Assembly: GCA_950295325.1 (NCBI GenBank)
Contig: OX485808.1
Span: forward strand, 37,905,180 to 37,969,179
Reading direction: 5' to 3'
Length of the DNA: 64,000 nucleotides
From: Polytrichum commune
Taxonomy: Eukaryota; Streptophyta; Polytrichopsida; Polytrichales; Polytrichaceae
The notes under the pieces were generated by a model. The model made no database searches. It saw only the letters and a program-made list of their open reading frames with translations, and was not told the origin of the DNA. Below, in pieces: positions 1 to 64,000 of the stretch. Position 1 is the stretch's first letter. Every line of letters begins with the position of its first letter. The translations under genes and the position numbers were made by a program.

Positions 1-2000
1 AGTTGCATAATTCTTCCGTTGACGCATGACAATTAAGGGGTTAATATCCCAGCAAGTGTAACACACTTTTTTGTTAATCCAAATTCTAAACTTACATAAT
101 GTCACCTTTTGGGAAAAAAAATTGAAAGTTATACTCCCACATAAAATAGTGGTTGTTTGCACATATATATATACATGACTCCTTTACACATTGAGGTCCC
201 CCTTGAGTTGAGGTGATCCAAAGTGATGTGAGAGGTTCGTCATCAATGAGAAGCGTGTTTTTTTTTTGAATTAAATCTTCAACATTCCTTTTAGAGATAT
301 GAACCACCTAAGATATAAGACCATGCCATGGGCCAAGGAATAAATGCACATTAACTTCTACTTGATATTGTGATATGATCTTGTCTTTTTCTCACGGTGT
401 TTTTTAGTCGACCACCAATTATAACATAATAATGTCGCAAGCATAATAATGTCACTTACCTAGTTATAATGAGAAATTACCTATTATTCCATACCCCACA
501 ATACTTTAAAGATGTCCAATACTTACAATATTGTGATAGTATGTTGTGAAATATTTTGTGACTTACAATGAGCGATGCAATATTTTGTGACTTATAATGA
601 GTGATGGAGTAGTTTGCAAAATAATGTCAATCCCGCAGCCCCCATTATGATTCTAAATAATGTTATGAAATGAATCATTTATAGGCCTAGTGGGTATAAT
701 ATCACAAAATATCAATCATTGTTATGATAGTTATGTAATGTCCTTGTTTCTCTCATATTATGTGCTACATTATACTATTGCAATGGTGCAAGCATAGTAA
801 AGTGGACCAAGAAAGTGCTCCGGTATATGAATGCCATGATTTTCTTGGTCAAACCCCTATAAGTAGTAGCAAAATGTTGTTTAAAATATATATAAAAACA
901 TTATCCAAACGATTTTGAGTTTGGAGATTATTGAACTACTATTTAAAATTGGGGTTAAATACATTTGAGTAACCTTTAAGTAACCTTTCCAGAATGTCGA
1001 GCTCCAATCCATGGGTATGACTTGTGGACTTGCCATAAATATTTTTGAAATCACCTTTAAGGAGAATATAATGGCGTAATTTTGGACCGTGTAGCCATAG
1101 ATGTTGGAGGCATGTGGGATTTGTTGTTGGCAATGTTCAAATTTAGTACTTTGGTACTTAGGTTGTCAATCCATGCCTACAACCGACCCTACAATGACAA
1201 TCATATTTTGAGAGTTTGTGATTGACTATGCTAGGTTATAATAAGAATCTATGTGATAGCATGGTTATACTTACGTGAATACCGGTCCCTTAGATGTGCA
1301 CTTTCTAAAGGACATTCGAGGCCGTAAATATGCAAGTCAACCAATACATTAACTGTACAACCACACTTGAAAGGTCAAGTATGAAGTTGAGTTTAGGCAC
1401 ATGGAATGGGATTGAGATATATGTTGGAGTAGGCAATATCAATCAAGTCAAGTGATAGGGTATTTCAAATTCGTGGGATCTCGCAAACAATGGGTTTAGG
1501 GTTTAGGGTTTAGGGTTATTTCTTTCCTTATCATTAGTCTAATTTGGGTCATCATCATAAGTTTGCTCTTCATTCTCTTCTTCTGAGTGATATGTTGGAG
1601 TTACTACACTAAATATTTTAGTTAGTGTCGTATGGTATTTTATGTCATTCTAGCAACATTTCTAGTGACATTTATTGTAATCAAGGTTACAAATATTTGT
1701 CATCCCAACTTACTTTTAGTTCTTCCAAATGCCAATGAATCCAACAAAGTTTGGTATATTTTGCATCCGTACATTTTTGCAATGAAATGTAGTCATGGAT
1801 GATTAAAATTTGGATCATAATCACAATGTCGACAATGTTGTAAATTTGTGATGCCCAATGTTTTTTTTTGAAGGAATGACAAATAATCTTAGGTTTGGAT
1901 TTATTGTTGATGACACTAAACGGGCAGTTGACAATTAGTATTGAGCAACACAAATAGAGTTGATGACTCTAACTACAATTATGTTTATTGTGTTGTGGAG
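1..2000. other. AT-rich intergenic sequence with dispersed repeats
   Basis: I see no gene here. The stretch is AT-rich and its reading frames are short and unsupported. Parts recur elsewhere in the window. The segment near 789-880 resembles 21229-21325. The segment near 60-200 resembles 21930-22050 in the same orientation, while 480-530 matches 21846-21900 in reverse complement. The segment near 1606-1680 resembles 36307-36380. These are best read as old dispersed repeats. Confidence 0.6.
1492..1517 (+). repeat. Short interstitial telomere-type repeat (TTTAGGG)
   Basis: About three and a half uninterrupted copies of the plant telomere heptamer TTTAGGG. It is too short to be a telomere and sits inside repeat-rich sequence. 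It may be a microsatellite or a telo-box-like motif. It is useful mainly as support for a plant source. Confidence 0.75.
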
Positions 2001-3079
2001 GTACATTACATGGATGATGCTCCCGTCTAGGTAGTAACATGACATAGAAGGATGGAATATATGTGGGAGTATTTGGATGTATTGAGGGCCCAGTGGAGGG
2101 GTGGCAAGTGGGTGTGGGTTGACTTCTTTGGTGGATTGCATTAATGGCAATACTTATGATATCAGGGAAAGAATGTGACAACAAGGAATAAGATTTGAAT
2201 TGAGAACATCCACACTCTAGGGTTTCAAGATGTTTCATCGCATTCAAGTATGCCTACCTAGACCATTTTGATATGAGTTCTTAATTGGGTTCTTGATATG
2301 AACACCCGCTTCAACGTATTTGCATCTTACAACATTCTCCAATATCGATGACACATGGAGGATGGAGCCGGCTAGGTAGGAACATGACATAGAAGGATGA
2401 AATATATGTGGGAGTATTTGGACATATTAAGGGCCCAGTGGAACTTTGGCCCGTGGGTGCATAGTTCCCAACCCAGGGGGTGTACTATGACAGACATGTA
2501 CGATAATATGCCAATGCATAGAAGGCTCAAGGGGTGGACGCTCCATACCACGTAGGAACATATTAAAGTGTAAGAAGGGGTGTCACTTGCCTCATACTAG
2601 CACAAAATATACATAAGTGTTAGTTTCATCGTATTCAAGTCTTCATTCATTATTGTCATATGGTGGTAGTCCTCAAGTTCCTAGAACACTCTAAATTGAG
2701 AATTTCGCATGTCTCAAATTCATATATGGACCACAACAACATGGTCTAATGCTTGGGTCTTCCTACCTAAACCACTTTGAACCCGTGTTCTTAATTGGGT
2801 TCTTGATATGTCACACGGAGGATGGAGCCGGCTAGGTGGGAACATGACATGGAAGGATGAAATATGTGTGGGAGTATCTGGACATATTAAGGGCCCAGTG
2901 GAACTTTGGCCCGTGGGTGAATAGTTCCCATCCCAGGGGGTTTACTATGACAGACATGTGCGATTATATGCCAATGCATAGAAGGCTCAAGGGGTGGACG
3001 CTCCATACCACGTAGGAACATATTAAATTGTAAGAAGGGGTGTCACTTGACTCATACTCATACAAAATATACACAAGTG

Positions 3080-3195
3080 AGAGTTATTAATTTTTCTAGT
3101 GTGTATAACTACAAAGGATACAAAGAATTTTGAAATAAATGTAGATGTACACAAGGGGACCCTAAGGTTTCGGAGTTAACTTAACAATGTATGTG
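3080..3195. mobile_element. About 115-bp insertion within repeat unit 2
   Basis: Unit 1 reads straight through the equivalent position (near 2615-2622), whereas unit 2 has about 115 extra bases. A diverged reverse-complement copy of the inserted segment is visible near 54090-54215, where both contain 'gtagatgtaca' followed by 'cctaaggttt'. It is therefore probably a short non-autonomous mobile element. I cannot define inverted ends or assign a family. Confidence 0.45.
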
Positions 3196-3270
3196 TTAGT
3201 TTCATCGTATTCAAGTCTTCATTCATTATTGTCATATGGTGGTAGTCCTCAAGTTCCTAGAACACTCTAA

Positions 3271-3567
3271 GTTCTTAGGTTTTGCTCCTTAGACTGTGTC
3301 TTGGGCGTTGCGATTTTGTCATCGCCGGATTGATGCAACTCTTGATGAGTATATTTGTATGTTAACAAATTATGTTAATGACTATATGTAAATGCAACTT
3401 TTTATTTATACATATTTTTGAGATTGTGTGTGTATTGCCTAATTTTACAAAAAGAGCTACTATATAAGAGGTTTTAAGAATATGCTGAGAACGTATGTGA
3501 TTCCTGCTTGTCACAAAAGGTGCATTCCCTAGGGTTTGCAATTTCTTAAGCACCTCTCAAAGGTCAT
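3271..3567. mobile_element. About 300-bp insertion within repeat unit 2, TAA at both edges
   Basis: Unit 1 lacks this segment (compare 2690-2705). In unit 2 the trinucleotide TAA lies on both sides, compatible with a 3-bp target duplication, but I see no terminal inverted repeats. The insertion contains a 63-bp stretch (3347-3409) that recurs base for base at 9148-9210. Confidence 0.4.
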
Positions 3568-4749
3568 TCGTTAATTTGAGACTTTCGCATGTCTCAAATT
3601 CATATATGGACCACAACAACATGGTCTAATGCTTGGGTCTTCCTACCTAAACCACTTTGAACCCGTGTTCTTAATTGGAGCCTTGATATGTCACACGGAG
3701 GATGCCGCCGGCTAGGTAGGAACATGACATGGAAGGATGAAATATATGTGGGAGTATCTAGACATATTAACCCTTAAAAGAGGTTGCCCCGTTATTGTGG
3801 GGGCAAGTAGACGCCCTGTATTTCGCGCACTGGTGCATTTGGGTGCGGATATAGACCGATTCCCTGCACCGAATTTTATGCAATTTTGTTGGCTTGTGGG
3901 CCCCGAAGTGTAGCAGACTTCGGCGAAAGATTCCCACGAAATTGGTCGTGCAGAGAATTATTTGTGAATTTCTAAGTGCCCGCTGGTGCGGTGGGGTCTG
4001 GAAATGGAATACGTATCCATACTGTGTGTATACGGCTTGGGGTGGGGGTGCGCTGATACGGCGGGTGCAAGCGTGGGTGCGTCCTCTGTGTGCGATGTGG
4101 AGTGCGACAGGCAGTCACCCGGTCACTTTGGTAACCGGGGAAACCTGTTTTAGCCTGCAACCACCTTCTGAGGTGACCTCATGGGCAAGGAGTGTGTGCC
4201 ACATGGACGAATGGGGCGCATCCTCTGAAGTGTGGCAGGACATGGGCCCCTGTCCCACGACAGGGGCATCCCAACCGTAACTCACAGGCTCCCCGCTGCG
4301 GCACGGTGTGTTCCGCTGCGAGGAGTGTGCAAATCCGAGTTCCGAAATTACGGCAATTCTAGTCAGATGTGCGGCATGGAACTGTACACATATATAGCAA
4401 CAATTGCAATTACTTGTCCAAAAATGTTCATACATTCAAAAGCCCGCATACTGTGCGGAAATGTCCAAAATGTGTCTGCGGGATTGGAGCTCTCAACAAC
4501 ACTCCCACCCAATCCCTATACGAAACCCACCCCCCTGAGAACTATGTACATGATCCACATGATTGTGAAACCAGGTTAGCTACAAGTCGGGGAACTAAGT
4601 GCGGTCTATGGAAGGAAGGAAATCGACGCTCTGTTCGGGAGTGTAGAAACGGCGGCAACTATCTGTGACGTCCCTCTGGTATGCAAATCGCGCTCGTTGT
4701 CTCCACGCCATGCCTATCCCTGTTATCGGCAACGAGGACCGTCCGCCGT

Positions 4750-5402
4750 TCACACCCTCCTCACCTCGAAGGCCAGCGGACCAACCTGCGTGAATTGTAC
4801 CGTGTCGCCGAGCTTCAATCCGTTGGCGGTGCAGAATCGTGCCCAGCCCTTCGTGAACGAGAAAATCGTCTGCTTGCCAGCAGTATGCGTGGCTGTCTTC
4901 ACGGAGCATTGCATCGTCGGGCCGTGTAGGGTGTAAAACACACCATCGAACCCTGCCGCTCCGTGAGTGCGCCAGAACGCTGTTGGTACATCCTGCGGAA
5001 ACAGCAAACGATTGAGTCCAGTAATCTTGCGGATGTCCAATCGTGCTTCTCCACGACTCAGCACCGAAGCTGCATGCTGGAAATACCCTGAACTTCCATA
5101 CTGTGTGTGCAGATAGAGGAACCAAATAGTACTGTAAATGTGGTAGGGTTTGCACTCACAATTCTGCTGGAGTCAAAATTCTTCAAGTGCGTCTTCCGAA
5201 TTGTTTTGCAAAATTGGGGTCGATCGTCACTCTGGACATCGGGGAGCACCTTCGAGTGTCTCCTGTGACCATCGTCATCCTCGGCAGGCTCGCGCTCACA
5301 ACCACCCAGCAGCCCGAATTCGACGTCGACCTCCTGTGCCTCCTCGAAGTCTTCGGCAGCGCATCGTTGGTGGTGTGCGACCACCAGACGTCGGTCGTCC
5401 AC
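4750..5402 (-). CDS. B3-type DNA-binding domain protein fragment inside the transposon
   Basis: Two exons on the minus strand: 5402-5160 (5' limit uncertain) and 5076-4750, joined in phase 0 across an 83-bp intron with a GTGAGT donor and TTCCAG acceptor. Exon 1 has an acidic stretch followed by a B3-like opening (RPQFCKTIRKTHLKNF). Exon 2 has the typical B3 close, with GWARFCTANGLKLGDTVQF followed by a short beta strand (LAFEVRRV). The beginning of exon 1 (FLTFEVVDDRR) looks like the end of a preceding B3 domain, so the parent may have had two. B3 domains are plant-specific DNA-binding folds of transcription factors. Upstream the frame runs into the minisatellite at 5445-5620, so the copy is probably a captured, truncated host gene. 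The family call is by eye. Confidence 0.55.
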
Positions 5403-5439
5403 GACCTCGAATGTCAGAAACGCTCCGAGGCCAAGATTC

Positions 5440-5622
5440 TGCAGAGTGGATGTGCAGAGTGGATGTGCAGGAGTGGATGTGCAGATTCTGCAGAGTGGAT
5501 GTGCAGAGTGGATGTGCAGAGATGTGCAGAGTGGATGTGCAGATGTGCAGATGTGCAGAGTGGATGTGCAGAGATGGCCAAGATTCTGCAGAGTGGATGT
5601 GCAGAGTGGATGTGCAGGAAGG
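5440..5622. repeat. Minisatellite based on GAGTGGATGTGCAG
   Basis: About ten imperfect copies of a unit near 15 bp lie inside the TTAA transposon, with interspersed short variants ('gatgtgcaga'). One more isolated unit occurs at 6106-6120. The array lies directly upstream (minus strand) of the B3 coding fragment and interrupts its 5' side. Confidence 0.8.
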
Positions 5623-5624
5623 TT

Positions 5625-6340
5625 CCAGATGTTTCAGCCGACATTCAGGTTCACTGAAATACAATGTTGGAGGTACACTAATCCAAACCCTGAACTGCTC
5701 CACAATGTCTATTTGAAGGCCTCTAAAATGGCCAAAAGACCCTTTGTGGTCATCAAGACCAAGAAGTATGTGCGGCATCAATGAAAAAAAACCCTCAAGG
5801 GAACACCTAATACCCCGGGAGGAATCAGCATAGTAAACATCCAAAACCGTGAAGGGGTTAATAATGCAGATGTGTCTTGGCGGCGATAGATTTTCAGATG
5901 TGTCCTGCTGGCTCAAAAAACTCAGAGCCAGTATGGAAAAATCATGCCGCGGCACAAATTGAGGACACCGGCTCTCACTAAACTGCTATCCCTTACACAA
6001 ACCTGTGTCACCTAAACATCTGGTCTAGGTTGAAATCACCACAGGAGCATAAAGACCAGAGCGTAAAGGCAGTTTTTATAAACATGCGGTTGCCAATCGA
6101 TCCAGCAGAGTGGATGTGCAGGTCGCTCTTGGAAGTCCCAGCCAACATTCAGGTTCACTGAAACACAATGTTTATCGGCACACTAATCCAAACCCTGAAC
6201 TGCTCCACGATGTCTTTTTGCAAGTGATTTCCCAAATGGCCGAAAGACCCTTTGTGGTCATCAACACCAGGAAGCATGTGCGGCATCAACGGGAAAAAAA
6301 CCCTCAAGGGAACACCTAATACCCCGGGAGGAATCACAAC
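5625..6340 (+). repeat. Internal direct duplication of about 200 bp in the transposon
   Basis: The block at about 5625-5825 is repeated at about 6125-6340 with modest divergence. Both copies contain 'acattcaggttcactgaaa', 'ccaaaccctgaactgctcc', 'agaccctttgtggtcatcaa' and end with 'taccccgggaggaatca'. The duplication is direct and both copies lie in the 3' half of the element. Confidence 0.85.
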
Positions 6341-6559
6341 ATGTGACAAAGAACCACAGAGTACTCCACAAAGATCCGGCCACATCCCCTTGTAAATGTG
6401 GATCCTTTAATTCGAATTCTCGGCAACATCCGTTGGCAATGTAGGCCAATAGGGTCGCTCACACCGAGCGAGAATGCACATCGAAATACTATAAGCGAAC
6501 AGTTACTCAACGTCGAGACCCGCTAGCCTAACACCAGCAAATTATTGCAACAACAAACC

Positions 6560-7226
6560 CTAAGCAACCACGCACAAATTGGGAGACGGGGCATGGTGTG
6601 TCCAAGTGCAGGAAGACGAACCTGCGGAGTGATGATGGGCGTCGATGGCGCGCGATCCCGCATTTGCACCGGCTGTGACCCTCCCCGGGCCATCCGCGCG
6701 AGGCGCTTCATGCCTCACACCCAGCGTGGGGAAAACGTGCCCACGTAGAAGGCTAGTCACAATTTCGGGGAACCTCCGGCGCTCACACCAACCCAAAATC
6801 CGCGCCGCGTGCCTGTACCAGAGATAGCGGCACCGCTCTTGCACTCCAAATTGTCCTCTCCGATTCCAGCTGCTGGGGCGTGGCTGCGCAAGGAGTGAGG
6901 ATGCATCCAGGAGCTGCACCGCCCGTGCCGCGCCGACCTCAGAAACCCCTTGCCTGTTGAACCAATTTCGCAATTCAGACTCCAACAAAATGCGCTCTGC
7001 GCTCGCCGAGTCGCTGCCCCTCTCCATGTATACGCGCCAGAGCGCGGTGTGCCTTCCTTGGATATGCAAGCACGGATCCGCAAACGAGTTTGAAAATGGG
7101 TGAAGGACAATCCGCCCAAAACAAAACCTGTTGTTGCGAATCCGGGACACCATTTTCCCCCTCAAGGCCAACCCAGTACCACAGACGTGGTCGTCGCAAT
7201 CGCAAGCGCCTGTCTATCATGTCCAA
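6560..7226 (-). other. GC-rich segment with long overlapping minus-strand frames, unrecognised
   Basis: Several overlapping open frames exist here (for example 7171-6560, 203 codons), but frames of this length arise easily in GC-rich DNA and I recognise no domain. It could be another captured exon of the transposon or simply non-coding cargo. I do not claim a gene. Confidence 0.2.
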
Positions 7227-7690
7227 ATCGCCGGCGCCACGACGTCCTTAGGCCACTCAACAAAAGATGATGATCTCCCTAAACCCTAAACCTGGAGTGG
7301 AGAAGGTGGAGGGCGAAGCGAAAGCGGGGGAATGCCCTCGCGATTCCTTTGCCACACGAGCGTGTCCTCCCAACGACACTGACCGGACGAGGCGGTCACC
7401 AACGGCCATTTGAAATTACGCCGCGTCACCACGAGGACCGTCCCCGCTCAGCTTCCACGTCTACCGTATTCTGAAGGAATACGTATGCGTACACAGAAGT
7501 CACACTTATCTCGTCCCCGACATCGCCAGACAGCTCCAAAAATTAGATGGAAAATCCCACAAGTTGCATTTAGGTATTGCCGACATATCCGTAGTTCGGA
7601 GACACGCCAGACTCGGTGAAGATAGGTCATCAGCAAGTGCCTAACCCTGACCGTAGGCCATATTGGCCTTCAACCTCTTTTAAGGGTTAA

Positions 7691-8660
7691 GGGCCCAGTG
7701 GAACTTTGGCCCGTGGGTGAATAGTTCCCAACCCAGGGGGTGTACTATGATAGACATGTGACAATGTTCACTATGAAAGGAGAGTCCAGACAAGTGGGGA
7801 TCCTACATTTAGCCAATGAATACATACATAATCGACATTTAAGTATATTTTGACAAACCACTTGTCCAAAAATAATAAGGTATGTGCACTCATTACATGG
7901 TTGTGTACTTAGGCTTGGGTTTGATATGGTGATAAACTCATCATGTTGCAGTGTGCTTAGACTTGGGTATGATGTTGTTGCATAAGCAAATCAACTTGAA
8001 TTCTGACGTGATATTATCAAAGAAATTAGGGGGTTGGAGTGATGCCCACCCCCATGCTAGAATTTCAGATTGCACATAAATATAACTATACCCCCCTTTT
8101 TTAAAGAAATCAAGAAATCCAAAGGAACCCATCTTGGCACTAAGATGGTGAATATGAGATTTCTTGATACTTAAAAAAAAATTGCCAACACATTTGGGCT
8201 TTTGCTTGACATTAAAATTTGAACCTATATTGTGGGGGTGGGGATCACTCCAACCCCCTTTCAATCCTTGGCTAGGCTTATGCTTGGGTTTGATGTGGCA
8301 TTAGCAAATCAATTTGAATTATGATGTAGCATCAGCAAAGTAATCAGGGGCCTAGAGTGATGCCCACCTGCACACCATAATTTCATATTACATGAATGTA
8401 AGTAAAGTTCAAACATGTGGGCAAGGAACTTTGGGAATTTGTTTTTAAGAATACATCAACAAATTCAAGAAACATAATCAAGCACCAATAGGGTCTTCTG
8501 TGATTTTTATTTAATTTTAAAGAAAAATTGTCAACATATTTGGCTTCTTTTCATTTACATTGCATTTGAAACTCTAGTGTAGGGGGGGTAGGCATCACTC
8601 TAGTCCCCCTTTCCAATGCTTGACTAGGCTTATGCTTGCGGTTTGTTGTGGCATTACACT
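7691..8660. repeat. Repeat unit remainder followed by two diverged about 340-bp repeat copies
   Basis: 7691-7760 is the right-hand part of the repeat unit split by the transposon. From about 7905 to 8640, two diverged copies of another repeat follow. Each carries 'gcttgggtttgat', 'gcaaatcaa.ttgaatt' and 'gagtgatgcccacc' and ends in a 'ggggta/tgggg..catcactc' segment. A partial third copy lies near 9060-9140. I see no gene. Confidence 0.6.
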
Positions 8661-8835
8661 CATGAGGTTGTTGTGTACTTAGGCTTGGAACACAATATTC
8701 ATTAAAATGAGAGTTTTCCAGTGAATTGAGAGTACATAAAGCAACCTATTAATCCAAGAATGAAATGAAAACCACTGGATAGCTATAGAGCACAAGTAAA
8801 AAAATAACATTTGATTTTCCGCCATAAATTCCACC

Positions 8836-8950
8836 GTAGTTTCCATTAAAATGAGAGTATGTTAAGCTGGGAAATCGACTCATTTAGGTCGACTCAACCT
8901 AAATGAGTTGATTTTCCAACTTAACATACTCTCATTTTAATGGAAACTAC
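8836..8950. repeat. Near-perfect foldback: 54-bp inverted arms with 7-bp loop
   Basis: The left arm is 8836-8889 and the right arm 8897-8950. They differ at only three of 54 positions around a loop at 8890-8896. A transcript from either strand would form a long hairpin. It may be a small foldback transposon or a young small-RNA-type hairpin. The sequence 'attaaaatgagagtt' near 8701 suggests a partial relative just upstream. Confidence 0.9.
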
Positions 8951-9147
8951 ACGTTTGAAGTATAATCTAGTATTTATCAACCTAACATGACTTTTAGGTG
9001 TCCAGGTGGCCAATATTATTTTGAGAGGATCCCACTCTCTCAAAATATTGAATATCGTGTTTTGGGTATGATGTGGCATTAGCAAATCAATTTGAGTTTT
9101 GATGTGGCATTAGCAAAGCACATGAATGTGAATAAAATCCAAACCCA

Positions 9148-9210
9148 GAGTATATTTGTATGTTAACAAATTATGTTAATGACTATATGTAAATGCAACT
9201 TTTTATTTAT
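9148..9210 (+). repeat. 63-bp segment identical to 3347-3409
   Basis: The segment starting 'gagtatatttgtatg' and ending 'actttttatttat' is present twice, 5.8 kb apart in direct orientation, with no mismatches. Sequence on either side does not match. This indicates a recent copying or insertion event. Confidence 0.85.
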
Positions 9211-9560
9211 TACCAAGTGCTGAAAATTATGTTACCAATACTTGGACATATTGCTAAGTGATATTAATTATCTCACTAATACCCAGATTTCGTACTAAGC
9301 ACTGATAATTTTCTTACTAACTCCCACCTATCTTACTAGGACGTAGTTAACCAAATCTTAATACGTAGTTATCTTACTAATACGCAGTTATCTTACTAGC
9401 TAATTATCTTACCAATATTTAAATATCTTACTAAGTGCCAATAACTATATCACTAATACTTACTTATCTTACTATGTACTACTAATTAATATACGAATGT
9501 GATGCCTACATTACTAAGTACTAATAATTCTTTATCACTACCTCCCTAAACCATCATACC
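9211..9560. repeat. AT-rich degenerate tandem repeat ('cttactaa')
   Basis: Short degenerate repeats around 'atcttactaatac' recur every 20-40 bp. I see no gene. The stretch separates the upstream repeat cluster from the presumed promoter region of the large gene. Confidence 0.6.
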
Positions 9561-9699
9561 GCCCAAACCCCCTCCGCATCGTCCTTAAGCCGCCGATTCC
9601 GAAATCCCTTCGCATCCCGAGATCTCATCCACCACGTCCCTTCGTACTAATCACTCATTATGTGGCCTTTTACTTCCACCATCCCGTCATTATGGCGTT

Positions 9700-10185
9700 T
9701 CTTGAATGGGACCCACTCTCTCATTGTCTCTCTCTCTCTCATTCTCCCTCACTCTCATTCTTCCTCTCTCTCATTCTCCTCTTTCCACCATTGAAGCTTC
9801 CGACCCAAAGCTCCACTTCAAAACTCCCTCTTCTTTCTTCCACCACTTTTCTGGACTCTCTTCATTCTTTTTGGACTATCTTCATTTTGGACTCTCTTCA
9901 TTCTTGCTGGAATACCACTTTTCTAAATTCTTGTCATTCTCTTTCTCTCCACATTTCTTCATTCTCTCCATTCTCTTGCTCCTCCTACTTTTCTTGTTTC
10001 TCTTATTTCTCCACCCTCTACTCACTTTCCTGATTCTCATTCTCTTTCTTGCTTCAACTGACTTTCTTGATTATCTTCTTTCTGTAGCTTCTACTCACTT
10101 CTCCATTCTATTGCTTCATCTTGCTTCCACCCACTTCTCCATACTCTTGTTCAAATCCAGAATGTGGCATTGCTGAAATGTGGAG
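9700..10185 (+). promoter_or_regulatory. Long pyrimidine-rich tract upstream of the large gene
   Basis: Nearly 500 bp dominated by C and T (many 'ctctctct' and 'ttcttc' runs) end about 480 bp before the first candidate start codon (10665). CT-rich tracts are common near plant transcription start sites and in 5' leaders, so this may mark the promoter or leader. The two open frames across it are low-complexity and not credible proteins. Confidence 0.4.
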
Positions 10186-10664
10186 AAAAGTGAGAGGATG
10201 AAGAAAGATTGGAGAGAAGTCCAATTCTGGTACTTGTAAGCAATCATTTCATTCTCCTAATCTTCCATTCTATTCATGCTTTGGTTGCATTGTAGTGCTT
10301 GTGAAGTCCAATTCTGGAATTGTTGTTTGTGGTGAACCAGGGTTTGTTTGTTTCTGATGGTAGGGTTTCAATTGTGAGAATGTGGTGCATTTTTGGTGCA
10401 CTAGGGTTTCAATTCGTTGGAGAATCTCACACCCAAATATGTTAGAGAAATTTAAGTGAGTTGTGTGATGCTTGGTTGTGATGAATTGAGTGAAATGCTA
10501 GAGGAATGCTCAAACTAGGATGCAATGAGGGTGTGTTCCTAATAATGTGAGACCAAAATTTCTTGTTTTTCTGCTTTGAGAGCATGAATGTATTTCACAT
10601 GGAACTAATCTTTTAGGGTTTTGTTATGTGCAGAAACAAACATTGGATTTGAACAACATTAGGC

Positions 10665-10686
10665 ATGGCTCCACCAAAGAATCCTG
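10665..10686 (+). CDS. Alternative first coding exon (MAPPKNP) of the histone-mimic gene
   Basis: A 22-nt coding segment begins with ATG in a good plant start context (GGCATGGCT) and ends at a strong GTGAGT donor, leaving phase 1. That is the same phase as the H3-tail exon at 11433-11463, so it can splice directly to the acceptor at 11566 and give MAPPKNPVSGG in place of MARTKQTARKVSGG. If it were instead spliced to the acceptors just before the H3-tail exon, the frame would stop. The two exons are therefore best seen as alternative first exons, or this one as a short upstream frame in the leader. Use of either exon is inferred. Confidence 0.45.
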
Positions 10687-10758
10687 GTGAGTATGCATAA
10701 ATTCTCATTACCTTGGCCCTAGGTGTGAAAGGGGTTGTCTGGAAGTGGTTATTTCAAG

Positions 10759-11252
10759 GGCCCACGGGTGTTCACCCGTGGGCCTCCTCACTCGCAACTG
10801 GTGGTGGGGTATGCCCACGGGTGTTCACCCGTGGGCCTCACCACTACCAACTAGTGAGGTATGCCCACGGGTGTTCACCCGTGGGCCTCCCCACTCCTAA
10901 CTGGTGGTGGGGTTGGCCCACGGGTGAACACCCGTGGGCCTCCGCACTCCCAACTGGTGGTGGGGTATGCCCACGGGTATTCACCCGTGGCCCTCCCCAC
11001 TCCTAACTGGTGGTGGGGATTGCCCACGGGTGAACACCCGTGGGCCTCCCCACTCGCAACTGGTGGTGGGGTATGCCCACGGGTGTTCACCCGTGGGCCT
11101 CCCCACTAGTAATTTGTGAGGTATGCCCACGGGTGTTCACCCGTGGGCCTCTACCCTAGTAATTTGTGAGGTATGCCCAGGGGTGTTCACCCGTGGGCGT
11201 CCCCACTCCTAACTTGCGGTGGGGTATGCCCACGGGTGAACACCCGTGGGCC
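10759..11252. repeat. Array of ten 22-bp palindromes, 50-53 bp period
   Basis: Ten copies of an inverted repeat with half-sites CCCACGGGTG / CACCCGTGGG around a TT or AA centre start at 10761, 10814, 10864, 10917, 10970, 11023, 11076, 11126, 11176 and 11229. Spacing is 50 or 53 bp. The intervening 28-31 bp are also conserved ('cctccccactc..aactggtggtggggtatg') and contain a weaker CCCCAC/GTGGGG inverted pair. The copies at 10970 and 11176 each carry a half-site change. The array lies in the intron between the two alternative first exons. It resembles a CRISPR only visually: the spacers are repeated, not unique. Confidence 0.95.
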
Positions 11253-11432
11253 TTTCCATTCTCTTGGAGGGGGCCATTTTTGGGTAGTTTTCTTTTGGCT
11301 TTCTTAGCTAACACAACATTGTTCCACCACAGGTTTATGTTTTTGAAGGTTATAGACAAGACCATGTGGTAGACAGTTGGTGTTTTATTCAGGTGCATAG
11401 AGGTGTCGCAGTGACCTCTCATTTGAATATAG

Positions 11433-14400
11433 ATGGCAAGAACTAAGCAAACGGCTCGTAAAGGTATAACCACAATACCTATGTGCACGTCAATGTTATA
11501 TGAATTCTAAAATTATGAAAATTGTACACTATGCGGAGTACTAACACGTGCATTTTCGTCTTCAGTATCTGGGGGCGTGGGAAGAGCGGTGAACTACGAT
11601 ATTGAGGTGTTGGGCCCAGAGTTGCAATGGTTCATGCAGTACAGTGGTTTCGGGGAGACAACGGTCCTCTCGCTATACACGAAGACTGGGCCTAATTCCA
11701 CGTGGAGGAAGTTCCTAAAGGCAAAGCATGTGTTGGACATCCAAGCGGATGGGAGCCGCGTTCTGATTATGTGTAAGTCGTCAGAACGCAAGAAGGACTT
11801 CAAGGTTGCAGGATTAGTGGATACATTTTCGTATGCGGATGTGAACGAAGAACTCAACAATGAGGGAGAGAACATCCGCTCATTAAACGGTGAATTTCTC
11901 ACCTATTGTATAGAATACAGCGAGACCAACAAGCATACAAGGTCCGCGGAGGAGAGATCAGTCATGATCGAGCAAGACTACAAGGCTGCTCTACGGCGAG
12001 TGACGGTAATAGTTGAGGAGGCGAAGGCGGCGAGGTTGGAGGAAAATTTGAGGAAGAAGCAAATCCGAGACGGGAAGAGGAAGGATCAAGGTGAGGAACG
12101 TGCTATGTCGTCTAGGAAGAAGACAAGACCCGCCGAAGATCATGAAATGATTGTCGAAGACACACCCGCCGAGGATGTTGTGGCGAAGAGAGGCAAGAAG
12201 AAAATTGTCGAAGATAGTCCATTTCTTGAGCTCGAGAAGATTCCGAGGCGATCAATTCATGGGCCTCCAGAAAAATCGGTTGGAGACAGATTGATGGATA
12301 TGGAATTGTTTAAGAACAAGTACAATAGGGTTTGGATTTTTGGTGAAGGCGTCAATGGATTTGTAAATATTGCAAATATAGAGCGGGGCGATGCAGGGTA
12401 TAACTGCCGGCCCATATCCGACGCACATTTGAGGGAGATGAAGACATGGTTATTCAACTATGCCTTCATACCGAAGATCCATCCCAACTTCTTGACAATC
12501 GTTCCATCGGATAGGCGAAGGAAACCTACAAATTTTGAGGAGGTGAAGAACAAATCGTTCCACGTGGTGAATGGACAACACACGTTAGCAGCATGTTTGG
12601 AGTATGTGAATGATGCGGCCAGCACAGATGAGATGAAGAGGTTTTTCTCGACATGGCCCTGTAATGTGGTCTGGGCCCATGAAGGTGATGACGACCCTCT
12701 GTTTCACCTTTCTGGTGTTCTAAACCTGGATAGTGAATATAAGAAACATTTCCCATCATTTACGGAGTGCATTCAGCATGCCAAGAAGACGTGGATTAGG
12801 CGAGGAAGGCCTGACCGAACCGTACGCGAAAAGTCCAACAATGCGGAAGCGTTTAAGAAGTGGAAGGTATATTCCAAACTTGTGACTTTTGAATTTATCA
12901 ATTGCTTGATCCCCACGGATGTTCACCCGTGGGCCACTATGATGCTGTTGGTGATTGATAGAAATAGAAGGAGTTGTATACATGGGGATTGATAAATGGC
13001 CGCTATTTGATACAGGCATTTGTTACGTGCGTCATGTGGACGTTCCGCGTGGAGAGGGAGACCAACCTCATCATGGAGCACGTGTTGCCCGTGTTGAGAG
13101 ATGACATATGGGAGAAGTGGGAGAAGATATTAATGGAATACGAGAGTGACGAGTACATCGACCCAAAGACCGGGCTTCGTATGAAAGATACGAAGGGTTT
13201 CAAACCAAGGAAGGTGGTCAAGAACGATCTGAAGCAGTTTCGAGGCTTGACAGAGATGGAGCTCGACAAGGCAGCGGATCAAATCCTCTCCGCCAAAGAT
13301 GGAGAGGATTACCCTAGGCATACCTTGAAAACTGTGCGCGATTGGGCGGTGAATAGGAAGAAGAAGAATGAAACCTATATCGGAATGGCACAGTGTTTAG
13401 ACCCGACCCCAATGTACATCGTCAATGTGGAGCAGAAGGAGACTATTGATCGGGATTTGTGGAGATTGTGGAAGCGAGTGAATAACTTTGGAAAACTCCA
13501 GCGAGAACGACTTGTGGACTTGCTTGGAGCGGAGTACCTTATTGCCGCCATGAACCCAACAAGGAAGAGACTACCTATTCCCGACCGGTTCAAAGAAGGA
13601 GTGCGAAACATACTAGGTAGCCATAATACGGAGGTTTCGCCCGCCCATGTCGTGTTGTCTATTGACAACAATTACGCGCTCAGCGGTGGGACAGTGATCG
13701 CACCAGTACTGCATGCTTACATGGACACATGTTTTCTGCCCGGAGTCCAGGCGGGAATAGGTAGTGGAGGTCGTATGATGGAGGTTGTCGACTCCACACT
13801 GCAAGGTCTTCGTCGCGCTTTTTCTGGCATTTTGGAGTCCCCCCAATTGTGGACTGTGATTTCGGAATATCCGGACCGGCATTTCATACACAATGTTCTG
13901 AAGACACACTTGCCGAGAAATGTGAGATTTTGTGACGCAGTCTACCATGGAACCAAAGAGGAGAAAATTGCTTCTCGCGATTGCTTCTTCGAAGCAAGTG
14001 CTCTTCGTGTTACAACCTGCATTTTTCCTAGTAGAGGCGAGGCAAGTTCGGAGGTGGCTGTGCTGCTCTGTGGAGGACGGAAGATGTTGGACGTGCATGA
14101 GCCTGGGCGATATGCACGTTATTCAGAGAAAAAGGCTTATTCCAATGAGGAGGCCAAGTCTTTATTCAAGGGGGAGTTGAGAATGCAGACCTATATAGAT
14201 ATCATCAAGCCTTCTTGTCTTGAGGGGTCATTTTTTCTGAATATTTGTGGAGGCAACAAGGTGCATATAGTGGCACATGTAAGTATTGAGCATCTTCTCC
14301 CAATTGTGATATTTTGGATATACCACGTTATGTAGATGATGTCCTAGAGAGCCATATCCTACACCAGGTAGGAAGGCCCACGGGTGAACACCCGTGGGCC

Positions 14401-17400
14401 TGGACATGCACCTGCCTTATAACCCCATGTTTGATAGCTCTCCAGATTGTTATTTGTTTCCGAATCAATAAGTTGGGAATTTCACAATAACGAATTTGAT
14501 ATTTAATGGCTTTCTCATTCAATGGATGTGTTCAGGCCTTGGGTATGAAGGTAGTGAATATTGTGCCCGTGGAGATGGTGGAGGTGGCGAAGACAAAAAT
14601 GATTTCCGCACTTGACTGGAGCCTACAAAGGTGGAATGAAGAAGGTAAAATCGCTGCCCGAGACCCGGAAGAAGAAGGAGAAGATGATATCGATATTGAA
14701 TCGATTATTGAACGCGCATTGCGTCGCAAGCCTGTCAATGATGCTCCCCTGGAGGAGGAAGAGGATGAAGAGGATGAAGAGGAGGCGGTGAATGAAGACA
14801 ACCCAGTTATTAACCTGGGGGAGTCTGAAAAGGAAGTGGAAGAGGAAGAGCAAGAGCAAGAGCAAGAGCAAGAGCAAGAGCAAGAGCAAGAGGAAGAGCA
14901 AGAGCAAGAGCAAGAGCAAGAGGATGCTGTGGCCGTTAACGCCGCAATGGCGGACGCCATGGCGGAGCTCCTCTCGGAGGCCGAGGAGGAGGCCTTTAAT
15001 TTCAAAACTTCAATGGTGATTCAGGAGGACATGCCACAGGTCGAGGTTCCCCACGGGTGTTCACCCGTGGGGGGTGTGGAGGGGGAGAGGTTGGGGGAGG
15101 CGGTGGGGCAGGAAGTTGTTCATAGGGAGCCTGAGCATAGTGTTAATATCGCGGTGGGATCTTTCTCGTCTGGGATCCCATCTACACCCGGACGTGGGTT
15201 TGTTGAAGTTGATACTTCTACACGAAATGAAGAACAAGCAGATGTTCGTCCTATGGGAGAATCCGAGGAGGAAGAGCGTCCACGGTCCGCGGAAGAGCCT
15301 CAATTGGAGGCTAATCCTGGCAGAAGGTCTACATCGAGACCATCTGCAAGGAAGAAGGTGAAAGCTCCCCGAAGGGGGAGGTCATCTCTACGTCCCCCTA
15401 GAGTTGTAGAACTTTCTCGATCTGCGGAGGCCATGGATCATTCTAATCTTGAACGCGAGGTTGAATCTGGCGAAGTAGCGGATGTGGAGGATGAACTTGT
15501 GGACGTAATCATGTCTGAAGCTGCGCATGACGAAGGTGTGAGCACGGATTTGAACGTCAGCTCACCTGTGGAGGAGGTCGCCGCTGCCGTGCTCGAAGTC
15601 CTAGGCCAAGGACGAATACACAGAGATTCCCCTGGTGTTGTGGTTGCAGAGGAGCCCACAGCTAGTGAAGCAGAGGTGATCATGCGAAAACAAGTCATAT
15701 GCTTGGATAGTGATGATGATATGCCCGAGAAATGTGTGGAACTAGACGTGAGGGTGAAGGTTAGAGATCGAGTTCCACATCGGGTTCGGGGGACGTTTGC
15801 GGACTACATGATGGACGATTCCGAGGACGAAGACTATGGGATGCCAGGGTACAACAGAGTTAAACTCAACTTTGTTGATTACCCTCACCCTATGCTTGCT
15901 TCGAGACCCGACACGGGCAAGGAATCGGATGGGAAGGAGAAGGTGCATTTTGCACCATTTGTGGACAAATTTTTGGCAAAGGTTCCCGAGAACGTGCGAT
16001 TGAATCTTGCGCATTTATACAAGTCGTATGACTATCACAAGATGTTCGCTTATCTCTCCACTCCAGCGTTTTGTGAAGCAGTGAAGGTGAAACATGTTCT
16101 ACATGCCGCTTCATTGAAGAAAATGAGAAAGAGATGGACCGCGTTTGAAGCTCCAAAACATCGTGGAGGACGAGGTCAATTCCCGGGATCCTCCGCCGCT
16201 CAAGCTGGCAGTGTTGTGGATTCTACCATGGAGATCATCGACGTCAGTGAAGTGCCAGATTCTCCAAGGAGGGATGTCCATGTTGGCCCTGTTGCTGAGG
16301 GTCAACCGTCTTCCTCCAATTTGGTTGCGGCAGAACGGGAGGTCATTCCCCCGAGTTCTCATGACGACCCTGCACTCCTAGACCGAGCTCCAGGTATCAT
16401 ATATGGTGTTATTTGATTGGAATTGGTCCCACGGGTGTTCACCCGTGGGTCCCCTGGTTTGTAGTTTACAATTTCCACGCAAATTGTTAGATCATGTCCA
16501 ATACTTGATTGATATTTTGCCCACGGGTGTTCACCCGTGGGAGAGTATGGTTTTCAGCATGTGGATCTCATAAGTTATGTGTTGATGTGGTCATAGGTCC
16601 TACAGCCACGGCCGAATTACCTCCTTCGGTACGATGTTCTCCCCTAGCTCGCAAAACTAATCAATAAATGTGCAAGCATTATTTTCTATTGCGGATGCAT
16701 ACATATGTCAACCCAATCTGTTGTTTCCTAGTCGAGAAATATCCATTAGAATCTATTGTTTCCTTAGATTAAAAACCTTTAGAATGACTTGAGATTTTGT
16801 CATCGCCAGATACTCACCTCTCCAAGCACTGTTGTCCATCGGAGAGAGAAGATATGGTTAGTGTTGGATGTCAACGGGATCCTTGTGAGGTCAACAAAGT
16901 GCGACAATGTCAACACCAGGAAGTCTCTTGAATCACAATATAGCCCCCTTATAACTGGGGAGTTGGCTCCCCTCTTTCTCCCATATAGTGCCTTAATACC
17001 TAGGAAAGGACTGGGACGCTTTCTGCGTTTTGTTCTTTCGAACTTCCATGTTGTCATCTGGTCGTCGAAGCTCATGAAGAATCTCCAGCCAATTGTGCGA
17101 TACTTCTTCAAAGGGTGTAGACATCCAGAGTATGTCATTGGGCAAGAACTATGTGACACTCTGAAGGATGAGAGAGGACAAGTTCTTCCTAGTCCTATGA
17201 ATTCCGATTCAAGCTTCTTCGTGAAAGACCTGAGCGCATTTTTTGAGTGGAGCCGGACACATCCTCTGCCGCACATGAAGCAACCCTCTCATAGGACCAC
17301 ACTACTTGTTGATGACTCCCCTTACAAATGCATCCCAAACCCTCCTGGGAGCTACGTCAACCCTCCCCCATTTCTGTCGAACCAAAGCTTGGACACTCTG

Positions 17401-17574
17401 CATAATTACCTACAAAGGCTCTTGAGTTCTGAACAATATGTGCCAGATTTTGTGGGGAGCAACCCTTATCCATCAGGCCAGGGACCCTTCAATCTAGAGT
17501 TGCCAAACTCTCAGATTTATAAGCAATCATTAGCTAGACATACAAGTCTGAAATCTGCCCGTATGGTCCCATAG
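11433..17574 (+). CDS. Histone H3-tail mimic / ParB-like / methyltransferase-like / FCP1-like multidomain protein
   Basis: Six exons join in phase with GT-AG introns: 11433-11463, 11566-12866, 13016-14278, 14536-16393, 16597-16628 and 16810-17574. They give 5250 nt (1749 residues). Exon 1 encodes MARTKQTARK, identical to the start of histone H3 through K9, followed by VSGGVG. Basic nuclear-type stretches lie near residues 160-220 (KRKDQGEER, SSRKKTR, KRGKKK). A ParB-like region near 285-350 contains VVNGQHTLAACLEY. Residues about 645-880 resemble a beta-class DNA methyltransferase, with VVLSIDNNY where DPPY is expected and FFLNICGGNK...ALGMKVVNIV at the motif I position. Exon 4 is very acidic with a Glu-Gln run. 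The C-terminus resembles FCP1/HAD phosphatases (WLVLDVNGILV, LLVDDSPYK) with the second catalytic Asp replaced by Asn. No expression evidence is available. The intron phases make the model strong; the functions are inferred. Confidence 0.8.
12912..12933. repeat. Intronic palindrome copy (intron 2)
   Basis: One copy of the 22-bp palindrome with a single change in the left half-site (CCCACGGATG), located inside the intron 12867-13015 of the large gene. Confidence 0.9.
14377..14398. repeat. Intronic palindrome copy (intron 3)
   Basis: A perfect copy of the palindrome with an AA centre, inside intron 14279-14535 of the large gene. Confidence 0.95.
14850..14922 (+). repeat. Coding (GAGCAA)n microsatellite, Glu-Gln run
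   Basis: A hexanucleotide repeat of GAGCAA lies in exon 4 of the large gene and encodes an alternating Glu-Gln stretch within an already acidic segment. The length is probably polymorphic. It keeps the frame because the unit is six bases. Confidence 0.9.
15050..15071. repeat. Palindrome copy inside coding exon 4
   Basis: A perfect TT-centred copy of the palindrome lies in the open frame and is translated as PHGCSPVG between acidic and Gly/Glu-rich segments. No convincing splice signals remove it. The frame is open on both sides, so either it was inserted without breaking the protein or it is an original site. Confidence 0.9.
16428..16541. repeat. Two intronic palindrome copies (intron 4)
   Basis: Two palindromes, at 16428-16449 and 16520-16541, both TT-centred and with intact half-sites, lie inside intron 16394-16596 of the large gene. 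Confidence 0.95.
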
Positions 17575-17810
17575 GCGCAGATGTCTGTGTAGATCCCTTG
17601 TTGGGGCCGCAACTCGCTCGTACATTGTATGTGAAATAAGTGGAACTAAAACTTTTTGGACTTTTTGGAAGTTGCTCTGGTTTTGTGGACTTATTTCATG
17701 CAAACATGATATGGTGATGGATGTATGCCACTCGGATTCTACTACCTTGCAACACTGTTGTGTTAGAGAAGTTTCGACTATTTACAACCACATTGAACGT
17801 TTGGCATTAT

Positions 17811-19167
17811 CCCACGGGTGTTCACCCGTGGCAATGTGGTGGTTGATTCAATGAATGTACCAGAACACTTGGACAATGTTAGTTGACAACTTGGGAGTTT
17901 GGGTTGTTATGGGGAACATTAATATGTAGGACTTAGTCGGCTATAATTCAATTATTTTTGCACATGTTCATCTTGCACCCACTGGCTCCTCTTGCATATA
18001 ATGTCCTGCTTCCATGGAATCTTATGTTCTTGTACCATAACAGCATTCCCCATTTCCAACGCGACCTAAGAACTATATTGCCACTCCACCTCGCGGACAC
18101 CGTCCTCCGGATGCTAACGCCGACTTCGCCGAAGTGACATCTCCATGCCCTAAGGTAATTTATTTTCCACATGAATCTCATTTTTTGTGGTTGTGTTTCG
18201 TCCTGGGGATTCTAATATCATTTTGGCCTATGTTGTGTTAGACACATATGCTCCAAACAAGCGATGTTGCGCTTGCGGTGGCTGTTCCGGTCGCGGTCGT
18301 GGTTGCAGCTCCGGTCACACGCGCTCGTGTGAAGAGACACCTTTCTCTCCAAACCACACAGCCTAGTGAGCCCACGGGCTCGGGAAATAGTTCTGGATGT
18401 TGGAGGTGTAGTTCACCCAATACCACCTCATCCATGTCTGATTACATGGCTGCAAGGGTGAAACAACTTCGAGAAGCTACAGCTTTGACGGCGGAGAAAA
18501 AACGGCTTGAAGAACTCAAGTGCAAGCAATGTAGTGTAGCTCAAAGGATACCCCATGACAAGATGTTGAAAATGATTACTGATTCATACTCCTCTTGTAG
18601 ATAGCCGGACCTTTATGGTTATAGATTGTCTACGGGTGTTCACCCGTGGATACAACAATTCATCTACTTTGTGACATATTTTGTTCACACTGTGCCAATT
18701 TTTATCAAATCCAAATGATGTTTTGACCCTTAGTTGTGTAGTCGGGTATGACTTGTAGACCTTCCTGCAAGTGTTATGGATCTTGCATCGTGTGTTGCAT
18801 GCCGTTGGTTGGTCACGGGCGTTCACCCGTGGTTGGATGTTTTTGTATTAAGTGCCCATGATGGTTTTTATGATTACACCCATTATATTTGCATACATTT
18901 GTTCACATGCGCATGGTTGTTCCTTAGTGGTGTCGACTTATGTTGTGTTATGGATATAGGTTCATCTGTTGCGGGGTGTTGGTTGGTCACGAGTGAACAC
19001 CCGTGGTTACAGGTGGGCTAAGTTTCACTTTCGGCAAGTACAAGGCATTCATCTCACTTATATATATACACCAATGTGCATGAAATAGTGTGTTAGTCTA
19101 TGTCAATGACCTTCCTCTTGTTCTAAACCTTGTCAATGATGGCAATTCACGGGTATTTACCCGTGAA
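17811..19167. repeat. Decaying palindrome copies downstream of the large gene
   Basis: Five further copies lie 3' of the stop codon: 17811-17831 (near-intact), 18630-18650 (TACGGGTG left half), 18813-18832 (TCACGGGCG), 18987-19006 (TCACGAGTG) and 19146-19167 (TTCACGGGTA with compensating TACCCGTGAA). The outer bases drift while the GGGT/ACCC heart is mostly retained, and in the last copy both arms changed together. No copies are visible past 19.2 kb. Confidence 0.85.
18044..18604 (+). CDS. Possible small two-exon gene with C-terminal coiled coil, 5' end unknown
   Basis: Two segments join in phase 0: 18044-18154 (acceptor ATAACAG, donor AAG/GTAATT) and 18242-18604 (acceptor TGTTAG, stop at 18604). 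The product would contain a Pro-rich segment (RPKNYIATPPRGHRPP), an Ala/Val-rich stretch with basic residues, a Cys pair (GCWRCSS) and a helical, charged C-terminus (VKQLREATALTAEKKRLEEL). A TAA lies in frame just before 18044, so an upstream exon or a different start is needed. It could be an alternative 3' part of the large gene, a separate small gene or a remnant. I do not recognise the family. Confidence 0.3.
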
Positions 19168-19169
19168 GC

Positions 19170-22100
19170 ACGTTCCCAATGCACGTTCCCATCGGTACGA
19201 ATTGTCTCATAATGGTCCAATTGGCTCATTTTAGTTAATATCCCCATCTTGCCAATATATTGTAGGCTATGTTTAGGATGACTTCATGTTATTGTCATCC
19301 ATATATTGAATCGAGACAATGGAAAGTCTCAAATTACTTAATATAGTGTTTCTATTTAATTGTTGTTGGTAAAAAGAAGATATATAATAAAAAAATTATG
19401 GCATTGCATAACTCCAATTGTAAGTGCCACCAATGAATAGTGTCGTGCTGATGAATCAAATCTCAATATGGAACCCACGACACAAGCAAGGATGTCTTCC
19501 TTTTAAGAAGCAAAGTGCAAATGTTGATGGACCCTAAAAAATATAGGGCAGGGACACTTTGTCTACCTGAATGGAAATTCCAAATCAATTTTTCGAAGTT
19601 TCACCTCGAAACATGTTTTTTTATAGTATCTTTCACCTTACAATCCATGTGTTCACAAAGTGGAAAGTTGAAGGTCCATAATTCACCCTTTGGCTAAAAA
19701 CACACTAGGTACATGATGAAGGGATAACATTTTGTGACACCTATGCAAAGAAAGTGTATATATATATACAATTCAATGGTTTTTGAAAAAAATTAAATCT
19801 AATTTCTTCTAAATTGAGGGTCACGGACCCAAATTTAGTTTGTTTAGACCAATTGCATTGATTTTGTAACAAACTTGGGAGAAACAAGAATGAATGGGTG
19901 CCTATAAGCATATCTCTCATCCGTCCATGTTGGAAAACCTACCCTTCTATATTTGTGGTTGATTCTTGGGGCGGGCACTTAAGGCCCATTCACATGGGGG
20001 TTCAAGTTTCAAGTTCCACTCATGTTAGCAAGTTCCAACATGGAGGGAAGGTCCGAACTATTGAGCCTCAAGAAACCATTAAAATATGGTGTATTATCAT
20101 TGAAGACATGTATTGATTATTTAATGCAAAAACATTCGTAAGACTTGTTTTAAGAGTTGGGTCTAGCTTTTTGCTTGACCCAACTCTCAACACAAGTCTC
20201 ACCTCCAAAAAAGTGTTGCCATGTAGGTATCCCTGTCATACTTAGGACTTTGGACTTGGGACCCCGCTTGGGAAGCGCACTCATTGTTAAAAGTATGGAC
20301 ACACGTGGGTGCACGAAAGGGGTATCAATTGTGCCTAGGGGTTACAAAATATACATAAGGTATGGGTATTATTTATTCTAACTTTGTAAGTATACTAGGC
20401 ATATTATTCATACAATCCTAGTTGTAGTTCTATGTTTAAGTTCATAGTCAATTATAATGAAGTGCATAATCTATAAGAGGTCCAAATGAATATTTCATCC
20501 AATATGTGAACCACATTCATCCATAAAATTTAAGGTTTAGGATGAGAGGGGGAAAATCACTTTTTGGAAGCCCTAAGGGTTTCTTATTGTGGACCTTGCA
20601 GGTGAAGCGAGGGTGTAGCTCGTAGGTGGTTTTTCTTCTCTTCTTCTTGTGGTTGCTTCTTGTTCCAATATATGTCTTGTCATGGTCACCGGCTCCTACA
20701 ATCCCCAATCTTATTTTTTAGGTGTTGCTTATATTGTCCAAGGATAGGCTCACAAAGAATTAAGTCTAGTTTGTTATATGCCAAACCTAAAGTTCGTTTG
20801 TCTAGAGACGGTGATGATGATTATTCATTGAAATTGGGATGTGATTGTACGGTATCATTTATCTCTCATGGAGTACTTGAAGGAGTCAAGAAGAGAGGGA
20901 GAAAAACAAGTTGGCCAAAACATTAACCACCAAGACTTGGTATTTGAGAAAGTTCTATAGGATGCACCGCAAAATTGGCAATAGGTGGATTGAGTATTGA
21001 CAACCAATAGACCTCTTGGACTGGCCTTCTCATATGGAAATAGGGTTATGCTGGTATCACATTAAGAATGGGTCAATGTGAATCTATGATTTGACGGATC
21101 ATTTGATGGTAGAGTTAGAAACCATCATGGCATTAGCTACAATAACTTATATTGGAAAACCAAATTTGGACGAATTGCATCCAATGGATGAACAAATTTT
21201 CAATGATAAATAAATATGTCTTGGGTGCAAGCATGGTAAAGTGGACCAAAAAAATGCTCTAGTACACTAAAACCATAATGTTTTTGGTCAAAGGCCTTAA
21301 AGTAGTAGCAAAACGTTGTTTAAATTGGATTTCTTTTCATGATGATCTTTGTTCTGTGTTGAATACTCAAATGTAGAAAATGAAGTTGAAATCTTCAATA
21401 CTTATCATTAAAAGCATTTCAAATGTTGCTCACTAGATTAAGATTTTGCAAATTTTGGTATCAAATCATAAAATGAGTAATCTCCAACCTAAGCACCAAT
21501 TTTATGGTGCTTTCATCGGATGAATGAGAGGTACGTTCGTATGCAACAATCTCCTCTCACCCTTGAAAAAGCAAGTTTTTCCACACCCCCATGACATGTG
21601 GCAAAATGCACATCAATGGCCATAATGATGCCACAAGCTAAATAAGATGCAAATATTTTCAATGAAATAGTGATTGAACATGGAAGATCAATGTGGTGAA
21701 CATTAATCCTCTCATTACTGCACCCTCGGGGGGGGGGGTAGTCATTGGTTGGAGTAGCAATATACGTGCGAACAAATGATAGGGTATTTTAAAAACATGG
21801 GGGCAAAAAAATATAAATGGACTTAAGAGTAATATAGGGTATCAAAAATGGCACTGGACATCTTTAAAGTATTATAGGGTATGTAATAATATGTAATTTG
21901 GAATTATAAGTAATGCGAGCCATTTTTCTATTAACCCAAAGTAGAAATTTACATAATGATAGCATGTGAAAAAAAAATGAGAGTAATACCCCCTATAAAA
22001 TAGTGGTTGTTCGCACCTATATCCTTAACTTTTTAACACACTGCCCCCCCCCCCCCGAGACTGCACCCAACTTAGATTATTCTTGCCTATCGAGTTAACT

Positions 22101-25100
22101 TAGGGCCACTTCACACATGAGCCAAGAGCCGTGACCATGAAATTATGGGAGCCCAAAAGAAGTATCCAAGGGCCGTCCCACGACACTTCCAGAATTATGT
22201 AGTCTTGTCACATACCCTCAAAGTGTCGTATGAAATCATATGTGACCCGGCCCTCAACCAAATGATATTGTCAATGAATTTCTATGCATGTAGAGTCCTC
22301 ACACATGAGAAAATCAAATAATTCAATGGTTGTGAGATTTCAAAGTGCTATAGTCTTCCGGTTTTATATTCGACCTACCTCCACGAGGTGGTTTTTGAAA
22401 ATAGTCCAAATGACCATGAAACATGACCCATTTGATACCATGTAGGAATCCATATAGACTTTACATTCATCTTGTCTTCACATACTCCGTTGGTCCCTCA
22501 AGCGAACGGTGAAGCGGACTTGGTCCGGCTCCACCATTTCCACCAATGAGAGTGCTCAAAGTGTACTGGTCATGGGCCCTCAGTCTTGGGTGTGAAGTGG
22601 CCCTTAGCAAGCTGTTGTGAACTGCAAAAACATGTCAAGCAATGGGCAGTGTTAGGCTCTGTGGCCCTTCGGGCAGCTCCAACCCTCTAACGCTGCCGGT
22701 TCGGAAAAATCCCTTCCCTCATGTCTTTTCATGTGGCCGACGTGCCCACATATCCCATAATTAGTGCGCTCAACCATTTAAGGTCCAAAATCCCATGTAA
22801 ACCCTCGCTTTGACTCTTCTAATCAAGTCATTGGCCCCGTGTTCATCAGCAAAATGCCACATTAAGCAATACAACATTAACTTATTGCACTTTTGACGGG
22901 GGGTGCATTGGAATTCTGTACTTGTAGCATGTGCTGCACATTAGAATGTTAGTTGTGATTGTGGTTTACAAACATATACATAGGGTCATAATGATCTTTT
23001 CCTTGGCAATGTAAAATTGTTACATGTATATAGTGCATTATGGAACATTGAACCCGTACTACGTAAATTGACAACGAGGGCATACATGTGCAAACGTTAT
23101 AGAACCTTAGGTATGGCTTGAGTTGGAAATAATTATCTAGCATCTTCATAATTCATCCAATCTATGGAGGTTCATTCATTGTCTTCATCCATCACCAACC
23201 CAAAACCCTCTAAGGGTTTGAGGTTTGATTTCGCAGTGATGGGGGGTCAAGAATAAGACTTGTTCATCATGGTAGACTTGAAAATGGTAATCGAGTTGGC
23301 TACAATGACATTCATGATAGGAAACTGTTTGTATGGGTTACATCCCATGGATGAAAGATTCTCACACGACTGCATCAAACAATAATAAGTTGGTTTTCCT
23401 ACAAATATTGGAGGCTTCTTCTTTGCATTTGTTACAATTGTTACCCCCCGCCTTTCCTATACATATGATGCGGTATTATCTATGTGGTATAGTACATTCA
23501 TCATGCTACTTCTTAGGGCTTGGGATCCGTGGCATCCATGGAAAATCATCCATCATGGATGGAGGGCCTCCAATTAAAAAAAGTCCCCTACAAGATTGAG
23601 GGCCATTTCAATCCACTTTGAAACTACTAGACTAATTGGGGGTCTCTGAATAAATTTCCAAAGTCAAATTGTCCAAAAATAGTCATTTATAATATAAGTC
23701 ACTACGTTTTCACCTTTGCAATGGATGAGTGTATGTACATACACAAATCCCTAGCCACTTCTTAGCTATAACTATGTACATATACCATTTTCTATGCACA
23801 CCCAAAACCCTATATAGGGGTATTAGATTGAAGGTGACTCATCCACTCAACGTATGTTTTTAGCAAAGAGTGCAACCCCCCCCCCCCCACTGTCAACAGT
23901 CATGTTCTCAACAATCCCAAGTCCATGGCTAGTAGGGTTTGAAGCCCTAGGAAGAAAGGAACATTCTCTTGGGTCGGGTCAAAGATTGGGGGGGGCCCTG
24001 GGGTGTTCCAGGACATGCAGTGCCCTTATCTACCCAACTGGCTTCCCAATAATATGTTGAGTTGATTTAGGGGATGTTTACATCATGGACCATGAAGGTG
24101 TCCCTTACTCCTCTAAAATATTTGATTGGCCATTGAACTTGTTCTAGGACCACTTCAATTCATACCAAGATTTTTTTTTAAGAGTGACCATGGAACTTGA
24201 GGTCCCCAAAAGGCCTCTTTTCAAGCCTATATTATCCACTATCATGATTCAACGGGTTTGTGATGAGAGAGACAAAAGAGGTTTGCTCGCTGCAAATGTC
24301 AACGGACCATGGCAAAGAAACGCTGCTATACTATTTTTTGAATCGGGGTTTTTGTTTTTTATTTTATTTTTGGTTTGTGCCAATCGTTACCATAGTTACG
24401 AGGAAAGAAGGGGAGAAGGTCAAACATGAAGAAAAATCCCAAAATTGTCCTTTTTGGACATATATTAAAGAGAATCAACACATCCACTTTTTGGTGCATG
24501 GTCACTTGTCTTGGTCCATTTTCAGTTTACACTTAGTGAGGGGCCCAAAGCAATGCTCAGAAGAGCCAACATGCAATGTAAAATAAGCCAATCAAACTTG
24601 GCAAAAAAAAAAAATGAAAATTGAATACATAGGCCGTATAACCGACGGTAAAATAGAAAGTATAGGAAAATGACTAGTCCAATGAAAAAAAATGATGGTA
24701 AATTAGGTATTTGATATCAAGAGGATGCGGAAATTGGACAGACTCCCAAGGGTATGGGCAATTCTTCGGTGGGTCTCATGAGGGTATGCCCCCGAGGGTA
24801 TGGGTGGTCCTTAGCTAGGTTTCCATCTAATAATTACCAAACCTTCTACGCATCCTATAAACCCTCCCAACAAATGAAACCTTTATTGGAGCTAATTTTC
24901 TTGCTCCACCTCGTCATTTTATAATTTCAACTTAGGTGTGTTCAAACAACACACCATAATCACCATCAAGATTCAATGCAGTATCATGATTTGCAGTTGT
25001 AAGGAGCTTAAGTTCCATATATAAATTGCCAACCTCAATACGAGTCAATCGATCTTGAGATAATGTTGGATTGACAATTGACTAACAAACACATTTTTGG

Positions 25101-25395
25101 AAATTCTAGAATCCCTACCTCCACATAAGCCACAATGAACTTCACATTAGAAGAACTTATGCTTTAAAATCTAGTGACACTACCATACAAATACAAATGT
25201 TGGACATGTTTTGAAAGTCCTCCATACATGTGCAAAGCTTCGAGTTTTAATTTGTGTAGCATATGTATACATAATATGGCAAAGTTTCATATAACATCAT
25301 CAATGCACATTCATTGATACGTGTTCCAGATGGAGCGTGCATTGTATGAAGAGGCGAACGAAATATAAGACGTTGAACTAACAACTTGAAGATCT
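19170..25395. other. Gene-free AT-rich interval with old repeats
   Basis: I see no credible gene. Homopolymer tracts are prominent: G at about 21729, C at about 22046 and C at about 23877. 21229-21325 and 21846-22050 match repeats near the left end of the window. A possible inverted-repeat element lies at 22103-22604. Short frames (for example 20660-20926 and 23333-23599) show no domain. The right end (24600-25398) is low-complexity and borders the 3' end of the receptor kinase gene. Confidence 0.6.
22103..22604. mobile_element. Candidate MITE-like element with 15-bp inverted ends
   Basis: AGGGCCACTTCACAC at 22103-22117 is matched in inverted orientation at 22590-22604, about 500 bp apart. 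The outer 42 bp of the left end recur as a diverged reverse complement at 62617-62658. I cannot identify a target duplication. It may be a solo or decayed non-autonomous element. Confidence 0.45.
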
Positions 25396-25398
25396 TTC

Positions 25399-28300
25399 TC
25401 AACTCCTGCCATTTGCTAGCAAGTCCGAGTTGCTTAATTCAATGCTACCATTCGTCGATCTCTTCTTTGGAAGAAGGGCTCTTGTGATGCTTGCACCTGC
25501 ACTTGAAGATGATGGGTCTCCATATAAAGGCTCCTTGCTGAAATCGGTGTCAAGGTCATTGAATCTCAATTTGTAGTCTGCCCATGATTCAGTATTCGTA
25601 TCCTCGATCGTGAGTTTGATGTCTGAATCTCCCACGAGCATTGACACCACGCTGAGCATTGTCGGGCGCTTCTCTGGCTGCGTTTGCACACACAACAGAG
25701 CCGTTTCGAGCACACGCCGAATTTCCATCGCATCGTCGGGATGCACATGGAGTCTTGGGTCCACGAGACCCATCAGATCCTTACTGTTCTGCTTATACAG
25801 TTTCAAAGCCTGCACATGGATAAGTTTGCAATAGAAACGATTAATAAGCCATTGTGGGTTTTTTCTTTTCTTACTAACCACTTTCGACCGATGAATGGTG
25901 AGAGCCGACCACTTGTTACAGGTGAACCGGCTGAGTTTGAGAAATAAGCGGTCGAAGCTCGAGGCTTCAGGAAAATTACCGATCCTTTCAGAGAATGTAT
26001 GGAATATACCTCAAAATAATGAAGAAACCCCGAAAGATCACAACATGTAACCAGTTGGACTTGGAAATGTGACTAGGATTTCGACCAATTATGCCCAAAA
26101 CACTGCTTAGGACTTCAAGGGAGGACACAAACAATCGCCGATTTTGCAACTGATATCCCTTGACTTCGAATTACAGCTTCCTGATTACACCATGGTGTTG
26201 AGATGTACAATGTTTGTGAGGATTTCAGGGGAGATTGTGTAGCAACGACACCTCAAGACATGTGAGAGTATGTGTTCTACTTTGTTATTGTCAAATTTTG
26301 ATAAGGAGTTGTCACCGACTTTATCTTCATGATATTTTGATCAAACTTCATACATTAGGTTGACATTTGACTCAACATACATACAAAATCTTATTTGAGA
26401 GATTACTGTATTGCTTTGGGTGTTAACTTCTTGATGTTGAGCTTGTGAAAAACAAATTCGCATCACATGTCATTCAGTGAAGGGTCATGCTATGTATGTA
26501 GTTTTGGATCCCACTTTAAACAATGACATGCAAAGATCTTTCTATGAGTTATACAATGTGCATTGATGGTTCCAAGCAATACATAGAAATGTTAATCATA
26601 GTAGTCAAATTGAAAAATAAATATAACTCACATAATTAGGAAGATACACTTCATCCTCAGGCAAGCTGGAAACAATATTTCGCCTCCCGCTAACGATTTC
26701 CAAAAGTAGAACTCCAAAACTAAAAACATCAGCCTTTTCACTGAGTTGGCCCCAAAGTGAATACTCAGGCGCCACATAACCTCTGCCATGCAAATGGAAT
26801 GAATTCAATTATCAAACATAAAACATTTTTTTTTCATGTGATTGGTGGTGGTGGGATGTTGCTGCACATTACATTATTCAAGATGCCATAACATCTATGT
26901 CCATAAATAAAATTCATGAATAAGTAAATAAAATTGGACCTTTCCAACATATGAATTATTTGTTGTTTTGGCATGATGAGGATCACTTTGTAATGTGAAG
27001 GCGTGGAACAAAGTTATTCAAATTCAAGCTTAGCATTGGGATTTGCAACTTACTTGGTACCAGCAAGTTGTTGAGTCATGATCTTGGATTTTTCATCCAA
27101 AATTGGTCGAGCTAAGCCAAAATCTGCAATCTTTGGATTAAGGTCCTTGTCCAACAAGATGTTGCTAGCTTTAATATCTCGATGAATAATTTTTGGTTTA
27201 GTTGATGAATGCAGATAGAATAAGCCATGAGCCACTCCCAAACATATATTATAACGTGTTTTCCAGCTCATAACCATTCCATTTCCATGTGCACCTACAA
27301 GTAAACAATTCAAGAATGTTGCATTAGTAGTTGTACTTGGTTTTGCTACATAAATTGCAACAATTGATATAAACCAAATCAAATAACCATGCTTCCAAAT
27401 AAATTTTGATGTGAGCAATGTATTAGTTTTGTAGATGGCGATCCATATGGTTTCAAGGTAAAATCAATATTTAATATTCTCCAACAATTTCAGAAACATT
27501 CTTACTGATGTGAGAATGAACAAGTTAACTCTTGCAAATCATAAAACTTGAATGCACTTACTGAGTAGAATCTTGTCCAAATCTTGATTGTCGACATACT
27601 CATAAATCAAGAGCATCTCTTTCCCATTCAAGCAATAACCTTTTAGGTTCACTAAGTTGCGGTGTTGAAGGTTGATGATGAGAATAACTTCATTGATAAA
27701 CTCATCACATGCTTTTTGGTTCTTCAAGAAGAGTTGTTTCACAGCGACAACATTGTTGTCAGATAATATGCCCTGTCAAAAACAAGAACCAAACTCTCAA
27801 CATTTGCCAACTAAGGAATTCACATATAGTAATAATTATTAAGATCTCAACTTCAAAGTAATACACTCTAGTTAAGAAAAAACCTTGTAGACTGCCCCAT
27901 AAGCTCCTGCTCCTAACTTCCTATCTTTTGAAAAGTTTTTTGTAGCTGTTCGTAGCTTTTGATAGTCAAATCGTTTTGGATTCACGTCCGCTTCATTGAA
28001 CCCTACAAATTCATCAAGTTGTCAGCAAGAAAAGCTTATTTCAAGAAATTCATTAATATATCATCCAAAAACATGAGGATTTAACTTGAATTCATTATGA
28101 GATTTTACCTTGTACAATAATATATGAAAATCCAATAATATGTACAAAGTCAATTCAAAGCCATTGCAAGATAATTCATGTTAAACCACCAATGATGAAA
28201 AGAAGTCTATCTATTCATTTTTCTATTCACCGTTGGTTAATTAAACATCAAAAAATTGTAGCCATCTATCAACTAATTTGCAAGTCTTAAATACTAGCTA

Positions 28301-31300
28301 TTAAACATTTACTATCCTATTCTTTGAGATAAGCATATTGATGGTTTGAGTTCGATCAACTTACTTTTCATAACGTCATGTAGATGTTTTCTACTGCGAT
28401 GAAGTAGGACCACAAAGATGATGACCAAAAGAATCACTATTGATCCACTCACGCTTGTGGCTATTATGATCACCTTTATAGTATTGTTTCTTGTTGAAGA
28501 TACTGCAATGTCAAGATTGTCAATACAACATCATGTCAAAGCAAAATGAAATATATTGGCTTCATGTTGATAATCAAAATGATATAATGATATGAAAAGA
28601 CTAAACATCACAATCATCAATAATTAAGAATTAGTGATGCAAATGTTGGAGTTCAATGTCACTTTAAGTGACAGAGTGCAAAATTATGAGGTCCATATGT
28701 ATTTTATGTCTTTTTGAGTTGAAAATAATAACTCTATATGAATCGGTGATATACTAGTTTGTCATAATAGATTAAACGTCTAAAATAATACTACTACAAA
28801 ATAGAAAAATAGTGCAACAACAATAAATGTGTCATGAATATTACGTTAACTATATTGATCCAGAAGAACTGTTTTTGAATTATTTTATAATAATTGGATT
28901 GTTAAATCAATGTCAAGGACTCCACTCAATCACTAAGTTAACTAATTTAATTCTCACACCATGCAATGATGAAATTGAATAAGTGTCATTTGCATATAGT
29001 AAAATGCTCCAAAACATGTACATATGTACCTGGAATAATCATGCATATTTGTTTGCAATAACATCTTTCAGCATCAGTTTCCGATTTTGAATCATAATTG
29101 CAATATGGATTCCCTTGCAAACTGAACAACACATATTTTGTAAGAATGGTATATGTAATGAGATTAACTTCTATATTATTTATTTTTGTCACAAACATTT
29201 TAGGCACATTGCCAAGATAAAATCTTTAAAATCTTATGATTTATGCTAAGTACTATATGACATCCACAAAACAATCAATTTTGATGTGCACATTTTACAA
29301 AGTACAACATATATTTTGGTATCAATTTACAACTCTTGCAACATCATTGTTATCTACAAGTCACTTTCATATGGCCAATGCTATGTACACAATACATCAC
29401 ACTTTGAAATTTTTTTAAATAAAGCAATGTTATTACATCATCTAAAAGGTGAACACCTTCTAATTGCCATACTTGGAGCATGCACATTTTTACTTATATA
29501 TGTACAAAGTTCACCTTTAAAGAAAAAAGAACAACATGTTATCATATCCACAACACTTGTATCAAATTAAACAGAGACTTTTGATAATTTATCAACGTGA
29601 ATGTGGACTTACTAAATTATTGTAGTGACACTCATAATAAGACTTGAACTTGTAATAACATTTGTGATGCTGTTATTTTTCAAGCTCAAGACTTGTAGAC
29701 CTGAAGAAGAAGCGTTGCCAGTCTTTGATTTTTGTGCGATTGAGTTAAAATTTGAGATATTGTTGATATCCAAAGTGCCACCCAAAGAATTGTAATCAAG
29801 GTATCTGCATGTATTTTGCACATAAAAACATCATGATTACATCAACAATGTCATGATTGCACATACTATACATAAACATAGGGATCCGACCTAATTCATT
29901 CTGTATAGGTATATTTTGGACATGTACATCATGATGTTGGACTACCATTTCTAAAGAACATTTCTACCATGATTTCATAATTCGAGTATTACTAGATTGG
30001 AGAACTTTGCTTCTCAAAGCCATGCATACACATTCAATAAGAGAAAGTTCTATCTCATTGATGTCGTCATACGTAATGTTCATTTACATATATCTAAAAC
30101 AAAGTGGCATCATAAAGTGACAACCTAAAGTTTGAGTATTTGGACATTTTCTTCCATCCCCAAATTTTGAAGTTTTGAGGCTTGTAATTGTGTTTTCTGC
30201 AAATTACCACAAATTACCTAAATCTAACCCACGCCCAATAATAAAAATGCCCGTAATATTGTAGGTACATTGCCCATACACTGTGGGATCCATAAGTTAT
30301 ATCATTAATTTATTGAAAATCAAATTCATCATAATGGCCTATGTCTTCAGATTGATCCCATTAGTAAATATATTGAAGACTTTCTGGAGTTAGGGTGGAC
30401 AAAGGAACTTAAGTGAATGTAGGGTTTGCATAACTTACAATTGCTCTATTTGAGTCTTTTGTACTAAGGTGCTCCAATCAAGTTGAGGATTGGAACTTGT
30501 ATTTGTAAGGTTTGAAAGGTCCACCACTCTGATGCTATTTGGAAGTGTTGTTCCATTGAAAATATTAGGGATCTCCATATTCGTGAGCCCGCTACCGCTA
30601 AGATTCCTGCAACCAACGATTTCAAGTTAAACATAGTATGCACTACTGTCAGATTTGCATTTAACACCTTCTCTTGCGTTGAAATAATTCTGGAAGTATG
30701 ACTTAACTTTAAAAGAATAGCTTGATCATAAAGGGTCAACAAAAGTGAGGGCCACATCATAAACTGAACTGGAAACGACGTGATTTGGGAATGTCCTCTT
30801 TTTATCTCCTAGTTTCATGTTTTTGAAGATAAAAATTGCGAGAACATTGCTAGGTTGGACCCCACGTCGGTGACTGCCAAACTTTCCTTGGCCACAAGCA
30901 GGTTTAATGGGGGCTTCTGAATCCCGGATGCTTGGGTGTACTTAATAATGATATAATAAAGATCACAACTCTTCAATATTACTTGAGATCTTAAAGAAAA
31001 CGTCAGTACTACATGTCATAGAGTGGTGGTCAAATGCAAATCTAGAGTTTCAACAAATGGAACTACGTATAATCTGGAGAAGAAAAACTTACAATGTGTT
31101 CAACTTTTGCAACGTGGATATATTTGGCAAAGCACCAGTGAAGGCATTGCTTGAGAGATCTCTGCAAATACACATTGATGTTATCATGAAGGTCAGATTC
31201 TTATACCTTGAAATTATTGTGCTCTTAGACACTGACTTATTATTACTTGTAGAATGCACTTGATGTATAAATAACATCAGAGTCAGGATGATATTTCCAT

Positions 31301-34300
31301 ATAGGTTCTAGACCTCTACATAAGATTAGTTTAATTTGCATAGATAACTCAAAAAGGAGGCATTAGAAAAACACTTCCTTCTGAACTGCATATGTAGAAT
31401 GTCAGAATATGGAATTTTTACAAATGATGAATGCAGCCATGTTGTTGAAAGTGAATTTGACTGTCATAGAAATTAATGGGTAGTGAGAAAACATTGTTCT
31501 TACAAAGTAATCAACTGTGTAAGAGTTTCAAAAGTGTGTGGAGGAATTTCTCCTGAGAAGTGGTTTCGAGCGATAGAATACTCTTGCAGTGTGCCTGTGT
31601 TATTGAATTGACTTGGGAAGGGCCCTGTCAATTGATTTCCACTAAAATCTCTGCATTTCAATACAAATATAGGACATCAGATTTTACGAATATGATATCA
31701 CAAGCACAGTAACTGGGAGTTTTTAAATATCAGAAACACTAGTGTCTTGCTTTTCAACCATCTTGATATTACAACTTTCATGATTCTCATTTGTAGAGAC
31801 CTTAAAAATCTTCTAAAATTGCAGAAAGGGTATGTCACTAGAACTTCCAGAACCTGATATCAGTCAGTTTAAAAGATGCTCACAATTGCAAAAGGTTTTG
31901 GAGAGATGAAAGCTCAGCTGGGACTTGTCCATTGAAGCTATTGCCATGGAGGTCTCTGCAATGTAAAATTCAGTAAACCACCAAGACTTTAGTTCCATAT
32001 AAGGAGCAAAAGATCACAAAATGCCATAGATGACTATATCTGCCATGAATACAAATTACGGTTTCATGGGTTGATTAGCAACTTTTGTGATGTAGTTAAT
32101 GTAAAAATTGGGCAAAACTGTTCACTTTTCCTAAGCTGGGTTTGTTGATCACTCTAGGATAGTCTAATCGCAGTCTACTAAGTTTGCACTTGCTGTTAAG
32201 TAAAGTCTTAGTCAACTCTGCTTGAAGTTTGACATATTTCCTTCCCTATTTCAATATGCAGTACCAGTTAGTCTCAAGTCTTTCTTCCAATTGGATCATC
32301 AAGTTAATACTAGCTTCTTTCTTACTGAGGCCACTGCACTCCATTACTCTTGGGAATCAGCCTATTCGACCCCATCTTAATGTACTTCTAGTTCCATAAG
32401 CCTTTTGGCTTCCTGGACTTTAAGATCAAATTCATTACATTGGTACTGAATCAATGACATAGTGCACAACTTCATCAATCACATAATTCGGCTCTTACAA
32501 TACATTCAAAGGTAGTCCACCAAGCTCTTTTGGAAGGGGACCAGTTAGGTTTGGATTTCCAGTCAAGGTTCTGCACAAGCAATATCACCTCATCAAATCA
32601 TCTTCATGATTACAAGAACTTATTCTTGGCAAAAAAATATAAAAATATTGCCACACATCATTTTAATTCCATTCAACTGAGGGTATCTTTGCTTAGATGA
32701 GCTGAAACTTACAGTGTAGCCATGTAGAAGAACGAGCTTATCCCTGATGGCAAGGTGCCACTGATGGACGCATCACTTAAAGTCCTGAAATGCATTTCCC
32801 AGGTCTTTCTCATTACTGTTTGTCAATACTTTACAAGAACTTAAACATGCCCAGCTGAAAATAAATTCAATTTCACATTACAACAGAGTCCGCAATGACC
32901 TTCATGACGATCTCATCTCTAAACCTGTATTAAAGATCTTGTACACTAAGCTACAGTATCATCAGGGGATGATTAAGTGGTCCGGGTAGATTTTGCTCGC
33001 AATCAGTCAAGATCCAAGTATTTCCAAGTCCATCCGGTTACATGTTGATATCTTTCGGTTTTCCTTTAAAATTGATTCCATAGATTCCTCTAAAAGTATC
33101 AGTGATTTGCCTAAAGTCTTGAACTAGAACCAGTCATTTCTCAATCTCAACTGGCCCATCTGTAACTACCGATCTCCCCATTCTTAGGAGGGATTATCAG
33201 ACTTTGTACAAATTAAATATTATCACAATTAGAAGACGCTAATTGAGAGACTTACAGTCCAATGACCCATGTCGTTGTATCACCACTTGTGAAATTGCTT
33301 ACGTAACGCAAGCAAGTTACGCCCCGCCAATTTGCTTTTTGATTATAGCAAGGGTAGTCATCGTTGTTTCCTGTTGTGTTATGCCACCCTGCCAAGTTGG
33401 TGCCAATGTTGGGAGTACTGGAATTCCATGCTGCCCACAGGCTCTGCATTCCTTCAACTGCATCACATCCCAACAACATTAACAACAAATCAGGTTAACA
33501 ACACCAGACATGATCCTTTGCACACTTTCATGGTTAGACCTAGTGCTTTCTTAATATGTTGTTGCAAAGTTCTTGTCACAGAATCTATTGGTTTAAGGTA
33601 TACAGACCATGTTATGTGCTTACTTTTCTGAATCGGAAGCCTACATTTGATTGCTGTCTGGTTCTGTGAGGATGAAAGAGCAAACACCACAAAGATACAT
33701 GTTTTAAAGAGATTGGACAACGTCTTCAAATTTTATTAAGTACTCCACACTCAATAGTGAACACAATTAGGAGGCCCTATGTATTCGGTTAAGAAATCAA
33801 CAAACATGCACTTCCGATAACCATAACTAAATCAGGGGAGCTCCAATTTTTGTTGATCACCGTAGATTTGCTAATGGAACACAAGTTTCATTGTGTAAAA
33901 CTATTGGGCAGAAGTTAGAGAACATGAAAAGAAAGCGAAAAACACCCATACAACCTAAATAGTGGTTTCTTATGCTGTTGCAATGTCCTTGTTACAGAAT
34001 CTATTGTTTAACATTGTCCAGATGCCCATCTTAGTTCAAACAACCTAGACATTGTAGGGGTTAGGTGAACTTAGCAAAGGAGGGGCAACACTTGGAGATG
34101 ACAGTAATACTCATCCTGCTTGGGATGCCCTCTCTAACTTTGTTGAGAATATGCTGATAGATAGATATAAATAAATAAATAAATAAATAAATCTTCTTTC
34201 TTTTTTTGATAAATAATGGATACATGCTACTCTTCCAAGAAATTTGTCGATGTAATTGAAGTCGTTGCAAATACACCAGATGGTGCAGACACCTCTCAAG

Positions 34301-34626
34301 AGATGGCGGACTTCAAAATTGGTAGCAGAGTTTTAATGGGTTTCACCTGCTCTCTTCATGCTTATGACAAGTGCTGATCTTGTCAAGGATCAAGGTTTCT
34401 CAAGGCCCAGGAATTTGAGGATAATAAAGGGGGTGTTACAACAGGACTGGGTTGAGAATATGGCACAAACTTCCACTTCCCAAAACTATTCAGAGCTGTA
34501 GGTGTCAAGAAGCTTACGGTCGTATGGGGAGAAATAGGCGGTCTGTTGGATCGAGACAGGCAGGAAATGTGCCACACAAATCAGTGCAAAGACCAGCTTG
34601 GTCAAAGCTCCCATTGTTGAATACAT
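25399..34626 (-). CDS. Leucine-rich-repeat receptor-like protein kinase, 16 exons
   Basis: I reconstruct 16 exons on the minus strand: 34626-34518, 33457-33256, 32784-32713, 32570-32499, 31955-31884, 31650-31504, 31161-31093, 30606-30439, 29804-29613, 29121-29030, 28502-28365, 28002-27884, 27772-27562, 27294-27054, 26782-26632 and 25809-25399. All junctions are GT-AG and in phase, giving 2466 nt (821 residues). In order: signal peptide ([18 protein letters not shown]), LRR N-cap (WAAWNSS...WRGVTC), LRRs on exons of about 72 nt, a Cys-rich juxtamembrane segment (GNPYCNYD...CYCKQIC), a transmembrane helix near 408-432 and a kinase domain. The kinase has [36 protein letters not shown] and GYVAPEY, so it looks catalytically competent. 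This is a plasma-membrane receptor; the ligand is unknown. It is closest in style to plant LRR-VIII-type receptors but lacks a visible malectin domain. Confidence 0.9.
33625..33729 (-). other. Possible alternative hydrophobic first exon of the receptor kinase
   Basis: A second segment ([18 protein letters not shown]) ends with a GTAAGC donor at the same phase as exon 1 and could splice to the exon at 33457. It lacks an in-frame ATG: the frame begins after a TAA with only a TTG. It may therefore be a decayed duplicate of the signal-peptide exon, or an internal exon using the acceptor before AACCAGACAG. Confidence 0.35.
34158..34195. repeat. (AAAT)n microsatellite
   Basis: About eight AAAT-type units lie between exons 1 and 2 of the receptor kinase gene (first intron). 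Confidence 0.85.
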
Positions 34627-37600
34627 CCTGATATTCTGGGGAAACTAGGGGGTCGCTTGAACAGCCGGTGGAGATAAAATTGTGAACCATGAAGGGCTTC
34701 TACAACGCCTTCAAAGCTGGAAAACTTCAACCTGCACATTCACATCCACATCAAGTTAAGGACACCCTTAGTATTCAGGAAATAGTTCGAAAAAAGTAAT
34801 AAACTAAAGGACATACACAGAGTACTGCTCATCGAAGTTCAGAGACACATGTATGAAGAAAAAGTTTGACAGCTAATTGCTTGGAGGGAAATTTGTGAAA
34901 TTCTCAAGTAGCAAGCCATCAGATTATTATTCCTTAGGAAGATCCCCAAGGTTGACAATGATGTCCACACACACACACACACACACACATATATGACATG
35001 AAATGTTGTGTGATCACTCTCTATTTTTCTAAGTTTAAGGAAGTTTGGGTTGCCACCTTGCTTGTCAAGGAAACTTGAATTCCATGCCACAACCTCTACA
35101 GTCCTTCTGGTGTCACCAATCTTACAATCTTAGCAAAAAAAAGTGATCCTTTCACTCCCCTATACACTCAAACAACCAAAATCATTTCTTGCATGAATTT
35201 AGTGTGCTTTCTTACTGTGCAAGACAAATCTTCAGCAAGTGCAATGTACACTCCTGGGAATATTTGTGATTCTTAAGCATAGCACCCCGTACCTAGAGCC
35301 AGGTGGTTAACTCAACCTTAACCACCAAAGGGTGTGAATGCTCCATTATATCCGGTAGTGGATAAATTTTGCTAGGTTTGTGCAAAGGGAGGCGGTTGCG
35401 ACAAGATGAGTCATGAAACATGGCGAAGGTGTAGGATGACACTCAGATTTGCCTTCACCTCCAGTGGAGAATTCAGTGTGAATCTACAGCAATTTAGAAG
35501 CGAGAAATGTTCACTTAGCCAAGAGACTTGAAATCTAAACACTGTTACATCAGAAAAATTGAGCTGACTACTCCACAGATTTGGGTTTTTCCAGCATTAG
35601 AGAGAGCTTTGGAGATTGAGAAACACAAATATGTTCGGCGAAAAGTGGCCACTTAATTTGACTTCTCTCAAACAGGACACGTAAACCTCCTGTCTTTTTA
35701 AGTGAAACTAGCCACAACCATCACCACTTGCTAAAATTGAAAATCAATGGTGGATCTTACAATTCCTTACTGTTTCCGAAAGGTTGAAACCCCGTTGAAC
35801 TTCCAAGATTCGAAGACATGCACAAGAATCATGATGCCAGGTCAGCTTGCAGCCTGCGCATGACAACAATAAACATAGGAGAGTTGCATCCCAAGATTTT
35901 TGAAGATTCAAGTAAAGCTGCTGACTCAGTATCCGTAACTCATCAAGGCCATTTTCTTATCATAATCTGGCAGACGATTCAATCAAATTCGAGAACAACA
36001 CAGCGTATGCATCCTTCCCAACCAGGTTGCAGCTCCATCCAGTAACTGCAGCGACAAGCTACGAGCGTCTTAAATCTCCTAACAAACCTGTAATGACCCT
36101 GTGTAAGTTACATCCCAAGTACTAATACATTATCTCTAATCAAGCTGCCCCCAAGATTGCTAGTTTCTACAGATTGTTTGCTACAAGTCTGAGTAAGTAC
36201 TTGGCCCGACTTCAGGTGATGAAGATTTTTGCAAGCAGGATGTAATTAGGGTTAGAGGCTCAAGGATTATTGTGATGAATTCTCTAACGCTGACGAGCTG
36301 ATCGCATTACACTGAATATTGTAATAAGTGGAATATGGTATTTTATGTCACTGTGGGAACTTTTCTAATGATATTCCTCATGGATAAGTTTCTCATGAGA
36401 GAGGAGTTAAGTCCCTGGCAGGTAAAGTTGGCTACAGAAGTCACCAGACACACTGTTTTGATGCATAATAAGTCAGTAAGTTGACAGGCATATTTGTATC
36501 CTGTAAGCTGTTACAAGATTTGGAGTACTGAACAAGCCAGTCAATGACTCAGTGCGTTCTTCAAAGCAATTGCTTGGAATTTCAATCCCACACGGGGACC
36601 GGTGCGTTCTTCAAAGCAATTTCTTGGAATTTCAATGCCACTGGGGGACTGCTGTAGACAAAGTTTAGTATGATGTGGACTTAGATAGAGTGGGTTTCCA
36701 TGTTCATCACCGAAGCACTAGATTCTAGATTGTTGATGAGTTGGATGTATTCTCATGAAGATAACAAAAGCAACCAAATAATCATATTTTGGTTCCTTTT
36801 TCATAATGTGGAGGGCCATGATCAGTTCTTTTTTCCGGCTATTAGTAGCCATTTTGTTATAGTGAAGTGAATTCATTTACAAACATGTTAGAAAATTTGG
36901 ACTTTTGTTCTTGTAAGGTATCACCTCTACTCTTTGTGAAGAAGAGGTGTTGCCAACTAGCTTCACATGGGTGGACAGGAGTCCCCTAAAAATGGGGACC
37001 GGTTCTAAGCTCCATTATTGGGAGTAGCCAATCATCTCTAGTTTGAGCCGTGGATGGAGCCCATCCTCCTATCCAAGGGCTCACGACACCTAGGGTTTAG
37101 TTGAGTGGGGTGAGTGGTGTCACCACTTTCTCTCCATTCTTCACCCCTCTAATCACCACCCTCTTGCTATCTCAGCTTGCACCTTGTAGCCTCTTAGTAG
37201 TCATTGTAGTCATGTAGTGTTGATTTAATGGCGCCACCTTTTGATTGTAGTGGAGTTTAAGAATTTTGAATACCAAATTTTAAGTTCCGGAGTGGGAGAA
37301 TATTGGTGTTGCTTGAATGTAGCTTGCAAAGATTCTTATTTGGGGCTTGTAGTGGGTATGCATTCCCAAAGGCATTCAACCTTGTTAGTTTCCCTTATGA
37401 TGAGGTTTGTGATTCATGGATGGGACAGGAATTCCAATGGTATGGAATTGAGAGTTGAATTCGGATAGTAGGAGATTTTGATATGTACCAATAGTAGAAT
37501 TCATAACCACAATTGCGCCTTTTGATGCAATTTTGTTGATGCAAAAGGCCAACCTCCCTCCCTATTTATTTCTACTTGTATATATGGTTGTATGCGTGGT

Positions 37601-40600
37601 CTTTTAAAGCAACAATGTTCATTTTGGGTGTATTCTCTTGTTTAAGTGGGGTGCTCCAATCTTATTTGGTGTAGAATTGCATTAGATACTTCAAGCATAT
37701 GATGTTTCAATGTTGATCATCTAGTATATGTGTGAACTAGTTCAATTTGGTGATTCAATTTTTTTCCATGTAAAATTAGAAATTGCCACCCGAATTGACA
37801 CCTAAGTTATGTGCAATTGCCAAACACTCCTTTTCAATTCATCTAAATGTTGCCACCCAAAACTCCACCAACAATCTCAAGCTCACCACATTGGTTGCTT
37901 TTAAACTCAGCATGTAGCCAAATGTACTACTTTGCAAAAAAAAAACAAATAATAAGAGTTGGCTGTGACCGTGGCCCATCAATAAAATTCCATGCGCCCA
38001 CTAAACACCTAAGATAACAGTGGTTGGCTGACACATACAAACTCTACCCCATCATTTTTTACTACAATTGTCCGTAATCCCACCAAAGTCTAGTGGGCAA
38101 GTAGGATAAATGAAATCTCACCCTAATTTGGAATTTTCACTATGCACCCACTTCTAGTAAACATGAAACACGCAAATAGTGCAAGATGATTAGCATATCC
38201 AAATCATGCATGTAGTCATTTGCCTCATTAGTTTGGAACTCACATGCATATTTTATTCATTATCAAGGTGAAGATTATATTCTCAATAAGTGGCCATAAA
38301 AATCTCCCCAATTTCGTTGGCTATTAAACATAGCACGATTAGCGTATATTGAATACATAGTCCAATTTCTTTCGAGCACATGCCTCTTTGGTGTCCACTC
38401 TTAGAATTACACCTAACCACATACAACTCAAATTTAGGTGTCCAATTTATTGCTATCTTGGAAATAGGTATGTCTACCTTATCATAATAAGTTGTTTTTA
38501 TTATTGTATTACATATTAGCAGGTGCCTTAAAGGACACAAGGTCTCAATATACATCCATACACACAATTCATATGAGCCACACCAAGTTCACATTTTACA
38601 TATTTATGAGTTTGAAACCTTATTTATACATTGTCTTTATGTCAAGAAGAAAAACAAGATTATACTCATAATATGTGACATTTATGATACAATGCAACTT
38701 ATGAATTTACATCCAAGGGCACTCAAACTACATATTTGAATTCAAATCTTCTAATAATATATCAAGTATTTGACTGATTCAAAATATACAATTGAAGAAT
38801 AAGTTAAATTTTAGATAGAATCACTTCCAACCTTATGCTAAAAATGAAATATGAAGTTCAAATACATGTCTTTGTGCATGAAGAGGCCTAGTCTCTACCT
38901 TTTAGACACTTAAGGGTTAACCACTAATTGACCATGCCCTTTCCTAACAAAATTTGGTTCAAAAGTGATTCGAATTTGACACAATTTTCGTGGCATTTAA
39001 AGGTAAACCATGGATTTCTTTTGTATGGACGTCTGAGGCATGGAGTTGGTCCCTAGCACAAAATATTGTAGTCATCCAATCCATTTCATCGGAAAGATTA
39101 TAACAAAATAATTGAAGGTGGTTGTTGGGAAGACATTGCAAAAAGTTACACAATGAATTAGAGTGACAAAAGATGGGCAAGATGACTCAAACTTCTAAGC
39201 TATATTCTTCCAGTTTTGTGCAAAGGACTAAGAAATCCACAATTCCATGTTCATTGCCCTTAAAAAATTGATGGCATGAATTTTGAATGGGTTTGGCAAT
39301 CAACATTGGCTTGGAGGAGCCTCATTATACAAGGAATGTTCAATAATTTCTTCTTCACACAAAGTTAGGAGTATGGAAATGTGATACACATATATTAATA
39401 AGAATCAAAATATCTATATACTCCACTAGAGTTGTTTATCCTATGGAAAGGCCACATGAACCGCTACACAATGCGATGTTTTTAGTTCTAGGTGCCAACT
39501 AAGGTGGGCAAGTGAAGGATTGGCAAAACTTCAGAGGGTGTGCCTAATTGCTCTGCCCCATGACACATCTACACATGCAATTTGCCCCCCCCCCCCCCAA
39601 CATGTGGGCACATGCAGTTGAGCACAAACTACCCAATGTCTAAAAAATTTACATTGGATTCCAAATCTCTTTTCTCTTAGAGGTTGAAATTAACACTCCC
39701 AAGCTAGGTTTTTATTTGTTGGAAATGTCATTGAGACATAAATATCAATCAACCACTCATGAAACATTTGAAATGAGTTTTAAATGCGATGACACTCACA
39801 TCCCAACTTGCATGTTTGGCAACAAGACTAGACTACTCTCCCATATGTGCACCCACATGCTCCACATAGAAAAGCTTGGCCAGCAGGATGCTTGGAGATG
39901 CTAGCCAAAGTTTTGCTGGACAATTATAATTCTAATATGAGCACATGGAGCAAACATAGATTTTATTGTCCAACTTCACATCATAGACTTTGAGCCATAA
40001 CACGACAATGAGGACAAGGACAAGGGGGCCTTCTATGAAAATTGGTACTTACTTGCTAGGAATTTGCGGGCGATGGAGAGGCACAAAATATATATGGTAG
40101 AACCCCACCCTTGCCCACGCCGGATGCTGAAGGGACCCCAACGAGCTTTGTCCGACGTGACAAATGCTCATGGGGCCCACCACCACCTCTGCCTCCCTAA
40201 ACTTTTCATGTCCTTGCCCATGTGGCCCGCGCAAGGCTACCAGTCATCTCTTCCCAAACGCCTCTCTTCTCCAATGTCCCGCACTTCAACACAATAACAA
40301 TTGTCATTTAGCAAAGCTTCTTCAATACCATGGTGTTGTCCTTCATAAGTCTTGTCCTTCACTGCAATTGCCCTTGAGGACTCAATCTTCTCATGCACTG
40401 CGATTGTCCTTCATCAATCTTGTCCCCTACTCCGATTGTCCTTCAAGACTTTGTTTTGTCCTCCATGCCTATTGTCCTTTACCAAGATTTTTGAATCTGA
40501 TCGACCGCCATTGCGATTGTCCTTCACGGAGGACGTTAAACCTCCCCTTACGAAGGTCACTTATCCACAAATCCCATATTGAGTGCACTTTACTTTCAGG

Positions 40601-42193
40601 TCCAAAATCCAATATATATGTTCACTTCCATTGAGTGAAAATAAGCAATTGACTAGGTTTCCATTTTCGAAGTGAAACCGTTAATAAAGCATGTAATCAA
40701 CCTAGAAGTCAAAAATATAACAAAACCTTCATTAGCACTAAGGTTATAATTTTTGTGACTTACCATTGAAAAAGTCTTTGTGACTTTGTCATTCTAAAAT
40801 AGAACTAAAATAAGTATTTTATTTTTAATATATTTATTTGATAATATTTTACTCAATACCCTCTAATTTCACAAAGTATTCATGCACATTCAAACTATTT
40901 AAGTGTGATTGAATGTAATGAGGTGTAAATAACCGTATTAGAAGTTAATTGAGTGCAAGGCCTAGGTTTCTACAAGTATTCATACACATTTAAACTATTT
41001 AATTGGCCTTAATTAGGATTGAATAGACTTAGTTACATTGAATCACACTTAAATAGTTTATTAAATACCATAACAATGTATAAAAAAAATTTAACTACTC
41101 CATAACTTTAGGATAATATTCTATTGTAATTTGGTCTATGTAGTTTAGATTTTAAATACGACAAAACCCAAGGAAACCCTCAAGAAATACTCAAAAGGTG
41201 ATCTTTATATCATCTAGGTGTCTCATATAAGTTTTATCAGGACAATATTAGATTCATCTCATGTTATTTACGCTTTTAGGTAGACCATTCATACACTCAA
41301 GCATAAGGGTTTAGAAGTCTCTCAACTACTGTGTATGCATTTGGTGATAACCTCTCAATCTCACATTATTTACCCGTGCAATAATTCGGCAATGAGTTCA
41401 CATTCATTGGACCTTGTGCAGTACACAAGCACAGCCACAGTCATTGTCAATAGCCTTGCAATAAGTATTCCATTTTTGTCTTTTTACCAAAGCCAATGGC
41501 ATTTAGGCGTGGTCAAGAATCTTGAGTTGATTAGTCTCTTTAATGTAACTTGAATTGGCAATGTAAGGCACCCTTACAAGGTTTTTAATTTTCCTTCATT
41601 AAAACTCAATTTAGTTATGTTGTCTTTCAATTGTCTTTACCTCATTACCAATCACAAAGGTAAATAGCCATTGCTAGTGTTCAACGCTCAAGGGTCAAAT
41701 TTGTTGACATCAAGGATCGCTGTACCCTTCATAGGCAATAGTTGCACCTATTTGTCCTTTCAGCGTCTAGCCTGCCAAAAATTAGAAATGTAGGAATGGT
41801 CCGTGGTTATAGAAGTCTATGGCCTCTTCAAATTTTAGAGACTCAGAGTTGTGCAACCTATCAAGCAATTGTATTACATTTGTAAGTGAAGGTCATCATC
41901 GGTCACAAAAGCAACCAAACAATAGCCTAAACCTTCAAACAAATAATACCATTCCTTAATCAAATAGTTCTCAAGTAGCACCCTTCAGTGTTTTAGAATC
42001 CCAATGTTCCGTCCCAAACAAGCAATTGGTAAGGAGATAAGTCAATTATGTTCCTTCATGCTTTTAATCATAATGGAAAAACACACTAGTGGGCTATTAC
42101 CATTTCAAGCACAATGGTAATGGGTTTAGGGTTTCAAGCACCATTTCAAGCACCATTTCATATTACAACAAGAACTAGTGCTACCATGTCCTT
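34627..42193. other. Gene-poor interval upstream of the receptor kinase
   Basis: The first kilobase or so is probably promoter and leader of the receptor kinase and holds an (AC)n microsatellite at 34968-34989. A direct 50-bp duplication lies at 36552-36651, a poly-C run near 39584-39598 and a pyrimidine-rich region with repeated 'ttgtccttca' at about 40330-40530. A segment near 35290-35345 faintly resembles a tRNA-derived SINE but has no clear ends. I see no supported gene. Confidence 0.5.
36552..36651 (+). repeat. Tandem duplication, 50-bp unit x2
   Basis: The unit beginning 'gtgcgttcttcaaagcaatt' occurs at 36552 and again at 36602, with a few substitutions. Confidence 0.9.
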
Positions 42194-42666
42194 CATAACA
42201 TTAAGTAGCAATGCTAGTAGGGTACCCTTTGAGTACCTGCAATATTACCTCAACAAGAAGGGAAATGCTTGCAAAGCAAGGGTGAATGAATGGAGAATCA
42301 ATCAAATATAATAGCCTCAAAAAGGTATCAAAGAGGTTTCCATGCGGGTGTCGGAAGACTTTTCCAAAAAGTGCAATTACCTTCTTGACCTCACCAACTT
42401 TTCCGTTGAATTATAGCTATTTAGATTTGTTTGGTTCGTAATTTAGCTTAGATTAGAACCTTTACCACCACTTGACATTAGTTTTGTCCCGGAAACCAGC
42501 ATAAATAGTTCTAAGCATTGAAAGTAACTACCCAAATAAATCAAAAATAGCCTAAAAAAAACTCAAAGGTAGTGCCACCTTTGCTCTTGAAAGAGCATCA
42601 AATCGGCATGCGCCAGTTTGATGTTCATTTAAGAAGACCATTCCGGGCTTGTTACTCAATGTTATG
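42194..42666 (-). mobile_element. MITE family copy 1, 473 bp, 18-bp TIR
   Basis: It is bounded by CATAACATTAAGTAGCAA (42194-42211) and an inverted copy with two changes (42649-42666). It matches 60951-61424 over its length in reverse orientation, including 'ggtatcaaagaggttt', 'cttttccaaaaagtgcaa' and a hairpin near 42593-42636. No transposase frame is present, so it is non-autonomous. The superfamily is not assigned; a TA duplication inside the TIR edge is possible. Confidence 0.8.
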
Positions 42667-43770
42667 TTAACTCATTCATGTGAAGACTATTGTCTAAATC
42701 CTACTTCCAAGTATCTTTGATTTTCAGTAAACACTACTTTTTAGAGTCCATTGTTCAATGATTTGGGCGAACCAACCCATACACTTGTTCCTTGTTGGAT
42801 GCCTATATCATTGCCTCCAAGGAACGAGTGTACGAGTTGGTTTGCCACAACCATTGTTCAATCATCACACCTTACATCCTAGGAAATTAATTGACAACCA
42901 AAATTAGGCCTTCAGCAACTGGAATAATAATCTTGCAATTCCATAACCATTCTAAAGAAAAGAAAACATCATTTATGTTGTGAATAAAGTATTGCGAACT
43001 ATCAACCATTACCTAGCATTTCAGTTTTATGGCAAAGATTTGTCTCCTTTCTCAACTGATAAGATAACAAATCTCCTATGAAACTGCCCTAACTATGAGT
43101 CAATTACTCCAGGAGCTCACAGTCAATTTACATATACAAAGACAATGGCATGGATTAAACTTTTGACAATTTTTTGTCCCACAAAGGGAAACCATATTTC
43201 AGTTCAATGAATCCCTCTTAAAGGAACTCGCAAATGAACCATAACAGAAAAGGAATTTCAAGATTAATATAGTATTGATAATCCAATACAAACACCCTAG
43301 ATATCCTATGATTTGTTGTCAAACAATAGCCTTTCAACTATGAATCCCTCATAGCATGCTATATACAAGAACCATAACCAAAAATCACAAACAACAAGGA
43401 GACAGGGGCTTCAGCTCTATTCTGACACTAATAAAACATCTATACACTCCCTCCTCCTTGGAAGCTTTTGACCATATGTTTGTAAAGCACACGTGCAAAT
43501 ATCAAAGTTCATACCCTTTACTACCGTAACACCATAGCAGGTTCGTTCATAAATAATTCCCCCAAAAAAAATGTAAAAAAATAGAAATTACAGGCAAAGA
43601 GAAACGAATAACTCTCAAATTATACTGTGATAAAAACGAAAAGACAGAAAATCAGGGCCACCACTATGTCTACAACCTGGCAACATGTTCCACTCCCTCA
43701 ACTTTCAATGTTGAACGCCAAGCCCTGTGTCGCATAAGACCCTCTCTCGCACAACACTCTCCATCTCTCA
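42667..43770. other. Unannotated AT-rich sequence
   Basis: I see nothing that looks like a gene or defined repeat here beyond ordinary AT-rich sequence between the MITE and the 160-bp tandem array. Confidence 0.5.
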
Positions 43771-43774
43771 TCTC

Positions 43775-44890
43775 GGAGGTACTCATTCTTGTTGCAATGA
43801 GTCGGCAGCACGATTTCGAGAAAGTTTCGTGTTTCTCGTGGTTCTCTGTGGACATTTTGAAGTGATTGTTTGTTTGTTTTTAGCTTCAAGGCAAATGGAG
43901 GCAAGCTTTGGTGCAATGGCTCCGGGGAAGATGCGAGGAGGTAATTTCTAGTTCTTTTCATAATGAGCCAACGGCGCGGTTTGAGCGAGTGATGTGTTTC
44001 TTGTGATTATTTCAAGGAATTGATTGTTTATTAAGCTTCAAGGTAACGGATGGGAGGTGGGTTTTCGTGCAATGGCTTTGAATTAGATGTGATGAGGCGC
44101 TTCCCAGATCTTTTTTGCAATGATTTAATGGCACAATGTGAGAAAATGCCGTGTTCCTGTGGTCCCCTGTGGATTTTGAAAGCGATTACTTGTTGTTTTA
44201 GTTTCAATGCAATTGGAGCTAGGTTCTGGTGCAATGGCTTTGAATTAGGTGTAATGAGGGTTTTTGTACATCTTGTTGCAATGAACCAATCCTGTGATTT
44301 GAGCAAGTGTCGTGTTTCTTGTGGTTCCGTGTAGATATTTCAAGTGATTGTTTGTTGTTTTAGCTTCGGGGCAATTGGATCTAGGCTTTGGTGCAATGGC
44401 TTTGATTTAGATGTAAGGAGGTTTCTACATCTCTGTTGCAGTGAGCCAATGGTGTGATTTGTGCGAGTTTCTTGCGGTTACTTTAAGTGATTGATGTTTT
44501 TTCTTAGCTTCAAGGCAATGGATGGTAGCTAGGTTTTGGTGCAATGTCGTCGAATTAGAGTTTTTTTAAAATTAAAATTTATGCAATGAGTCTGGTGTGA
44601 TTTGAGTGGCGTGTTTCTTATGGTTTCATGTGGATCTTTGAAGTGATTGGTTGTTATTTTAGCTTGAGGGCAATGGGAGCTAGGTATTCATACAATGGCT
44701 TTGAATTAGATGTGACAAGTTTTTCTCTAGATCTTGTTGCAACGAGTCAATGTTGTGATTTGAGGAAGTATGATGTTCCTTGTGGTTCCATGTGGATGTT
44801 TTCAGCGATTGATTGTTTTTTTTGAGCTTCAAGGCAATGGGAGCTAGATTTTCGTGCAATGACTCTACATTAATTTTGATAAAGGTTGAG
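43775..44890. repeat. Tandem array of seven diverged units, about 160 bp each
   Basis: Landmarks recur about every 145-165 bp: 'ttgcaatgag(c/t)ca' near 43793, 43958, 44106, 44269, 44430, 44575 and 44733, each followed by 'gtgatttgag', 'tgtttcttgtggtt', 'agtgattg.ttgtt' and 'gcaatggctttgaattag'. The units are substantially diverged. The unit size is in the range of a nucleosomal satellite. Short frames across the array are artefacts of the repeat. Confidence 0.8.
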
Positions 44891-45994
44891 TAAGTTTTGA
44901 GCGATTTAAATACCAGTGTGCAGGTGATGCATCTTCAGACTCGAAATTGTCCTTGTCTCGGTGTCAGGGTTAAGCTTGCGGAGCTTAACCCTGTGATGAG
45001 AGTATTATTTCTAGTGAGAAGGTGTGGTAAGTGTTGTTGTTGTGGCTATGGGCAAATCAATGCAGAGGAGCCTTACTCTGTGTAGGAGCAGCAGAGATCG
45101 TGGAGATTTGAGGAATCCGTTACTCAGCAACATCCTCAACGTTATGCCTCAAAGTGGAATCACTCATACGACTCAAATGTTGTTATAGTAGACTTGAAGG
45201 GCATGGACAGGCTGCATGGAGCCAACAATCGGCTCGGAATCTGATGCCAGCCATCAAATACGGCAGACTAAAACTGTAGAGAAGGTTAGAGTTTTATACT
45301 AACACCTAGGGTACTGGAACAAGAGTTTAGGATTATGATGAAAAAAGACTTGAGGCAAATGAATTGGACATAATTCAAGAATTTTGACTATGAAGCAATG
45401 CATCTTAGGTATAAGCAATGTTGCTTACGACCACGCAAACCTGTGAGGCCAAATCCACCACCCTTTAGCGTCCTAGTCCGGGTGATGGCTTTGAGAATCA
45501 TATGTATCTACTATAATTTTGAACCATGTGCAAGGCAATTGTCATATTCAAGGGAACACATTTTGTTTCACTCATTGTGCTTTATTGATGTTAGACCCTT
45601 GGCTTGTGGTAGAATTGGCTTCCTCAAGGTCCACTCCGAAGCCTTATTCACGCATGCCCTTAATGACACTCCCCTTACTCTTTTAATCTTTACTTCCTTC
45701 TTCTTGCTATTGCAAGGAGCCTCCACATTGTCCATTAACTGTGCGCGTGATTTATGGTGACTGGAGAGTATGCAAGTGTTGAAAAACACTTTACTCTATA
45801 GTCAATGTTACATTCAATCACATGAGACTTCCACACACCTTGCCTATCCTATTGAGCCTAAAACTTGTCTAAGAACTATTTTAGTCTACGATTGGTCTAA
45901 CACCCTATTGGATGGTTTAGTGGTTCCCTCCACACAACCTTAACATTAACTTGCTAAACCTGCCAACCGTCTAATTAACCATTGGTAACTTGCC

Positions 45995-46431
45995 TAGCAG
46001 CTTAATCCCAAGGTCCCGCAGTCTGCTGCCGAGCAGCTTAGTTTAAGGTCCAGCAGTCTGCTACCAGCAGCTTAGTCTCCAGTCCAGCAGTCGCTGCCGA
46101 GCAGCTTAGTCTTAAGGTCCAGCAGTCTGCTACCAGCAGCTTAGTCTCCAGTCCAGCAGTCGCTGCCGAGCAGCTTAGTCTTAAGGTCCAGCAGTCGCTA
46201 CCAGCAGCTTAGTCTAAGGTCCAGCAGTCTGCTGCCGAGCAGCTTAGTTTTAAGGTCCAGCAGTCTGCTACCAGCAGCTTAGTCTCCAGTCCAGCAGTCG
46301 CTACCGAGCAGCTTAGTCTTAAGGTCCAGCAGTCGCTACTAGCAGCTTAGTCTAAGGTCCAGCAGTCTGCTGCCGAGCAGCTTAGTTTAAGGTCCAGCAG
46401 TCTGCTACCGAGCAGCTTAGTCTTAAATCCT
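45995..46431. repeat. CAG/CTG-rich minisatellite, 13 units of about 34 bp
   Basis: Thirteen copies of 'agcagctta' mark units such as 'gtccagcagtctgctgccg'. Units alternate between versions ending 'ctccag' and 'ttaagg', giving a higher-order pattern. Many units contain the self-complementary CTGCTGCCGAGCAG, which could fold into hairpins. There is no coding frame. Confidence 0.9.
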
Positions 46432-48905
46432 AGGGACTATATGGTAGTCCATCTACTAGTGAACCTTAATACAACCCCTTTCATCCACTAACCAAGGTTT
46501 CCTAAATTCTTCTTTTCTTTTCTTTCTTTTGCTCCTAAGTCATGAACTAATCTCACACACTACTTTCACTAACTACCACCTAATCACTACATGCAATCTT
46601 AAGCTCTAAGATCTCACTCACTTGGGAAGACTTGAGAGAGAGAGAGTTTAACTAATTAACTTCACTAAGAACTAAGAACCCACACACGTGGCTCAAGCTC
46701 TTTAAGAGCTTGCTCTCTTGAGAGCGCTTGATGGAGAGAGAGGAAAATGAGAGAGAAAACACCTTAAGTAGCAGAGAGGGAGAGAGGGAGAGAGAGGTGA
46801 GGATAGGGTGAGAGGATTAGCACCTCCAATCACAATCCCTTAACCTTCACCTTCAAAGTAGGGACTAATCCCCTTCCACCAAGCTTCCTTCTTCCTAAAC
46901 TACCAAGGTGGATCCAAAAGTGGGCATTTAACCCGCGGAGCTCACCTTGCTTCACCTTACCCCCTACTCACATTATCAAGGCATCCTCCTATTGAGATCA
47001 AACCTTGAAATAACCACACAACACATTCTAATGCCTAAACTTAAATCCACACCACACTTCACTCTTTTTATGTTTTGTGAATAATCATAATACATCAAAG
47101 TCAAACTAAAATTGGTTTCGAAGAGTTAATCACCACATGTGGGCACCATTTTGGGCTCACAAAACCTCAGTCTTGTGTGTTTCCTTTAGTCTTAGATTCT
47201 CACACGGAGAGAGGCATTCTCTACTTTCATTCAAGAAACCCTGTGCAGCCTGGAGAACAAAGCAAGAGCTCAAGATGTACATGATTAATGGTGGAATTTA
47301 GGATAAAGGATATGATGAAGGCCTCATGAGTGCATCAAGCAAGACCAACAACTCTTGTCTTGATTAATCTTGAACTGCAAAAAACCTACACCACATATTG
47401 TATTTAGTGTCTTGATATGGTTAAGGGTACTGTTACTGGGTGGATTACTATATGTGAGATATAAAGGTGATATAATTGGCGGCATTTCCTAGTTGCACAG
47501 ATTGTGTGGAATCTCTAAGAATTTTTGTGTGTTTTTGGCAGTGTGATTCTTGGCTCAGTTCTTTTGGTGGTGAAAATGGTTGTTCCAGAAATCAAAGCCA
47601 AACAGACAGGACTTCTCCTGTTGCAGTCTATTGGGAGCTTGTGTGGCTTGCGTCCTTATTGGTATGACATTGTGTTCAGATTCGGCAAATGATCAATTTG
47701 CATGTTGAAGTGGATCCTTCTCAGATGTAGAAATTGTATTGCCACATATTGGGACAAATGCATATCCTTTCTAGATACACCTCATTTCATTGTCAATAGA
47801 GTCCCATGTGCAGCCAAATTTACATTTACTCTGGTAGTCGTCTTAGATGTGAGGCTACATCCAAACTCAAGCAGTGATGTTTGGATATGATATCCACCTT
47901 TAGTAGAAGTTTGTTACTAAGTGTGAAATGTTAATAATTTGGAAGCAGCAAGCGAGACTTACTTACCCTGTCCTTTGTGAAGCATTGCAGTGAAATAATG
48001 ATGTTAGAGGTGGCGCTTGCAGATGACCAGGAACATTTCACTTAAAAGAAGTTTTGGGAATCATGCCATCTTTGGCAAAGTGAACCTCACTTCCATCATT
48101 GCTTCACTTATTTTGATACATATGCCTCTTCCAGGTATTGATGTAATCTGATGCATGGTATCAGGTGAGCAGGGTGTCTGAGCGTACAAGAGCAGCAGTT
48201 GAAACTGCAGGGGGAAGTGTGAAACAGTAAACTTAGTACTTACTCCAGAATGGTTTGAAAAGAAGGGTCGGATGCTTCCGAAGTCTGCTCGACCAGCCCC
48301 AAGACTTCATTTAGTTTGATCAGAACATATCCCTTACAAACATGAATCTGTGCAAGTTGTATAGAATTTGTGTGAAGTAACATGTAGCATGTGTGCAGAA
48401 GTAAGCAGTATTGTTTGGATGTAAGTGCAAACATTCCACAATGCATGTTTGTTGTTTGATTTGTATCTGACAAGTAATGCATCTTGAAGCATGTATTGCA
48501 ATGCATGAATAGCTTTAGTATGTAATTGTAATTGAATAAACTATCATATGTAGGCAAAGCACTCTACAAGAAAACTAGGCTCATATTTGATTGTCTGTCT
48601 ATGAGTCTTGAACAAAATTTTACACTATTGAAAAAAATATGTTGAGTTGAATTTTTTCTTGGATGTGGTTGTTGCTGGTCACTAGTATGTCTGATGTGCC
48701 TTGCAGGTATTATATGTACACCTGTACAAAAGTCAAATCCGTTTACAGATTTGACAACTTGTAAGTAATTGAATATATTCACAGATTTGACAATTTACAT
48801 GTAATGCAAGTTAATAAAGTTAGCATTTGATGGTAGTGTAAATATGCTCAAACTAATATAAAATTATATTTATAAATGCTTTTAAGAACCACTTACTTTA
48901 ATAGA
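46432..48905. other. Non-coding interval with GA-rich microsatellites
   Basis: (GA)n tracts lie near 46634-46650 and 46733-46800. The remainder to 48905 holds only short unsupported frames. Some of it may be decayed transposon sequence, but I find no defining ends. Confidence 0.45.
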
Positions 48906-48909
48906 GCTG

Positions 48910-50693
48910 TCAAGTCTTCCTCCTTGCAAGCTCTCTTATTGATACCATCTTGTTTGAGTTGACTGTTTTGGACAATTTAACCACCCTTATAAGATTTTCC
49001 TCCATCACAGTCTCTAAAGAGACTTCAACGTCGATGTCCTCATTACACTTTGTGTCACATGCCTCTACTTCAACTTCATTACTATTGAACAATGGTCTTA
49101 CCACGTTATCTAACATGACTTGCTTTTGAAAGTCATTATCAAATGCTCTTAACAAACATGTTTGTGTCCATCCTTTGCTAATCATGTCAATCTTGTTTGA
49201 GACATTGATCCAAGCCTTGTAAAACCAATGACATAAGTGAGGCTTTAACTTGCTCATCTTAAAATCCATTTGCACATCCTCCCCTCCTTTCAATTGGCTT
49301 GAAATAGTGTCCATAGTTAAATTCTTGACGAAATGCATGCTTGAAAGGGCGTTGAATGACTACATCTGTTGGTTGATAGACACTTGTGCAGTTTGCTGGT
49401 ATGTAGAGCACAAGAATTTCATGATGATGTGTCTTCATCCAATCTCGAAAACTTTTGCTAATGTGCACACTTCAGCAGTCAATAAGCCATATCATCTCTT
49501 GATTTACTAGGAGTGTCATTTGCTGGATTTGTACATCTAGGTAAGGTCGTAGGATCTTCTCAACAAACTCTTTGTATGTCTCCAGTATAGACTAGTGATT
49601 GTAATTGTAGGAAATGTTCCATCCATACAATTCACACTCTTTTCTACCCCCTTCAAGCTTAGGTAAACTTTTTGTAGTGGTACCTTGGAAAATGACTTGG
49701 AAAGGTAAGCAATGTCCGTTTGCTACAGAAGATACAGTAACTGTAACTTGACATTTGTCTTCTGTCCCATGTACTTTGATGTGTTTTGCTCCTTTAGTCT
49801 CCCATGTCCTTGATCCTCCTGTAGGAACTAAATGAATGCATGTTTGGTCAGTATTCACAATCAACTCCTTGGGTATGTTGTGGACTTTGACTAAGTAAGC
49901 ACACCGTTGTGCCATTGTCTTGCCTTGTTCTTCGAAATCTTTTGGCAGTTTACCAACTGCAGTAGTTGCAGCCATGTAACTCCAGTTCAGCTCAGCTTTC
50001 ACAAAATGCTTTGTCCATTCATAAGATACTTTGAAGGCAGTAGAATGTGTACCCTCAAGGATATGCGGAGCTTTGTCAAGGATGATAGCCTTGATCAATG
50101 GCTGGATACAAACCGCATAGAAAGGTTGCTCTGCCTTTCTCATCTCGTTCAAAATTGCACAAATCTCTTCTTTCAAGAGAAGGTGAGAGTCTAAAATCGG
50201 GCAATGTTGGGCGGATTTGGCAAAGTAAGTGTCAAATTCCACACATCCCTTGTATGTATTTTTCAAGTCTCCATTTAGATGAAACCATTTTCTCATGGAG
50301 CTTTTAGACAAATTGTCATACACACAAGAAAGATCTTCAGGTTTCCTATAGGCTGACCTTAAGAAATTTCATGTCCCTCCTATAATTCTATATTGTTTCA
50401 TTGCATTGAAAATAGGAGGCCAGAGAATAAGAGTAAAACAGTTTGTATAAGAACCTCTAACCTTCTTTGTGCCCATTGATCTCTTCATCTTCTCCACCTT
50501 TGGCTTCAACAACACTCTCTCCGTTTGTCTTGGTCTGCCCACTGGCCGCTTGAAAATCTCTTTGATTGGCCTCGACTACTCCCTCTCCAACCTCTGGTTC
50601 AAAGTAGAAAACTCCTTCTCAATTTCGACCCTCTCTCCTCTCTTGTAATGGAAACAAATGCAAAATCTACTCTTTGTTGTTTAGGTGCCATTG
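48910..50693 (-). pseudogene. Decayed pogo/Tigger-like (Tc1-mariner, DDE_1) transposase
   Basis: On the minus strand the N-terminus begins MAPKQQRVDFAFVSITREE near 50692, then shifts frame into a segment with an AT-hook-like motif (KRPVGRPRQTE). A probable intron follows at about 50463-50349. The main body (50323-49592) contains LIVNTDQTCIHLVP (first Asp) and TWETKGAKHIKVHG. It is broken by an in-frame TAG at 49592-49594 and a TGA about 118 bases further on, at the Trp of 'IDC(W)SVH' (second Asp region). The third Asp is in SVYQPTDVVIQRP. A further shift near 49300-49340 leads into MSKLKPHLCHWFYKAWINV and GWTQTCLLRAFD, the family's usual C-terminus. With several stops and shifts it cannot make active transposase. 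I did not locate the element's terminal repeats. Confidence 0.8.
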
Positions 50694-51062
50694 AGGCACC
50701 ACGGGCCTTGGCTTGGTGGTTAGGGCTCATGGCCCCCAATGAGGAGGTTGTGGGTTCTATTCCCCATGCCGGCGTGGTGCTCACCACCTTAGTCCACCCA
50801 ACTATGGTGGGGGGGTCCTTGGACCTTGTTATATGGGTACCTCAAAGCCCTTTGGGGGGATACCATGTCCGGTATCTTCAAGGCACTTGTGGCTAGCTAG
50901 GAACTTGTATAGTGTGTCACTATAGTGTCTATCCTCGAAAGGGGAGAGGAGTATTTGTCCCAATGTCCCCTTGTCCAATGGGCATCGGGTCATTGGCATT
51001 ACGAACGGACACTTTATTCACACCGGCCCCTTGCTTGAAAGGGGTTGGAGTTTCTATCTATC
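50694..51062 (+). mobile_element. tRNA-derived SINE with 12-bp target duplication
   Basis: It is flanked by perfect direct repeats TAGGTGCCATTG (50682-50693 and 51063-51074). Near the 5' end are an A box (TGGCTTGGTGG, 50709-50719) and a B box (GGTTCTATTCC, 50753-50763) with tRNA-like spacing. The 3' end is a short 'tctatctatc' tail. The length (369 bp) is reasonable for a plant SINE. The insertion lies exactly at the start codon of the pogo-like transposase on the opposite strand, and the duplicated target contains that ATG. Confidence 0.8.
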
Positions 51063-51074
51063 TAGGTGCCATTG

Positions 51075-52630
51075 TTAAACCTTCTCTCATACACAAACAC
51101 AAGAAGATAGAAATACATACAAGAGTGGAAAGGGCAAAAAAATACACTCTACAACAACTTAAGGGAAAGTACTTAAGCAAGATTAGGGTAAGGACTTAGG
51201 TTTAAACAAGTTGGGCCGCCATAAATGGATGAAAAATGCAATTAGGATGAAATTTATGCACATCTTTCCCATCCTAAACACGAATGATTTTTAATCCAAT
51301 AAATGAAAAGAAGAATTTCAAAAAAATCTATTTTTGGAACGCAAACCTTATTTTTTCAAGAAAACTAAATATTCGTGCGGCAGGTGGCGAACCTGCTATC
51401 GTGTTACGGTATTAGTCTATGGTCTCACATCGTCTTTTTCATATAATAGAGCTTAGTGAAAATCGTACCAAGACAACAAAGTAACCATGATCTCAAAAAG
51501 TTTTTTTTTTACTTCTCAAAATCTCAAGACCATAGCCCTTTTCAGACCTACACACTTAATAAAATATAGTTCCCTTTATAACATGATCTCACTTACTTTT
51601 TTATTGTGGTTGAAGATCAAAATAACAAAAATCATACCATCGTATGTATAACATATTATGTGTCCAAATCTAAACAGATTTGAATATATTTCAAGAAATA
51701 AATAAAACATTTCAACACGAAGGTGTTGAACCTGCCAAGGTAATATGGTATACTTAGAATAACCAAAATATGATATTTCCTCTTAACATTATCATTATAC
51801 AAGAGAAATATAGTCACTATTTGGATATGGTTGCGATTGTGGCCAATGTCATCAACTTATTCCATGAACCAACCTACAATGAACCCATTGCATTCATAAC
51901 ATCACAAATACTCTAAGTTCCATGTTTGGTATGACCAACATATGCCATGGTCTAGCTCAAGAGTCTAAGGAAAGACTAGCTTATGGTATGCCTGCACGAA
52001 TGGTTGGACTAAGGGGCGCCATGCCCCAAGCCCATGATAACCTAACCATCCCAAGACCCACCTTTACCTTGAAAAAGTGGCAAAGGTATCATACATTAAG
52101 CAATCGGACAACACATGGGAAGGCCAGGTAAGCATGGAGATGGCACGTAACATCCACCTTGAGCCTACAAAAAAATATGGAAGGGTTTAAACATGGAGGT
52201 TGAGCTAGTGGCAAGACCATTTGGGCTCGACTAAAGTTGTTATTGGTTCACAAGACATGTGTTGGATTGAAAGGAGCTTAAAAATACAAGATTGAGCATT
52301 CAATCTAGTATGAAGAGGATTTAGAGAGCATTATGCAAGAACAAATGTCCAATTATTACTAGTTCACAACACATCCAACAAGGGCCAAGTAATATCATTT
52401 TCCTAGCCAAATTTGAAGTTAATTTGTATAATCATATCTAATGAACATAGAAAATTTCACAACTTACATGACATCCAATCTCAACAAATTGACAAATGCC
52501 ACAAATCCAATGATCGTCAACAATGGGGGTCTCTACCTTGACATGAAAAGAGTTTGTAAACTGCAAAATCGGTCATCCCTTTGACCGAAAAGTATATTGA
52601 CAATGTGGCATCACCTTCAAGTTGACTTCT
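51075..52630. other. AT-rich interval without recognised genes
   Basis: No supported gene or repeat boundaries. Short frames such as 51922-52131 have no domain. Confidence 0.5.
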
Positions 52631-52635
52631 TAACT

Positions 52636-52789
52636 CACTACTAGAAATGTGGTAGTTTCATGACACGACGATTCAACACGAAGTGACCACAGCCACACAA
52701 ACCCAAGTTGGCCTGAAGTCGAGCTCGTGTCATTCAGGTCGCTTCGTGTCGAATCATCGTGTCGTGAAACTACCACATTTCTAGTAGCG
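52636..52789. mobile_element. CACTA-type MITE, 154 bp, TSD ACT
   Basis: The left end reads CACTACTAGAAATGTGG, the typical terminus of plant CACTA (En/Spm) elements. The right end is its inverted copy with one terminal change (GTAGCG for GTAGTG). The arms match over about 50 bp with a few mismatches, and ACT flanks both sides (52633-52635 and 52790-52792), matching the 3-bp duplication of the superfamily. With almost no internal sequence it is a non-autonomous foldback. Confidence 0.85.
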
Positions 52790-52792
52790 ACT

Positions 52793-54780
52793 CCATTGAA
52801 GGCCTGCTTGAGGGCTACTTGATATTTCTTACCAAGCTTTGGGAGTTGGGACTCTTGCAATGTCTTACAGTTCTTGAGTCCTTTTAAATTAAGTTACTTT
52901 GGTTGACGAGCATGTGAAATGGAGCGTAGAGCACCCTCCCATTGTGAAGTTCACGGCTTGTCATCCTTCACTTGACATCCAAGTTAATAGGCGGATAGTT
53001 GGCACGTGGTTTTACATTATCAGCTTGCTCTTTGGTACTATTTGAATCGGCCTTCATGTGGTGGTTGCCAAAATGTATAGTTAGTTTTTAGGTGTGGTTC
53101 TTAGTGTTTCAACCCACCTTGCATGCCTTCTTAGGCACATTGCATTTATGATGGCTCACCTTTAAATTGAATTCTATTGAATTATTATATTCTATCTATG
53201 TCAGTAGATATAAATGCACCAAAGATGTTAATCAAGTTTGGGAGGTCTCTACCAAAACACTAATAATATTTGATAACTTTCTTAAAAATAGTCCGATGAT
53301 GATTTTAAAATTTTCTCGAGACATATTTTTATATACAATTATTTATTTTGGATATTTTCCTTAAAACCATTCGTTGATGAACATCATGCAAGTTTACACT
53401 TTTTATACATGGATTTTTGAGGGCTAGGGATTTTTTTGGTAATACAAGTGGAGACTTGCAATATGTGTACAATGCTTGTGGAACATGTAAACTTGAGATG
53501 ACCCCCTAGACATGATTACTAGTAGTTAGATATTATGTACATGAGAGCTTAAGTTTTAACTACTATACAGACCTTGTAAACACCTATGTGTCTCTATGAA
53601 ATAATTATAGGGAGGGGGGGTTTGGACTCTTCATCAAAAACCTAATTGATTTGTTATGGTCATTATGAAATGAACACCCTATATAAAGAAAAGCATATGT
53701 ATGTATACTAACTACATGCTAGAAAATGGACTTGTGTATTTATACTCAGCTTTTCCACTTAATATAATAAATGCCTCCACCACATATACAAAGTATAAAT
53801 CATGAATTGAATAAGCCATCATTACATATAAAATAATATAATTATGCTTTCCAATGAGAAAGTAATTGAATTATTTTTTCATCCATAGACATGCAACTCC
53901 ACAATTGTATCAAAGAAACGTAGACAAAAGCACGATAACATAGTGACAATCCAAAGAGCAAGACTAAAGGAAGCCCATGAGAGCTCCAAGACCCTCTAGT
54001 TTGTAAAAACCTATAAACCCTACAAGAATAGACATGATAGTCATTGAAGATTATGACTATATGACAACAATGGATGAAAACATTAAGTAAATGAAACTAA
54101 CACATTGATTGTTAGTTTTTTTCTCTAAACCTTAGGGCCCCCTCTTGTACATCTACCTCTACTTTGGAAAAAACTAATAACCTTTTTAGATGTACACACT
54201 AGATCATTCATGGTATGCAAAGTCCACCCCCCATGGAAATAAACACCCCAGTAAATCTATTAAACTAATTTTGTACAAGTTGAACTAATGAGCATAAGCT
54301 TATTTTGCACATTATTGAGATATGCAGAATATGATCATGTGCACATACACTGCAACACAATGTGAAGTTTATGTGCCTCATGCATATTTACACAATATAC
54401 TTCAAGAAAGAAACAAGGTTTTAACAATACATTTATCACCTACATATCCTAACCAATACACCATTTATGGTATTTAATTCTACATGAACGGTCTAAACTA
54501 GATGCCTAGAGGCTTAGTAGTGTCACGTCCACTAAATTTCAACATGACACTATTTTTCAACATCAGTTGCTTTTGAAGTGCATAACTATTCAAAGTATCA
54601 TATTAAGCGTAGCACATTGGAATGCTTGAGACAATAGTTTTACAATTCGATATGTAAGAGGAAGATATTATTCTACATACTAATGCCAACTGTCATGTGG
54701 TTACATTTATGTTATCCTTAATTCTATTATCAAGCACACTATTATCCAGCACACTAATGCCAAATGTCATGAGGTTATAC
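52793..54780. other. AT-rich interval without recognised genes
   Basis: It contains a diverged reverse-complement copy (about 54090-54215) of the short insertion at 3080-3195. No gene is supported. Confidence 0.5.
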
Positions 54781-55016
54781 AAATTATCAAGTTGTTGGGG
54801 TTAGTATCCTAGCATATGCCTCATCAATGGGGTATCTGACACTTAATACTACAGACAGGGTAGACTTATGAGACATCATAAGGGCCCAACAGGGCTTACA
54901 CACCACCCCAAGGATGTAACTGTCACAAGTTCCAAAAGAAAAGTCAAAAGCCGAGGTTCCAAAACGAGCAGTCACATCCAAAGTTTGGAAACAAGGATAG
55001 ACAGTTTCACCGTGAA

Positions 55017-56207
55017 TTATGTGCACAATGAATGGTCATTGTGCTGTTCCAATAAGATGCCTTCCAACTCTTCAATGATTTTCGCAAACCTAGGGCGCAC
55101 TGGAGTCACTGGATGCCAACATCTTCCAATGAGAGCCTTTAGCTTGGGATTACATTCGTTTGGTAACAAGGGACGCTCACCCTCCAATACCTTCACTTGC
55201 ACTTCACCTGGATCCTGAATGTCTGAGAAAGGCACATGTCCAGTCAAGATTGCGGAACACACCATTGCAAAGCTATAAACATCACTCTTGTAGGGATTAT
55301 GACTTGTATCATCTTCGTCTTCATCTTCGTCTTCATCTTCATCTTCATTTCCATGGATACTGATGAGCTCTGGAGCCATCCATCTTATTGTACCAATTTT
55401 TCCTCTGTATGTTGCCACATTTGATAAATCTTTGCCACATTTGATAAATCTTTGATAAATCTTTAACAATCTTGGGAGAACGTTGAAAATTGTCGTGTGA
55501 TCCTAGACCCTGGGAGAGCCCAAAATCTGCCACCTTGATATTCCAGGTGCCCTCCATTACATCCTTGAACAAAATGTTGTCTGACTTTAAATCTTGGTGT
55601 ACTATATTGTTCTGATGGAGGTAATTCATAGCTGCTGCTATTTGAAGCATCATATCAACTGCTTCATTCATAGAGAATGGGACTTCACGGGTTGTATCTT
55701 CAGCTAATCTTCTTTTGAACAGATCATTAAGATCTCCATCCATCAGCTCCATGACAATGGACTGTGTGCGTTGATCTTCTGCATAGCATAGTAATCGAAC
55801 AATGTTGGGATGATTCAACTTTGCCATGATTGAGACTTCATTTCCAAAGCTTCCATTACCAATGGATCTTACAAGAAACATCTTTTGTGCAACATCTTGG
55901 ACATTTGAGTAATGATGCCAGGTCGATAAGAACACATCAGCATTATCAGATCCACTTCGCCCCAACCGACACTTCAATTTCAAGTTTGAAATGTCCTCCT
56001 TCAAAATCATTGCCATGACATCGTCCCTGAAGGGACTAGAGCTGGATCCTGAATACCATTCAGAACTGGCTTGGCCACCCTCCGCTTTCATATCATATCT
56101 GAGTTTCGGACAGATAATAGGACTGATAGTAGGACTGTAACTGCTTGTACGGTAATCAGGTTCCTCCGTGGTCTCTTTCCCTCTTTCCTGATCTTCCTCT
56201 AAGAACC
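55017..56207 (-). pseudogene. Protein kinase domain with activation-segment frameshift (possible second kinase of a tandem kinase)
   Basis: The minus-strand frame from 56207 encodes a Ser/Thr-rich linker and then a kinase with NEVSIMAKLNHPNIVRLLCY, IVMELMDGDL, IVHQDLKSDNILF (Gln replaces Arg of HRD) and VADFGLSQGL. Immediately after DFG, at 55411-55474, a short sequence ('aaagatttatc'/'aaatgtggc') is repeated, adding about 31 bases and shifting the frame. The other frame continues TYRGKIGTIRWMAPELI and the C-lobe (YKSDVYSFAMVC, PVRPRFAKIIEELE) to a stop at 55017. A Glu-Asp run at about 55318-55350 is microsatellite-encoded. The linker begins at an acceptor (ATATTAG/GG) whose phase fits the donor of the neighbouring kinase, so the two may be one transcript. 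As sequenced, the second kinase is broken. Confidence 0.6.
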
Positions 56208-56857
56208 CTAATATCAACATGACAATCCACTGTTTCAAATATGGTCCTCTCAGTTGCAAATCGTAACGCAATTCATGTCTTTGAAGAGTTTAGTCTTCTG
56301 TTCTTGCTAGTATACCCAGGTTGTGTTCAAGAGGAGATTTTCTTGTAGTTGTTTCTAACAATACTCGAACTCTATATCAAGTCTTCTCACAAGCAAAAGG
56401 GGTAATTGCCGATAATCAGGAATTCTATTCTATAATCTAAGAACCTTCATTCAACTTTTCCAAATATCTAGGAATATGAAGTAGGTAAACATGTAATAAA
56501 CTTAGCTCAAATAAATCTATTATATTCCTTTCTTTGAAGTTGTGTCAATCATAGATCATTAGCAAACTTCGTGACGAAGTATCCTAAACTCGGATAGAGT
56601 TTTCTCTACATACTATGAACTCATTGAGTCAAGAAGAATCAAATCACTTTCACAAGACTTCTGTGCAATTTTTGTTCTATAACATCAAAAATCACACTTC
56701 AAATATATTTGATGAATAGTCCTAGTATAAAAATTAACTTAACAGACTTGGAAGTACAAAGCCCTTCAGAACACACCTCAGAAAGTCTAAAAATTTCACG
56801 AAGATACAAAGTACACAACTGTGTCACTTTATGCTACTAGAGAGCAACGTAACATAC

Positions 56858-58403
56858 CTAGAAAAATGCGCCAATGTAAATACTGCAACTCTTTACATAT
56901 TTCCGCGAATGATGGCCGTGCACTAGCCTCCAGTTCCCAGCATCTCATAATCAAGGTCTTCAGGTCTCCAGGACACATATCAGGTAACCGAGGATGTTTA
57001 CCACGCAAAACCTTCCTTTTCACTTGCGAAAGACTACCAATTTCCCAAAATGGAACATTTCCCGTCAAAATCTCATAACAAAGCATCCCAAAGCTATAAA
57101 TGTCGCTCTTGAATGGATACTTGAGCACCTCCTCACTGCCTGAGATAGATTGTGCTTGTCCCGGAACCGCAATCATTTCTGGGGCCATCCATCTGGTTGA
57201 ACCCTTATTCAAAGACTGACACGAAAATGTGCTGCTGTACTCCTGTTCCTTGGAGATCCCAAAATCAGCCACTTTCACATGGACAACTCCTTTTCCCTTC
57301 ACATACTTGACTAGAATGTTATGTGATTTCAGATCTCTGTGCAAAATTCTCTTCTCATGGATGTGCTTCATGGCTTCACCTACCTGAAGCATGATGTCAA
57401 CAGACTCCTCCAAGGTGAATGGAACCTTGCAACTGCTACCCGACTGGAATCTTTCTTGAATCAGGAAATGGAGGTCACTATCCATCAACTCCATAACAAT
57501 GGAATTCTCACGTTTGTTTGTCGCATAACAAAGCAATGGCACAATATTAGAGTGTGATAAACGCTGTAAAATCGACACTTCACGCAGGAAAATGGGATAG
57601 AGCTCCTCTCCAAAGAAAGTCTTCGCAGCCATTTCAGCTCCCAGCCAAGTTGTTTTCTGCACTAGAGTACCCATGGAACATTTTGCCAATGTCTCCTTGC
57701 GTTGAAGACTTCCATACTCTACTTCCCAATGGCGTGACTCAGCCTGGGCTTCTTGGAACTCCAATCTTTGAAGTACATATGTAGCAAGACAATATTGTTC
57801 ATTCTTCGGATTGTTTGAGTCGTGTATCACCTTCTCCAATCTCTTCACCAGAATGCCTCGATCGACAGAAGCGTTTGCTAGCACTTTATTGAATTCATCT
57901 GCGTGTTGGCTCTGAAGTTCGGTCCGTTCTAGGGTAGGTGATGCACTTCCCAAAATCTTGTGCAAACGTAGCATGAGTAATTCCAATTGAAATGCTCTCG
58001 TAGCCACATGATTAGAGACGTCAGTTAGAATCATGACACTTTGTATCCACTCATCTTTGCAACAGTTCAGGATGAACCTCTCCATCTCGTTCACCAACTG
58101 ATAGAGGAGTTTACAAACTTTGAGGAACTCTTCTGCACACCTAAGAGACGAGGAAGGTAGTGTAGTGTCTAAACCCTTGCTCTTTATCAACGTCACGACC
58201 ATCTCCAGTTTATGGACTAGGTATCTGCACTGCTCGTGATGGACTTTCACATTTGAGCCTCCAGAAGTCATCCCTTGCACCTGATGCAAGCATTGTTCCA
58301 CATGCTGTAAATACCTCTTAGGCGTCTCTGAGTGAGAATCTGTTTTCCAGGGTCTTTTGAGTATGCGGCCTATCCAGGCAGGTGAAGCTCTAGGTGCAGT
58401 CAT
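56858..58403 (-). CDS. Helical-bundle plus protein kinase (plant MLKL/TKL-like)
   Basis: I choose the ATG at 58403 (MTAPRASPAWIGRILKRPWK). Residues about 30-190 are helical and Leu-rich (YLQHVEQCLHQVQG, CAEEFLKVCKLLYQLVNEME), like N-terminal four-helix modules of plant kinase and cell-death proteins. The kinase domain spans about 232-510: a degenerate glycine loop, AEMAAKTFF with the invariant Lys, FLREVSILQRLSHSNIVPLL, ILHRDLKSHNILV near 353, VADFGIS near 380, TRWMAPEMI and FKSDIYSFGMLCYEILTG. It is TKL-like and probably cytosolic or membrane-peripheral, since no signal peptide or transmembrane helix is seen. The exon ends with TTTCTAG/GTATG in phase 1, which fits the acceptor at 56207 upstream of the next kinase. 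Without splicing the frame ends at 56829. Confidence 0.75.
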
Positions 58404-58429
58404 GATTCCAATAAACAACTCACCAAGTC

Positions 58430-59640
58430 ACGATGGACTGAGAATTTCTCCACAACCTGAGCCCAACAATGAGAACGTCAACGAGGGAATATTAGTTATG
58501 GGTGTCAGATTTACTAACCATGAAGTGCAACCATACAAGTTGGTTATTCTCCTAGAAATTTGAGGTACAAAACACTTCAGATTGTAAGGCCACGGCCAAT
58601 TGACTGCCTTGAACCGTGCCATTCGGGGCAAAACAGTCCCAAAAAAATCTGTTCACAAAATAAATCCACAACAGTTGCAGCCGAAGAGATTCCCCTGATT
58701 TCATTGAAGTCGAGGTGTAAAGAGGTTTCACATACCCTTCACCTATCGTTGGTGTCTTATTTGAGAGTTGCACTACACAGACATGCGTAAAAGTAGGCTT
58801 CAGAACTTACCCAGGTTGCTTTACAAGCTGAAGTCTTGTTAGGAAGAGACAATGACTTGAATCTGGAGGGGAACTTATTGCAAAGTGATCAGTTATTTTC
58901 AAACGATGTCTCTACTACTATAACTCCATACTAGCATGTACCCTAGAGTATAACCTTGAAAGTCTCCTTGTCTTGAAAATCTAAATTGAAATCTTTTGTC
59001 ATTCACCTTGCTTTGACACAAAAAAGACAAGATAAGATTTCCACTTACAATTACAGCCCCTGTTACGTGGCAGTTGATTAAAATGGAAGAACGAACACAC
59101 CAGAAGCGCGACCCGAGGTGGATCTGAAGGGGATCTGAACATCCATCAGTCTCGAAGCTGTTCCACAAAGCAAGCGATCACTGAGTTAAGTCATCACAGG
59201 AACACCTCAGCTAAGCACTGCAACATATACTTACATGTTACAGAGTATAATACGAAAGAGCCTCAGGTTGAGAGCGCAGGAGCTAATTAATGGACTAGTA
59301 AGTTGCCAATCCTCTCCCTGTGTCTCCTATTTAAGCTCCCAAGAACTCCCTCCACACAAGGGACTCTCGTGGACTGTGCAAACCCTAAAATCCGGAACGT
59401 CAACCAGTTCAGGCCCCGATCCGTGTCACTGGGGCGCTCCATGGCCCCCCAGGCGCACATTGAATCTGGGCCATGGAGGCCTCCGGGATCCATGGACGGC
59501 TTAGATTGAAGGGGGCAGCTTACCCCGGGCAGTGCTCCAAGCCAGCGGGATTAGGGGGGGCAGAGGGCCCACGCAGGGCGGATATGAATTCGCCATTATG
59601 TTCTATAAGAAGGGTGTAAGATTGATTGTGCATCTTTCCC
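58430..59640. other. Upstream region of the kinase gene, no gene recognised
   Basis: Probably promoter and leader of the minus-strand kinase gene. Short open frames on both strands have no recognisable domain. The GC-rich stretch at 59400-59590 stands out from its AT-rich surroundings but is unexplained. Confidence 0.4.
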
Positions 59641-59659
59641 ATCTTTTGAGAAGGTGTAG

Positions 59660-60172
59660 TTGACTACACTAAACATGATATTTAGTGTTTGATTGTATTT
59701 AGTGTTGTTACCACCCTATCATGTTCAACACTAAATTTCAAATTTTTGATATTTAGTGTTAGACATGAATGCGCCGCCACCTTCCCTACTGCCACCTCCT
59801 CTCCTACGAAACAATCCTCTTCAATAGCTAATAGGTTTCTACCTACTCCACGGGGAGTCATCAAAAAATATCAAGATGAGTCATCATAAAATATCAAGAT
59901 GAGTCATCATAAAATATCAAGATGAATCATCATAAAATATCAAGATGATAGGTTGGAATGCTAGAAGATATGTTGGAATTCTTCTTTTATCATTGTTAAT
60001 TTTTTCTCATATCTAACACGAAATTCGTGCATGTAACTTCCACACATTACTATAGTTGAAATTTAGTGTTTGAATACACGGTTAATGTTACTTACTTTCA
60101 TAGGGTTAGTGATGTTTAGTGTATGCGTTCGTATTTAGTGTATCTAACACTAAATATCATATTTAGTGTAGT
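59660..60172. mobile_element. MITE-like element with 'ACTACACTAAA' inverted ends
   Basis: The left end (about 59661-59695) reads ACTACACTAAACATGATATT followed by TAGTGTT. The right end (about 60139-60172) is a close inverted match. Inside are many copies of 'atttagtgtt'. A related left-end-like sequence occurs near 1606. No transposase and no certain target duplication were seen. Confidence 0.55.
59864..59952 (+). repeat. 24-bp tandem repeat, about 3.5 copies
   Basis: The unit 'atatcaagatgagtcatcat' followed by 'aaaa' is repeated with one variant (gaatcatc) inside the MITE-like element. Confidence 0.9.
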
Positions 60173-60469
60173 TTTCCCAGTTGCCAAATATTCGCATAAA
60201 TACCTTGTCCCGGAATTGATGGGAACTCGTACCCGTTAATGTAGATGTGTCTTAAATGGTTAATTTTCAAACTAGCCTACTTATGGCATGATATGAAACA
60301 AGTAGGTTAGTACGAGATGGTTAGCAAATCCAAATCAAAATTTAGGAGCTCATATGAATATCTTGATCATTATCAAAGTGAAGATTATGGTGTCAATAAT
60401 GATCATATAGGTGTCCATACCTAACTTCAAGACTTGCACATATACCACTCAAATATACATGTCCAATTA

Positions 60470-60610
60470 AGAAGAGTGACCAATTAGTAAGTAGAGTAAG
60501 GCTGACCAACTAGTTATTTAGTAAGTAGAGTAAAGGTAACCAACTAGTTATATAATAAGTAGGCCTAGCCACTGGGCCCGCCTAGCCACTAGGCCCGACA
60601 CCACCCTAAA
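60470..60610 (+). repeat. Short tandem array related to 62668-62940
   Basis: About two and a half units of 'agtagagtaaggctaaccaa'-type sequence followed by 'ctagccactgggcccgcc'. The same unit and the same trailing 'cctagccactaggccc' segment recur at 62668-62940, so the two blocks are direct copies about 2.2 kb apart. Confidence 0.8.
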
Positions 60611-60950
60611 TCCGGCCTCCCCAAAAAAGATATGAGGCCCACAGCCTCACCCCGCCTTGGTGGCAAGCACCACCCCCACCCCCCACCCCACCGCCAACTA
60701 GGATCATTGAGGCCCTTGGATGGGCCTTGGTGGATCAACAGTCCGGATGCACCATGAAGAATCTCATATATAGCGCCTCAGTGACAAGGCAACCGAACCG
60801 GCAAAAAGGTGTGAATCTAGCCAAAAAAAATGTGGAAATAGTAATTCCCAATAAAAATTATACATACAACAAGAAAATCAATCAATCACATACTTATGAG
60901 TGCCCAAATGAGCTGATCCAAACGCCGATTAACTTTCTTATCGAGCAAGG

Positions 60951-61424
60951 CATAACATTAAGTAGCAAGCCCGAATTGACCTTCTTAAAAGAGCATCAAA
61001 CCGGCGCGTGCCGGTTTTATGCTCTTTCAAGAGCAAAAGTCACACTAAGTTTGAGTTTCACTTAGGCTATTTTAGATCTATTTGGGTAGTTACTTTCAAT
61101 GTTTAGTATTAATTATGTCGGTTTCTAGGACAAAACTAATGCCAAGTGGTGATAAAGGTTCTAATCTAGGCTAAATTACGATCTTAACAAATTTAAATAG
61201 CTACAAAGCAACGGGAAAGTTGGTTAGGTCAAAAAGGTAGTTGCACTTTTTGGAAAAGTCTCCCGACACCCACATTAGAAACCTCTTTGATACCTTTTTT
61301 AAGCTTCTATATTTGATTAATTATCCATTCATTCACCCTTGCTTTGCAAACTTTTCCCTTCTTGTTGAGGTAAATTTGCGGATACTCAAAGGGTACCCTC
61401 TTAGCATTGCTACTTAATGTTATG
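60951..61424 (+). mobile_element. MITE family copy 2, 474 bp, perfect 18-bp TIR
   Basis: It is bounded by CATAACATTAAGTAGCAA (60951-60968) and its exact reverse complement (61407-61424). It is a reverse-orientation homologue of 42194-42666. A stem-loop at 60988-61027 (18-bp arms, one mismatch, 4-base loop) lies close to the left end; the related copy conserves the pairing with different bases. There is no coding content. Confidence 0.85.
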
Positions 61425-61622
61425 GGTATATTTTATAAAATGCCACAATCTTTCCACTAGATTTGTTGTATTCACAAATCCATGCTCGTATAGACGGTTA
61501 AATCTTGGCCACATACCATGCCACTTGCAATTTTCCGCCCATCCAGTTGTAACATTGTTCAAAACTAGCTTCTCAGTTGCCCAAGTGATTTTGAATTCAA
61601 CATATTTTGAATTGAATTGGGC

Positions 61623-62342
61623 CTATGTGAGGCATTCCAGAAGACCGCACATATCATGATAAAGTTGAGTTCTCTTGTCAACAGTGACATGAGCCACAAG
61701 ATGTTTCATCCACGCCTTTTCAACATGAAACCAACACATCAATAATTTGCATTTTATTGGCTTGCTACCTATGACGTTGTTCGCCCAACACCATGGATCA
61801 TCATTGATCACTGCTGTGAAAGAATTAAGCTCTGTTGCACTTTTGTCAATCACAATTGCATTGGGTCTAATAGGCCCCATTCTTTCAAAAACCACCCGTA
61901 AAATTAGCCTCAATGTTGTTGCCTCATGACCCTCTTGATAATCTTTTGAGCAAAGTATCAAAAGAATAGGCATACCGTATCCGCGGTTATTGGGACACAT
62001 TGCAGCATATAATGGTAGCCTATATTGGTTGGTCTTCAATGTAGTGTCAATTGCCCATGCCGAGTTTGGAGTAATTTGGATTGCTAGCTCGTGCATCCAA
62101 TCGTTCTGTATGACTAGCACAAAATGACGTTTACTTGGGTCTTCATTGTTTGGATCGTAAGCTTGGAAATATATAACTAGGCCGTTTTCCTTCCAACTGT
62201 CTAATTGGTTGTGTATGTTGGCCCAATCATCATCTTTCACTTGCCCACTTTTTTGCATAGAGTATGCCAAATTAGAAACCTCTTTCGGAGCAGGAAAAAA
62301 CCTATAAGAAACCCTTTCATGAGGCTCAACTTGCTGCTGCAA
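61623..62342 (-). pseudogene. Fragment of a MULE (Mutator-like) transposase
   Basis: One open frame of 239 codons on the minus strand contains HFVLVIQNDWMHELAI, SAWAIDTTLKTNQYRLPLY (first Asp), GYGMPILLILCSKD, IVIDKSATELNSF (second acidic residue) and LLMCWFHVEKAW, the order typical of MULE transposase domains. It starts at a probable splice acceptor (TTTTGCAG) rather than an ATG and stops soon after the WFHVEKAW block. The zinc-finger N-terminus and the end of the catalytic core are therefore missing. It is likely a decayed Mutator-like element remnant. Confidence 0.75.
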
Positions 62343-62667
62343 AATTGGTGCCCTGCGCGAGCTGCAAGAACTGCTGAATTGACCTTATTCATGTTATGCA
62401 AATTTTCTTAGATATGATGAATGGCCAAAGGATGAAGAGGCAAGAAAAATACATCATCCATTGAACCAGAAATATGTCCAGAGTGTCCTTTGTGAAGATG
62501 AATCTGCAATCAATTATCAATATCAATCCAATATCAAAATGTGCAAAAATAACTTCCACAAAAGACTTGGAGGTGTCTTGGGACGACCTTTAGACACTAT
62601 CTTGTGGGCTCTCACAATTTCACGGTCATGGCTCTTGGCTCGTGTGTGAAGTGGCCCTTAGCAAGTA

Positions 62668-62871
62668 AGGGTAACCAACTAGTTATTTAGTAAGTAGAGT
62701 AAGGGTAACCAACTAGTTATTTGGTAAGTAGAGTAAGGGTAACCAATTAGTTATTTAGTAAGTAGAGTAAGGGTAACCAACTAGTTATTTGGTAAGTAGA
62801 GTAAGGGTTACCAACCAACTAGTTATTTAGTAAGTAGAGTAAGGGTAACCAAATAGTTAGTTAGTAAGTAG
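62668..62871 (+). repeat. 34-bp tandem repeat, six units
   Basis: Six consecutive units of 'agggtaaccaactagttatt' plus 't(a/g)gtaagtagagta', the fifth with a 4-bp insertion. The array is followed by a 'cctagccgcctagcctacc' low-complexity segment to about 62940. Confidence 0.95.
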
Positions 62872-62944
62872 GCCTACCTAGCCGCCTAGCCTACCTAGCT
62901 GCCTAGCCCACCAAGCCCGCCTAGCCACTAGGCCCAACACCAGT

Positions 62945-63335
62945 GTGTATGTTTGACAAATTTCATGTGATGTTCAACCTCAAATCCAAAGTGTCACATG
63001 ACGTTTTCAAAAACAAAAATGAATGTCAATTGACATCTACATTTTATTCCAAAATGTCACCTCAATTTTTGGCTTACACAATATTTTAGAAAACTAATAT
63101 TTTGAATAATAAAAAACAAACTTGATTTGTAACCAAAAAAAAAACTATCAATCGAGCGTAAGTATCCTTCGGTCTCGCATGTTTCTCCACTTATGCAATG
63201 TGATTAGAGAGAAATGCACGACATACAGAAAAGAAGTCAAGAGCCTTGAATTTAGGCGTCTTTCTCCACTTTTTGCTTCTGAATCTGCAGCCAGACTCTG
63301 CTATCTCTCCGCCAAAAGCAACGGACAAAAATTCT
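62945..63335. other. Unannotated AT-rich stretch before the SAC exons
   Basis: No domain is visible. The open frame crossing it joins the SAC-like exon only because no stop intervenes. The coding signal begins at about 63341. Confidence 0.4.
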
Positions 63336-63340
63336 CAAAG

Positions 63341-63719
63341 GTGATCAACATGGGTGACTCTCTTGCACTTCAGTACGGAGGCTCTGAGGCTCACAATTAC
63401 GTATGCTCCTCCCTTTGCTTGATTCTAGTTGAATGTATCTATTTATCTATCTACCTATCTGCTGAACAATCAATATCAACCGATATCCTTTTGAAGCATA
63501 TTATATCCTTTAGTGGTAAAGAAAAAGAATAAAAAATTGTTCAATTGGTGAGGTCTGATCTAGGTCTCTGAACTGGAATTGTGAAATATAGAAACACTTC
63601 TAGTGCGTTGGCCAACAAAAGGTTGTTACAAGAAGGAATATTGATTATCATTGGGAATTAATTGGTTCCAGGTGTTTCCAGAGAGGCAGGGGAAGTGGAA
63701 AGCAACCACACAATCACAA
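63341..63719 (+). CDS. Two exons of a plant SAC-domain phosphoinositide phosphatase (partial)
   Basis: Exon 63341-63400 encodes VINMGDSLALQYGGSEAHNY and ends at a GTATGC donor. Exon 63672-63719 (acceptor TTCCAG) continues in phase 0 with VFPERQGKWKATTQSQ. This order, 'MGD(S/T)LALQYGGS.AHN' then 'VF.ERRG.W.A.TQSQ', is the end of the SAC catalytic domain in the plant SAC1-SAC5/FIG4-like phosphatases, which dephosphorylate phosphatidylinositol 3,5-bisphosphate at endomembranes. The catalytic CxxxR segment would lie upstream and is not visible, and I cannot see the next exon before the window ends. It is therefore either a gene fragment or the 5'-truncated part of a gene running off the right edge. 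Confidence 0.65.
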
Positions 63720-64000
63720 CTTCATGATTACAAGTTAATTATCCCAATAGAACAATTCACTCTAGAACAAAGTGCGCTACAATCAATCCTAACCGAAAGC
63801 AGGTGATGATCTTCGTGCCACTTCTGCGTCATTTTTGCAGTAAGAAGCCTCTCCTGCTCCAAGAAAGCTCAAAGGGATTCAAATGCTTTCAACAAGGGAG
63901 CATTGCGATTCAAAGGGAATTGCTCAAAACAACTTTGGTTGAAAGCAAGAAAAACTCACATTGGTTGGAAGCAAGAAAAAACTCATATGGAGTGGAGGAT

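What the first reader, a model, noticed from the sequence alone, without database searches (positions are those of the whole stretch)
11433..11463. A micro-exon encoding a perfect histone H3 N-terminal tail (residues 1-9) on a non-histone protein
The 31-nt exon encodes Met then ARTKQTARK, identical to H3 positions 1-9 including R2, T3, K4, R8 and K9. It splices (102-bp GT-AG intron) in phase to a long open protein that continues VSGGVGRAV, where H3 has STGGKAPRK. After Met removal the protein would present a free H3-like N-terminus, a potential substrate or bait for H3K4 and H3K9 writers, erasers and readers (PHD/ADD fingers, chromodomains). A nine-residue exact match at the true N-terminus is very unlikely by chance. 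This would be a histone mimic built into a large chromatin or DNA-associated protein.
Basis: partly seen in the sequence, partly recalled or inferred. Interest (0 to 1): 0.97.

Follow-up and report, generated by a model that had tools for sequence, protein, structure and literature searches.

The report
Transposon protein wearing a histone tail
A family of large jumping genes in a plant genome makes a protein whose first nine amino acids after the start are an exact copy of the histone H3 tail, kept while the surrounding DNA drifted, which suggests that the jumping gene imitates a histone to manipulate how its host reads or silences chromatin.

Summary
The exon is real: window 11433-11463 encodes M-ARTKQTARK, then a 102-nt GT-AG intron and a long conserved protein. 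The gene is not a host chromatin gene but belongs to a ~20-kb DNA transposon with terminal inverted repeats and 4-bp target-site duplications; its other gene encodes a DUF7869 (transposase-like) protein. Of 44 copies read in this 408-Mb genome, 43 keep the tail exon (30 exact; K4, R8, K9 in all 43). Genome-wide, 54 exact MARTKQTARK starts were found: 17 in histone H3 genes, 37 in this transposon. Between diverged subfamilies (synonymous sites saturated, intron and leader 51-61% alike) the representatives differ in exon 1 only synonymously. One outside relative shows the tail; four distant relatives read lack it. Both genes have upstream arrays of a 22-bp palindrome whose arms changed together between subfamilies, suggesting a co-evolving dimeric DNA-binding protein, as in Arabidopsis VANDAL/VANC anti-silencing. 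Most likely the element displays an H3 tail at its own DNA to bait or decoy host H3 readers, writers or erasers. No transcript, binding or silencing data were available.

The parts
11433..11463 (+). Coding part of exon 1: M + ARTKQTARK (H3 residues 1-9) + first base of the next codon
   Evidence: retained in 43 of 44 copies read
11393..11432 (+). Probable 5' leader part of the same exon, after a conserved TTYATTCAG acceptor-like site
   Evidence: 41 of 43 copies; inference
11464..11565 (+). Intron 1 (102 nt, GT-AG, TACTAAC-like motif 11539-11545)
   Evidence: donor GTA in 36 of 36 parsed copies; acceptor seen in L042-L049, lost in the decayed copy L067
11566..12866 (+). Exon 2: PH/FERM-F3/PTB-like domain (about 11604-12026, weak structural match) and conserved VNGQHT region
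12867..13015 (+). Intron 2, contains one palindrome (12912)
13016..14278 (+). Exon 3, conserved, no known domain found
14279..14535 (+). Intron 3, contains one palindrome (14377)
14536..16393 (+). Exon 4, acidic/low-complexity, contains one in-frame palindrome (15050); 3' limit approximate
16810..17574 (+). Exon 5: NLI-interacting-factor-like phosphatase domain (PF03031, 6.6e-12) with DVNG in place of the usual DxDxT (motif recalled)
10760..11253 (+). Tandem array (50/53-bp spacing) of ten 22-bp palindromes CCCACGGGTGNNCACCCGTGGG (up to 2 mismatches) just upstream of the gene
16428..18650 (+). Further single palindromes at 16428, 16520, 17811, 18629 (0, 0, 1, 3 mismatches)
1..19247 (+). Part of the transposon inside the window; its left end lies 4946 bp left of the window (L057:5035)
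19214..19247 (+). Right terminal inverted repeat (~35-bp match to the left end, 88%), followed by the 4-bp target-site duplicate CTTG
3771..7686 (.). Nested insertion absent from two other copies (C3 and C7)

Best explanation
The exon gives an accessory protein of a TIR DNA transposon an exact histone H3 N-terminus. Shown: the exon, its recurrence across copies, its pattern of synonymous change, and the transposon structure (two divergent genes, TIRs, 4-bp TSDs, palindrome arrays upstream of both genes). Inferred: after Met removal the protein presents ARTKQTARK as H3 does; this protein (or the partner DUF7869 protein) binds the palindromes as a dimer, so that many H3 tails without nucleosomes are displayed at the element's two promoters and introns. 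There they act as bait or decoy for host H3-tail readers, writers or erasers (for example an H3K9 methyltransferase, or H3K4 readers and writers), keeping the element's own chromatin out of silencing. The anti-silencing direction is a guess (about 0.4 on its own); that the tail works by engaging H3-tail-binding host proteins is the main claim.
For: Tail exon in 43 of 44 copies read: 30 exact, 10 A7T, 1 T6I, 1 A7S, 1 R2K+A7T; one copy (L035) without the exon; K4, R8, K9 in 43 of 43, R2 in 42 of 43. Genome-wide 54 exact MARTKQTARK-coding starts, reversed-pattern control 0: 17 at H3 genes (CGN at R2; matched by position) and 37 (AGA at R2) each beside an exon-2 place. Between four subfamily representatives exon 1 has 2-5 synonymous and 0 non-synonymous differences in 23 non-synonymous sites, while exon-2 dN is 0.08-0.21 and dS is 2.78 or undefined in 5 of 6 pairs; at the exon-2 rate about 4.7 non-synonymous changes would be expected for S1-S4 (my arithmetic). 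The four representatives all have exact tails; that is the majority state in each group. Over six representatives, two of them A7T, codon positions 1+2 are identical in 9 of 10 codons, while leader and intron are at 0.51-0.52. TIRs, shared ends and TSDs CTTG and ACTC. Palindromes: 17 in 8 kb, none elsewhere in the window, 0 expected; T/A to C/G change in both arms between subfamilies. Similar arrangement in VANDAL/VANC (PMC5735166, passages).
Against: No RNA, protein, binding or methylation data. Several copies carry stops and one has lost the intron-1 acceptor (L067). 11 of 43 tails have A7T (one of these also R2K), 1 A7S, 1 T6I, so the match need not be perfect. Outside this genome only one relative (P0003) shows the tail; a search aimed at tail-bearing proteins of 272-864 residues scored 10 candidates and found only P0003 again. 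Which protein binds the palindromes, if any, is untested; the structural models are poor outside one domain. Nothing tested here separates anti-silencing from targeting or tethering.
Confidence: 0.6

Rival explanations
1. The H3 tail tethers the transposition machinery to chromatin (through host proteins that bind H3 tails) and so directs integration or nuclear retention, rather than countering silencing.
For: The same element encodes a DUF7869 transposase-like protein; chromatin tethering of integrases is known (recalled).
Against: The palindrome arrays upstream of both genes and in introns suggest action at the element's own DNA; a mimic would compete for a reader rather than read a mark. 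Neither point is decisive.
Confidence: 0.2
2. The nine residues are conserved for another reason: a basic nuclear-localisation or N-terminal-stability signal, or an RNA/splicing element, with the resemblance to H3 incidental or a relic of capture.
For: The peptide is basic; A7 differs in 12 of 43 tails.
Against: Conservation is at codon positions 1+2 rather than position 3, which does not fit an RNA element; a nuclear-localisation signal would not need the exact order and N-terminal position, or T3, Q5 and R8 fixed in 43 of 43.
Confidence: 0.15
3. On origin: the exon was captured from the 5' end of a host H3 gene (the alternative being independent evolution of the same peptide).
For: Nine identical residues at the N-terminus; capture of host sequences by plant transposons is reviewed in PMC13317346 (start of abstract in the listing; passages).
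Against: The 11 host H3 loci compared match the window exon at only 22-23 of 30 nt; the H3.3-type loci L009 and L010 read on to KQLATK and L011 further before an intron, not K9; the 37 exact transposon copies use AGA at R2 where the 17 H3 genes use CGN. Capture must be ancient, or the peptide convergent.
Confidence: 0.5
4. Chance match or a wrong splice model.
For: No transcript evidence exists here.
Against: Recurrence and synonymous change across diverged copies, conserved donor, in-frame stop just upstream.
Confidence: 0.03

Closest known systems
VANDAL transposons and their VANC anti-silencing proteins (Arabidopsis; PMC5735166 passages, PMC10398659 abstract and outline)
   Same: Plant DNA transposon with an accessory gene; element-specific DNA motifs enriched as tandem repeats in upstream regions and introns; motifs differ between families together with the protein.
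   Different: Partner gene is DUF7869, not a MULE transposase; the motif is a 22-bp palindrome; no Pfam domain found in exons 2-3; an H3 tail on VANC is not mentioned in the passages I saw; demethylation is untested here.
PAF15, whose H3-like N-terminus is recognised by UHRF1 (PMC7060239, passages)
   Same: A non-histone protein using an H3-like N-terminal sequence to engage an H3-tail reader.
   Different: PAF15 is a host replication factor with a partial match (its sequence is recalled); here the match is exact over H3 1-9 and lies on a transposon protein.
Viral and cellular histone mimics such as influenza NS1 and G9a substrates (recalled; ATF7IP seen in the listing)
   Same: Short H3-like peptide in a non-histone, by a selfish element in the viral case.
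   Different: Those motifs are short, internal or C-terminal (recalled); here it is the N-terminus in its own micro-exon.
SNAG-domain repressors such as SNAIL and GFI1 (recalled)
   Same: N-terminal H3-like peptide that occupies an H3-binding enzyme (LSD1).
   Different: Only loosely H3-like; host transcription factors.

Membership tests
VANDAL/VANC system | Element-specific motif arrays in non-coding regions | tested here: met
   (one copy also lies in exon 4)
VANDAL/VANC system | Motif differs between families in step with a diverged protein | tested here: met
   20 of 22 chosen loci readable: S1,S2 GGGTG..CACCC; S3,S4 mostly GGGCG..CGCCC; L059 and L060-L062 other palindromes
VANDAL/VANC system | MULE-type transposase in the element | tested here: not met
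   Pfam finds only DUF7869 in the left gene
VANDAL/VANC system | Homology of the accessory protein to VANC | tested here: inconclusive
   no Pfam family in exons 2-3; no direct comparison with VANC sequences was made
VANDAL/VANC system | Binding to motifs and loss of DNA methylation | not testable with these tools
   needs ChIP/EMSA and methylomes
TIR DNA transposon | Terminal inverted repeats at shared ends | tested here: met
   right end shared by 4 copies; left end shared by 3 of 5 sought (not found in L065, L066)
TIR DNA transposon | Target-site duplication | tested here: met
   4 bp, CTTG (C6) and ACTC (C3), the two copies with both ends in hand
TIR DNA transposon | DDE transposase | tested here: inconclusive
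   DUF7869, 3.2e-46; D/DN../HTHEDVD motifs by eye; no credible solved-structure hit (best E 0.27)
Histone H3 | Histone fold | tested here: not met
   no Histone (PF00125) match in exons 2-5
N-terminal H3 mimic | H3 1-9 sequence at the N-terminus | tested here: met
   (start codon by gene model, not by RNA)
N-terminal H3 mimic | Recognition or modification by H3 readers or writers | not testable with these tools
   needs peptide binding and mass spectrometry

The most novel reading that the evidence does not exclude
A new group of plant DNA transposons (DUF7869 transposase plus a PH-like accessory protein) evolved a sequence-specific anti-silencing system: the accessory protein dimerises on lineage-specific palindromes that co-evolve with it and, in one lineage, displays an exact free histone H3 tail there, so that host H3K4/H3K9 enzymes act on the transposon's protein instead of its nucleosomes. 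In this genome the transposon copies starting with the exact tail (37) outnumber the H3 genes that do (17).
Probability: 0.35. Interest if true: 0.97.

Novelty: new variant of a known kind. Interest (0 to 1): 0.9.

Why it matters
Histone mimicry is known from viruses and a few host proteins, and sequence-specific anti-silencing from VANDAL transposons. A transposon whose protein begins with the exact H3 tail, kept by selection across saturated divergence, would join the two and show that a mobile element can fight, or exploit, histone-tail signalling directly. It is testable with one peptide and one mutant. It also has a practical side: antibodies against modified H3K4 or H3K9 could recognise this protein in this plant.

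Tried and rejected

Rows left out or chosen: one search used 22 chosen loci and read 20 (L050, L051 not oriented); one search parsed 36 of 40 loci, the other four taken; of 25 distant places (23-29% identity) four were read; the dN/dS test used one representative per subfamily, and L048 gave only 873 nt because of an internal stop.

Full report
Observation. The window holds ATGGCAAGAACTAAGCAAACGGCTCGTAAAG at 11433-11463, a 102-nt GT-AG intron, and an exon that continues in phase as VSGGVGRAV.... No other ATG of the window matches more than 4 of the 9 residues. The gene model continues through exons 11566-12866, 13016-14278, 14536-16393 and a NIF-like exon 16810-17574; the junction before the last exon is uncertain.

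Relatives outside. A search of the large protein collection found 6 relatives, and an alignment search 45 at E up to 10, the 6 included; none has a telling name. P0003 itself starts MARTKQTARK and reads straight through the intron, which is open in that copy. It is 81% identical to the nearest of the 40 own copies compared, so it is a separate lineage. The other relatives begin inside intron 1, in exon 2 or in exon 3, so they say nothing about exon 1. A search aimed at the tail region, limited to proteins of 272-864 residues, found only P0003.

Copies in the genome. The window lies in a 407.8-Mb genome of 64 contigs. The exon-2 protein gives 100 places, among them 7 at 98-100%, many at 82-87%, groups at 71-73%, pieces and decayed copies below that, and 25 distant ones at 23-29% (97 of 740 first-look candidates were scored, so counts are lower bounds). 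I read the 5' side of 44 copies: the best 30, ten from more diverged groups, and four more. 43 have the tail exon: 30 exact, 10 A7T, 1 T6I, 1 A7S, 1 R2K+A7T; one copy (L035) lacks it. K4, R8 and K9 are present in all 43. The A7T change is, in the 82-87% group, a G-to-A at a CAG, which methylated-cytosine decay could cause (inference).

Genome-wide count. Exact MARTKQTARK-coding starts: 54, reversed control 0. By position, 17 are H3 genes (14 at full-length histone matches, 3 at L009-L011), all with CGN at R2; 37 have AGA at R2 and lie next to an exon-2 place. 30 of the 37 are among the 44 copies I read and 7 are further copies. None lies at one of the 25 distant relatives.

Selection. Four subfamily representatives with exact tails (L012, L019, L043, L048) were compared. 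S1-S2: exon-2 dS 0.52, dN 0.082, ratio 0.16. The other five pairs: dS 2.78 or undefined, dN 0.18-0.21. Exon 1: 2-5 synonymous, 0 non-synonymous differences. The upstream 300 nt and intron 1 are 0.72 and 0.84 identical for S1-S2 and 0.51-0.61 for the other pairs. With six representatives, two of them A7T, positions 1+2 of the ten codons are fully identical except codon 8 (0.73), third positions range from 0.27 to 1.0, and leader and intron are at 0.51-0.52. This points to selection on the peptide, not on the RNA.

Origin. The 11 host H3 loci compared differ from the window exon at 7-8 of 30 nt, and the three H3.3-type loci have no intron after K9. Capture must be old or the peptide arose independently; I cannot decide. 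The four distant relatives read begin at their own ATG (MEREVLW) right after an acceptor-like CAG and show no tail upstream, so the tail was gained in, or kept only by, one lineage.

What carries it. Copies share both ends: right end at window 19247 (with three other loci), left end 4946 bp left of the window (with two others). The ends form ~35-bp inverted repeats beginning ATRGGGATATTAAC, and the two copies with both ends in hand have 4-bp duplications, CTTG and ACTC. The element is 24.2 kb here, 20.3 kb without a 3.9-kb nested insertion (from coordinates). Its left part, on the minus strand, holds a 691-residue open frame with DUF7869 (3.2e-46) and D...DN...HTHEDVD motifs that look like a DDE nuclease (by eye; no credible solved relative). 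I call it transposase-like.

Palindromes. The window has 17 copies (up to 3 mismatches) of CCCACGGGTGNNCACCCGTGGG, all inside the element, 0 expected: ten in an array ending 180 nt before the ATG, others in introns, in exon 4 and downstream. A second array lies 5' of the DUF7869 frame. The S3 and S4 copies read have mostly CCCACGGGCGNNCGCCCGTGGG, a change in both arms, with a few mixed sites; distant relatives have other palindromes (20 of 22 chosen loci read). The simplest reading is a dimeric element-encoded protein that recognises them; which protein is unknown.

How it most likely works. Shown: exon, pattern of change, transposon, palindrome arrays and their change. Inferred: free N-terminus, DNA binding by an element protein, engagement of host H3-tail proteins, effect on silencing. 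[quoted passage not shown] PMC10398659, abstract). I propose that here the protein brings H3 tails to the element's promoters, as bait or decoy for host enzymes. PAF15 shows that an H3-like N-terminus of a non-histone can be recognised by an H3 reader (PMC7060239, passages).

Limits. 

Noticed in passing
window 10761-18650; L057 9025-9400; L042-L049, L059-L062: 22-bp palindromes confined to the element within this window, in arrays upstream of both genes, with lineage-specific changes in both arms and different palindromes in distant relatives.
   Followed up: partly
window 3771-7686: A 3.9-kb, GC-rich nested insertion in the element, absent from the C3 and C7 copies; the junction in the C3 copy overlaps by 4 bp, so it too may have made a 4-bp duplication.
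   Followed up: partly
L057 5535-8528 (minus): DUF7869 open frame as the partner gene of a TIR element with 4-bp TSDs, followed by a second frame that looks SH3- or BAH-like by eye; suggests DUF7869 is a transposase.
   Followed up: partly
window 16810-17574: NIF/FCP1-like phosphatase domain with DVNG at the catalytic motif, possibly inactive, apparently the C-terminal exon of the tail protein.
   Followed up: no
L059-L062 and 21 further places: Distant relatives (23-29% identity over residues ~200-430) of similar layout; the four read have no H3 tail.
   Followed up: partly
window 49592-50368 and 61623-62384 (minus): Other transposase-like open frames (CENP-B/pogo-like and MULE-like by eye); kinase-like frames at 55-58 kb.
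   Followed up: no
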